Source of the DNA: Opitutaceae bacterium | Lineage (GTDB): Bacteria > Verrucomicrobiota > Verrucomicrobiia > Opitutales > Opitutaceae | Assembly: GCA_014376585.1 (NCBI GenBank) | Contig: JACMRG010000406.1 | Coordinates: forward strand, 1 to 40,763 | Length of the DNA stretch: 40,763 nt | Reading direction: 5' to 3' | Shown: positions 1-40,763 of the stretch, in pieces | Position numbering within the stretch: the first letter of the stretch is position 1 | Layout of the letters: each line of letters begins with the position of its first letter | Program-made: the position numbers and the translations under genes | Notes under the pieces: model-generated | The model's database searches: none | Told to the model about the DNA's origin: nothing | The model's input: only the letters and a program-made list of their open reading frames with translations

Positions 1-1
1 C

Positions 2-1321
2 CTTTCGCTGTCCACCGCCCTCGCCCTCACCGCGCCTCTCCGCGCCGCCGACGGCACCGCTTCGACCGCCGTCGCCCAAAAACTCGCCGCCGACTATCCG
101 TCCCTCTCCGCTCTTTACTCCGATCTCCACGCGCACCCCGAGCTCTCGCTCATGGAGGAAAAAACCGCCGCCAAGCTCGCCGTCGAACTTCGCGCCATCG
201 GCTTCGCGGTCACCGAGCAATTTGGCGGTCACGGCATCGTCGGCGTCCTCGAAAACGGCCCCGGCCCGACCCTCCTCGTGCGCACCGATCTCGACGGCCT
301 GCCCGTCCTCGAAGAGACCGGCCTCGCCTACGCCAGCAAGGACCGCGTCACCGATCTTACTGGCAAGGACGTGCCGCTCATGCAGGCCTGCGGCCACGAT
401 CTGCACATGACCATCTTCACCGGCACTGCCCGCCAGCTCGCCGCCCACCGCGACCGCTGGGCCGGCACCCTCGTCTTCATCGGCCAGCCCGCCGAGGAAC
501 GCGGCATCGGCGCCCGCGCCATGCTCAAGGAAGGCCTCTTCCAAAAATTCCCCAAGCCCGACTTCGCCATCGCCGTCCACGACAGCGCCACCCTGCCGGC
601 CGGCACCATCGGCATCCTTGAAGGCTTCAACTGGGCCAACGTCGACACCGCGGAAATCACCGTCCGCGGCGTCGGCGGCCACGGCGCCTACCCGCAGACG
701 ACCAAGGACCCCATCGTCCTCGCCGCCCGCATCGTCACCACGCTCCAGACCATCGTCAGCCGCGAGACGCGCCCCGTCGAACCCGCCGTCGTCACCGTCG
801 GCTCCATCCACGGCGGCACGAAATCCAACGTCATCTCCAACGAGGTGAAACTCCAGCTCACCCTACGCTCCTATTCAGACACCGTCCGCCGGCACACCAT
901 CGAAGCCGTGAAACGCATCTGCCGCGGCGAAGCCATTGCCGCCGGCATCCCCGATGACCTCATGCCCATCGTCGAAATCCTTGAGGGCGAATTCACCCCC
1001 GCTTCCTACAACGACCCCGCGCTCACCCGCCGCGTGCGCGGCGCCCTCACCGAATGGCTCGGCGCCGCCGCCGTGCAAACCATCGATCCCGAGATGGGCG
1101 GCGAAGACTTCGGCCAGTTCGGCCGCACGGCGGAAAAAATCCCGATCTGCATGTTCCGCGTCGGCGCCGTCGATCCGCAAAAATTCGCCGAGAGCCAGCG
1201 CACCGGGGCACCGCTGCCGTCGCTGCACTCGGGCAAGTTCGCCCCGCTCCCCGAGCCCGCCATCAAGACCGGCGTCACCGCCCTCACCGCCGCCGCCCTC
1301 GAGCTGTTGGCCAAAAAATAA
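2..1321 (+). CDS. Secreted M20-family amidohydrolase/peptidase, 5' end missing
   Basis: A metal-dependent hydrolase of the M20 family (aminoacylase/hippurate-hydrolase type) that would cleave N-acyl or peptide amide bonds. The reading frame is open from base 2, so the true start lies upstream; an internal ATG at 152 is not the start because the preceding codons encode family sequence (DLHAHPELS) behind what looks like the end of a signal peptide (ALTAPLRAADG). Visible family motifs are RTDLDGLPV, the metal-ligand motif ACGHDLH, the QPAEERG stretch with the general-base Glu pair, GGHGAYP in the dimerisation/lid domain, and MGGEDFGQF plus LHSGKFAP near the C terminus. All expected ligands seem present, so it is probably active and, given the leader, extracytoplasmic. 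The substrate cannot be read from sequence. The next gene lies 62 bp downstream on the same strand. Confidence 0.9.
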   Translation, partial: LSLSTALALTAPLRAADGTASTAVAQKLAADYPSLSALYSDLHAHPELSLMEEKTAAKLAVELRAIGFAVTEQFGGHGIVGVLENGPGPTLLVRTDLDGLPVLEETGLAYASKDRVTDLTGKDVPLMQACGHDLHMTIFTGTARQLAAHRDRWAGTLVFIGQPAEERGIGARAMLKEGLFQKFPKPDFAIAVHDSATLPAGTIGILEGFNWANVDTAEITVRGVGGHGAYPQTTKDPIVLAARIVTTLQTIVSRETRPVEPAVVTVGSIHGGTKSNVISNEVKLQLTLRSYSDTVRRHTIEAVKRICRGEAIAAGIPDDLMPIVEILEGEFTPASYNDPALTRRVRGALTEWLGAAAVQTIDPEMGGEDFGQFGRTAEKIPICMFRVGAVDPQKFAESQRTGAPLPSLHSGKFAPLPEPAIKTGVTALTAAALELLAKK

Positions 1322-1383
1322 TCCCGCCCGCTTTCGCCATTTCCGCATTCCTCCCCGCTCTCCGCGCATCCACCCCTTTCGCC

Positions 1384-1932
1384 ATGCCCGCCTCCCCGCT
1401 CCGCAGTTTCTTCTACCTCGCCCTCCTCGGCGTCCTCCTCGCCACAATCGCCATCGTCGTGCGCTCCGGCATGCTCGCGCGCAAAAATCCCGGCCGCCCC
1501 ATCAATTCCAACATGCGCGCCGCCATGGAAGAGAACGCCCCGCAACTCAGCACCGACGACGCTCTGCTGCTCGCAAAGACCTACGGCACCGCCAAAAAAC
1601 TGCCCTCCGGCCTTCGCTACGTCGAGCGCGCCCCCGGCACCGGTGACGGCACCCCGCGCCTCGGCGGCGAAGTCATCGCCCACTACGCCGGCCGCCTTTT
1701 GGACGGCACGCCCTTCGACAGCTCCTACCAACGCGGCGTCCCTTTTACCTTCCGCATCGGCATCGGCTCCGTGATCGCCGGCTGGGACGAAGCCTTCCTC
1801 ACCATGCGCAAGGGCGAGAAGCGCACGCTCATCGTTCCCTACTGGCTCGCCTACGGCGAAAAGGGCAAGCCGCCCACCATCCCGCCCAAAGCCACGCTCA
1901 TCTTCGAAGTCGAACTCATCGACTACCGCTGA
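1384..1932 (+). CDS. Membrane-anchored FKBP-type peptidyl-prolyl cis-trans isomerase
   Basis: A prolyl isomerase of 182 residues. The start at 1384 gives an N-terminal hydrophobic segment (residues about 8-27, FFYLALLGVLLATIAIVV) that should anchor it in the inner membrane; the longer open frame upstream overlaps the M20 gene and is rejected. Residues about 90-182 form one FKBP domain with VIAHYAGRLLDGTPFDSSY, GSVIAGWDEAF, MRKGEKRTLIVP, YWLAYGEKG and a closing FEVELIDYR. The key aromatic and Asp positions of the FKBP pocket (Y, F, D, V-I, W) are recognisable, so catalysis is likely. The role is probably folding of exported proteins. It may be co-transcribed with the M20 gene upstream. No Shine-Dalgarno sequence precedes the ATG. 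Confidence 0.9.
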   Translation: MPASPLRSFFYLALLGVLLATIAIVVRSGMLARKNPGRPINSNMRAAMEENAPQLSTDDALLLAKTYGTAKKLPSGLRYVERAPGTGDGTPRLGGEVIAHYAGRLLDGTPFDSSYQRGVPFTFRIGIGSVIAGWDEAFLTMRKGEKRTLIVPYWLAYGEKGKPPTIPPKATLIFEVELIDYR

Positions 1933-2023
1933 AGCCGGGCGCATCTCCCCGGCGCGCCGCTCCCGTTCCACCATTCGCGATGTGCCCGCTACGTCCTCTG
2001 CCTCTTATTCTGGACAGAGTTTT

Positions 2024-2100
2024 TTGACCACGGATTACGCGGATGTCCGCGGATGCCAATCCTTCCGTCATCCGTGGTCATCAGTGAAATCCGTGGTTAA
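2024..2100. repeat. Imperfect palindrome of the ACCACGGATT repeat type
   Basis: Two arms of about 32 bp (2024-2055 and 2069-2100) match at roughly 26 positions when one is reverse-complemented; both begin TT-ACCACGGATT. A half-copy with the same core sits at 14641-14675. It is the only structure seen in the 424-bp gap between the FKBP gene and the convergent metallopeptidase gene; the rest of 1933-2356 shows nothing else. Confidence 0.7.
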
Positions 2101-2356
2101 AGCCTGAGCTCAGCCAGCCCCTCGTGTTACGCGGATCATCGCTGCTGAAATCAGCGGCGAGATCTCACCACAGCTGACAACTCCCAGTCCCTTACCCTCC
2201 CCTCAGTGCCCTCTGCCATTCGCTAGAATTCGCGTAATTCGCGGGCAGTTTTTGCCACTCTCCTTGAGGGGCGCGCCGAGTCCGTCGCGTTCTTACCGGG
2301 CCCACCGTCCCCTGAAAAAAATTCCGGACCCGTCGCGCTGCGGACTCCCGCCCTCT

Positions 2357-3190
2357 TTACAGCCCGACCAGACTCCCGTTCCGCTTCAACCAGTGCTCTG
2401 CCTCGCGCCACGCCGGGCACACTTCCTCCACCCGCGCCCAAAACCGCGCCGAATGGTTCATCTCCCGCAGGTGCATCAGCTCGTGGTAAATGATGTAGTC
2501 GCGCACACTGTCCGGCGTCTGCACCAGCCGCCAGTTGAGCGAGATCGTCCCCGTCGCCGAGCAGGACCCCCAGCGCGAACGCTGATTGCGCACGACGACC
2601 TGCTTCACTTCCACGCCAACCGTCGCCGCCAGTTCCCACGCGCGCGCCGGCAGCTCGATCTTCGCCCGCCGCGCGAACTGCGCCTCCAGCGTCGGCCGCA
2701 GATCACCCTCGAGCCGCGGCACGCGGAACACGTCCGCGGCGAGGCACACCTGCGGCTTCTCCCCCACCGCCGCCACGCGCAGCTCCGCCAGCTCCCCCCG
2801 CCAGAGCACCCGCGCGCCCAGCGGCCACACCTCCGCCGCCCTCGGCCGCCGCCGCTGCCGCACCCGCGCGCGCTCCAGCCACTCGCCCTGCTGCGCCACG
2901 AACCGCTCCGCCTCGCGCTGTGAACCGCGCGCCGGGATCGTCGCCACCGCCACGCCATCGCGTCGCAACGTCAGCCGGTAATTCCGCGCCTTCAGGCTCC
3001 GCTCAAAAACAATCTCCGGCTGCTCCGGTTCGATCTCCGGCAGCGGTGTGAAATTCCCCGCCGCCCCCAGACCAGTCGTCACGCCCACCGCCGCCGGCGG
3101 CGCGCGATGCACGCCCGCGGTCGGCGTGAAAAGCCCAAAAAGATCCTGTTGTTGCTCATGCGCGCTCACGTCGCCCCCGACAAAAGCCAT
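2357..3190 (-). CDS. YgjP-like (DUF45) zinc metallopeptidase
   Basis: A 277-residue protein ending in a typical YgjP/SprT-like metallopeptidase domain. It carries the zinc-binding motif HELMH at about residues 236-240 and a third His in NHSARFW about six residues later, preceded by the family signature RSRWGSCS and by ISLNWRL. The catalytic set looks complete. The N-terminal part (about residues 60-180) is the beta-rich region usual before this domain. The ATG at 3190 (MAFVGGD) was chosen: a longer frame runs to 3592 but overlaps the divergent sigma-factor gene and crosses a REP-like repeat at 3237-3327. No signal peptide, so cytoplasmic. Physiological substrate unknown; some relatives are linked to restriction or stress loci, but nothing here shows that. 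Confidence 0.88.
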   Translation of the reverse strand: MAFVGGDVSAHEQQQDLFGLFTPTAGVHRAPPAAVGVTTGLGAAGNFTPLPEIEPEQPEIVFERSLKARNYRLTLRRDGVAVATIPARGSQREAERFVAQQGEWLERARVRQRRRPRAAEVWPLGARVLWRGELAELRVAAVGEKPQVCLAADVFRVPRLEGDLRPTLEAQFARRAKIELPARAWELAATVGVEVKQVVVRNQRSRWGSCSATGTISLNWRLVQTPDSVRDYIIYHELMHLREMNHSARFWARVEEVCPAWREAEHWLKRNGSLVGL

Positions 3191-3236
3191 TCGCCTGCGC
3201 GGGGCCAGCGTCTTGTAGCGCCTGTCATGCATTTTT

Positions 3237-3327
3237 CCAAAGGTAGCGGCGCGACCTGCGGGCGCGCCGGAGTAGGAGGTCATGCGTCGCTCCGGCGGGG
3301 CCGGAGTCCCGGCGCTACTCTCCTTGG
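3237..3327. repeat. REP-like palindrome, CGACCTCCGGGCG family
   Basis: The ends are inverted (CCAAAGGTAGCGGCGCGACC... and ...GCGCTACTCTCCTTGG). The core resembles the elements at 13745-13795, 13978-14054 and 34669-34727. It lies between the divergent metallopeptidase and sigma-factor genes. Confidence 0.65.
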
Positions 3328-3473
3328 CCGCAGGCCTCGGAGTGCGTTGCCCCCGGTCCGGACGATCGGCTCGTCCCACGCCCGCCCGGACTACCGCCCT
3401 TATGGCCACCGCCGAATTCAGCAGTAGGTCGCCCCCTCCAAAAAAAATTCTGTCCGGTTCCGCGCCGGGCGGG

Positions 3474-3488
3474 TGATAGTGGCTATCA
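3474..3488. promoter_or_regulatory. Possible operator palindrome upstream of the sigma-factor gene
   Basis: A perfect 6-bp inverted repeat, TGATAG-TGG-CTATCA, ends five bases before the ATG at 3494. Its position suggests control of transcription or of start-codon access, but no binding protein can be assigned. Confidence 0.35.
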
Positions 3489-3493
3489 TCCCC

Positions 3494-5152
3494 ATGACCG
3501 ACGATCTTACCCTGCTGCGTCGCTACGTCGAAGAACGCTCCGAAGCGTCTTTTACCGAACTCGTGGGGCGGCACGTGAGCCTCGTCTATCACGCCGCGCT
3601 CAGACAGACCAACGACAAGACTCTCGCCGAGGACGCGACCCAGACGGTCTTCACCGATCTTGCACAGAAAGCGGGCTCACTACTGGGACGCCCCGCCATT
3701 TCCGGCTGGCTCTACACGAGCGCTCGTTTTGCCGCGACCAAAGCGAAGCGCACCGGCCGCCGCCGCCAAAACCGCGAACAAGAGGCCTATAAAATGAATG
3801 AAGTGACCCACGCTTCCCCCACCACCCATGATTGGGAGCAACTGCGTCCCATCATCGACGAGTCCATGCACGCCCTCGATGAGCGTGACCGCGAAGCGAT
3901 CCTGCTCCGGTTTTTCGAGGGCAAGCCGTTCGCCGAGGTGGGCGCGAAACTTTCCATGAGCGAGGATACGGCCCGGGTGCGCGTGTCGCGGGCTTTGGAC
4001 AAACTGCATGGCCTGCTCAGGAAGCGCGGGATCTCTTCCACCTCGGCGGCTTTGGGCTTGGCGTTGGGCACCCAGGCCGCGGTGGCTGCGCCGGTCGGCT
4101 TGGCGGCGACGGTAGCAGGCACGGCTTTGGCCGGTGCAACGACCGCCGCAGGGCTGACCTTTCTGGGAGCGTTGAGCACCTCGAAGTTGTTCGTGGCGGG
4201 AGTCGGCCTCACCGCCTGCGTTGCGATTGGGACCGCGCTTTTTGAAGCCCGGGAATTGAAGAAAAACCAGACGGCGCTCGAAGTCGCGAACCAGGAAACC
4301 GTCGCGCTGCGGGGCCAACTGCGAGCGATGTCGGGACAGTTAGAGACCGCCAACCGGCGCATTCAGGTTCAAACCACCCCGGTGGTGGGAGTCACCACGA
4401 ATGCCGGGGAAGTTCCGAAAGCCTCGGAAACCGCCGCGGAACCGATCACGTCCGACATCGTCCAAGCCCGCTACAAGCGAGGCCAGGATTTGGCGCGCAA
4501 CGGTCAGACGGCGGAAGCGCTCGCGGAATATCTCTGGTGTCTGGACGAGGGCATGATTCGCGTGCGCAGCTTCTCCGGCGTGCGGGCAAGTTTCCTGCTC
4601 AGCGAGATCGAGAAGCTGGGACCAAGCGCCGTCCCCGCGCTGCAAGAGCGCCGGGATCGAGCACAAAAGCGGGTCTTTGCGAGCTCATCTGATTTTGACG
4701 CAGCTTCCGATTTCGCCGCGCTCAATCGCACGTTGAAAGAGGACGATTTCACCATCGCAATCTACGATCAATTGCCACCCACCGATCCCCGCCGGCGAAC
4801 GCTCGCCACCGGTGCCTATGACCAGTTGGTTTCTGTCCAACGGTATGCCGATGCGGTCCAAGCCCGGGGCTACGCGGTGATGCTCGCTACCTTCGAGTCC
4901 CACATCAAGGAGCGACCGCTTCCCGAGAGCGCGCCAAGATCCGAAGCCTTTCGTCAGGTGCAGCGCACCGTGGCCATCAACTCAGCGGCTAAAAATATCG
5001 AGGTGCTGGCCGGGGCCGGACAGCTCGCAGAAGCACGTAAATTCGCGGAGCGGCTGCTCCAGTTCGATGGATCGCCCGCCACCAAAGCGGTGATCCAGCA
5101 GCACGCGACGCGCGCGGGCCAGCCTGGCCTCCTTGGCGGGCTGAATCCATAG
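3494..5152 (+). CDS. ECF-type sigma factor fused to a membrane-anchored helical domain
   Basis: A 552-residue protein. Residues about 15-90 are sigma region 2 (FTELVGRHVSLVYHAAL, DATQTVFTDLA, GWLYTSARFAA) and about 125-178 are sigma region 4 (ERDREAILLRFFEGK, then a helix-turn-helix MSEDTARVRVSRALDKL), so it should direct RNA polymerase to promoters. After an Ala-rich linker (180-230) comes one transmembrane segment (about 231-250), a coiled coil (about 252-292) and a helical, TPR-like region (about 320-545) that would lie outside the cytoplasm. Usual ECF factors have about 200 residues; the extension may replace a separate anti-sigma factor by tethering or sensing. The ATG at 3494 is preferred because it starts the conserved MTDDLTLLRRYV. 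No anti-sigma gene is adjacent. Regulon unknown. Confidence 0.88.
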   Translation: MTDDLTLLRRYVEERSEASFTELVGRHVSLVYHAALRQTNDKTLAEDATQTVFTDLAQKAGSLLGRPAISGWLYTSARFAATKAKRTGRRRQNREQEAYKMNEVTHASPTTHDWEQLRPIIDESMHALDERDREAILLRFFEGKPFAEVGAKLSMSEDTARVRVSRALDKLHGLLRKRGISSTSAALGLALGTQAAVAAPVGLAATVAGTALAGATTAAGLTFLGALSTSKLFVAGVGLTACVAIGTALFEARELKKNQTALEVANQETVALRGQLRAMSGQLETANRRIQVQTTPVVGVTTNAGEVPKASETAAEPITSDIVQARYKRGQDLARNGQTAEALAEYLWCLDEGMIRVRSFSGVRASFLLSEIEKLGPSAVPALQERRDRAQKRVFASSSDFDAASDFAALNRTLKEDDFTIAIYDQLPPTDPRRRTLATGAYDQLVSVQRYADAVQARGYAVMLATFESHIKERPLPESAPRSEAFRQVQRTVAINSAAKNIEVLAGAGQLAEARKFAERLLQFDGSPATKAVIQQHATRAGQPGLLGGLNP

Positions 5153-5214
5153 AATGTCATGACGCGCGCTCCGCAGACCGTCCCCGTTGTCAAAAAAATT
5201 TTCGCTCAAACTCT

Positions 5215-5340
5215 TTGGGAGTGTCTTCAAACCTGTCATTGCGAGAAGTCGCGCTCTGCGCGGCGACGAAGCAATCCAGCTGGATCGCCACGGCGCGCTT
5301 CGCGCACCTCGCGATGACAATCGTTTGAAGACACTCCCAA
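5215..5340. repeat. MITE-like element with long terminal inverted repeats
   Basis: The ends are near-perfect inverted copies: the left begins TTGGGAGTGTCTTCAAAC and the right ends with its exact complement. Inside, the left half carries TGTCATTGCGAG...GCAATCCAG and the right half an inverted, diverged copy. It has no coding capacity and ends ten bases before the lipoprotein ATG, so it may supply or alter that gene's promoter. A solo half-copy of the core lies at 30891-30922. Confidence 0.75.
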
Positions 5341-5350
5341 CCTCACCCCC

Positions 5351-5614
5351 ATGAAACGATCTGCCACCCTCATCCTCATCACCTGCGCCAGCGTTCTCCT
5401 CGCTGGATGCACATCGATCCCACCCGGCCTGACGAAGGCCCAGTGGAATGCCCTGTCGCCGCAGCAGCGGACCCAATACGCGGCCGCCAACAACGATGAC
5501 CGCCGGGGCTTCACCTCGCACATCACCTCCCTGCGCAGCGACGCCGACTCCACGCTCCGCAGTCTTAATCCCACCCAGTTCACGTTGTCCCCCGACCCGT
5601 CGTCCACCCGTTAG
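5351..5614 (+). CDS. Small putative lipoprotein
   Basis: An 87-residue protein with a lipoprotein signal: a basic start (MKR), a hydrophobic stretch and a lipobox LLAGC with the modified Cys at residue 20. The mature part is short and hydrophilic, with a helical WNALSPQQRTQYAAANND stretch and no domain I recognise. It would be lipid-anchored to a membrane facing the periplasm. It starts ten bases after the MITE-like element and stands alone, with about 250 bp to the next gene. The function is unknown; the clear lipobox argues that it is a real gene. Confidence 0.7.
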   Translation: MKRSATLILITCASVLLAGCTSIPPGLTKAQWNALSPQQRTQYAAANNDDRRGFTSHITSLRSDADSTLRSLNPTQFTLSPDPSSTR

Positions 5615-5649
5615 TCCGCATCCATCACACGTTCATGAAAGAATTCTTT

Positions 5650-5742
5650 GTCACGGAGCGCATAGAGCCCCGCACCGAGGACGCGGAGCAAAACCCTGTC
5701 TGCTCTGTGCTCTCAGTGTCGGAGCTCCGTATCCTCTGTGAC
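5650..5742. repeat. Degenerate inverted repeat, GTCACGGAG / CTCTGTGAC
   Basis: Short inverted ends (GTCACGGAG at 5650-5658, CTCTGTGAC at 5734-5742) flank a purine-rich left part and a pyrimidine-rich right part. It resembles the repeat at 16269-16427. The remainder of the gap 5615-5866 shows no gene. Confidence 0.45.
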
Positions 5743-5866
5743 GCATGCCTCGGCCGTTCGAGTGTGATGTATGCGGGCTAGCGCCATGACCCTGCACCGC
5801 TCCCGCACCGGAGGATCGGTCTCTCAGCTCTCCACTCTCAGCTCTCAATTGCGTCGGCCCCACTGA

Positions 5867-8116
5867 ATGCCTGCCCCACGCCTCGCTTTCCTGCTGCTTG
5901 CCGGCCTTTGCCTCGACTCCGCCCGCGGCGCGACGGACCGGTTCGCCAAGTTCGTCACCAATCTTTACCGGCCCCGCCAAGCGGAACAGGTAGTCCTATC
6001 GCCCGACGGTGAGCACATCGCCTTCACCCGTCACACGAGCGGCGAACCTTCGACGGCCTTCTCGCCCGACAACGACCGGATCACCGACTATCGCAACGAG
6101 CACGGTGAACTCTCGATTTACATCATGGCCGTCGGCCGCACCGAAAAGAAATTTAAGATCGCAGTGGAGGACGATCGCCCCGTGGCGTTCAGTAAGGAAA
6201 AACGGCCCGCGCGGTTGCGCTTTCTCGCGTGGTCTTCTCCCACGCGCCTCGTCTTTGCCCCCACCAGTTATGCCACTCCTGCGGGGACCATCGCTTCGAT
6301 CTTCGCCGTCAACCTGGACGGCAGCGAACCTAAGACCTTGGCCGTCGCGGCCAACTTTTCACTGCTGGATCCCAATGCCAACAAGCCTATTGATCGCACG
6401 ACCCAGATCGTCGGATTTCTCCGCGGCCATCGCGAGAAACTGCTGGTTCAGGCCTTGGGCCGGAGGCGCTTTCCACCGGTTGCGGCCGTTCCCACCACGC
6501 TCTTCTCCATCGACGTCGTGACCGGGGAACAAAAAGCCCTCACGGAAGAACCCGAATTCGCGCTGTATTTTCCGGACCGGACCGGCGACCTGCGCCTGCT
6601 CTACACCCACCCCGACCTAGAGCGCACCCGGTCTTTTCGTCTAAAAACTCCCGGTTTCTGGAATCGCTGGGTCGACTTGGACGAAGCTCGGGGCGGTCCC
6701 GCAGCCAAAGCGTTCACCGTCACCCCCGAAAACTATTTCGGCGAGCGCGCCTTCCCGCTCGGCTTCGACGCCAACCCCGATCTGCTCTACTACGCCTCTA
6801 ACGTCGGTCGCGACACCTACGGCATCTATGCGCTGGATCTACGCACTCGGCAGCGCACCACCTTCGCCATCGAGGACCCGCACGTTGATCTGGCTTTCAT
6901 AGAACCGGGCGCGGGCAGCCCGCTTCATTTTGACGAACACACCGGCGCACTCGTCGGAGTCCGCGCCGCCGGGGCCAAACCCGTCACGCGGTGGATCGAC
7001 CCGGAGTTGGCCGCGCTGCAACTCACCCTGGATCGCAAGTTCCCCCACCGTAACGTGGAGATCCTGCAATGGGACCAGGCGCGGCGGCGCTTTCCCCTCC
7101 GCGTCGGCGGCGGCCCCGCCCCGGGCCGTTACTACGTGTTTCAACAAATTGAAAACGTTCTCGTCGAGCTGCTGCGCACGGCCCCTTGGCTGCACCCCGA
7201 TGACCTGCATCCCACCACGGCTTTCGAATTTGATACCCCGAGCGGCGTCCACCTTACCGGCTATCTGACGTTTCCGCGCCGGCCGCGCATTAACCCGCCC
7301 CCGTTGCTCATCGACTTTTCCGATGGGGTCCTGGGCTCTGCCGAGTCTTCCTTTCAAAGTCAGGCACAGGTCTTGGCCGAGCTCGGCTTCATCGTCGCTC
7401 GCGTGAATCACCGCGGTCGGTCGGGCTTCGGCCTCGCGCATCGGAATGCCTTCCGCGACGGGGGCGCCCGCGTGCCCGTGGACGATGCCCTCGCCGCGAT
7501 CAAGTGGATCGCCGATCATCACCCTATCGACCGCAAACGCATCGCCACCTTCGGCCGCGGTCTCGGCGGCTACCTCGCACTGCGCGCACTTCAACTAGAA
7601 CCCGACGTATTCCGCTGTGCCGTGCCCACCGACGCACCGCTCTCGCCAGAACTCTGGCTGCAGCCACCCCCGCGGGCGGATCTCGGCCGCGGCTCGGACG
7701 TGAGTGCTGCGCTGTCGTCGTCTTCTAGCGACTCCTCGCCCACCGCCTCGCAGGACGGTCCGCTTGGTCCGCTGCGTCGGCCTCCGCCCATAAATCTCGC
7801 GCAGGAAACCCAACGCGCCTTTTTCTTGGGCGGCTCGGCGAAGCTCACCCCGGTCGCAAGCCACGCCGAGACCCTGACCGAGCCTGTCATGCTCATCCTC
7901 AACGTCGCGGACACCGACATCATCGCGATCCAGAACGCCTCATTGCGCTCCAAGCTTACTGCTCTAGGTCACCCTCCGGAATTCCTCCACGTCGCCGCGG
8001 GCACGGCGGATCTGCCCGACGTCCGCGTGAAGACGTTTCGGCAGATCGGTGAGTTCTTTAATCTCAATCTCTACAACTTCGGCGTGAAGGTCGGGACTCC
8101 GAAACCGGTTAAATGA
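5867..8116 (+). CDS. Secreted prolyl-oligopeptidase-like (S9) protein, catalytic Ser lost (cassette copy 1, gene A)
   Basis: A 749-residue protein with a signal peptide (LAFLLLAGLCLDSARG). Residues about 25-440 resemble the beta-propeller of S9 peptidases (LSPDGEHIAFTRH); about 450-740 form an alpha/beta-hydrolase domain (VARVNHRGRSGFG, DDALAAIKWI, DRKRIATFGRGLGGYLALRAL). In active S9 enzymes the last motif is GxSxGG; here it is GRGLGG, with Gly565 at the Ser position. The usual HGGPG loop reads DFSDG, and the C-terminal GxGH motif carrying the catalytic His is absent. It should therefore not be a serine peptidase; a binding or regulatory role is an inference. A Ser-rich insert lies at about 613-630. 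Its stop overlaps the next gene's start (ATGA), so the two are translationally coupled. A paralogue lies at 9862-12024. Confidence 0.88.
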   Translation: MPAPRLAFLLLAGLCLDSARGATDRFAKFVTNLYRPRQAEQVVLSPDGEHIAFTRHTSGEPSTAFSPDNDRITDYRNEHGELSIYIMAVGRTEKKFKIAVEDDRPVAFSKEKRPARLRFLAWSSPTRLVFAPTSYATPAGTIASIFAVNLDGSEPKTLAVAANFSLLDPNANKPIDRTTQIVGFLRGHREKLLVQALGRRRFPPVAAVPTTLFSIDVVTGEQKALTEEPEFALYFPDRTGDLRLLYTHPDLERTRSFRLKTPGFWNRWVDLDEARGGPAAKAFTVTPENYFGERAFPLGFDANPDLLYYASNVGRDTYGIYALDLRTRQRTTFAIEDPHVDLAFIEPGAGSPLHFDEHTGALVGVRAAGAKPVTRWIDPELAALQLTLDRKFPHRNVEILQWDQARRRFPLRVGGGPAPGRYYVFQQIENVLVELLRTAPWLHPDDLHPTTAFEFDTPSGVHLTGYLTFPRRPRINPPPLLIDFSDGVLGSAESSFQSQAQVLAELGFIVARVNHRGRSGFGLAHRNAFRDGGARVPVDDALAAIKWIADHHPIDRKRIATFGRGLGGYLALRALQLEPDVFRCAVPTDAPLSPELWLQPPPRADLGRGSDVSAALSSSSSDSSPTASQDGPLGPLRRPPPINLAQETQRAFFLGGSAKLTPVASHAETLTEPVMLILNVADTDIIAIQNASLRSKLTALGHPPEFLHVAAGTADLPDVRVKTFRQIGEFFNLNLYNFGVKVGTPKPVK

Positions 8117-9837
8117 ACGCGATCCTTCCACGTCTGCCCGTTCTCCTCCTCGCACTCGGCGCCGGGGCTTGGGCGGCTGAATCTGTCCCCCGCCCCCCGG
8201 ACCGGATCATCGAACTCCCGCCGATGACCATCACGGATACCATCGATGCCGTGCCGTGGCTCTACGTGTCGGTGGGCGACACGGAATTCCTCTCCCGCTG
8301 CTCGCGGGAGATCACGCGGGAATTCATCACCACGCAGCTCGAGATTCATCACACCCTGCGCGATGTCATCCCACCGGAGTTTCTCGCCACGACGGCCATA
8401 CCCCGCGTGTTCCTGCTCTTGCCCATTGAGCATTCCAACATCCGCGACGACGCCGTGCTCCGCGCCATGGTGGCCGACGCCAGTCGGCCGACCCCCCGCG
8501 GGGTCATTCCCTTCGATGACAAACATTCTAAGCCGAGCCTGTTTGAACGTGTGCTGTTCCTGCCCAACCAACGACTGGAAGACCGCGACACGATGGCGGC
8601 GTTTACGTTTTTGAAGGAATCGAATTTTGCCAGCGACCGCATGATCGTGGCGCCAGACTACGTCCGCTCCCTACTCGCGCGTCGCACACCCATGCTCCCC
8701 CAGTGGCTGATCGAGGGACTCACATTGCTCTATCAACAGACCATCATCCGCGCCGGTCCGGCCGCAGTAGTCCCCGGCAATTGGATTTCGCCCGAGGATA
8801 CCGTCGGTCTCCGTAACAGTCCCGACAACCGCCGCGTGCTTCTGTCCTGCGAAGAACTTTTCGCCGTCGACGCCCTCATCGGTCCCGACCACCAGCACCC
8901 GACGCGCGAAATCGTATGGCGCCTGCAAGCGGCCCTCTTTGTTCGCTGGGCCCTCGATCACGCCAACACCCGGGGCAGCGACGTGCTATGGAAGCTGGCC
9001 GATCGGGTCAGTCGCGAGCCCATGACGGAAAAAATCCTTATAGAATACTTCGGCCTCGGCTACTCCGACCTTCTCGAACGCTTGAGCGACTATTTGCCCA
9101 ATGCGGTAAAGTATTCCGCCGGCCTTTCTCTAAAGCCGACGCCCGATCTACTCCTCTTCGAAATTACGCCCGCCACCAAGTTCCAGATCGCCCGACTGCG
9201 CGGCGAGTGGGAGCGGCTGGAGATTCCGTTCGTGCGCGCGCACCACCCCAAGTTTCTACCCCACTACATCGACCGGGCCCGCCTCACCTTCCGCCGAGCC
9301 ATCGCTCTTGGAGGACGTGACCCGCAATTCCTCGCTTCCTTCGGTCTCTGCGAACTCGACGCCGGAGACATCCCCGCCGCCCTCCCCTCACTCGAAGCCG
9401 CGATGGCGGCAAAAGTGTTTCGCCCCCGAGTTTACTTTGAGGTCGCCCGTCTGCGCATGGACGCGCTCGCCCGCCACACGCCGAAAGACCAGCAATTTTC
9501 CCCCGGCCAATTACAACCGATTCTTGAACCTCTGCATACGGCCATCGGGCAATCACCGCCACTACCCGAGGTCTATATTCTCGCGATGGACGCGTGGCTG
9601 CGTTGTCAGGAACCCACGCCGCCCGGCGAACTAACCATGTTGGTCGAGGCGGCACCGCTGTTTCGACGTCACCCCGGTTTCGCCCTGCGGCTCGCCCTGC
9701 TTCAGATCAAAAACGGCCAGCGCACCGCAGCCGCCGCCACGCTTACCACCGGCCTGCAGTTCCTCGGCGAGCCAAGTGCGCGCAGCCGCTACCAACAAGC
9801 GCTGGCTGGCCTAGCAGCTCCCACGGCGACTCCGTAG
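8113..9837 (+). CDS. Secreted protein of unknown function with helical repeats (cassette copy 1, gene B)
   Basis: A 574-residue protein with a signal peptide (LPVLLLALGAGAWAAES). The N-terminal half (about 45-210) has PWLYVSVGDTEFLSRCS and then RTPMLPQWLIEGLTLLY. The WLxEG motif is typical of gluzincin (peptidase MA-like) proteins, but where HExxH would be expected upstream I read DYVRSLL (about 182-188), so a metallopeptidase activity is not supported. The C-terminal part (about 360-570) is helical and TPR-like (LASFGLCELDAGDIPAALPSLEAAM). It overlaps gene A by 4 bp. The constant pairing of A and B suggests that the two secreted proteins work together. The function is unknown; a paralogue lies at 12021-13709. 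Confidence 0.8.
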   Translation: MNAILPRLPVLLLALGAGAWAAESVPRPPDRIIELPPMTITDTIDAVPWLYVSVGDTEFLSRCSREITREFITTQLEIHHTLRDVIPPEFLATTAIPRVFLLLPIEHSNIRDDAVLRAMVADASRPTPRGVIPFDDKHSKPSLFERVLFLPNQRLEDRDTMAAFTFLKESNFASDRMIVAPDYVRSLLARRTPMLPQWLIEGLTLLYQQTIIRAGPAAVVPGNWISPEDTVGLRNSPDNRRVLLSCEELFAVDALIGPDHQHPTREIVWRLQAALFVRWALDHANTRGSDVLWKLADRVSREPMTEKILIEYFGLGYSDLLERLSDYLPNAVKYSAGLSLKPTPDLLLFEITPATKFQIARLRGEWERLEIPFVRAHHPKFLPHYIDRARLTFRRAIALGGRDPQFLASFGLCELDAGDIPAALPSLEAAMAAKVFRPRVYFEVARLRMDALARHTPKDQQFSPGQLQPILEPLHTAIGQSPPLPEVYILAMDAWLRCQEPTPPGELTMLVEAAPLFRRHPGFALRLALLQIKNGQRTAAAATLTTGLQFLGEPSARSRYQQALAGLAAPTATP

Positions 9838-9861
9838 CCGACCGACGCAGCCCACGCTAGC

Positions 9862-12024
9862 ATGTCTCGCCGCCATCTTATTTTCCTCCTCTTACTGGCT
9901 GGCGCGTGCCTGCCCTTCGCCCGCGGCGCGCCCACCCCGTTCGAAAAGTTCGTCACCAACCTCTATCGTCCTTGGCAGGCGGAGCAGGTCGCCCTCTCGC
10001 CCGACGGCGAGCACCTGGCCTACACCCGCCACGAGGCCGGCAATCTCGTCATTGAGATAATGACGGTGTCCCGCCCCGCGCCAAAATTCAAGATCATCGC
10101 CGACGACGACCAGCCCGTGCTGTTCGCGAAAGAGCTACGGCCCGCCTACCTGCGCTTCCTCGCGTGGGCATCACCTACCCGTCTCGTGTTCGCACCCGTT
10201 CCTAAAGCGGACGCGCTCACTTCCATCACGGCCGTGAACCGCGACGGCACTGCCCCGATGACCCTCGCCGCGCCGGATGATTTTGCGGTCACCGTCACCT
10301 TTGCTCCGCCCGGCGTTGGGGGCCGCGAGCGTTTAACCCAGCGCTCTATCCACATCGTCGGCTTTGCTCCCGGTCATCGAGAAACTCTTCTGATTCACGC
10401 GCTGGGCACCGCCCCGATGCCCTACGCGACCGACGTGCCCACCACCCTCGTCGCCATCGACGTCACCACCGGCAAAAAGACCGAGCTCGCGGAGGAGACC
10501 AATTACGGGCGCTACCTCCCTCACCCCGGCGGCAACCTCCACCTGCTCTACTCCCAGCCACGCTACGCGACTACCCGCATCTTCGAGCTGAAGAAACCCG
10601 GCTTCTGGGACCGCTGGATCACCCTCGACGAAGCCTGGGGCGGCCCCCTCACCAAGGCCTTCAAAGTGACGCCCGAAAACTACCACGGTGAACGCGCGTT
10701 CCCGCTCGGCTTCGACGTCGACCCCGACCTGCTCTACTACGCCTCCAACGTCGGTCGCGACACCTACGGCATCTATGCGCTCGACGTCCGGAAAAAACAA
10801 CGCACCCCGTTCGCCGTGGAAGAGCCCCACGTCGATCTCGCCCTACCCGAGCCCGGCGACCCCAGCCCCCTCGTCTTTGATCCGATCACCAGTCAGCTCG
10901 TCGGCGTGCGCGGTGTCGGCGTCGCGCCCTTTACGCGCTGGATCGATCCCGAATTCGCGACCCTCCAGCAGGACCTCGAGAAAAAATTCCCGCAGCGCAC
11001 CGTGGAGCTTCTGCAATGGGACGACGCCCGCCGGCGCTTGCTGCTACGCGTCACCGGCGGCATCGAGCCGGGCCGCTACCACGTCTTCCAACGGCCCGAA
11101 AACGTCATGGTCGAAGTGCTCCGCTCCGCCCCGTGGCTGCGCAACGCCGACCTGCACCGTGGCACCACCTTCGCGTTCGACACGCCCGGCGGCGCCCACC
11201 TCACCGGCTACCTCACTTTTCCCAGCAAACCCCGGATCAATCCGCCGCCTCTGCTCATCGACTTCTCGGACGGCGTCATGGGCAGTGCTCAGCCCGGCTT
11301 TCATCGTCAGGCGCAGGTCCTCGCCGAACTCGGCTTCATCGTCGCCCGCGTGAATCACCGCGGCATGTCCGGCTTCGGCCTCGCCCATCGCAACGCTTTC
11401 CGCGACGGCGGCGATCGCGTGCCCGTGGACGACGCCCTCGCCGCCATCAATTGGATCGCCGGTCACCACGCCATCGACCGCAAGCGCATGGCCACCTTCG
11501 GCCGCGGTCTCGGCGGCTACCTCGCGCTGCGCGCCCTCCAACTCGAACCCGACGTATTCCGCTGCGCCGTCGCCATCGACGCGCCGCTCGCGCCGGCACT
11601 CTGGTTAATGCCGCCACTCGAGGACCTCGGGCCAGGGAGCCAAGCCGATGCAGCGGACTACAAGATCCTACTTTCCTCCCGACCGCCGCCGCCAATCGAT
11701 TTTGCACAGGAAGTCCGCCGCGCTTTTCTCCTGGGCGGCTCCGCGAAGCTCACCTCCGTGTTGAGCCACGTCGAGACCCTGACCAAGCCCGTCATGCTCA
11801 TCGTCAACCGTCCTGAGGACGACCCCATCGCCCTCCAGAACGCCTTCCTCCGCGCGAAGCTCTCCCGTCAGGGCCTCGACCCCGAGCTCCTCCAGACCGC
11901 CAACCCGTTCGCCGCCGATCTCCCCCTCGAACGCGCCAAAACCTTCCGCCGCATCGGCGAGTTTTTTAACCTCAACCTCTACGACTACGGCGTGAAGGTC
12001 GGCCCCACCAAGGAAATCAAATGA
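9862..12024 (+). CDS. Secreted prolyl-oligopeptidase-like (S9) protein, catalytic Ser lost (cassette copy 2, gene A)
   Basis: A 720-residue paralogue of the protein at 5867-8116, starting 24 bp after cassette copy 1. It has the same signal peptide type (FLLLLAGACLPFARG), the same propeller start (KFVTNLYRPWQAEQVALSPD) and the same hydrolase domain. The nucleophile motif is again GRGLGG, with Gly549 at the catalytic Ser position, and no His is found in the C-terminal segment where the catalytic His belongs (ANPFAADLPLERAKTF). The shared substitution implies that activity was lost before duplication while the fold stayed under selection. It lacks the Ser-rich insert of copy 1 and an acidic insert near residue 55. 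Its TGA overlaps the start of the next gene (ATGA). Role unknown; likely periplasmic or extracellular. Confidence 0.88.
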   Translation: MSRRHLIFLLLLAGACLPFARGAPTPFEKFVTNLYRPWQAEQVALSPDGEHLAYTRHEAGNLVIEIMTVSRPAPKFKIIADDDQPVLFAKELRPAYLRFLAWASPTRLVFAPVPKADALTSITAVNRDGTAPMTLAAPDDFAVTVTFAPPGVGGRERLTQRSIHIVGFAPGHRETLLIHALGTAPMPYATDVPTTLVAIDVTTGKKTELAEETNYGRYLPHPGGNLHLLYSQPRYATTRIFELKKPGFWDRWITLDEAWGGPLTKAFKVTPENYHGERAFPLGFDVDPDLLYYASNVGRDTYGIYALDVRKKQRTPFAVEEPHVDLALPEPGDPSPLVFDPITSQLVGVRGVGVAPFTRWIDPEFATLQQDLEKKFPQRTVELLQWDDARRRLLLRVTGGIEPGRYHVFQRPENVMVEVLRSAPWLRNADLHRGTTFAFDTPGGAHLTGYLTFPSKPRINPPPLLIDFSDGVMGSAQPGFHRQAQVLAELGFIVARVNHRGMSGFGLAHRNAFRDGGDRVPVDDALAAINWIAGHHAIDRKRMATFGRGLGGYLALRALQLEPDVFRCAVAIDAPLAPALWLMPPLEDLGPGSQADAADYKILLSSRPPPPIDFAQEVRRAFLLGGSAKLTSVLSHVETLTKPVMLIVNRPEDDPIALQNAFLRAKLSRQGLDPELLQTANPFAADLPLERAKTFRRIGEFFNLNLYDYGVKVGPTKEIK

Positions 12025-13709
12025 TCTCCACGGCCCAATTCCTTCTCCTCTGCATCACCACCGCTCTCGCGTTGCCCCTCGGTCTCCGCGCCGCCACCCC
12101 GACGACACCAAGCCCTGCCGCCAGCGGTCCAGTCGTAGCGTTGCCCCCGATGATCGTCGCCGAGCCGTTCAAAGCTCAGCCGTGGCTTTACGTCGCCGCC
12201 GGCGACACTGAGTTTCTCTCCCGCTGTTCCAAATCCATCACCAGGGATTTCGTCACCACCCAGCTCGAAATTCACCGCGCGCTCCGCGGCTTCGTGCCGC
12301 CGGAATTTCTCGCGACCTCCGTGCCGCTCATCGTCCTCGTCCTTCCCATGTCGTCCATGCCAGGCCCAGACGACGCCGTGCTCCGCAATCTCCGGCAAGG
12401 TCGGTTGGCCGAGTCGGCCAACGTCCACTTCCTGCCCAACCAGCGGCTCGAAGACCATGACATGACCGCAGTCTTCAACTTCCTCGACGAATCCAACTTC
12501 AGCGGCGAACGCCTGATTGTCGCCGAGGATTTTTTCGAAGCCCTTCTTCTTCGCCGCACGCCGATGCTCCCCGCTTGGCTGATCGAGGGCCTCGTGCGCA
12601 TCTACGACCACGCCTACAAGCATGCTGTGCCCATGGTGCTGCCGCCGTTGATCTGGCTCTCGTTCGACGAGAGCATGGGCCTGCAACGCGACCCCGAAGG
12701 CCGCCGCCCGCTCCTACCCGGCAACGAACTGTTCGCCCCCGACGCCGTGATCGGACCCGACCACACCCACGCCGTGCGCCGCCAGGTCTGGTCGGCCCAG
12801 TGCGCGCTCTTCGTGCGCTGGGCGCTTGATCCCGCCCAACCCGGCGCCCGCACCGCCCTCTGGCGGCTTGCCGAACGCGTCAGCCGCGAGCCCATGACCG
12901 AGACCATCTTCGCCGAATCTTTTGGCTTCGGCTACTCCGACCTCCGCGACCGACTCAGCGATTACCTGCCGACCGCCGTCAAAGCCTCCGTGAAGCTCGC
13001 GCCCGCAGAACTGCCCCCGCTGCCGCGCTTCGAGATCAAGACCGCCACGGTCGCGCAGGTCGCCCGTCTGCGCGGCGAATGGGAGCGGCTGGAAATCCCC
13101 TTCGTGCGTCAGCACCATCCGGAATTCCTGCCGCGCTACATCGCGCAGGCCCGCCTCACTCTGCGCCGCGCCACCTCCCGCGGCGAACGCGACCCGCAAC
13201 TCCTCGCCACCGTCGCCCTCTGCGAACTCGACGCCGGTGACCCCGCCGCCGCGCTCCCGCTGCTGGAGGCAGCCGGCGCCGCCAACGTCGTCCGGCCGCG
13301 CGTCTACTTCGAAACCGCCCGTCTGCGCTGGGAGGCACTCACCCGCAACGCCCCTCCTGAAAAGATCTTCACCGTCGCCGAACTCCAACCCGTCCTCGCC
13401 CCCCTCCAAACCGCCCGCACGCAGTTCCCGCCATTACCCGAAGTCTTTCTCCTCACCTTCGACGCCTGGCTCCGCTGCGAACAACGCATCCCTGCCGCCG
13501 AACTGGAGAAACTCGTCGCCGCCGTGCCGCTCTTTCGCCGCTACGCAGGCTTCGGCCTGCGCGTCGCCTTGCTCCAGTTGAAAAACGGCCGCCGCGCCGA
13601 AGCCGCCGCCGTGCTCTCCAGCGGCCTCGAATTCCTAGCCGATCCCACCACCCGCGCCCGCCGCCGGAAGCTGCTCGCCGCTCTCGCTGCCCCGCCCCTG
13701 GTGCCTTGA
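12021..13709 (+). CDS. Secreted protein of unknown function with helical repeats (cassette copy 2, gene B)
   Basis: A 562-residue paralogue of 8113-9837 with a signal peptide (FLLLCITTALALPLGLRA). Shared landmarks are PWLYVAAGDTEFLSRCS, HFLPNQRLEDHDM, RTPMLPAWLIEGL (WLIEG at about 186-190), RLRGEWERLEIPFVRQHHPE and a helical C-terminal half (VALCELDAGDPAAALPLLEAAG). At the place of an HExxH zinc motif it reads EDFFEALL, so it too looks catalytically empty. It lacks about 20 residues present in copy 1 around position 125. It overlaps its partner gene by 4 bp as in copy 1. It is the last gene of the four-gene run and is followed by 380 bp of repeat-rich DNA. Confidence 0.8.
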   Translation: MISTAQFLLLCITTALALPLGLRAATPTTPSPAASGPVVALPPMIVAEPFKAQPWLYVAAGDTEFLSRCSKSITRDFVTTQLEIHRALRGFVPPEFLATSVPLIVLVLPMSSMPGPDDAVLRNLRQGRLAESANVHFLPNQRLEDHDMTAVFNFLDESNFSGERLIVAEDFFEALLLRRTPMLPAWLIEGLVRIYDHAYKHAVPMVLPPLIWLSFDESMGLQRDPEGRRPLLPGNELFAPDAVIGPDHTHAVRRQVWSAQCALFVRWALDPAQPGARTALWRLAERVSREPMTETIFAESFGFGYSDLRDRLSDYLPTAVKASVKLAPAELPPLPRFEIKTATVAQVARLRGEWERLEIPFVRQHHPEFLPRYIAQARLTLRRATSRGERDPQLLATVALCELDAGDPAAALPLLEAAGAANVVRPRVYFETARLRWEALTRNAPPEKIFTVAELQPVLAPLQTARTQFPPLPEVFLLTFDAWLRCEQRIPAAELEKLVAAVPLFRRYAGFGLRVALLQLKNGRRAEAAAVLSSGLEFLADPTTRARRRKLLAALAAPPLVP

Positions 13710-13744
13710 TCCGGTCACCCGCGAATCCCACCGGCACCAGATTG

Positions 13745-13795
13745 GATTTGGACTTTTAGCGGTGGCGTCGCGACCTCCGGGCGCGACGGGTTCGG
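13745..13795. repeat. REP-like repeat, copy a (GATTTGGACTTTT...GACCTCCGGGCG)
   Basis: This 51-bp stretch recurs at 13963-14012 with one indel and about two mismatches. Both lie in the noncoding interval 13710-14093, which otherwise shows only short repeat fragments. Confidence 0.75.
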
Positions 13796-13962
13796 CCGGT
13801 CTTTTCGTGCAGCCCCGGGTATCACGCAAATGGCCGCGAATAGACCGCCATGAAAATCAAGCCGCGGCCGCGCCCGCTACACATCGAATCAACTCTTCCG
13901 CGCCGTTCTGGAATTCCCGGGCGGCATCCTCCTTCGCCCCACCTTATACCGGCGGCTGGTAT

Positions 13963-14054
13963 GATTTGGACTTTTCGGGTGGCGTCGCCACCTCCGGGCG
14001 CGACGGGTTCGGAGGTTTTACCGGTCAACCGCGTCCGAAGGTCGCGGCTCCACC
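13963..14054. repeat. REP-like repeat, copy b, with an inverted right arm
   Basis: A direct copy of 13745-13795 followed by a right arm (ending GTCGCGGCTCCACC at 14054) that pairs with the left arm starting GGTGGCGTCGCCACC at 13978. It could form a hairpin between the convergent cassette gene and the GNAT gene and serve as a bidirectional terminator. Confidence 0.7.
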
Positions 14055-14093
14055 TCAAACGGCCCACAGTCTAAAATTTCGGAGCCGTTGGCG

Positions 14094-14624
14094 TTAATTC
14101 GCCGCCAGCACCTTGTAGAAAATCGCGTTCTTCTCCGGCGTGCCGTGCGGATCAAGCGCGTAGTTGGGAATGCCGCCGGCGTAAACGTAGGCCAGTCGCT
14201 CGTAGAACACGCGGGCGCCCGCGTGGCTGTCGCTTGTGTCGAGAAACAGCAGCGTGAGGCCCCGCGTGACGGCGATCCGCTCGATCTCCGCCATCAATCG
14301 CGCCGCGATCCTCCGCCGGCGATAGGCGGGATGGACCATCACTTTCTGCACCTCGCCGCGGTGCCGCCCGTTGGCCTTCGCCTCGCACATCACCTGCGCG
14401 CTCCCAATAATTTTTCCGCCCACCCTGTCGCGCGCCACCAGCAGCACCCGGAACCCACCCGACAAATCACCCGCGATTTTCCCCCAATACGCATCGGCCT
14501 CCGCCCGCGGCAGCGGCGCGAGAAACCCGATCGACGCCCCGCCTTCGACGCACGCCGTCAATAAATCCGCCAGCTCCGCCCCATCCCGTGCCGACGGCAC
14601 CGCGCCCAACGCTTCGATCACCAC
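14094..14624 (-). CDS. GNAT-family N-acetyltransferase
   Basis: A 176-residue acetyl-CoA-dependent N-acetyltransferase. It shows GASIGFLAPL near the N terminus, beta strands FRVLLVARD and GEVQKVMVHPAYRRRRIAARL (the acetyl-CoA loop, normally Q/RxxGxG/A, here RRRRIAA), and LLFLDTSDSHAGARVFYERLAY. The fold appears complete and the protein cytoplasmic; the acceptor substrate cannot be told. The GTG at 14624 (VVIEALGAV) is chosen because the family sequence begins there; upstream in-frame ATGs at 14657 and 14690 lie in a dispersed repeat (14641-14675), so they would add repeat-encoded residues. Last gene of a minus-strand group that includes the phosphoesterase and toxin-antitoxin genes. Confidence 0.82.
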   Translation of the reverse strand: MVIEALGAVPSARDGAELADLLTACVEGGASIGFLAPLPRAEADAYWGKIAGDLSGGFRVLLVARDRVGGKIIGSAQVMCEAKANGRHRGEVQKVMVHPAYRRRRIAARLMAEIERIAVTRGLTLLFLDTSDSHAGARVFYERLAYVYAGGIPNYALDPHGTPEKNAIFYKVLAAN

Positions 14625-14640
14625 GCCCCTGTTTATTTTT

Positions 14641-14675
14641 CCGTCGTCCGTGTTCATCCGTGTAATCCGTGGTAG
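14641..14675. repeat. Half-copy of the ACCACGGATTACACGG repeat
   Basis: Read on the minus strand it contains ACCACGGATTACACGGATG, matching the arms of the palindrome at 2024-2100. It lies directly upstream of the GNAT gene and contributes spurious in-frame ATG codons. Confidence 0.6.
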
Positions 14676-14718
14676 AAAATCCTGCCTCAATTTTATCCCC
14701 GTGCCGAGTCCCGCCCGC

Positions 14719-15153
14719 TCACAGCGGCATCACTTTCCATTGCCACCCCCGCCCCTTTTGCAGCGTGAGCCACGCAAAGCTCGGCGGAAACCCGCGCGGC
14801 GCAGTGATGCACCCCGGATTCAGCCACCTCGCCCCCGCGCCCAACTCGTCGCGCGGCACATGCGTGTGCCCGTGCAAAATCGCCGCGAATCCCTTCGGCG
14901 CATGCCGCGGCGGGATGTGCGTGAGATAAAACTTAAATCCCTCGCGCTCCAACTTCAGCTCCAGCGGCCACCCCGTATTCCGGTCATTATTGCCGAGCAC
15001 CACCTGCAGCGGTTTCCCCAACAGTTGAAACTCCGCGAGGGTATCCGGCGCGCACACATCACCGAGATGCCAGATTTCATCCGCGTCCTTCAGCCGCCCC
15101 GGCAACGTCGCCGGAAATTCGTCGTGGGTGTCGGCGATGACCGCGATGCGCAT
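14719..15153 (-). CDS. YfcE/MJ0936-type metallophosphoesterase
   Basis: A 144-residue calcineurin-like phosphoesterase. All metal-binding motifs are visible in order: DTH near residue 8, GD (HLGDV), GNND, the His of YLTHIPP, and GHTH (LHGHTHVPR). Length and motifs fit the small two-metal phosphodiesterases such as YfcE; these hydrolyse artificial phosphodiesters and their natural substrates are poorly known. Cytoplasmic. It starts six bases after the PIN toxin stop, so it is probably in one transcript with the toxin-antitoxin genes, although it need not be functionally linked. Confidence 0.9.
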   Translation of the reverse strand: MRIAVIADTHDEFPATLPGRLKDADEIWHLGDVCAPDTLAEFQLLGKPLQVVLGNNDRNTGWPLELKLEREGFKFYLTHIPPRHAPKGFAAILHGHTHVPRDELGAGARWLNPGCITAPRGFPPSFAWLTLQKGRGWQWKVMPL

Positions 15154-15159
15154 GGGAGA

Positions 15160-15597
15160 TCAGAGGCTGATTACTTTGAGCCGGCATGCCTTCGCCAGCT
15201 CGCCCTGCCGCGCATCCGCCGTGATAAATTCCCTGCACTTTAGTTCGAGCGCAGTCGCCACGTGCCATATATCCAATGAGCGCACGCCCAGTTGGTCCGG
15301 GTATGAATCCGCCAGAAACTCTGCGCGCTTGCAAAGCGCGCTCGTGGAAAGTTCGACCGCTTCAAATAATCCCGCCTCCACCTCTGATTGAAAATCCATG
15401 ATCGCCTGCGTCGCCGCCATATTTCCCAACCCGCGCCGAAACACCTTCAATCGACACGCCGCCGTCAGCTCGACCCGGTGAAACGGCGACAGCGGAATGG
15501 GCGGCGCATAGCGGGTCCGCAGCGCCACCGCCGCCTTCGACCCTGTCTCCAAAATATACCATCGCATCAGCACGCTGGTGTCGAAATAGGCGCTCAC
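15160..15597 (-). CDS. PIN-domain toxin (VapC-like ribonuclease)
   Basis: A 145-residue PIN-domain protein, the probable toxin of a type II toxin-antitoxin pair. The acidic metal-binding residues are in place: Asp in YFDTSVL near the N terminus, Glu in FHRVELTAA, Asp in RSLDIWHVATALE and Asp in FITADARQ. Toxins of this family are Mg2+-dependent endoribonucleases, often cutting tRNA or rRNA. It begins with GTG at 15597, overlapping the antitoxin stop by 4 bp (GTGA), the usual coupling that keeps toxin synthesis dependent on antitoxin translation. The target RNA is unknown. Confidence 0.88.
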   Translation of the reverse strand: MSAYFDTSVLMRWYILETGSKAAVALRTRYAPPIPLSPFHRVELTAACRLKVFRRGLGNMAATQAIMDFQSEVEAGLFEAVELSTSALCKRAEFLADSYPDQLGVRSLDIWHVATALELKCREFITADARQGELAKACRLKVISL

Positions 15598-15860
15598 AAA
15601 TCGCGGCCCCTCATCTCAGCCACCAGTTCGCTGGCCGGTCTGCCCTTGGGGGGTCCGTCGGGAAACCGCTCGTTCAGCCGCGCCATCGCATCCGGCCACA
15701 CCGGTTTCTTCGCCTTCTTGGCAGAAACGGAGGCAAGAATGCGCGCCACGGGTTTTCCGCGTCTCGTGACCGTGATTTCCTCTCCGCCGGCCACGCGCTC
15801 CAACACCGCGTTCAACCCGTGCTGCAGTTCCCGGATAGTCGCCGTTTTCATGTTTGACAT
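15594..15860 (-). CDS. Phd/YefM-type antitoxin
   Basis: An 88-residue antitoxin partner of the PIN toxin. The N-terminal part is the DNA-binding Phd/YefM fold (KTATIRELQHGLNAVL, then GGEEITVTRRGKPVARI); the Lys- and Pro-rich C-terminal part (from about residue 47) should wrap and block the toxin. The start is at 15860 or at the in-frame ATG 15851 (MKTATIREL). Both lie in or beside an imperfect palindrome at 15852-15871, a likely site of autorepression. Confidence 0.87.
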   Translation of the reverse strand: MSNMKTATIRELQHGLNAVLERVAGGEEITVTRRGKPVARILASVSAKKAKKPVWPDAMARLNERFPDGPPKGRPASELVAEMRGRDL

Positions 15861-15871
15861 CCATGTTTAAC
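15852..15871. promoter_or_regulatory. Putative autorepressor operator of the Phd/PIN module
   Basis: GTTTGACAT-CC-ATGTTTAAC is a 20-bp imperfect palindrome (seven of nine pairs) that includes one possible antitoxin start codon. Phd-type antitoxins repress their own promoters through such palindromes; binding here is inferred. Confidence 0.4.
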
Positions 15872-15934
15872 CTAGCGCGCCGCGTCAAGTGCCACCCCGT
15901 TTTACGGCAACTTTCCCATCACAAAACTTTCCCC

Positions 15935-16069
15935 ATGGCCCTTCGCGCCCGGGCCGTCGACTTCGATTCGTTCTTCGCCTCGGTCGAGCAACCGGACCCC
16001 CGGGAACTCTTCTTCGACGATGGCGACATCCCCGGCAAACTCAGTGCGGCTAACACCAACGTCATTTAA
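15935..16069 (+). pseudogene. Possible relic of a Y-family DNA polymerase start
   Basis: A 44-codon frame begins with ALRARAVDFDSFFASVEQ, very like the opening of DinB/UmuC-type polymerases (metal-binding Asp, then SFFASVEQ). The rest (ELFFDDGDIPGKLSAANTNVI) does not continue as a polymerase and the frame stops after 44 codons, where a real enzyme has about 350-420. It is best read as a decayed fragment. A chance match over about 14 residues cannot be excluded. Confidence 0.4.
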
Positions 16070-16102
16070 TTTTTAGACGGCGGGCCGTTTTGAGGCAGAG
16101 CC

Positions 16103-16178
16103 GTGACCTTGTAGCACCACTGGCCAAGGGCAGAGGCTTCAAGCAAGCTGCCCTTGCCCAGTGGTGCTACAAGGTCAC
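16103..16178. repeat. Near-perfect 31-bp inverted repeat (hairpin)
   Basis: Arms 16103-16133 and 16148-16178 differ at one position and flank a 14-base loop; the arms read GTGACCTTGTAGCACCACTG... No T-run follows, so it is not a classic terminator. It resembles a REP/BIME unit or a small mobile hairpin. The surrounding gap 16070-16561 has no convincing gene. Confidence 0.75.
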
Positions 16179-16268
16179 GACGCCACCTTTGAAAAAGTTT
16201 ATGGCAGGCTCTGCCGTCCTCCGAGATTCACACCCCGACGTCCTGTCGCGCCCAACCGTCGGAGTTGA

Positions 16269-16427
16269 ACCACAAAGGCACCGAAACCCCAAAATGAACG
16301 CGGAGAGAGGAAAAAAATGGAACGCAAAAGACCCTCACGGGCGCCTTTCGCACTACGCTCCCTACCTCTCCCCCTCCCTCTCCGACCTCTGTTTCTATCT
16401 GTCTCTGTGTTTCTGTGTCTCCGTGGT
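16269..16427. repeat. Inverted-repeat element, ACCACAAAG... / ...CTCCGTGGT
   Basis: Left end ACCACAAAGGCACCGAAAC; right end GTTTCTGTGTCTCCGTGGT. The ends match at about 15 of 19 positions when inverted. The left interior is purine-rich and the right interior pyrimidine-rich. Open frames inside are judged noncoding. Confidence 0.5.
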
Positions 16428-16561
16428 AAAAAATAACCTCCGAATTTTCATGACGTTGCGCCGCCGTCACGCATCGCAAACGCAGCCTCCGCTTACCCAT
16501 TAAAAAACTCCTCAATCTGGTTTGCGAAGCCCCCCGTCCCCTCGCTCTCTGTTTTCCGCCC

Positions 16562-17530
16562 TCACCCTTTCGCCGGCGGTTTGAGTTGGATCAAAATATT
16601 CGCCGCCGTGATCAGCCCGCCGCCGACCAGCAGCGTCCACGTCGCCGTCTCGTTCGGATAATTGATCCCGGCCCACACCGAGAAAAGCGCCGGCAAGAAC
16701 AGCGCCATCACCGAGCCGAAGACCGGCTCCACGCAGTAGATCAACCCGGCTTCCGTCGCCGTGATTTTCGGCTGCCACGCGTTCATGATGCCATAAGCGC
16801 CCAGGGTGCACACGACCGTGAGCACGCCCGTGCAGACCAGCCACGCCGGGGAGGTCCACGGCAAGATCAGCGTCGCCACATCCGGCGCCGTCGCGCCCGC
16901 CAGCACCGCAAAGCCGAGCGCCTGCGCCGCAAACATCACCAGCGTCAGCTCAAACGCGCGGTTCGCCGCAAATTCCTTTTTCTCCAGCCACAGGATCTGG
17001 CCCATGAAAAACACCGAGGAGAGCAACGTCTCCCATTCCCCGCGCCCGAGCCGGAGTTCCCGCCAGTCGAAATTCCCAAGGATCGCCACCCCTCCGAGCA
17101 CCAGCGCGCAACTGGTCCACACCACCGCACCCGGATTGCGCCGCGCGCGCACCGCGAGATAGATCGGGATCATGATCGCGTAGAACTGCGTCAGAAACGC
17201 CGAGGTGCTCGCCGCGGTGAACTGCAACGCGTCGTTTTGAAACAACATCCCCGCCGCCGCGAAAAGGCCGATTACCACACCCTGCTTAATCTCACCGCGC
17301 GTGAGCCCGCGCCACGCCCGCGGCTTCAACGCGACCAGCACCAGCATCCCCAGCAGGAAACGCGGCGCCACCGTATAAATCGCCGAGAACCAGGAACCCG
17401 CCTCGGGCACCAGCTGCCCATGCAGGAAAAGGATGGTCTTGATGAGCGGAAAACTCAGCCCCCAGAAAACCGTCGCGAGCAGGAGCATGAGCAGCGCCCG
17501 CGAGCGTTGGGGAGAGGGAGCGTGCGACAT
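16562..17530 (-). CDS. EamA/DMT-family transporter
   Basis: A 322-residue inner-membrane protein with about ten hydrophobic helices in two EamA repeats, starting with LLMLLLATVFWGLSFPLIK (the FWGxxFP motif of the family). Further landmarks are FLTQFYAIMIPIYLA at the end of the first repeat and ATEAGLIYCVEPVFGSVMA in the second. Members export or import small metabolites such as amino acids; the substrate is not predictable. The ATG at 17530 (MSHAPSPQ) is chosen: the open frame to 17668 adds a hydrophilic non-family leader. The divergent gap to 17834 presumably holds the promoters; I see no clear boxes there. Confidence 0.88.
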   Translation of the reverse strand: MSHAPSPQRSRALLMLLLATVFWGLSFPLIKTILFLHGQLVPEAGSWFSAIYTVAPRFLLGMLVLVALKPRAWRGLTRGEIKQGVVIGLFAAAGMLFQNDALQFTAASTSAFLTQFYAIMIPIYLAVRARRNPGAVVWTSCALVLGGVAILGNFDWRELRLGRGEWETLLSSVFFMGQILWLEKKEFAANRAFELTLVMFAAQALGFAVLAGATAPDVATLILPWTSPAWLVCTGVLTVVCTLGAYGIMNAWQPKITATEAGLIYCVEPVFGSVMALFLPALFSVWAGINYPNETATWTLLVGGGLITAANILIQLKPPAKG

Positions 17531-17833
17531 GGGCGGGGTGAATGGCAGAGCGAAAAACCGCGGATCGTGCCGACCGCCTCCGCCACCGCCAAGCGAATTG
17601 GCGGCAAACACCCGCGAGCGCCCCCACCGCAGAACACCGATATATCCGGAACCTCTATCCATCGCCACAGACCCAGATCCGCCTTCCCGTCACCCCGTTT
17701 CGGATCGCCGCAACTTCTCCCTCGCCCCTGTCACCTAAGAAATCCTCGTCGTCCTCGTCATACGTGGGCCGAGGTCGCTTCATCGCTTTACTCCCTCATC
17801 TCCAACGTCAGCGTCACCCCACCCCCGGTTGCC

Positions 17834-19132
17834 ATGAAACTCCCGTCGCCGCTTCTCGTCGGTTCGCTCGCGGTCAATGCCGCCGTTCTCGCACTCTATT
17901 TTTCGAAGTCGCCCGCCGCTTCCCCGGCCGACCCCGCCACCGCTTCTTCCCCCACCGTAAGCAACAACTCCGTCACGGGCAGCACGACCGGCACCGGTAA
18001 ATCCGACGGCGGTGCCACTGCGGCGGCCCACGACCCGCTCGTCCAAGTCTGGTCGCAGCTCCAATCCGGCGACCTCGCCACCCTCGTCGCCCGTCTCCGC
18101 GCCGCCGGATTTTCCGCCTCGATGATCCGCTCCATCGTTTCCGCGCAGGTCAGTGAGCAGTTTTCCGCCCGGCGCCGGGAGTTGTTCAGCGCACTTGACG
18201 ACCGGCCATTTTGGAAGAGCCAGCAGAACCCTTTCAGCGACCCGAAACTCCAGACGGGGCTGCGCACTCTCGGCAAAGAGCAGAACGATCTGCTCAAATC
18301 TCTCCTCGGCGCCGATTACCTCCAGAACGTGGAAGAAGTGCGTAGCTCCCAACGCCGGGTGTATGGCAATGTTCCCGTCGAGAAACTCGCGCAGCTTCAG
18401 GTCATCAACAGTGACTATGGCGAACTCAGTCAGGAGATCTGCTCCAAGGCCAACGGCATGATACTGTCCGAGGACCGCGAAAAACTGGACTTCCTGGCAA
18501 AGGAAAAACTTGCCGACATCGCCAGGGCGCTCACGCCGCAAGAATTCGAGGAACACCAATTCCGCACCAGCTCAACCGCCAACCAACTGCGCTCGAAGCT
18601 CGCCCACTTCGAGGTCAACGAGACCGAATTCCGCGCGCTCTATAAACTGCCAGCGGCCTTCGAAGCCCAATATAATGTCCGAGACAGTCAGCCGTCACCC
18701 GAGAAAATGGCCGCCCGCCCCGGGGCTGAAAAACAGCTCCAAGCCGCGATCCTCGCCAGCCTCCCTCCCGACCGCGTCGCCGAATACAAACTGGCCACCG
18801 ACCCCAACTATCAACAAGTCAACCGGCTCTTCGCCCGCTTGGAACTCCCGCCCGCGACCTCCCGGCAAGTGGTGGCTCTCCAGCAAGACATCCAAGCCCG
18901 CGCCAACACCCTTCGCTCCGACCGCACCCTGGCGCCCGAGGCGCGCAACGCCCAGCTCACCGCGCTTCGGCAAGAAGCCACCACGAAGCTCAGCACCTCC
19001 CTCACCCCGCGCGGTCTCGAAGCCTATAAACAAAACGGCGGATTCTGGATTCAATCCCTCCAGCCCCGCCCGACATCCACCCTGCCCTCCTCCGGCACAG
19101 CCGCATCCGTCACCTCGCGCCCCGGCGGTTAA
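17834..19132 (+). CDS. Membrane-anchored helical protein, tandem family member 1 of 4
   Basis: A 432-residue protein of a family I do not recognise. An uncleaved-looking anchor (MKLPSPLLVGSLAVNAAVLAL) is followed by an Ala/Ser/Thr-rich linker to about residue 70, then a long helical region: LVARLRAAGFSASMIRSIVS, PFWK, QRRVYGNVP, LSEDREKLDFLAKEKLADIA, LTPQEFEEHQFRTSSTANQ, ETEFRALYK. It ends with EAYKQNGGFWIQSL and a Pro/Ser/Gly tail. The LTPxE-type motifs and helicity recall periplasmic LTXXQ (Spy/CpxP) proteins, but this is only a resemblance. The long open frame upstream (from 16586) is antisense to the transporter gene and is rejected. No Shine-Dalgarno sequence. Confidence 0.8.
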   Translation: MKLPSPLLVGSLAVNAAVLALYFSKSPAASPADPATASSPTVSNNSVTGSTTGTGKSDGGATAAAHDPLVQVWSQLQSGDLATLVARLRAAGFSASMIRSIVSAQVSEQFSARRRELFSALDDRPFWKSQQNPFSDPKLQTGLRTLGKEQNDLLKSLLGADYLQNVEEVRSSQRRVYGNVPVEKLAQLQVINSDYGELSQEICSKANGMILSEDREKLDFLAKEKLADIARALTPQEFEEHQFRTSSTANQLRSKLAHFEVNETEFRALYKLPAAFEAQYNVRDSQPSPEKMAARPGAEKQLQAAILASLPPDRVAEYKLATDPNYQQVNRLFARLELPPATSRQVVALQQDIQARANTLRSDRTLAPEARNAQLTALRQEATTKLSTSLTPRGLEAYKQNGGFWIQSLQPRPTSTLPSSGTAASVTSRPGG

Positions 19133-19198
19133 GTCGAAGAACCGTTTATTTCCGCCCTCATCATTTAGTGCCCGCCCCGCCAACTCAGTTCTTCTCCC

Positions 19199-20503
19199 AT
19201 GAAACTCCCCACGCTCCTGCTCGTCGCCTCCCTCGCGGTCAACGCCGTCGTCCTCGCCCTCTACGTCACAAAAACTGCCTCCCCCGCACCCACGGCGTCC
19301 AGCGTTGCCGTCGGGGCCGCGTCTTCCCTTGCCTCCGCATCGAGCCCCGCCATCGAGGCCGGGCGTGCCGCCACCTCACCGGCGAACGGCACCCCCACCG
19401 CCCAAAATTGGGCTCAGCTCCAGTCCGGCGATCTTAGCACCCTCCCCGCCCGCCTTCGCGCCGCCGGTTTCTCCCCCACGATGGTCCGCGCCATCGTCGC
19501 CGCGCAGGTCGGCGAGCAGTTCTCCGCTCGCCGCAAAGAACTTATCGGCCAGCAGGTGGAGCAACCGTTTTGGAAGACCACCCGTAACTTTTTCATCGAC
19601 CCGAAAACGCAGTCCGCCCTCCGCGAACTCGGCAAGGAACAGACCACCCTCATGAAATCCCTGCTCGGCCCGGACGGCGCTCCCGGCAACGACGAAATGC
19701 TCGCCTGGCAGCGCCGCCAATTCGGCAATCTCCCCGCCGAAAAATTGACCCAGCTTCAAGCGATCTCATCCGACTACAGCGAACTTCAACAGGAGATCTA
19801 CGCCAAGACCAACGGCCTCTTCCTTCCCGAGGACCGCGAGAAACTGGCCTTCCTCGAAAAAGAAAAACTCGCCGACCTCGCGAAGACGCTCAGCCCACAG
19901 GAATTCGAGGACTACCAACTCCGCTCCAGCAACACCGCCAGCCAGCTCCGCTCCCAACTCGTCGGCTTCAATCCTTCGGAAGCCGAATTCCGAGCCCTCT
20001 TCAAAGCCGCCGCCGCCGTCGAGGCGCAATACGGCCCCAACATAATGGGCGGCGCCCGCGGTCCGGACGATTACCGGAACCGCCAAGCCGCGATGCTGAC
20101 GCAAGCCGCCACCGCGCTCTCGCCCGAACGCCTCGCCGAATTCAAACAAGCCACCGACCCGCAATCTCAGCAGGTCAACCGCCTCGTCGCCCGCCTCGAG
20201 CTTCCACCCGCCACCACGCAGCAGGTCGTCGCCGTGCAGACCGACATCCAAGCCCGCGCGCGCGCCGTGCAGACCAACACCGCCCTCGCTCCCGCCGACC
20301 GCACCGCCCAGCTCACCGCCCTCCAGCAGGAGGCGACGACGAAGCTCTCCACCGCCCTCACCCCCCGCGGCTTCGAAGCCTACAAACAAAACGGCGGCTT
20401 CTGGCTCGACCAACTCAAACCCCGCGCCACGCCCACCCCGACCACCGCTCCCGGTGGCTCCGGCACCGTCCCACCCGCCGTCCGCACGCCCGGCGGACAG
20501 TAA
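19199..20503 (+). CDS. Membrane-anchored helical protein, tandem family member 2 of 4
   Basis: A 434-residue protein and the closest relative of member 1, 66 bp downstream of it. The anchor is MKLPTLLLVASLAVNAVVLAL; the linker is Ala/Pro/Ser-rich. The conserved core reads LPARLRAAGFSPTMVRAIVA, QPFWK, QRRQFGNLP, LPEDREKLAFLEKEKLADLA, LSPQEFEDYQLRSSNTASQ and EAEFRALFK, with EAYKQNGGFWLDQL and a Pro/Thr/Gly tail at the end. The same order of motifs as in member 1 shows gene duplication. The protein should sit in the inner membrane with the helical part in the periplasm. The function is unknown. Confidence 0.8.
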   Translation: MKLPTLLLVASLAVNAVVLALYVTKTASPAPTASSVAVGAASSLASASSPAIEAGRAATSPANGTPTAQNWAQLQSGDLSTLPARLRAAGFSPTMVRAIVAAQVGEQFSARRKELIGQQVEQPFWKTTRNFFIDPKTQSALRELGKEQTTLMKSLLGPDGAPGNDEMLAWQRRQFGNLPAEKLTQLQAISSDYSELQQEIYAKTNGLFLPEDREKLAFLEKEKLADLAKTLSPQEFEDYQLRSSNTASQLRSQLVGFNPSEAEFRALFKAAAAVEAQYGPNIMGGARGPDDYRNRQAAMLTQAATALSPERLAEFKQATDPQSQQVNRLVARLELPPATTQQVVAVQTDIQARARAVQTNTALAPADRTAQLTALQQEATTKLSTALTPRGFEAYKQNGGFWLDQLKPRATPTPTTAPGGSGTVPPAVRTPGGQ

Positions 20504-20566
20504 CCCGGCAGCGCGCGGCCCGTCCCTGCACTCGCTCCCGCGTCAAACCTCCCCCCATTCCCGTCC

Positions 20567-21943
20567 ATGAAACTCCCCGCCCTCCTCCTCGCCGGTTCCC
20601 TCGCCGCCAACGCCGTCCTCGTCGCCGTTTACATCAACGATACTTCCACCCCGACCGAACCCACAACCAAAGGAGCAGGGTCTCCCCCCGCGCCCGAAGC
20701 CCCGCCCCGCGCCGCTTCACCGACTTCCGCTACAACCAGAGACTCCGCGACCGCTCCCGGCACCGCAGCCGCCGATCCTAAAACTTGGGCTCACCTTTAT
20801 ACCGCCGATCTCCGCACTCTGAGCGCCCGCCTCCGCGCCGCCGGCTTCCCGCCCGCCACGATCCGCACGATCATCGCCGCGCAGGTCGCCGATCAACTCC
20901 GCCCGAGGGCCAAGGAACTGGCCGACGGCCTGGAGGTAAAACCCTTCTGGGAGACCAACCGCGGCTTCGGCTACGATCCGAAGTTCAGCCTGACCATGCG
21001 TGAACTCGGCCGTGAATCCGATCGGCTGATCAAGGAAGCCCTCGGCCCCGACTTCCCCGCCGACGACTCCGAACTCTCCGAATTTCAACGCCCTCAATAC
21101 GGCAACCTGCCAAAGGAGAAGGTCGACCAACTCAAACGCGTCGCCGACGACTACAACGAAATGCGGGTGCAAACGATGAACGCCGCCCGTGGCCTTATGC
21201 TCCCCGAAGACCGCGAGAAACTTGCCATCCTCGAAAAAGAACGGCGCGCCGACCTCGCCCAACTCCTAAGCCCCCAGGAGATGGAAGACTATCTGATGCG
21301 CACCTCACTCACGACGTCGCAGTTGCGCGGGGCGCTTACCACCATGAACGCGAGCGAGGGGGAATTTCGCGCCATCTTTCAGGCGAAGCAGGCCTACGAG
21401 GACAAATACGGCTTTCAATCCACTGGTGGCGGCATGATGGGGCCCGATCAGATAAAAGAACGCACCGCCGCTCAGAAGCAGGTCACCGAACAAATCAAGG
21501 CCGCCCTCGGCGAGCAGCGTTACGTTGAATACGCCCGCGCCGCGGATGGCGAATTTCAGTCCATCACCCGCCTCGTCCAGCAAGCCAATCTCCCCGGAAG
21601 CGCCGCCGTCCAAGCCTACGACCTCCGCGCCAACGCCTCCAAAGAATCCTACCGTATCTTTGCCGACGCTGCGCTCTCGAACGAACAGAAACGCGCTGCC
21701 CTCCAAACCCTCGCCCAAACCACCCGCTCCCAACTCACGGCGGCCCTCGGCGCCGATGCCGGCGGCTCCTACCTGAAGGTCGCCGCCCCCTGGCTCAGCA
21801 GCATCGAGCGCGGTGGCGCCGTCACTTTCAACGAGAACGGCGGCTCCACTACCTACAACCTCTCCACCCAGCGCCCCACCGGCGCCGCGAGCCCCGGCTC
21901 TCCCGCCCCCGCCGTCCCCGTCACCACCAAAACGGGCGGCTAG
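20567..21943 (+). CDS. Membrane-anchored helical protein, tandem family member 3 of 4
   Basis: A 458-residue paralogue, 63 bp after member 2. The anchor is MKLPALLLAGSLAANAVLVAV. Core motifs: LSARLRAAGFPPATIRTIIA, KPFWE, FQRPQYGNLP, LPEDREKLAILEKERRADLA, LSPQEMEDYLMRTSLTTSQ and EGEFRAIFQ. It is the most divergent at its end: the YKQNGGxW motif of the other three is missing, and the tail reads VTFNENGGSTTYNLS before a Pro/Ala/Thr stretch. This suggests that the C-terminal segment has changed its role. Membrane anchored and probably periplasmic; function unknown. Confidence 0.8.
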   Translation: MKLPALLLAGSLAANAVLVAVYINDTSTPTEPTTKGAGSPPAPEAPPRAASPTSATTRDSATAPGTAAADPKTWAHLYTADLRTLSARLRAAGFPPATIRTIIAAQVADQLRPRAKELADGLEVKPFWETNRGFGYDPKFSLTMRELGRESDRLIKEALGPDFPADDSELSEFQRPQYGNLPKEKVDQLKRVADDYNEMRVQTMNAARGLMLPEDREKLAILEKERRADLAQLLSPQEMEDYLMRTSLTTSQLRGALTTMNASEGEFRAIFQAKQAYEDKYGFQSTGGGMMGPDQIKERTAAQKQVTEQIKAALGEQRYVEYARAADGEFQSITRLVQQANLPGSAAVQAYDLRANASKESYRIFADAALSNEQKRAALQTLAQTTRSQLTAALGADAGGSYLKVAAPWLSSIERGGAVTFNENGGSTTYNLSTQRPTGAASPGSPAPAVPVTTKTGG

Positions 21944-21981
21944 GTCGCCCTCATCTCTCCACCGAAACACTCTCAACCCAT

Positions 21982-23259
21982 TTGCCCGCCATGAAATCGG
22001 TCTCCTTCCTCATCGCCGCTTCCGTCGTCGCCAATGGCGCCCTCGTCGCCGTCCTTCTAACCCGATCCCCCGCCCCTGCCTCGACGACATCATCCTCCAC
22101 TCTCCCCACCTCCGCCAAAACCGGCGCTGCCCCTGAACCCGCCGGGGCCGCCACAGCCGTCGACCCCCAACTCTGGAGCGATCTCACCGCCAAGGATCCC
22201 GCCGCGCTGCTCGCAAAACTCCGCGCCGCCGGCTTTCCACCTTCCGTCGTCCGCGCCATCCTCACCGCGCAAATTCGCGCCGACTTTGCCGCCCAGCGCC
22301 GCGCCCTTTACCCCGCCGGCGCCGACACCCCGTTTTGGAAAAGCACCCAACCTACCGACCCTAAGCTCGCCGCCGCCTTCCGCGATCTCGCCAAAGAGCA
22401 GACCGCTCAGATTAACCAACTCTTCGGCGGTCCCGATCCCGACGCTTACCTCGGCATGAGCCTTTACCAACGCCGGCAGTTCGGCGATCTGGCTGTCGAC
22501 AAAGTCAGCCAGCTCTCCCGCGTGGCAAGCGACTACGACGAACTTCGCCAGGAACTCTACCAAAGCGCCGGGGCTGGTGGAGGCGCGCTCACGCTTCTTC
22601 CGGAAGACCGTGCCAAGCTCGCCCTGCTCGATAAAGAGCAGCAGGCCGATTTCGCCCAAATCCTCTCCCCTGAAGAACTCCTCGCCTACGATCTCCGTTC
22701 CAGCCGCACCGCGAGCCAAATGCGCTATAACCTCAGCACGTTCGCTCCCACCGAGGCCGAGTTCCGCGACATCTTCAAAATCCAAAAAGCCTTCGACGAC
22801 AAAAACGGCCAGATGATGCCCGGCATGACCCAAGAGCAGACGCGCGCGCGGGGCGAAGAGCAGAAAAAAATCAACGAGCAGATCAAAGCCTCCCTCGGCC
22901 CCGAACGCGGCGCCGAATACGAACGCGCCAACGACTTCAATTACCGCCAAGCCGCCCTAGTCGCCGAGCGCCTCAACCTCCCGAAGACCGCCGCCAACGA
23001 CGTCTGGAATTTACAAAAAGACCTCCAGAAACAGATGGTCTCCCTCTACGCTGATTCGTCGCTGCCACCGGCTGATCGGCAAGCCAAGCAAGCCGCCTTC
23101 CTCTCCGAGGCCAATGCAAAGGTCACTGCCGCCATGGGCGAACGCGGCGCCACCATCTACAAACAAAACGGCGGGGGCTGGCTGCAGCCCAGCGCCTATC
23201 GCAGCACCACAGGACCCACCCCCGCCACGACCGGCACCGTCATCCGCATCGGCCCCTGA
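21982..23259 (+). CDS. Membrane-anchored helical protein, tandem family member 4 of 4
   Basis: A 425-residue paralogue, 38 bp after member 3. The anchor differs slightly (MKSVSFLIAASVVANGALVAV). Core motifs: LLAKLRAAGFPPSVVRAILT, TPFWK, YQRRQFGDLA, LPEDRAKLALLDKEQQADFA, LSPEELLAYDLRSSRTASQ, EAEFRDIFK, and YKQNGGGWLQPS before a short Thr/Pro tail. Close spacing and shared strand suggest one transcript for all four. It is followed by a REP-like hairpin at 23264-23317. The function is unknown. Confidence 0.8.
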   Translation: MPAMKSVSFLIAASVVANGALVAVLLTRSPAPASTTSSSTLPTSAKTGAAPEPAGAATAVDPQLWSDLTAKDPAALLAKLRAAGFPPSVVRAILTAQIRADFAAQRRALYPAGADTPFWKSTQPTDPKLAAAFRDLAKEQTAQINQLFGGPDPDAYLGMSLYQRRQFGDLAVDKVSQLSRVASDYDELRQELYQSAGAGGGALTLLPEDRAKLALLDKEQQADFAQILSPEELLAYDLRSSRTASQMRYNLSTFAPTEAEFRDIFKIQKAFDDKNGQMMPGMTQEQTRARGEEQKKINEQIKASLGPERGAEYERANDFNYRQAALVAERLNLPKTAANDVWNLQKDLQKQMVSLYADSSLPPADRQAKQAAFLSEANAKVTAAMGERGATIYKQNGGGWLQPSAYRSTTGPTPATTGTVIRIGP

Positions 23260-23263
23260 CCGC

Positions 23264-23317
23264 GTGGGAGCGCGGCTCCGCGGTGGGCCGTGCGCTCCGC
23301 CGCGCGGCCAGTCCCAC
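23264..23317. repeat. REP-like hairpin after the four-gene array
   Basis: Starts GTGGGAGCGCGGC and ends GCGCGGCCAGTCCCAC; the ends are inverted. It lies five bases after the stop of the fourth paralogue and may act as a transcript end. The rest of 23318-23448 is GC-rich with nothing recognised. Confidence 0.5.
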
Positions 23318-23448
23318 CCCGCGCCGGTGCGCAGCCCCCGCTCCGCCCCGCCGCGCGCACCGCTGCTCTGTTACATTTCCCCGCCCACCCGCCGCCCCCG
23401 CCCCCCCGGCTCGACAACTCCCGCGCCCGCCGCCACTGCTGTTCCCGC

Positions 23449-24933
23449 ATGGCCAAAGCGTCCCCTGAGCGCCTCACAAAAAAAGCCTACGAGGCTCGCG
23501 TCGCCGATGTGCGCGCCGATCTCGTGCACATGCAGGTGCAGTTGAAGAACGCGCCCTTCCCCGTCCTCGTCGTCGTCGCCGGCGTCGATGCCGCTGGCAA
23601 GGGCGATGTCGTCAACGTCCTCAACGCCTGGCTCGATCCACGCGGCGTCGAGACCTTCGCCTTTCACGAGCCCACCGACGAGGAACGCGAACGCCCTGCC
23701 ATGTGGCGCTTCTGGCGCTGCCTCCCGCCCCACGGCCGCCTCGGTATCTACGCCGGCGGCTGGCACACCGAGGCCCTGCGCGAGGACCCGCGCAGCCCCC
23801 GCGACCTCACCGAATTCGACACCGCCCTCCGCCGCATCGTCCGCTTCGAAGACCAGCTCACCGCCGACGGCGCCCTCGTCATAAAAATCTGGCTCCACCT
23901 CACCAAGGACGACCAGCGCGCCCGCCTTCAGGAACTTGAGGACGATGAACGCACCGCCTGGCGCGTCACCGCCGAGGATTGGAAAAGCCACCGCGTCTAC
24001 GACCGCCTCGCCCGCCTTTCCGACACCATGCGCCGCGCCACCCAGCGCCCCGGTGCCCCCTGGCACGTGATCGACGCCGCCGATCCCCGCGCGCGCAACC
24101 TCGCCGTCGCCGATAAACTCCTCACCCGTTTCCGCGCCCATTACCGCACGCACAAGACCGTCCCCGCCGCCACCAAGCCCCGCCGCACCGCCCCCCTCCG
24201 CGCGGCCGGCCTCCGCCGCCTCCTCGCCCTCCCCCTCAACCAGCAACTCGGCGCCAGCGGCTACGACGAGAAACGCGACAAGTGGCTCGGCAAACTTAAC
24301 CGCACCGTCCGCGCCGCCAACCAGGCCCGCCGCTCCATCGTGTGGGTCTTCGAAGGCTGGGATGCCGCCGGCAAGGGCGGCGCCATCCGCCGACTCACCG
24401 ATGCCATCGACGCCCGCGACTCCCGCGTCATCCCCATTTCCAAGCCCACCGACGAGGAGAAAGCCCACCACTACCTCTGGCGTTTCTGGCGCCACGTCCC
24501 CCGCGCCGGCATGGCCACCATCTACGACCGCTCCTGGTATGGTCGCGTGCTCGTCGAACGCCTCGAAGGCTTCGCCCGCGACAACGAATGGCGCCGCGCG
24601 TTTTCAGAGGTGAACGAATTCGAACGCGAGCTCGTCGAGCACGGCGTGATCGTCATCAAATTCTGGCTCCACATCAGCAAGGACGAGCAGCTCCGCCGTT
24701 TTCGAAATCGGGAGGATACCGACTACAAGCGCCACAAGATCAACGCCGAGGACTGGCGCAACCGCCGCAAGTGGGCCGCCTACGAGACCGCCGTCGGCGA
24801 TATGCTCGCGCTCACCCACACCCGCTTTGCGCCCTGGCATCTCATCCCCGCGAACAACAAACGCCACGCCCGCCTCGAAATCATCAAGGCCTCCTGCCAG
24901 CAGATCGAATCCGCCCTCGCCGGGAAAAAGTAG
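23449..24933 (+). CDS. Two-domain polyphosphate kinase 2 (PPK2)
   Basis: A 494-residue protein with two PPK2 domains. These enzymes transfer phosphate between polyphosphate and nucleotides; two-domain forms mainly make ADP from AMP. Domain 1 (about 20-235) has the P-loop GVDAAGKG (45-52) but the lid/Walker B motif, YDRSWYGR in active domains, reads YAGGWHTE (101-108). Domain 2 (about 265-490) has both GWDAAGKG (303-310) and YDRSWYGR (359-366), followed by VIKFWLHISKDEQ. Only the second domain is therefore expected to be fully active. The ATG at 23449 (MAKASPERLTKKAYEA) starts family sequence; the longer frame is Pro/Arg-rich and rejected. Cytoplasmic. Confidence 0.93.
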   Translation: MAKASPERLTKKAYEARVADVRADLVHMQVQLKNAPFPVLVVVAGVDAAGKGDVVNVLNAWLDPRGVETFAFHEPTDEERERPAMWRFWRCLPPHGRLGIYAGGWHTEALREDPRSPRDLTEFDTALRRIVRFEDQLTADGALVIKIWLHLTKDDQRARLQELEDDERTAWRVTAEDWKSHRVYDRLARLSDTMRRATQRPGAPWHVIDAADPRARNLAVADKLLTRFRAHYRTHKTVPAATKPRRTAPLRAAGLRRLLALPLNQQLGASGYDEKRDKWLGKLNRTVRAANQARRSIVWVFEGWDAAGKGGAIRRLTDAIDARDSRVIPISKPTDEEKAHHYLWRFWRHVPRAGMATIYDRSWYGRVLVERLEGFARDNEWRRAFSEVNEFERELVEHGVIVIKFWLHISKDEQLRRFRNREDTDYKRHKINAEDWRNRRKWAAYETAVGDMLALTHTRFAPWHLIPANNKRHARLEIIKASCQQIESALAGKK

Positions 24934-24937
24934 AACG

Positions 24938-25007
24938 GTGTAGCGCATTGACCCCAATGCGCTGGGTTTGCGCCCAGGCGCGGCGCGTTGAAGTCAACGC
25001 GCTCCAC
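24938..25007. repeat. REP-like hairpin between convergent genes, possible bidirectional terminator
   Basis: The left arm GTGTAGCGCATTGACCCCAA and the inverted right arm (GTTGAAGTCAACGCGCTCCAC) pair over most of 25 bases. It fills the gap between the convergent PPK2 and histidine-kinase genes. No T-run is present, so termination is inferred from position only. Confidence 0.6.
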
Positions 25008-25012
25008 CCGCC

Positions 25013-27601
25013 TCACGCCCCCCGCGCCGCCCGCAGCCGCTCCAAGCTCGCCCGAAATTCCGCGACCGCCACCGGCTTCGTGAGGAAATCGTTGGCCCCC
25101 GCCTCAAACACATCCTCGCGCCGTTCCGCCCGCGCATCCGCGGTCAGCGCGACGATCCAGATATCCGTCGCCACGGGTCCGGCCTCGCCCGCGCGGATCT
25201 TCCGGATCGCCGTCAATCCGTCCATCTCGGGCATGTGCATGTCCATCAGCACGAGGTCGAATTCCGCCCCACCCGCGCCCAATGCCTCCAGCGCCACCCG
25301 CCCGTTTTCGGCCAGGGTCCACGTGCAACGGTGGCGCTCCAGCAACCGCTGCGTGAGACGCTGGTTCACGGCGTTGTCTTCCACCAGCAGCACCTTGAGC
25401 GCCCGGCCGGCAACCAAGGGTGAGGCGGGCACGGGCAGCGGCGCCGCCGGGAGTTCCCCCGCCAGCAACCGCCGCAGATGCTCGTGCCGCGCCGGCTTGT
25501 TGAGCAGGCCGGCCACGCGCTCGCGCAACGCCGCCCGCAATTCGGTCGGCAGCGCGAGCGACACCAGACCGATCGTCCGCTCCATCGGCCACGGTGGGTC
25601 CGGCCGCCGCGCCACCGCGAGGGCGAGTGCTTCCGTAAATTCGACCAACACCAAATCCACCGCAGGAGGCAACTCCGCCGGCTCGTCGGCGACGACTACC
25701 CGCACGCCCCAACCCGTGGCGAGGGCGGCGAGCTCCGCCCGAACGGGGCCGGGCCGGGCGATCAGCGCGAGCGTGCGCCCCACGAGCGCCGTGACCGGCC
25801 CCGGTGCCGGCTGGAGCGCCTCGGCGCGGATCGAGAACGTGAAGGTCGTCCCCCGGCCCGCCGCGCTCGCGAGCGCGATCTCACCGCCCATGAGACGCAC
25901 CAGATTCCGGCAGATGACCAGGCCCAGCCCCGTGCCGCCGTAGCGCCGCGTGCTCTGCTGATCGACTTGGGTGAACGGTTTGAAAAGTTTCGCCTGCTGG
26001 TCATCCGGGATGCCGATGCCCGTGTCCCGCACCGTGAAAATAAGCGTGCGCAGGGCGGGCATGGGCACCGTCCCCGGCTCCGCCAACGGCATCCCGTCCG
26101 TCGCCGGCGCGACCGATACGCGCACCTCGACCTCTCCGACCTCGGTAAACTTGACCGCGTTCGTGAGCAGATTGACCAGCACCTGCCGCAGCCGGCCCGG
26201 ATCGGTCTGCACCATCGCCGGCACCGCGGCATCGACCGTGTGCAGCAGCTCGATGCCCTTCTCCGCGGCCCGGGCGGCGAGCAGATCGAGCGTGTCCTCG
26301 ACGCACCCGCGCACATCGCAGGGCATGGGTTCGAGTTTGAGTTTACCGGAGTCGATCCGCGCGAAATCGAGGATGTCCCCCGTGAGTTGCAGGAGCGCTT
26401 CGCTGCTCAGCCGGATGGTGTGCGCGTAATCGCGCTGCTCCGCGGTGAGTGCCGTCTCCAGCATAAGACCCGTGAAGCCCACGATGCCGTTGAGCGGCGT
26501 GCGCACCTCGTGGCTCATCATCGCGAGGAACTGGCCCTTGGCCTTGTCGCCCGCCTCGGCGCGGTCGCGGGCCTCGCGCAACTCGGCCTCGATTTTTTTG
26601 CTCTCGGTCGCGTCCTCGAGCGCAGCCACGAAACACGCGAGCCGCCCCTCGTGATTTTTTACCGGCGTGATGATGCCGCGCACCGGATAGATTTCACCGT
26701 TCTTGCGCCGGTTGAACCAATCCCCGCGCCACGCCTGGCCGCCACGCACCGCGGCCACAAGATCCGCCAATAATTCCGGCCGCGTGCCAGCCACTTGAAA
26801 TTCCCGCCATCCCCGGCCGAGCAGTTCCGCCCGCTCGTAGCCCATTTGCCGGCACAAGCCGGCATTGGCGTAGGTGATCCGGCTCGCGAGATCGACGATC
26901 ATCAGCGCCGAGTGGCTCTGCTCCATCGCCTCGGTGAGGCTGCGGATCACATCCTGCTGGCGCACTTGGCCGCGCAACACCCCCACCGCCGCCAACGGCA
27001 GCCCGCCCAGCAGCGCGACATAAAGCGCCGCCCGCAACGCCGCGATCCACCGTTCCCGCCGCCAATTCTCCGCCGAGACATCCATGCCCAAGATCTGCCG
27101 GCCCGTCGGCGCATCATCGATCCACGCATAACCCGTCACCCACACGCCGAACTGATCCGGGGCCGGTCCCTCCGTCGCCGGCGCACCGGTGCGAATGGTC
27201 GCCTGCAAACCCGGCGAGATTGCCGCCTCGGCGTAATCATCGCCCGGCAACGAAACCTTGTCCGAAGTCGCCGCCTCGGAGTCCGCGAGAAAGATAACTT
27301 TCCCGGCCGGCCGGGTCCGAAAAATATAAACGAAACGCACCGCCGGATTCACGTCATGCAACCGCCGCAACCGCGCTTTGACCCGGTCATAAACCGGCGT
27401 GCCCACATCGGCCTTCGTGCCCTCAAGCGCCCCCAGTTCGCCGGGCTCAAAAGCCGCCGCGCAACGCTTCGCGTCATCGGTCAGCTCGGCCAGGATGCGG
27501 TCACCTTCGTTAACGTAGCCCCGGTAACCCGCCGCCAAGCCCAGCAGTCCCAAGAAAAAACCGGCCGCGATGATTCTCGGTTTGCTGAGGTGCGAAAGCA
27601 T
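25013..27601 (-). CDS. Hybrid sensor histidine kinase with a pseudo-receiver and a receiver domain
   Basis: An 862-residue membrane sensor. It has a transmembrane helix (about 9-28), a periplasmic sensor region (30-185, with a Cache/PAS-like [18 protein letters not shown]), a second helix (about 188-208), a PAS domain (about 220-335), a dimerisation/phosphoacceptor domain with [10 protein letters not shown] (His364), and an ATPase domain with N, G1 (DTGIGIPD) and G2 (GGTGLGL) boxes. A receiver-like segment (about 605-710) has Glu654 where the phosphorylated Asp should be. A true receiver follows (VLLVEDN..., [10 protein letters not shown] with Asp787, Lys842). The output partner is not encoded nearby, so signalling probably continues through a remote phosphotransfer protein. 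The signal is unknown. Confidence 0.93.
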
Positions 27602-27674
27602 GGGCGCCGGTCGCCGGCCCGATCACCAAACGGGGCCCCGCAAATCCGCGCAACCACGAACACGCCCCGACCCG

Positions 27675-29312
27675 CTACGGCTCGCGTTTCGCCGGCAGAT
27701 CCCGGCCGTTTTGGTGCAATATTAGCCCCGTGACCTTGCCCGCCGCATCGCGCGTAAAACTGATCCGCGCATCCACGATCTTATAGAAAAACTCATCCCG
27801 CGCCGTCGCGAAAACCGGCGCCGCGCCCTGCCCCGTGAGCTGCACCGCCAGGCCGTTCTCCCGCAGCTTGACCGTGAATACCGCCTGCGGCGCCGCGCGA
27901 TACGCGCCCGGATATTCGGCGAGCGTCGCCGCCGGCAGTGCGATCTCTTTTGGTCCTGGCGGGAGGTCTCCACGCGGCGCCCGTTGATCGGCGCCGTTTT
28001 GATGGAGCACCAGCGCCACAACCTTGCCCGCCGCATCGCGCTCAAAAGAGATTTCCGCCGGCACACCGGCGAGCGCGAAACGATCCGGCGCCGTCTCCCG
28101 CAAACCCACCCGCCCCTGCCCCGTCGCCTGCGCGAAAAGCGTTCCCCGCGCCGCGGTGATGTCGATGGCGAAGGCCGGCGTAAGCGGGTAGCGACCGACG
28201 TAAGTCTCGGGATCCGTCACCGCGGCAACCGCCGGCTTGGCGGGCTTCGAGCCCAGCAGCGCGTAGCCGATTTCGTCCACGCTTGCCTGATGGTTGGTGA
28301 GCACGGCCACGCCTGCGCCGTTCGCTCCCGGGACAAAACCGACAAAACTCCGGTAGCCACCCGTGCCGCCATTGTGCCACACGACCGGTCGCGCCGCGTC
28401 GCCTTGGAGAAACCAGCCCAGTCCGATCTGCCCACCCATGTCCTCGACCGGACGCTGCGCCGTCGTTGTCGCCGCGAACGCCGCGTGCAACGGCATATCC
28501 GCCCCGCCCCGCGCCGCCTGGAGAAAAATCGCCAGATCGCGCGCCGAGGAACGCAACGCCCCGGCCGGCGCGCACGCCAGAAACGTCCAATGGCCCACCC
28601 GCTTGCCGTCGCCGCCATGTCCCGGCGCGAGGCCTTCGGGCCATGCCGATCCGCGCATAGCCAGCGCCGTATGCTTCAATCCCAAGGGACCCAACACGTG
28701 CGCCTCGAGCGCCGCCGCATACGTCGTGCCCCAAGCCGCGCCCAGCGCCTCGCCCAACACCGACACGCCGAAATTGGAATACGCCACGCTCCGTCCCACC
28801 GGCGCCGCCGGCCCGTGCAAGCGCAGACCCGCCACCAGCGCCGCACGATCATAGGTCGCGTAGGGATCGGGATTGCCATCGGGATTCGCGCCGATGTTCG
28901 CCGGCAGCCGCGGCAAACCCGAGCTGTGCGTCGTGAGCGCGAGCAGCGTGATCTTAGCGAGCTTAACCTGGTCGGGATCGTCCGCCGGCAGCAGATACAT
29001 CGCCGCCGGATCGTTGCGCGAAACCTTCCCGAGCCGCTCGCTCTCCGCGAGCAGCAGCGCCGTAAACACCTTCGTCACCGAGCCGATTTCAAACTGCGTA
29101 TCGGCCGTGATTGCCCGCGCGTCGTCGGCGGAAAATTTCCCCGCCGAAAAAAACGCCGCCCCATCCGCATCGACCCAAGCCACCGCGACGCCGCCCGGTT
29201 TCCCCTGCGCAAACGCATCAAGTCGCGCCTGCACGTCCGCGGGCGGTTTGGCGGAGGCGATCGCAACAACGAGGAGCGCGAACAACAGTCCGAGACCTAC
29301 GGTAGTTTTCAT
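27675..29312 (-). CDS. Secreted beta-lactamase-fold serine hydrolase with C-terminal repeats
   Basis: A 545-residue protein with a signal peptide (LGLLFALLVVAIASA). Residues about 25-365 form a class C beta-lactamase/DD-peptidase-type domain with intact active-site motifs: SVTK (Ser78-Lys81), YSN (178-180) and HNG (313-315). Such proteins include esterases, D-aminopeptidases and peptidoglycan enzymes; antibiotic hydrolysis is not implied. Two related C-terminal modules follow (about 375-455 and 470-540), each ending with a DAAGKV...LHQNG motif, like the DUF3471-type beta-barrel extension. It probably acts in the periplasm or outside. It lies 73 bp before the histidine-kinase start on the same strand and may be co-transcribed with it. 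Confidence 0.9.
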   Translation of the reverse strand: MKTTVGLGLLFALLVVAIASAKPPADVQARLDAFAQGKPGGVAVAWVDADGAAFFSAGKFSADDARAITADTQFEIGSVTKVFTALLLAESERLGKVSRNDPAAMYLLPADDPDQVKLAKITLLALTTHSSGLPRLPANIGANPDGNPDPYATYDRAALVAGLRLHGPAAPVGRSVAYSNFGVSVLGEALGAAWGTTYAAALEAHVLGPLGLKHTALAMRGSAWPEGLAPGHGGDGKRVGHWTFLACAPAGALRSSARDLAIFLQAARGGADMPLHAAFAATTTAQRPVEDMGGQIGLGWFLQGDAARPVVWHNGGTGGYRSFVGFVPGANGAGVAVLTNHQASVDEIGYALLGSKPAKPAVAAVTDPETYVGRYPLTPAFAIDITAARGTLFAQATGQGRVGLRETAPDRFALAGVPAEISFERDAAGKVVALVLHQNGADQRAPRGDLPPGPKEIALPAATLAEYPGAYRAAPQAVFTVKLRENGLAVQLTGQGAAPVFATARDEFFYKIVDARISFTRDAAGKVTGLILHQNGRDLPAKREP

Positions 29313-29431
29313 AGTGGAAGCGGGTCACAACCTCAGATCTCCGAGCCAAACAAGCGAGACCGGACGCCCGGTATCGCCCATACGGTCCAAACCACTTATC
29401 CGACACAGATCTCTCTAAACGCGTTGAAAAA

Positions 29432-29527
29432 GGTAGGGGCGGCTCTCCGCAGTCGTCCGTTTTTTCCGCGTCCTCCACCCAATCTAGCGGCCCGAACTGC
29501 GGACGCCTCGAAGAGACGTCCCTACCC
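29432..29527. repeat. REP-like inverted repeat, GGTAGGG...CCCTACC
   Basis: Left arm GGTAGGGGCGGCTCTCCGCAG, right arm CTGCGGACGCCTCGAAGAGACGTCCCTACC in inverted orientation. It lies between the end of hicA and the start of the serine-hydrolase gene. The rest of 29313-29551 shows nothing else. Confidence 0.6.
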
Positions 29528-29551
29528 TTCGGACCCTTTTTAGACGCGCGC

Positions 29552-29764
29552 TCAAAGATCCTCGGGCTCCAAACCAGTGTGCCGTGCAATCCGCGACAGC
29601 ATCTTGGGGCCAATCTCGACGCCTTCGTGAAATGCAAAAACAAAGTCGGGCCATCCGGCTCGCGCCAAAATACGATGTGAACCACTCTGGCGTTTTACCT
29701 GCCACCCGATCCACAAGAGCGCCGCGAGCACCGCTTTCGCTTTGCGCGCGCCCCAAACACTCAT
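29552..29764 (-). CDS. hicA: HicA-family mRNA interferase toxin
   Basis: A 70-residue protein with the double-stranded-RNA-binding-like fold of HicA. The signature KRQSGSHRIL contains the conserved catalytic Gly-Ser-His; it follows the helix KAVLAALLWIGW and is followed by FVFAFHEGVEIGPKMLSRIARHTGL. HicA toxins cut mRNA independently of, or at, the ribosome. It starts at 29764, overlapping the hicB stop by 4 bp, so the order is antitoxin first. Confidence 0.85.
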   Translation of the reverse strand: MSVWGARKAKAVLAALLWIGWQVKRQSGSHRILARAGWPDFVFAFHEGVEIGPKMLSRIARHTGLEPEDL

Positions 29765-29961
29765 GCCGCCACCGTAAATACCCGCGCGATTTCCGGCGCG
29801 TCTTCGCCATGTTCGATTTTGTCGGCCAGCGCCCGCAAAACCAGCGCCTCAACCTTAATAATCGCCTCGGCCTTGGTGCTACCATAGGCCATCGCTCCCG
29901 GCAGCGCAGAGACCTCGGCAATCCAGCGGCCATCGTCTTCGCGCTCTACGTCGATTTGCAT
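29761..29961 (-). CDS. hicB: HicB-family antitoxin, short form
   Basis: A 66-residue protein with the partial RNase H-like fold of HicB (EREDDGRWIAEVSALPGAM, then GSTKAEAIIKVEALVLRALA). It should bind and block HicA. Many HicB proteins are longer and end in a helix-turn-helix or ribbon-helix-helix domain; no such domain is visible here, so autoregulation of the promoter by HicB alone is doubtful. It overlaps hicA by 4 bp. Confidence 0.85.
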   Translation of the reverse strand: MQIDVEREDDGRWIAEVSALPGAMAYGSTKAEAIIKVEALVLRALADKIEHGEDAPEIARVFTVAA

Positions 29962-30125
29962 GGCCTGACGATGCAGCAGCCCACCACCCCGGCAAGCGCT
30001 TCTTCGTCAGATCGGCATCGGTGCTTAACAAAGCCTCGCCGCGAGCCCCGGCCTGTTAAACTGAGGTGTCCCTTCAGAGTAGGTTGATAGTTCCGACATA
30101 TCCTCTTCTACCGACCCCAGACGTT

Positions 30126-30458
30126 CTACGCTGCGCCGCGGCCGCTCGGGCCCGTTGGCTCGCGTCTGGACAGCCTCTTCTTTTCGAGTGGCTGCTTGAA
30201 ATGAACGACCGTCACTACGCTAAAGACCTCTTCTGAGTATCCGTAAATGATGCGGTAGGGAAATTCGTGCACTTCCTTCAAAGGCCTCTCCGGATACTCG
30301 TGGACGGCATGCCCCTGAGCGGGCGAAAGTGCCGCGCGTTCTACGCGCTCGATGATGCGAGTGACCATGCGAGCGGCGTAGAATTCCGAATCTTGCGAGA
30401 TGAACCGTCGAATCGCTCGAAGCGAGCGCCGCGCTTCCGAGGACCAAACGATGCTCAC
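30126..30458 (-). CDS. RelE/ParE-superfamily toxin
   Basis: A 110-residue protein with the RelE/ParE fold: VWSSEARRSLRAIRRFISQD, then RIIERVERAALSPAQGHAV and EVHEFPYRIIYGYSEEVFSV. The RIIY strand and the preceding HEFP segment are typical of ParE-like toxins. Whether it targets gyrase (ParE) or ribosome-bound mRNA (RelE) cannot be read from sequence. The C-terminal tail (about from residue 93) is basic and Gly/Pro-rich. It overlaps its antitoxin gene by 4 bp. Confidence 0.85.
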   Translation of the reverse strand: MSIVWSSEARRSLRAIRRFISQDSEFYAARMVTRIIERVERAALSPAQGHAVHEYPERPLKEVHEFPYRIIYGYSEEVFSVVTVVHFKQPLEKKRLSRREPTGPSGRGAA

Positions 30459-30655
30459 GGGAGCGCGAACTCTTTCCGAATCGAGGCGTGAGTGTGGACA
30501 CGACCCGACCGGAAGTCCGCGAGGCCGGCCTCAATCTTCTGCCGCACGTAAATGCGATACATGAGATCGTCCCACGTCGATGATGCCGGGAGACCGCGCA
30601 CGAGTTTGATGGCTTCAGTCTTAACTCGGCTGCGTTTGGCACTGGCGGTCGGCAT
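30455..30655 (-). CDS. Antitoxin partner of the RelE/ParE-type toxin
   Basis: A 66-residue protein with the pattern KLVRGLPASSTWDDLMYRIY, then a helical VRQKIEAGLADFRSGR and HASIRKEFAL. This is the shape of short antitoxins paired with RelE/ParE toxins: an N-terminal fold followed by a toxin-binding helix. The Lys/Arg-rich start may contact DNA. It begins at 30655 and overlaps the toxin start by 4 bp. Confidence 0.82.
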   Translation of the reverse strand: MPTASAKRSRVKTEAIKLVRGLPASSTWDDLMYRIYVRQKIEAGLADFRSGRVHTHASIRKEFALP

Positions 30656-30890
30656 TTTCCGAAATTTGCTGCGGCCAATCGCGATGGCAAGCGGGTCTTC
30701 CGGTAACGTTCGGCGGCAAAATGTTTCGAGCCGTAATAATGGCTAACAAAACACGGCCAAGCCCCCCTCGGCTCGGCTGCCCTGCGGATATGGCGGCGCG
30801 AGTCCTGGCTACCGAGTTAGGGGCCGCCACCGCAGTTCCCCTAGAAAGAATTTCTGCGCCCGCCCCGCCACCTCCTAGTCCCACCGCCCG

Positions 30891-30922
30891 TCATTGCGAG
30901 TCGCGCAGCGACGCGGCAATCC
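30891..30922. repeat. Solo half of the TCATTGCGAG...GCAATCCA repeat
   Basis: Matches the core of the element at 5215-5340 (TCATTGCGAG, TCGCGC, GCGACG, GCAATCCA) but has no inverted partner here. It accounts for a spurious plus-strand open frame at 30721-31143. The rest of 30656-30942 holds only weak palindromes. Confidence 0.65.
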
Positions 30923-30942
30923 ATCAGAATTTCACCGGTTCG

Positions 30943-31506
30943 CTATGGCGCCAAAGAAACCTCGGAGTTGGGCTTTTTGTGCCCCCATTCGACCACGGCA
31001 AAATCGACGCGAACTCCAAACAATCGGCGAGCAACTCGAGCGAACTCATGCTGCTGCGGGTTAAGACGATCTTTGGCCCCCACATTCTTTGCCTCACGCA
31101 GGACAATTCTGCCGTCAGGAAAGAAGGCCAGAACATCAGGTAAACCCGCGAGCCTCCCATTCATAGCAGCGCGCATCGCGGCGATAAACTGCTCCGCGAC
31201 CTCCTCCGGTTTCACACAGACTAAGTCAGGCCGCACGAACACTAACCCACCCCACAATTCAGTGAAATATGCACAACACGCACCTTCCGTGATGAGTTCT
31301 CGCGCGATCATCGCACCAACGGGAATCTGCTCACTATTCTCGATTAACACGTAGTGCTCCCATTGTGTGTTCGTAGTCGCTGCATTGCTCCACCGCTCTC
31401 CAGGTTTCAGCGTATAGGTTTTGCGGTAAGGCTGTCGTGGGCCTGCGCTCCATGAGCGCTCATATACTGGCACAGTAACATCTCCATTTAGAATTGTTGA
31501 ATTCAT
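30943..31506 (-). CDS. VRR-NUC-like nuclease of the PD-(D/E)xK type
   Basis: A 187-residue protein. The C-terminal half has GLPDVLAFFPDGRIVLREAKN, where PD...ExK forms the nuclease metal site, followed by DRLNPQQHEFARVARRLFGV and VDFAVVEWG, the usual ending of VRR-NUC domains from phages and restriction-like genes. The N-terminal part (about 1-95) is not recognised. The coding region is visibly less GC-rich than its neighbours, which suggests recent transfer. It stands alone: no helicase or methyltransferase is adjacent. It may belong to a defence or mobile-element context with the neighbouring toxin-antitoxin genes, but this is inference. Confidence 0.75.
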   Translation of the reverse strand: MNSTILNGDVTVPVYERSWSAGPRQPYRKTYTLKPGERWSNAATTNTQWEHYVLIENSEQIPVGAMIARELITEGACCAYFTELWGGLVFVRPDLVCVKPEEVAEQFIAAMRAAMNGRLAGLPDVLAFFPDGRIVLREAKNVGAKDRLNPQQHEFARVARRLFGVRVDFAVVEWGHKKPNSEVSLAP

Positions 31507-31797
31507 CGTAATCGCGCCGAACTGTGTTGGTCGCCCTAACGGCGTTTTATCGGGTAGGTTTTCCGAAATTTCCCGTTCATCGTCTTATGAAATTTACGGT
31601 GCAGATTCCTTGTGTGCCATGAGGCCGAAAGGCCGATTCGCCTCCGGATTCATGGTTCCACTGAAGACATGCGGCACGCACTTAAAGTCGAGGGGATTGA
31701 AGCGCTCAAATCGGAAGACGATAGAAACTACGGCCGGACCCGCGACAACCTTCGCGTCCAACGTTGCCGACGCCACCCAAACTTCCACGCTCCCTCC

Positions 31798-33057
31798 ATG
31801 CCCCGTCGCCCCGCTCGCTTTGCGTTGCTTGCTCTCGCCGCCGTCTCGCTCGCCCACGCCGACGTGTCGCGGCTCCCGCCTGGTCTTCCGCCGGCACCCG
31901 CCACCGGACCCGCTCTCTGCCCCGCCGGATTTCTCACGCCCGCCCAGGGCGCTGCCGTGCTCGACGTGGCGATCACGCAATTCCCCGACCGCGCATCGTG
32001 GGACACCTACGTCACCCATCTCCGCACGCGCATCCAGGAAGCCGCCGGCCTCGCGCCCTGGCCGAAGCGCACTCCCCTCAACGCAATCATCCGCGACCGG
32101 CGCACGCACGACGGCTACACGGTTGAAAACGTCGCCTTCGAATCCGCACCCGGCATTTTCGTGACGGGGAATCTCTACCGCCCGCTCGGCGGCGCGGGCG
32201 GCGAACACCCCGTCATTCTCTCGACGCACGGACACGCGAACAAGGTCGTCACGCCCGCCGACTACGACACCCACGCGCGTTTCGCGCCCACTATGCAGAC
32301 CCGTTGCGCGAACCTCGCACGCATGGGCGCCATCGTCTTCTCCATCGACATGTTTGCCTACGGCGAGGGCATCCAGCTCTACGGTCAGGAAGCGCACCGC
32401 GACGCCCGCGCCATCACCATCCATGTGTGGAACGGGATGCGCGCACTGGACTTCCTGCTCTCGCTCGACGGCGCCGATCCCACGCGCGTGGCGGTATCGG
32501 GTGAATCCGGCGGCGGCACGCAGACGTTTCTCATCGCCGCCCTCGACCCGCGCGTGGCGGTGAGCGCACCCGTCGTGATGGTCTCGGCCCACTTCTTCGG
32601 CGGCTGCCCCTGCGAGAGCGGCGTGCCCATTCATCGCGGCGCGGATTACTTTGCCAACAACGCCATGATCGCCGCGCTTACTGCGCCGCGCCCGCAATTG
32701 CTCGTCTCCGACGGCAAGGACTGGACCGCCAATACCCCACGCGTGGAATTTCCCTTCCTCCAAAAAATCTACGGCTACTACGGCGCCGCGGACAAAGTCG
32801 CCAATGTCCACCTGCCCGACGAGGGCCACGACTACGGCCCGTCGAAACGCGCCGCCGTCTATCGCTTCTTCGCCACGCAGCTCGGCCTCAACCTCGCCGC
32901 CGTCACCGACGCCGCCGGCAAGATCGACGAGTCGCGCGTGACCCTCGACCGCGCCGCTGCCCTGCGCGTCTTCACCGCCGATTTCCCCGTGCCGCCCCAC
33001 GCGGTGCACGACGCCGCCGCCATCGGCCGCGCCTTCACCGCGCTGCAAAAGCCGTAG
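31798..33057 (+). CDS. Secreted alpha/beta hydrolase (acetyl-xylan-esterase-like)
   Basis: A 419-residue protein with a signal peptide (FALLALAAVSLAHA). The alpha/beta-hydrolase core begins with HPVILSTHGHANK, carries the nucleophile in VSGESGGGTQ (Ser237), GGCPCES after strand 6, a possible acid in SDGKDWT and the catalytic His in DEGHDYG (His344). The triad is complete, so it is probably an active esterase or related hydrolase acting outside the cytoplasm, perhaps on acetylated plant polysaccharides as in relatives. The ATG at 31798 is chosen because the signal peptide starts there; the longer frame from 31612 has no leader. A 484-codon frame on the other strand is an antisense shadow. About 290 bp of unassigned DNA (31507-31797) precede it. 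Confidence 0.87.
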   Translation: MPRRPARFALLALAAVSLAHADVSRLPPGLPPAPATGPALCPAGFLTPAQGAAVLDVAITQFPDRASWDTYVTHLRTRIQEAAGLAPWPKRTPLNAIIRDRRTHDGYTVENVAFESAPGIFVTGNLYRPLGGAGGEHPVILSTHGHANKVVTPADYDTHARFAPTMQTRCANLARMGAIVFSIDMFAYGEGIQLYGQEAHRDARAITIHVWNGMRALDFLLSLDGADPTRVAVSGESGGGTQTFLIAALDPRVAVSAPVVMVSAHFFGGCPCESGVPIHRGADYFANNAMIAALTAPRPQLLVSDGKDWTANTPRVEFPFLQKIYGYYGAADKVANVHLPDEGHDYGPSKRAAVYRFFATQLGLNLAAVTDAAGKIDESRVTLDRAAALRVFTADFPVPPHAVHDAAAIGRAFTALQKP

Positions 33058-33100
33058 CCTGGAGCTTCAGCCCCGGCCGGATAGCCACAGGCTCAGCCCC

Positions 33101-33224
33101 GGAATCTTTGCCGCAAAAAAGCACAAAAGATATTTCGACTCCGTCTCGAATCCCCCTCGCGCCTATAGGCGCTACGGAGCCTCGTCCGCAGCCCCAATCC
33201 CTTTATGTTTTTTGTGGCTAAAAA
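33101..33224. repeat. Tandem degenerate repeat, unit 1
   Basis: Begins GGAATCTTTGCCGCAAAAAA and ends TTTGTGGCTAAAA. It aligns along its length with 33271-33392, sharing CGTCTCGAATCC and TATAGGCGC/GATAGGCGC landmarks in the same order. Noncoding, between the hydrolase and SWIB genes. Confidence 0.65.
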
Positions 33225-33270
33225 TCCGAAGGCTTCCCGCCCGCGCCTCGCTCTCTCGGCCCCATCACCC

Positions 33271-33392
33271 GGAATTTTGCCACAAAAAGCACAAGGAATC
33301 TTCCTGGCTTCGTCTCGAATCCGTCGCGCGCCGATAGGCGCAATGAAGGCTCTGCCACAGCCAAAAACCCCTTTGCGCCTCTTTGCGGCCAA
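33271..33392. repeat. Tandem degenerate repeat, unit 2
   Basis: Direct, diverged copy of 33101-33224 (GGAATTTTGCCACAAAAAGC at the start, CTTTGCGGCCAA at the end). The ends of each unit are themselves inverted (TTTGCCGCAAAA against TTTTGTGGC), so each unit could fold. Confidence 0.65.
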
Positions 33393-33433
33393 CCCTCCGT
33401 CGCCTTTACTTCCACACCCCGGCAACCTGGCAT

Positions 33434-33464
33434 AAAAAAACCGCCGTGAGCGAACTCGCGGCGG
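33434..33464 (-). terminator. Rho-independent terminator of the SWIB gene
   Basis: On the minus strand a GC-rich stem CCGCCGCGAG-TTCG-CTCACGGCGG is followed by seven T. It lies 24 bases beyond the SWIB stop codon. Confidence 0.85.
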
Positions 33465-33487
33465 CTTAGTAAAAACGAATCGACCGA

Positions 33488-33757
33488 TTAGACGACGTGC
33501 TTCGAAACGAGCTTGGTCATCTCGAACATGCTGACCTTGGCTTTGCCGCCGAAAACAACCTTCAGTGCGGGATCGGCGTTGATCTGCTTCTTGTCCTTCT
33601 TGTCCTGCAGACCGTTCTTCTTGATATATTCCCAGAGCTTCTTGGTGAGCTCCGTGCGCGGGAGGGGCTTCGAGCCTACAACGGCCGCGAGGGCGGCGTC
33701 AGGCGTAACAGGTTTCATGAACGCGGCGTTTGGTTTACGAGCAGCTTTTTTGGCCAT
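33488..33757 (-). CDS. SWIB/MDM2-domain protein
   Basis: An 89-residue basic protein consisting of one SWIB domain: PLPRTELTKKLWEYIKKNGL, then INADPALKVVFGGKAKVSMFEMTKLVSKHV. In eukaryotes the domain occurs in chromatin-remodelling complexes; small stand-alone forms occur in Chlamydiae and Verrucomicrobiota, where a nucleoid or DNA-related role is suspected but not established. The Lys/Arg-rich N terminus (AKKAARKPN) may bind DNA. It is a single-gene transcript with its own terminator at 33434-33464. Confidence 0.9.
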   Translation of the reverse strand: MAKKAARKPNAAFMKPVTPDAALAAVVGSKPLPRTELTKKLWEYIKKNGLQDKKDKKQINADPALKVVFGGKAKVSMFEMTKLVSKHVV

Positions 33758-33908
33758 AGTGGATTTGGGTTTGGGCGCTTTCGAGTGAAAGCATTGCCTG
33801 TTCTAGAGGGAGAATGGGGCGTTTTCCGAGGAAAATTTTGCGAAATCGTCAAACGTTCAGAGGGAGAACTTCCCGACTTGACCGGGAATGCCATTTCGAG
33901 ACCGGCCT

Positions 33909-35828
33909 TCAAACCCGGTCGTCCACCTGCACGAACTGCTCGTAAAGCGCCGCGTAGCGACCGCGGGCGGCGAGCAGCTGCGCGTGGGTGCCGCGCTCGA
34001 CGATGACGCCGTGGTCGAGCACCAGCACGAGGTCCGCGTGGCGGATCGTGCTGAGGCGGTGCGCCACGACGAAACTCGTGCGGCCCCGCAGCAGTTTCAA
34101 CAGCGCCGTCTGCAATCGCGCCTCCGTGAGCGCGTCAATCGAACTGGTCGCTTCATCGAGAATCACGAGCCGCGGATCGGCGAGCAGCGCGCGGGTAAAA
34201 CACACGAGCTGGCGCTGGCCGACGGAGAGACTGGCGCCGCGTTCGCCCACTTCGGTGAGCAGGCCCTGCGGCAGCGCTTCAAAGATATCCAGGCAGTCGA
34301 GCTGTTGCGCGGCGGACCGGATTTCCGCGTCCGTCGCTTCCGGTTTGGCGAGGCGGATGTTTTCCAAGACCGTGCCGCTGAAGAGAAAATTCTGCTGTTG
34401 CACCATACCCGTCTGGCGATGGAGCGAACGGCTCGTCAGCGTGCGGACCTCGCGTCCGTCAATGAGCAACTCGCCGGCCGTGGGGAGATAGAATTTCGAG
34501 ACGAGATTGATGATGGAGCTCTTGCCGCTGCCCGTGTGCCCCACGAGCGCGATCGTCTGCCCTGGCTCCGCGGTGAACGCGATATCACGCAACACGAGCC
34601 GCGCCGGGTCGTAGCCGAAGGCGAGCCCGCGGAACTCCACGCGGACGCCGGTGGCGGCGTGATCGGTGGGTGGCGGCGCGGCCTCCGGGCGCGCCGCGAC
34701 GCCGGGCCCGGAGGTCCCGGCGCCACCTGCCGCGGTCCTCGGATCGGGCAGATCAACCGACGTGGGCGCGTCCACCCAGTCGGGCACGGTATCGATGAGC
34801 CGGAAGACGCGTTCGGCGCCGGCCATCGCGACGAGGGCCTGGTTATATTGCGTGCCGATGATCGCGATGGGGGAGAAAAACTGGTTCGCGAGCAGGAAGA
34901 AGGTGATGAGCGCGCCCATGCTCATGTCGCCGTGAAAGACGCGCCACCCGCCAAACATGAGCAGCGTGGCGACGAAGAACTGGCTGTTGAGTTCCAACAA
35001 CGGCGTGAGAATCGCGGAGGTGCGGGCGAGCGCGATGTTGTAGCGCGAGTGGTCGGCGAGGAGGCTGCGGAAGAGGCCCGCATTGGTCTCCTGCCGCACG
35101 AAGCCCTGCGTCACCCGGATACCGTTGACGGACTCCGCCAGCGTGGCCGTCACGCGACTGAAACTCTCGCTCGCGGCCCGCGAGTAGAAACTGAGTTTCA
35201 CGCGGAAGTGCTGGTTGATCGCCCAGACCACCGGCGCCATCCCGAGCACGACGAGGAAGAGCACCCAGTCGCTCCACGCCATCACGATCGCGGAGAAAAG
35301 CATGGTGCCGCCCTGGATCACGCTCACGAAGAGCACGTCCTGGATGCCGGAGCGCACGGACTCCACGTCGCTCGTCACGCGGCCGATGATGCGGCCGAGT
35401 TTCATGCGGTGGAAGAAACTCATGGGCTGGCGCTGGACCTTGTCGAAAATATCGGCGCGCAGGCCGTTCACCACCGTCTCGCCGACTTCGAGCGCGTAGC
35501 GTTGGCGAAAGTGGAACATGCCGTCGGTGAACAGCGCGAGGAGGCCGTAACCGGCGACGCCGAGCGCGATGCCGTGGAAATCGCGCGCGGTGATCGGGCC
35601 GTTGATCACGAGCGCCATCACCCAGCCGAGCGCGGGCAACTGCGCCGCGCGGATAATTGAGAGCACGACGAGCGTCGTGAGTTTGCCCTTCACGGGGCCG
35701 GTGTAGGTGAAGAGCCGGCGGATGAGGCCCCACTCGAGCGGCTTGAATTGCTCCTCGTTGTCCTCGTCGTCGGGCAGGCGCCGGATGAGACCGAGCGGCT
35801 TCGGCCCGGGCGTGGCGGCGGGAATCAT
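33909..35828 (-). CDS. ABC exporter half-transporter with consensus ATPase site
   Basis: A 639-residue fused permease-ATPase. Residues about 35-345 hold six transmembrane helices; about 393-639 form the ATPase with Walker A GHTGSGKS (430-437), signature LSVGQ (534-538), Walker B VILDE with the catalytic Glu559, and HRLSTIRHAD. It overlaps the upstream ABC gene by 4 bp and should form a heterodimer with it, exporting drugs, lipids or peptides. The linker between the two parts (about 365-390) is encoded by a 59-bp REP-like palindrome, giving a Gly/Ala/Pro-rich stretch. The signature LSVGQ deviates from LSGGQ, as expected for the subunit facing the partner's degenerate site. Confidence 0.92.
   Translation of the reverse strand: MIPAATPGPKPLGLIRRLPDDEDNEEQFKPLEWGLIRRLFTYTGPVKGKLTTLVVLSIIRAAQLPALGWVMALVINGPITARDFHGIALGVAGYGLLALFTDGMFHFRQRYALEVGETVVNGLRADIFDKVQRQPMSFFHRMKLGRIIGRVTSDVESVRSGIQDVLFVSVIQGGTMLFSAIVMAWSDWVLFLVVLGMAPVVWAINQHFRVKLSFYSRAASESFSRVTATLAESVNGIRVTQGFVRQETNAGLFRSLLADHSRYNIALARTSAILTPLLELNSQFFVATLLMFGGWRVFHGDMSMGALITFFLLANQFFSPIAIIGTQYNQALVAMAGAERVFRLIDTVPDWVDAPTSVDLPDPRTAAGGAGTSGPGVAARPEAAPPPTDHAATGVRVEFRGLAFGYDPARLVLRDIAFTAEPGQTIALVGHTGSGKSSIINLVSKFYLPTAGELLIDGREVRTLTSRSLHRQTGMVQQQNFLFSGTVLENIRLAKPEATDAEIRSAAQQLDCLDIFEALPQGLLTEVGERGASLSVGQRQLVCFTRALLADPRLVILDEATSSIDALTEARLQTALLKLLRGRTSFVVAHRLSTIRHADLVLVLDHGVIVERGTHAQLLAARGRYAALYEQFVQVDDRV
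34669..34727. repeat. REP-like palindrome inside the ABC transporter coding sequence
   Basis: Two 22-bp arms (34669-34690 and 34706-34727) pair at 19 positions around a 15-base loop. The sequence belongs to the GGTGGCG...CCTCCGGGC family found in noncoding DNA at 3237, 13745 and 13978. It stays in frame and codes for residues 368-387. Confidence 0.75.
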
Positions 35829-37705
35829 ACGGTGCCCTCCCGCGTTTTCGCCGGTTCGAGCGATTGGAGTTCGCTGCCGTCCACGAGTTGCAGGCTGGCG
35901 ACGCGCCGGTAGGGGCCGGGCTGCGCCATGAGCTCCGCGTGCGTGCCGCGCTGCACGATGCGGCCGTTTTCCAGCACGACGATGAAATCCGCGCGACGCA
36001 GCGTGCTCAGGCGGTGCGCCACGATGAAGGTCGTGCGGCCGGCGATGGCGCGGTCGAGCGCCTCGAAAATTTCGTGCTCGGTCTCGCTGTCGATGGCGGC
36101 GGTCGGATCGTCGAGCAACAGGATCGCCGGCTCCAGCAACACGGCGCGCGCGATGGCGAGCCGCTGGCGTTGGCCGCCGGAAAGACTGCTGCCGCTCTCG
36201 CCCAGAATCGTATCGTAGCCCTGCGGGAGCTGCATGATGAAATCGTGCGCCGCGGCGATGCGGGCGGCTTTCTCAATCTGCGCGCGCGTGGCGTCGGGAT
36301 GACCGAAGGCGATGTTCGCGGCGATGGTGTTGGAGAAAAGGAAGCTCTCCTGAAAAACGAGGCCGATATTGCGCCGCAGGTCGTCGAGATGGAGCTGGCG
36401 CGCGTCGATGCCGTCGATGAGCAGGCGGCCCTTGGTCGGGTCGAAGAAACGCGGAATAAGGCTCATCAGAACGCTCTTGCCCGCACCCGTGGCGCCGAGG
36501 ATGGCGACGCATTGGCCGGATTTCACCTCAAGGTCGATATCGCGCACCACGGCCTCGACGCCGGAGTAGGAGAACGAAACGTCGTCGAACTGAACGTGCC
36601 CCTCGTAGCGCGGGCGGCGGACCGCATCGGGCGCGTTTTTCACCTCGATGGGCGCGTCGAGGATTTCAAACACGCGCCGCGCGCCGATGAGCGACTGCTG
36701 CACGGAGTTCACGATGTTGGCGACGTTGTTCACCTGCCCGCAGAACTGCTCGAGCAGGCCCGCGAAAACGATCAGGCCCGTGCCGAGCGGGAGACTATCG
36801 TGGGCGACGAGCCAGCCGCCGTAGCCGAGCAGCACCATCATGTTGATGCGGGTGAGAAAACCCACCGCCGGCGAGAAGATGCTCACGCGCCAGAAAATAC
36901 CTTTCTGCTGATCGTAGCAGGCCTGGTTGGCGGCGGCGAATTTCGCCCGCGCCTCGGGTTCGCGGCCGAAACCTTTCGTGACCGCCACACCCTGCAGGCT
37001 CTCGGCGAGGATCTGCACCATGCGTTCGACGAGCGTGCGGTTGTGCGCGTAGGCCGGCTGGATTTTCCTGGAAAACCACGCCGACATCAGCGCGAGCAGC
37101 GGCGTCGTCGCGAGGCACGCAAACGTGAGCGTCGGGCTCAGGCTCGCCATGTAGATCACGTAGGCGGTGAGCGAGACCACCATGATCACGCTCTGGATGA
37201 GCACCTGATCCACAAACATGCGCACCGATTGCACGTCGCCCGTGACGCGCGTGATGATCGAGCCCGTGGAGTTGGCGTCGAAGAACCGGAAGCTCAACCG
37301 CTGGAGCTTGTCGTAAACCTCGCTGCGCAGATCCACGACCAGCTTTTGCTGCACGAGCTTATTGACGGAGATCGCCAACACGTAGTTGAGCATCGCGCGG
37401 CCCAGCGCGAGGACGAGGATAAGCCCGGCCAGCAGGCCGAGCACGTGCAACGGCGCCCACTCCTCCGGCAGCGCCACGTGCAGGGCGTTGGCCCCCATCG
37501 GCGTTTTGCTCATCTTGTGCCTGATGTAATCAATGCCCAAGCCGGTGAAACTCAGTCCACCGATGCCCATCGTCAGCAACAGGAGTTGCAAGCCGAGGAC
37601 TTGGAAACAGTGCAACCGGTAACGCCACGCCAAACCAAACAACCGGCGGATCAACGCCCAGTTGTGGGGCGCATCAGCTTCGGACATGGTCGGGGACACA
37701 GGCAT
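35825..37705 (-). CDS. ABC exporter half-transporter with degenerate catalytic Glu
   Basis: A 626-residue fused permease-ATPase and first gene of the pair. The membrane part spans about residues 30-340; the ATPase (about 368-626) has Walker A GATGAGKS (404-411), Q-loop VFQESFLFS, signature LSGGQ (508-512) and Walker B ILLLDD, where Asp533 replaces the catalytic Glu. An Asp in this place is the mark of the degenerate site in heterodimeric exporters such as TM287/288. Its Walker motifs would pair with the LSVGQ signature of the partner. A second possible start is the ATG seven codons in (MSEADAPHNW). Substrate unknown. Confidence 0.92.
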   Translation of the reverse strand: MPVSPTMSEADAPHNWALIRRLFGLAWRYRLHCFQVLGLQLLLLTMGIGGLSFTGLGIDYIRHKMSKTPMGANALHVALPEEWAPLHVLGLLAGLILVLALGRAMLNYVLAISVNKLVQQKLVVDLRSEVYDKLQRLSFRFFDANSTGSIITRVTGDVQSVRMFVDQVLIQSVIMVVSLTAYVIYMASLSPTLTFACLATTPLLALMSAWFSRKIQPAYAHNRTLVERMVQILAESLQGVAVTKGFGREPEARAKFAAANQACYDQQKGIFWRVSIFSPAVGFLTRINMMVLLGYGGWLVAHDSLPLGTGLIVFAGLLEQFCGQVNNVANIVNSVQQSLIGARRVFEILDAPIEVKNAPDAVRRPRYEGHVQFDDVSFSYSGVEAVVRDIDLEVKSGQCVAILGATGAGKSVLMSLIPRFFDPTKGRLLIDGIDARQLHLDDLRRNIGLVFQESFLFSNTIAANIAFGHPDATRAQIEKAARIAAAHDFIMQLPQGYDTILGESGSSLSGGQRQRLAIARAVLLEPAILLLDDPTAAIDSETEHEIFEALDRAIAGRTTFIVAHRLSTLRRADFIVVLENGRIVQRGTHAELMAQPGPYRRVASLQLVDGSELQSLEPAKTREGTV

Positions 37706-37814
37706 TTAGACCCCAAACTAAGGCCTCGGACCAGCACTGCACGAAATATTTTCGCAGCGAAACCCGCCGCATTCTCAAGCCCCTCCCCTGCCGCAGACTC
37801 CGGCTCCCGAAGGA

Positions 37815-38444
37815 TCAGTTCCGCTGGCGACGATTCTGATTCTGCCCCTGAGCCTGCGCCCGCTGTTGCTGCGGCTGGCCCGCCGGCGCCTCGACCACCG
37901 GCTGGACGCCCGTGGCCGCCTGGATTGAAGCCTGTTCACGCAGCGCCCGGCGGCGCCGCACCTCGGTCGCCACGGCTTCGAGCCGGGCCTGTTCGTCGGC
38001 GGGCGTGGGATTGAGCACCACGTTCTGGGTGACGGCGGAAGGGATTCCGGGCGCCGGTAGCGGCATCGGCGCCGAAGCCTGGCCCGAAGAGACCACTTTC
38101 ACCGCCCGCATCGCCAACGTGATCGTGCGCCCGGCGTAATCGACACTCACCGTCTCATGCACGGGATCGTAAGATTTCACCAAAAAATCGAGGCCCTTTT
38201 GATTCAGTCGCGTCCACGTGCTCACTTTCTTCGCGGGATCGAAGATGCAAAAACTAACGCCTTCCTTCGTTTCCATCACTCCGCGCAGCTCAATTGCCGC
38301 GCCCTCGGTCACCACCGCTGATCCCGACGCCGCCGCGGGCATAAAAGGAGAATTTGCCGAGAGTTGTCCGTGGCTGCGAGCGGTGAGCGCCAGCAGCGCG
38401 GTAACCAACATCAGCGAGGAACGTGAGGGACGACGGGCGGGCAT
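37815..38444 (-). CDS. Secreted protein of unknown function with Gln/Arg-rich tail
   Basis: A 209-residue protein with a signal peptide (SSLMLVTALLALTARSHG). The middle (about 48-118) is a small beta-rich domain (IELRGVMETKEGVSFCIFDP, then TVSVDYAGRTITLAM), and the tail is a helix plus a Gln/Asn/Arg-rich stretch (QPQQQRAQAQGQNQNRRQR). I do not recognise the family; the beta-rich part is somewhat like small periplasmic OB or pilot-like domains of secretion systems, but this is weak. The ATG at 38444 is preferred because the signal peptide begins there; the frame from 38486 adds a Pro-rich leader. Confidence 0.7.
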   Translation of the reverse strand: MPARRPSRSSLMLVTALLALTARSHGQLSANSPFMPAAASGSAVVTEGAAIELRGVMETKEGVSFCIFDPAKKVSTWTRLNQKGLDFLVKSYDPVHETVSVDYAGRTITLAMRAVKVVSSGQASAPMPLPAPGIPSAVTQNVVLNPTPADEQARLEAVATEVRRRRALREQASIQAATGVQPVVEAPAGQPQQQRAQAQGQNQNRRQRN

Positions 38445-38544
38445 GGGGGTGGGCGGAACTAGAATAGACGGCGCGCGCCGGGTCAAGTGACGGGGTTTTT
38501 TGGTAAACAGTCGGTCTCTTGCAGGGCTCCCGATCGCAGGCGGC

Positions 38545-39927
38545 TCACAGCAACGTTCCCCGCATGATCAGGTAGGCGACGCTGAAATAGATGATGAGTC
38601 CGGTAACATCGACCAGCGTCGCCACAAACGGCGCGCTCGACGTCGCCGGATCGAGCCCGAGCCGCTTCAGGACCAGCGGCAACATCGAGCCCATGAGCGA
38701 GCCCCAAAGCACGATGCCCACCAGCGACAACCCCACCGTGCTCGCCACCAACGGCCAGTGCGGACCGTAAGTGTCGGAGAATAGTGACCAGATCGCGATC
38801 CGCAGAAAACCGATCAGGCCGAGAATCAAGCCGAGCGCCGTGCCCGCCGCCAACTCCCGCTTCATCACGCGCCACCAGTCGCGCAGCCTGAACTCGCCCA
38901 GCGCCAGCGCGCGGATGACCAGCGTCGCCGCCTGCGAACCGGCGTTGCCACCCGAGCTGATGACCAGCGGCACGAAGAGCGCGAGCACCACGGCCTTCGC
39001 GATCTCGTCCTCGAAATAGCTCATCGCCGTCGCCGTCAGCATCTCGCCGAGGAACAGCACCACCAGCCAGCTCGCGCGTTTCTTCACCATCCGCGAGAGC
39101 GCGATGGTCGTGTAGGGCTCATCCAACGCCTCGCTACCACCGAGCTTCTGGATGTCTTCGGTCGCCTCCTCGGACGCGACATCGAGCATGTCGTCCACCG
39201 TGACGATGCCGATGAGCTTGCGGCTCTCATCGGTGACCGGGAGCGCCACACGGTCGTATTTCTGGAAAAGTTGAAGCGCCTTCTCGCGGTCGTCCGTCGG
39301 CGCCAGCATGGTGTAATTGCCGTCGAGCAACTCGCTCACCGGCCGATCCAACGGCGAAAGCAGAAAACGCCGCACGCGGATATCGTCGATGAGATGCCCC
39401 CCCGCATCGACGGCGAAGACGATGTTGAGCGTCTCGCGGTCGTGGCCGTGCTCGCGGATGTAATCGAGCGCCTCGCGCACCGTCCACTCCGGCCGCACCG
39501 CCACAAAATCCAGCGTCATCATCCGGCCGACGCTGTGCTCGGGATACGCCAAAAGCGCCTGCGCCACCTGCCGCTCGCCGGGCGAGAGCATCGCCAGCAT
39601 CTGCATCGCGACATCGAGCGGCAGCTCGTTGAGAAACGCCGTGCGGTCGTCGGGCGGGAGCGCGTTCAACAGCGCCGCCGCCTGGTCCTGCGTGAGCATC
39701 TTCAACAGCTTTTTTTGAGCCTCGATCGGCATGTAGGTGAAGATCGTCGCATCCAACTCCTGCGAGCCGACGCGAAACAACGCGGCCAGTTCCTCGACCG
39801 GCAAATCCGCGATCAGCGGCGCCAGGTCCATCGGCAACCACGGTTGGAGATATTTCTTTAACGTAACCAGGTCTTTGCGGTCGATCAGGGCGACGATCTC
39901 GTTTCTGACGTGGTCCTGCGAAGTCAT
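38545..39927 (-). CDS. mgtE: MgtE-type magnesium channel/transporter
   Basis: A 460-residue protein. Residues about 1-130 form the MgtE N domain of short helical repeats (DLAPLIADLPVEELAALFR, LLNALPPDDRTAFLNEL), about 140-260 a pair of CBS domains (MMTLDFVAVRPEWTVREAL, LIGIVTVDDML), and about 285-460 five transmembrane helices with the pore motif VISSGGNAGSQAA. In the known family the cytosolic domains close the pore when Mg2+ is high. Intact and probably functional. The ATG at 39927 begins family sequence; the longer frame crosses into the shared promoter region. It is divergent from an MgtA-type ATPase. Confidence 0.95.
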   Translation of the reverse strand: MTSQDHVRNEIVALIDRKDLVTLKKYLQPWLPMDLAPLIADLPVEELAALFRVGSQELDATIFTYMPIEAQKKLLKMLTQDQAAALLNALPPDDRTAFLNELPLDVAMQMLAMLSPGERQVAQALLAYPEHSVGRMMTLDFVAVRPEWTVREALDYIREHGHDRETLNIVFAVDAGGHLIDDIRVRRFLLSPLDRPVSELLDGNYTMLAPTDDREKALQLFQKYDRVALPVTDESRKLIGIVTVDDMLDVASEEATEDIQKLGGSEALDEPYTTIALSRMVKKRASWLVVLFLGEMLTATAMSYFEDEIAKAVVLALFVPLVISSGGNAGSQAATLVIRALALGEFRLRDWWRVMKRELAAGTALGLILGLIGFLRIAIWSLFSDTYGPHWPLVASTVGLSLVGIVLWGSLMGSMLPLVLKRLGLDPATSSAPFVATLVDVTGLIIYFSVAYLIMRGTLL

Positions 39928-40091
39928 GACCCAGAAGTAGGAGCGGCCCCCGCTCGCGCAACCCCCAATCGCCCCCCGCCACGCGCCCGTTTCGGTTACA
40001 TTCTGGCGACGGCTCCGGTAGGCGGGTCGCGGGCATTTTCCAGAGCTATTCCGCTTGAGCCCGGCCAAGACCGCGGGGACGCTAAGCATCC
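39928..40091. promoter_or_regulatory. Divergent promoter region between mgtE and mgtA
   Basis: This 164-bp gap must hold both promoters and possibly Mg2+-responsive leaders. I looked for an M-box riboswitch on both strands and did not recognise one. A GC-rich segment at about 40005-40035 could fold, but nothing specific can be claimed. Confidence 0.4.
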
Positions 40092-40763
40092 GTGCCTTTC
40101 GACCCCTCGCCCTACACCGCGGTCGAAGCCGACCTCCTCCAACTACTCGGCAGCGCCGCCAACGGCCACACCGCCGATTCGGCTGCGGAAGCTCTGCGCA
40201 AAGCCGGCCCCAACACCGTCGCGGCCGGCGGACGAAACTCCTTCGTGCGCGACCTGCTCCAGCGCTGCCGCAATCCCCTTGTCATCCAGTTGCTCGTCAT
40301 CGCGACCGTCTCCTACGTGATGGACGACATCCGCTCCACCATCGTGGTCGGCGGCATGGTTTTTCTCAGCGTCGTGCTCTCCTACGTGCAGGAAACCCGC
40401 TCCTCGCGCGCCGTCGAAAAATTGCAGAAGCTCGTCAAGACCACGGTGACCGTCCTCCGCGACGGCAAGGAGGCCGACATGTCGCTCGAGGAGATCGTGC
40501 CCGGCGACATCGTCATCCTCGCCGCGGGCAGCCTCATCCCGGCGGATCTGCGCGTGCTCTCCGCGAAGGATTTCTTCGTGAGCCAGTCCGCCCTCACTGG
40601 CGAGTCCATGCCGGTCGAAAAAAATCCCGATACCAACCAGCCCGCCGGCCGCGCGCCCTTCGATTTCACCAACGCCTGCTTCATGGGCAGCAACGTCCTC
40701 AGCGGCTCCGCCCGCGCCCTCGTGGTCGCCACCGCCAAGCGCACCTACTTCGGCGCGCTGGCC
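40092..40763 (+). CDS. mgtA: MgtA-type Mg2+-translocating P-type ATPase, 3' end missing
   Basis: The first 224 codons of a P-type ATPase, open to the end of the window. It begins with GTG at 40092; the frame has no suitable ATG near the family start. The N-terminal cytoplasmic part is followed by two helices (NPLVIQLLVIATVSYV and STIVVGGMVFLSVVLSYV) and the actuator domain with IVPGDIVILAAGSLIPADLR and the dephosphorylation motif TGES in FVSQSALTGESMPVEK. The stretch ending NACFMGSNVLSGSARALVV and then TYFG is typical of MgtA/MgtB. The phosphorylation motif DKTGT would lie beyond the window. It should import Mg2+ when external Mg2+ is scarce, complementing the divergent mgtE. Confidence 0.9.
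   Translation, partial: MPFDPSPYTAVEADLLQLLGSAANGHTADSAAEALRKAGPNTVAAGGRNSFVRDLLQRCRNPLVIQLLVIATVSYVMDDIRSTIVVGGMVFLSVVLSYVQETRSSRAVEKLQKLVKTTVTVLRDGKEADMSLEEIVPGDIVILAAGSLIPADLRVLSAKDFFVSQSALTGESMPVEKNPDTNQPAGRAPFDFTNACFMGSNVLSGSARALVVATAKRTYFGALA

Follow-up and report, generated by a model that had tools for sequence, protein, structure and literature searches.

A tandemly duplicated gene pair encoding two putative secreted pseudo-peptidases in an Opitutaceae bacterium

The window analyzed here, a stretch of 40,763 nucleotides from an Opitutaceae bacterium (assembly GCA_014376585.1, contig JACMRG010000406.1), contains four consecutive open reading frames called on the forward strand in the order A1-B1-A2-B2 (positions 5867-13709), with each A gene overlapping the B gene that follows it. 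This arrangement raises the question of what the A and B proteins are and whether they must be produced, and act, together. On balance, the cassette is probably best explained as a coupled pair of secreted pseudo-peptidases, unrelated to each other, that is present in two copies and acts by binding, likely as a hetero-complex. Secretion is suggested by signal peptides read by eye.

Gene order, overlaps, and duplication

In both pairs the stop codon of A and the start codon of B share an ATGA read in the DNA (Table 1), while B1 and A2 are separated by 24 nt. A scan of positions 5100-14100 found no sigma-70 promoter. Since overlaps of 4 nt are a frequent feature of bacterial operons, the ATGA overlap by itself is weak evidence of a functional link between the two proteins.

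Table 1. Features of the A-B cassette, in window coordinates.
Feature	Position (nt)	Strand	Length (aa)	Description
A1	5867-8116	+	749	S9-fold pseudo-peptidase; signal peptide read by eye; Peptidase_S9 9.1e-19
A1 nucleophile position	7559-7561	+		Gly565, in GRGLGG
A1-B1 stop/start overlap	8113-8116	+		ATGA, read in DNA
B1	8113-9837	+	574	Degenerate HExxH (gluzincin-like) domain and TPR-like helices
B1 domain limits				Gluzincin-like, about residues 45-335; TPR-like helices, about 356-568
B1 HExxH position	8653-8667	+		P181-D-Y-V-R185 (PDYVR)
B1 W-L-x-E-G				Glu201 retained
A2	9862-12024	+	720	S9-fold pseudo-peptidase
A2 nucleophile position	11506-11508	+		Gly549
A2-B2 stop/start overlap	12021-12024	+		ATGA, read in DNA
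B2	12021-13709	+	562	Paralogue of B1
B2 HExxH position	12525-12539	+		E169-D-F-F-E173 (EDFFE)
B2 W-L-x-E-G				Glu189 retained

An earlier note on this DNA had claimed a tandem duplication of a two-gene unit that kept the exact overlap in both pairs, and both claims are borne out. A1 and A2 share 63% identity over 750 columns, B1 and B2 share 57% over 524 columns, and direct DNA repeats spaced by about 3.9 kb extend through both A-B pairs. The copies are sisters in the A tree (support 1.0) and in the B tree (support 0.997), and in both trees they group with the same two relatives, L112 and L113, whose A-B pair is single-copy. The duplication of the cassette is beyond chance. Trees also place the origin of tandem A-B pairs as whole units in four loci, namely the window and three other genomes. 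The comparison of substitution rates that the earlier note had proposed gave NG86 dN/dS values of 0.25 for A1/A2 and 0.28 for B1/B2, at a dS of about 1.0-1.25, and 0.16-0.30 against and between relatives. Pseudogene-like rates were not seen, and the values support purifying selection on the copies of both genes.

Two peptidase folds and their altered active sites

A1 and A2 both match Pfam Peptidase_S9, with a family score that exceeds Pfam's cut-off. The AF2 model of A2 (pLDDT 84) has the beta-propeller and alpha/beta-hydrolase fold of S9 prolyl oligopeptidases, and Foldseek matches it over its full length to an S9 carboxypeptidase (E 8.9e-28, TM 0.61). The serine of the GxSxGG motif is replaced by glycine in A1, A2, and all 29 B-adjacent A proteins that cover the nucleophile site in stretches fetched from a 150-genome family survey, whereas two S9 controls from the same genome carry Ser, Asp, and His in the corresponding columns. 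The Asp and His columns, where the alignment is weaker, hold D/A in A1 and E/A in A2; among the 29 paired A proteins, Asp is kept in five, His in two, and both in none. A is thereby predicted to have an S9 (prolyl-oligopeptidase/acylaminoacyl-peptidase) fold whose nucleophile elbow carries Gly, and it should therefore not form an acyl-enzyme. The earlier description of A1 and A2 as S9-like paralogues stands for the fold, but not for the nucleophile.

B had been taken for an unrecognized helical protein. Judged from sequence, it is instead recognizable as related, though in degenerate form, to HExxH (gluzincin, Peptidase_MA-like) proteins, with TPR-like repeats after this domain. HExxH is intact in none of 67 B proteins from the same fetched stretches. 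The Trp of W-x-x-E-G is retained in all 67, and the third-ligand Glu of WLxEG, which B1 and B2 keep, is present in 35 of the 67 and in 12 of 31 paired B proteins. The homology to the gluzincin/Peptidase_MA domain runs through full-length HExxH relatives, which were found with a profile of the B-B tandem group and are matched by an HMM of all B proteins at E 1.6e-12 to 3.1e-50. Twelve of these (L231-L238 and L240-L243), picked for an intact motif, align on HExxH, and two (L231 and L232) match Pfam Peptidase_MA_2 (PF13485) with scores under Pfam's cut-off (E 1.8e-5 and 1.1e-4). Such HExxH...WLxEG proteins with TPR in related Verrucomicrobiota are collinear with B through the N-terminal domain, WLxEG, and the TPR-like part, but their HExxH is intact where that of B is degenerate. 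B proteins of the REYVH type look like a step en route from peptidase to binder.

Direct comparisons of B with peptidases gave fainter signals. The Pfam scan yielded no Peptidase_MA match in B1 or B2 themselves, and a profile comparison of the paired-B domain with Peptidase_MA proteins fell short of significance (E 0.19). The one stronger result came from the B-B tandem group (E 0.0011), with a probability that exceeded those of 30 column shuffles. The AF2 model of B has a pLDDT of 85, and B1 matches the gluzincin LTA4H weakly in Foldseek (E 1.1e-3, TM about 0.2). Among PDB sequences, the B profile best matches LbcA (PA4667), a TPR partner of the protease CtpA; this match covers the TPR part of B (E 2e-8) and not its peptidase-like domain.

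Linkage of A and B across the family

Of 61 loci fetched with the B profile, 21 have A beside B and 39 do not, and by a distance rule 35 of 66 A genes lack a neighboring B. Among these 35 are the intact S9 outgroup, a fragment, and an A separated from a B by 323 nt. The genome of the window itself carries two further B genes without A (C381) and a third whose upstream side, cut by the contig end, cannot be judged. B-B tandems (L011, L075-L078) and A-A tandems (L086, L087) also occur, and the A profile has no match in 14 regions, some with short flanks, fetched around HExxH relatives. Because A is missing beside most B loci, the two genes are not obligate partners throughout the family. The earlier note had proposed that A and B must be made together, naming B homologues mostly without A as the finding that would refute it; this is what the B family at large shows, and the proposal can therefore hold only for the paired clades.

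In these clades, linkage and overlap persist even in pairs whose identity to those of the window is only about 30%. An NTGA overlap is present in 24 of 28 A-B pairs, and a clade with the order B-A (L081, L082, and L269) remains linked. The A and B trees are congruent, with a distance correlation of 0.869 over 32 pairs, a value that is uncorrected for the species tree and was reached in 0 of 2000 permutations.

Among the 14 most widespread clusters listed for 34 A-B loci, there are, besides A, B, and shadow frames, one TonB-receptor cluster and one ABC-ATPase cluster, each in five loci. The ABC cluster is mixed, with OppD/OppF-like peptide-transporter ATPases in three loci (L119, L123, and L124) and other ABC proteins in two; of two TonB-cluster frames scanned, one resembles siderophore receptors (L080) and the other has no match (L116). 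Relative to expectations derived from the density in the genome of the window, TonB-receptor plugs number 4 vs 5.5 beside 26 A-B loci, 10 vs 6.5 beside the 21 named A-B loci, which overlap the 26, 6 vs 3.6 beside lone A, and 0 vs 4.2 and 7 vs 9.5 beside lone B. As receptors were not clearly enriched, this neighborhood was dropped as genomic evidence. Inspection by eye of lone-A neighbors revealed no common partner.

Modes of action and known systems

On the usual reading of an S9 match, A would be a hydrolase that is still active, with B as a helper. Although the family score and the Asp that A1 holds in the acid column favor it, this is very unlikely given the invariant Gly of the paired A proteins and the Ala in the His column of both A1 and A2. 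The inactive S9B dipeptidyl peptidase DPP10, in which glycine likewise replaces serine (GKGYGG, as against GRGLGG in A), argues in the same direction, according to passages of PMC4350108. As described there, DPP10 and DPP6 are human membrane proteins that modulate Kv4 channels, and DPP10 keeps the His and Asp; A is bacterial, its copies in the window lack the His, and it is coupled to a second, unrelated pseudo-peptidase. Another chemistry is conceivable. The absence of catalytic residues from both proteins might instead mark decaying remnants, but this is extremely unlikely with frames open over 562-749 aa, the dN/dS values given above, and a loss common to many genomes. It is possible, though unlikely, that A and B, as non-catalytic envelope proteins, act separately and are co-regulated from a compact operon, their overlap being operon economy. 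The many lone A and B genes and the B-B and A-A tandems speak for separate action, while unit duplication in four loci, congruent trees, overlaps retained at about 30% identity, and the still linked B-A clade speak against it.

A doubtful alternative has B acting through the outer membrane by a TonB-box-like N-terminal motif, VxLPPFxV, with A-B capturing a ligand for TonB-dependent uptake or STN/FecR-type signaling. Within their first 120 residues, 91 of 125 B frames carry the motif (80 of 110 after deduplication) vs 3 of 60 A proteins, compared with 7-14 of 125 shuffled B and 2-5 of 60 shuffled A sequences; a related, non-identical pattern precedes the plug in 20 of 30 TonB receptors read in the same genome, a count without shuffle control, and an STN domain (E 0.01 or better) occurs in 10 of 22 lone B proteins scanned. 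Against this, the motif was picked by eye, enrichment of receptors around A-B loci is not clear, and STN is found on lone B proteins rather than on those of the window. A speculative extension, improbable as it stands, would be a double-dead protease system, in which a secreted complex of pseudo-serine-peptidase and pseudo-zinc-peptidase captures peptides or proteins uncut, the TonB-box-like N-terminus of B (STN in some lone relatives) links it to TonB energy or FecR-type signaling, and duplication of the tandem unit diversifies specificity.

In the preferred reading, that of a coupled pair acting by binding, the 4-nt overlap would couple translation so that both chains are made available at once, and A and B would most likely form a hetero-complex that is secreted or sits in the envelope. 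This complex may bind peptide or protein ligands, or regulate active peptidases, without cutting, and the tandem copies may provide diversified binding. Bacterial M16B peptidase pairs and mitochondrial processing peptidase, with an alpha/beta arrangement in which alpha lacks the zinc-binding residues, offer a partial likeness, the M16B pairs also being encoded in a two-gene operon (in passages of PMC11266112). However, the subunits there are related to each other, and one of them binds zinc, whereas the folds of A and B are unrelated and both proteins lack key residues, leaving no catalytically complete subunit.

The pseudo-peptidase precedents compared here either work alone or have an active relative as partner, and no paper on the A-B pair was among the matches listed in open-access full text. 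Two unrelated peptidase folds, both without catalytic residues, with overlapping stop and start codons and duplicating together, would be a new arrangement. Pfam-based annotation would name A a peptidase and leave B unnamed, and peptidase counts in such genomes would therefore be inflated. With this cassette, the re-use of protease folds as envelope binding complexes becomes testable.

Tandem duplication and A-B linkage

The earlier note's tandem duplication of an A-B unit is borne out. ATGA is shared by the stop of A and the start of B in both window pairs, which are spaced 24 nt apart (B1 to A2), and the sequences group as sisters in trees (A1 and A2, support 1.0; B1 and B2, 0.997), both adjoining the single pair of the fetched loci L112/L113. 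A1 and A2 are 63% identical, and B1 and B2 57%. Between copies, dN/dS (NG86) is 0.25 for A and 0.28 for B, values that are not pseudogene-like and that point to purifying selection on both copies, read with caution for saturation at dS 1.0-1.25.

Features of the window and of fetched loci (L-handles)
Feature	Location	Strand	Remarks
A1	5867-8116	+	ORF call in window
B1	8113-9837	+	ORF call in window
A2	9862-12024	+	ORF call in window
B2	12021-13709	+	ORF call in window
ECF sigma factor	window 3473-5152		5′ of cassette; long C-terminal extension with weak TPR matches
MITE-like element, 126 bp	window 5215-5340		ends are perfect inverted repeats of 18 nt; elsewhere in own genome, two nearly complete copies (94-95%)
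87-codon frame	window 5351-5614		between sigma factor gene and A1; putative small lipoprotein, lipobox LAGC (by eye)
Four successive long frames	window 16586-23259	+	zero Pfam matches at 1e-4
Lone B relative, STN-like N-terminus	L163 336-3302		alignment A5
Lone B relative, STN-like N-terminus	L084 3794-5791		alignment A5
OppD/OppF-like ATPase gene	L119 10591-12555	opposite to pair	close to A-B pair
OppD/OppF-like ATPase gene	L123 12295-14372	opposite to pair	close to A-B pair

Among the 14 neighbour clusters listed as recurring at other A-B loci, the sigma factor does not appear.

Across the fetched stretches, B lies just downstream of 28 A's and just upstream of three, and 24 of the 28 A-B pairs overlap by NTGA (20 ATGA, 3 GTGA, 1 TTGA), some linked pairs being only ~30% identical to the window proteins. 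Three other genomes have tandem units as well: two in G106, three in G006, and two in G064. In the A tree as in the B tree, the G106 copies pair as sisters, and the G006 trio forms a clade of its own (0.987, 0.999) whose inner order is weakly supported. One G064 copy joins the pair of genome G020 in both trees, and thus the G064 duplication is older. Distances among A's and B's correlate at 0.869 over 32 pairs, uncorrected for the species tree, a value reached in none of 2000 permutations.

Given the distribution of B, the claim that A and B must be made together could apply only to the paired clades. A B-profile scan of 84,980 species genomes, which used one conserved peptide pattern and is biased to B's holding it, returned 61 loci, all in records titled Opitutus, Opitutaceae, Opitutae or other Verrucomicrobiota. 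A accompanies B in 21; 39 carry B without A (eight with less than 2.1 kb before B), and one is a fragment alone. An unrelated gene, its product ending in YRAPFxVP or similar, is present in 19 of the 39 A-less loci, often just upstream of B. The window's own genome holds two further B's without A and one more cut by a contig end; named loci and loci listed by genome overlap, and their counts are not summed. In a 288-genome sample of the phylum, the B profile hit 16 genomes within the window's family; beyond the family, 11 genomes gave weak partial matches only (best E 5.0e-6). The B loci without A count against a strict A-B partnership.

Catalytic residues of A and B

Both window A's match Peptidase_S9 in Pfam (9.1e-19 and 3.8e-17), and an AF2 model of protein A2 (pLDDT 84, 20-row alignment) resembles S9 enzymes end to end (top match 8wt1, E 8.9e-28, TM 0.61). 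The S9-like assignment therefore stands for the fold, but GRGLGG of A aligns opposite the GWSYGG elbow of DPP8. In two ordinary S9 proteins of the own genome (L008, L009), the triad columns used hold Ser, Asp, and His. In a family survey of 150 genomes, protein A2 matched 124 (many through ordinary S9 proteins) and B2 matched 85; every A match of at least 120 bits falls within the 82 fetched stretches, window and L011 included. Searching these with an A HMM gave 68 frames, or 66 after two low-scoring hits (38 and 46 bits) were set aside. The nucleophile column, covered in 63 of the 66 (three truncated frames miss it), holds Gly in 53, Ser in four, Asp in three, and Asn, Trp, and Lys in one each. 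The four Ser-bearing frames also have Asp and His, and are lone, low-scoring members of the outgroup part of the tree. All 29 covered B-adjacent A's (26 in A-B order, three in B-A order) carry Gly; Asp is kept in five, His in two, and both in none. Since most lone A's also lack Ser, nucleophile loss extends beyond pairing. Much of the propeller is missing from some paired A's, which are only 571-646 aa long, and likewise from their relatives in alignment A4. Separately, at L246 (G106, contig C13) a Gly-for-Ser paralogue sits in tandem with an S9 protein whose Ser, Asp, and His are all present, and L086 and L087 hold Gly-for-Ser S9 proteins as A-A tandems without B.

B had been described as an unrecognized helical protein, which is partly upheld: B1 and B2 have no Pfam match above cut-off, and an AF2 model of B1 (pLDDT 85, 43-row alignment) places helical repeats C-terminal to a mixed domain, but relatives with HExxH...WLxEG exist. 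Foldseek with this model retrieved TPR proteins; a further, weak match was the M1 gluzincin leukotriene A4 hydrolase (E 1.1e-3, TM about 0.2). A profile of the B-B tandem group (alignment A2; L011, L075-L078) matched 28 of the 286 genomes sampled from the class, including members of other families, and twelve relatives found with it carry HExxH...WLxEG; L231 and L232 match Peptidase_MA_2 under the Pfam cut-off. Aligned with these twelve, which were picked for having the motif, none of 67 B frames from the fetched stretches (only part of the B matches in the 150-genome survey) retains HExxH, while the Trp of WLxEG is kept in 67 and the Glu in 35. The HExxH position reads PDYVR and EDFFE in the window; one copy of the tandem group has REYVH there and its partner mostly KEYFR (one LQYFR), making this group apparent intermediates in HExxH loss. 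An HMM of all B's matched one frame in each of 14 regions around HExxH relatives (13 with HExxH); the A HMM matched none in these regions, some short-flanked on one side. When the profile of paired B's was compared directly with Peptidase_MA proteins, no significant match emerged, and the proposed kinship thus runs through the intermediates.

Possible TonB link and proposed role

Near the N-terminus of most B's lies [VIL]x[LM]xx[FYLM]x[VI], typically VALPPFLV. Within the first 120 residues, this TonB-box-like motif occurs in 91 of 125 B frames (80 of 110 with duplicates removed) vs 3 of 60 A frames (shuffled controls, 7-14 of 125 and 2-5 of 60), and a related pattern lies ahead of the plug in 20 of the 30 TonB receptors that were read out of the own genome's 90 plug matches. 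STN-like domains are found at TonB-receptor N-termini; ten of 22 lone B's scanned have STN at E 0.01 or better, L163 and L084 among those below the Pfam cut-off, and these STN-bearing relatives gave no plug or barrel matches. TonB receptors show no clear enrichment near A-B loci. OppD/OppF-like peptide-transporter ATPases lie near three of 34 A-B loci, in L119 starting 10 nt past the end of B. The motif, the STN domain, and the OppD/OppF neighbors are leads only.

The Ser-to-Gly change of A is also seen in DPP10, an S9 protein that can act as a modulator of a different protein without catalysis (PMC4350108). For inactive metallopeptidase homologues, a review describes roles in scaffolding and regulation (PMC11266112). 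That review also describes prokaryotic two-gene relatives of processing peptidase in which the alpha subunit lacks the zinc site, whereas A and B have unrelated folds and both lack catalytic residues. Among the matches listed in open-access full text, no paper dealt with such a pair. Coupled translation would deliver the pseudo-S9 protein and the pseudo-gluzincin/TPR protein jointly to the envelope, where, as a putative complex, they may bind ligands or partner proteins. A coupled pair acting by binding is the most likely reading, and its novelty over the precedents would be that two unrelated folds are paired with catalytic residues missing from both.
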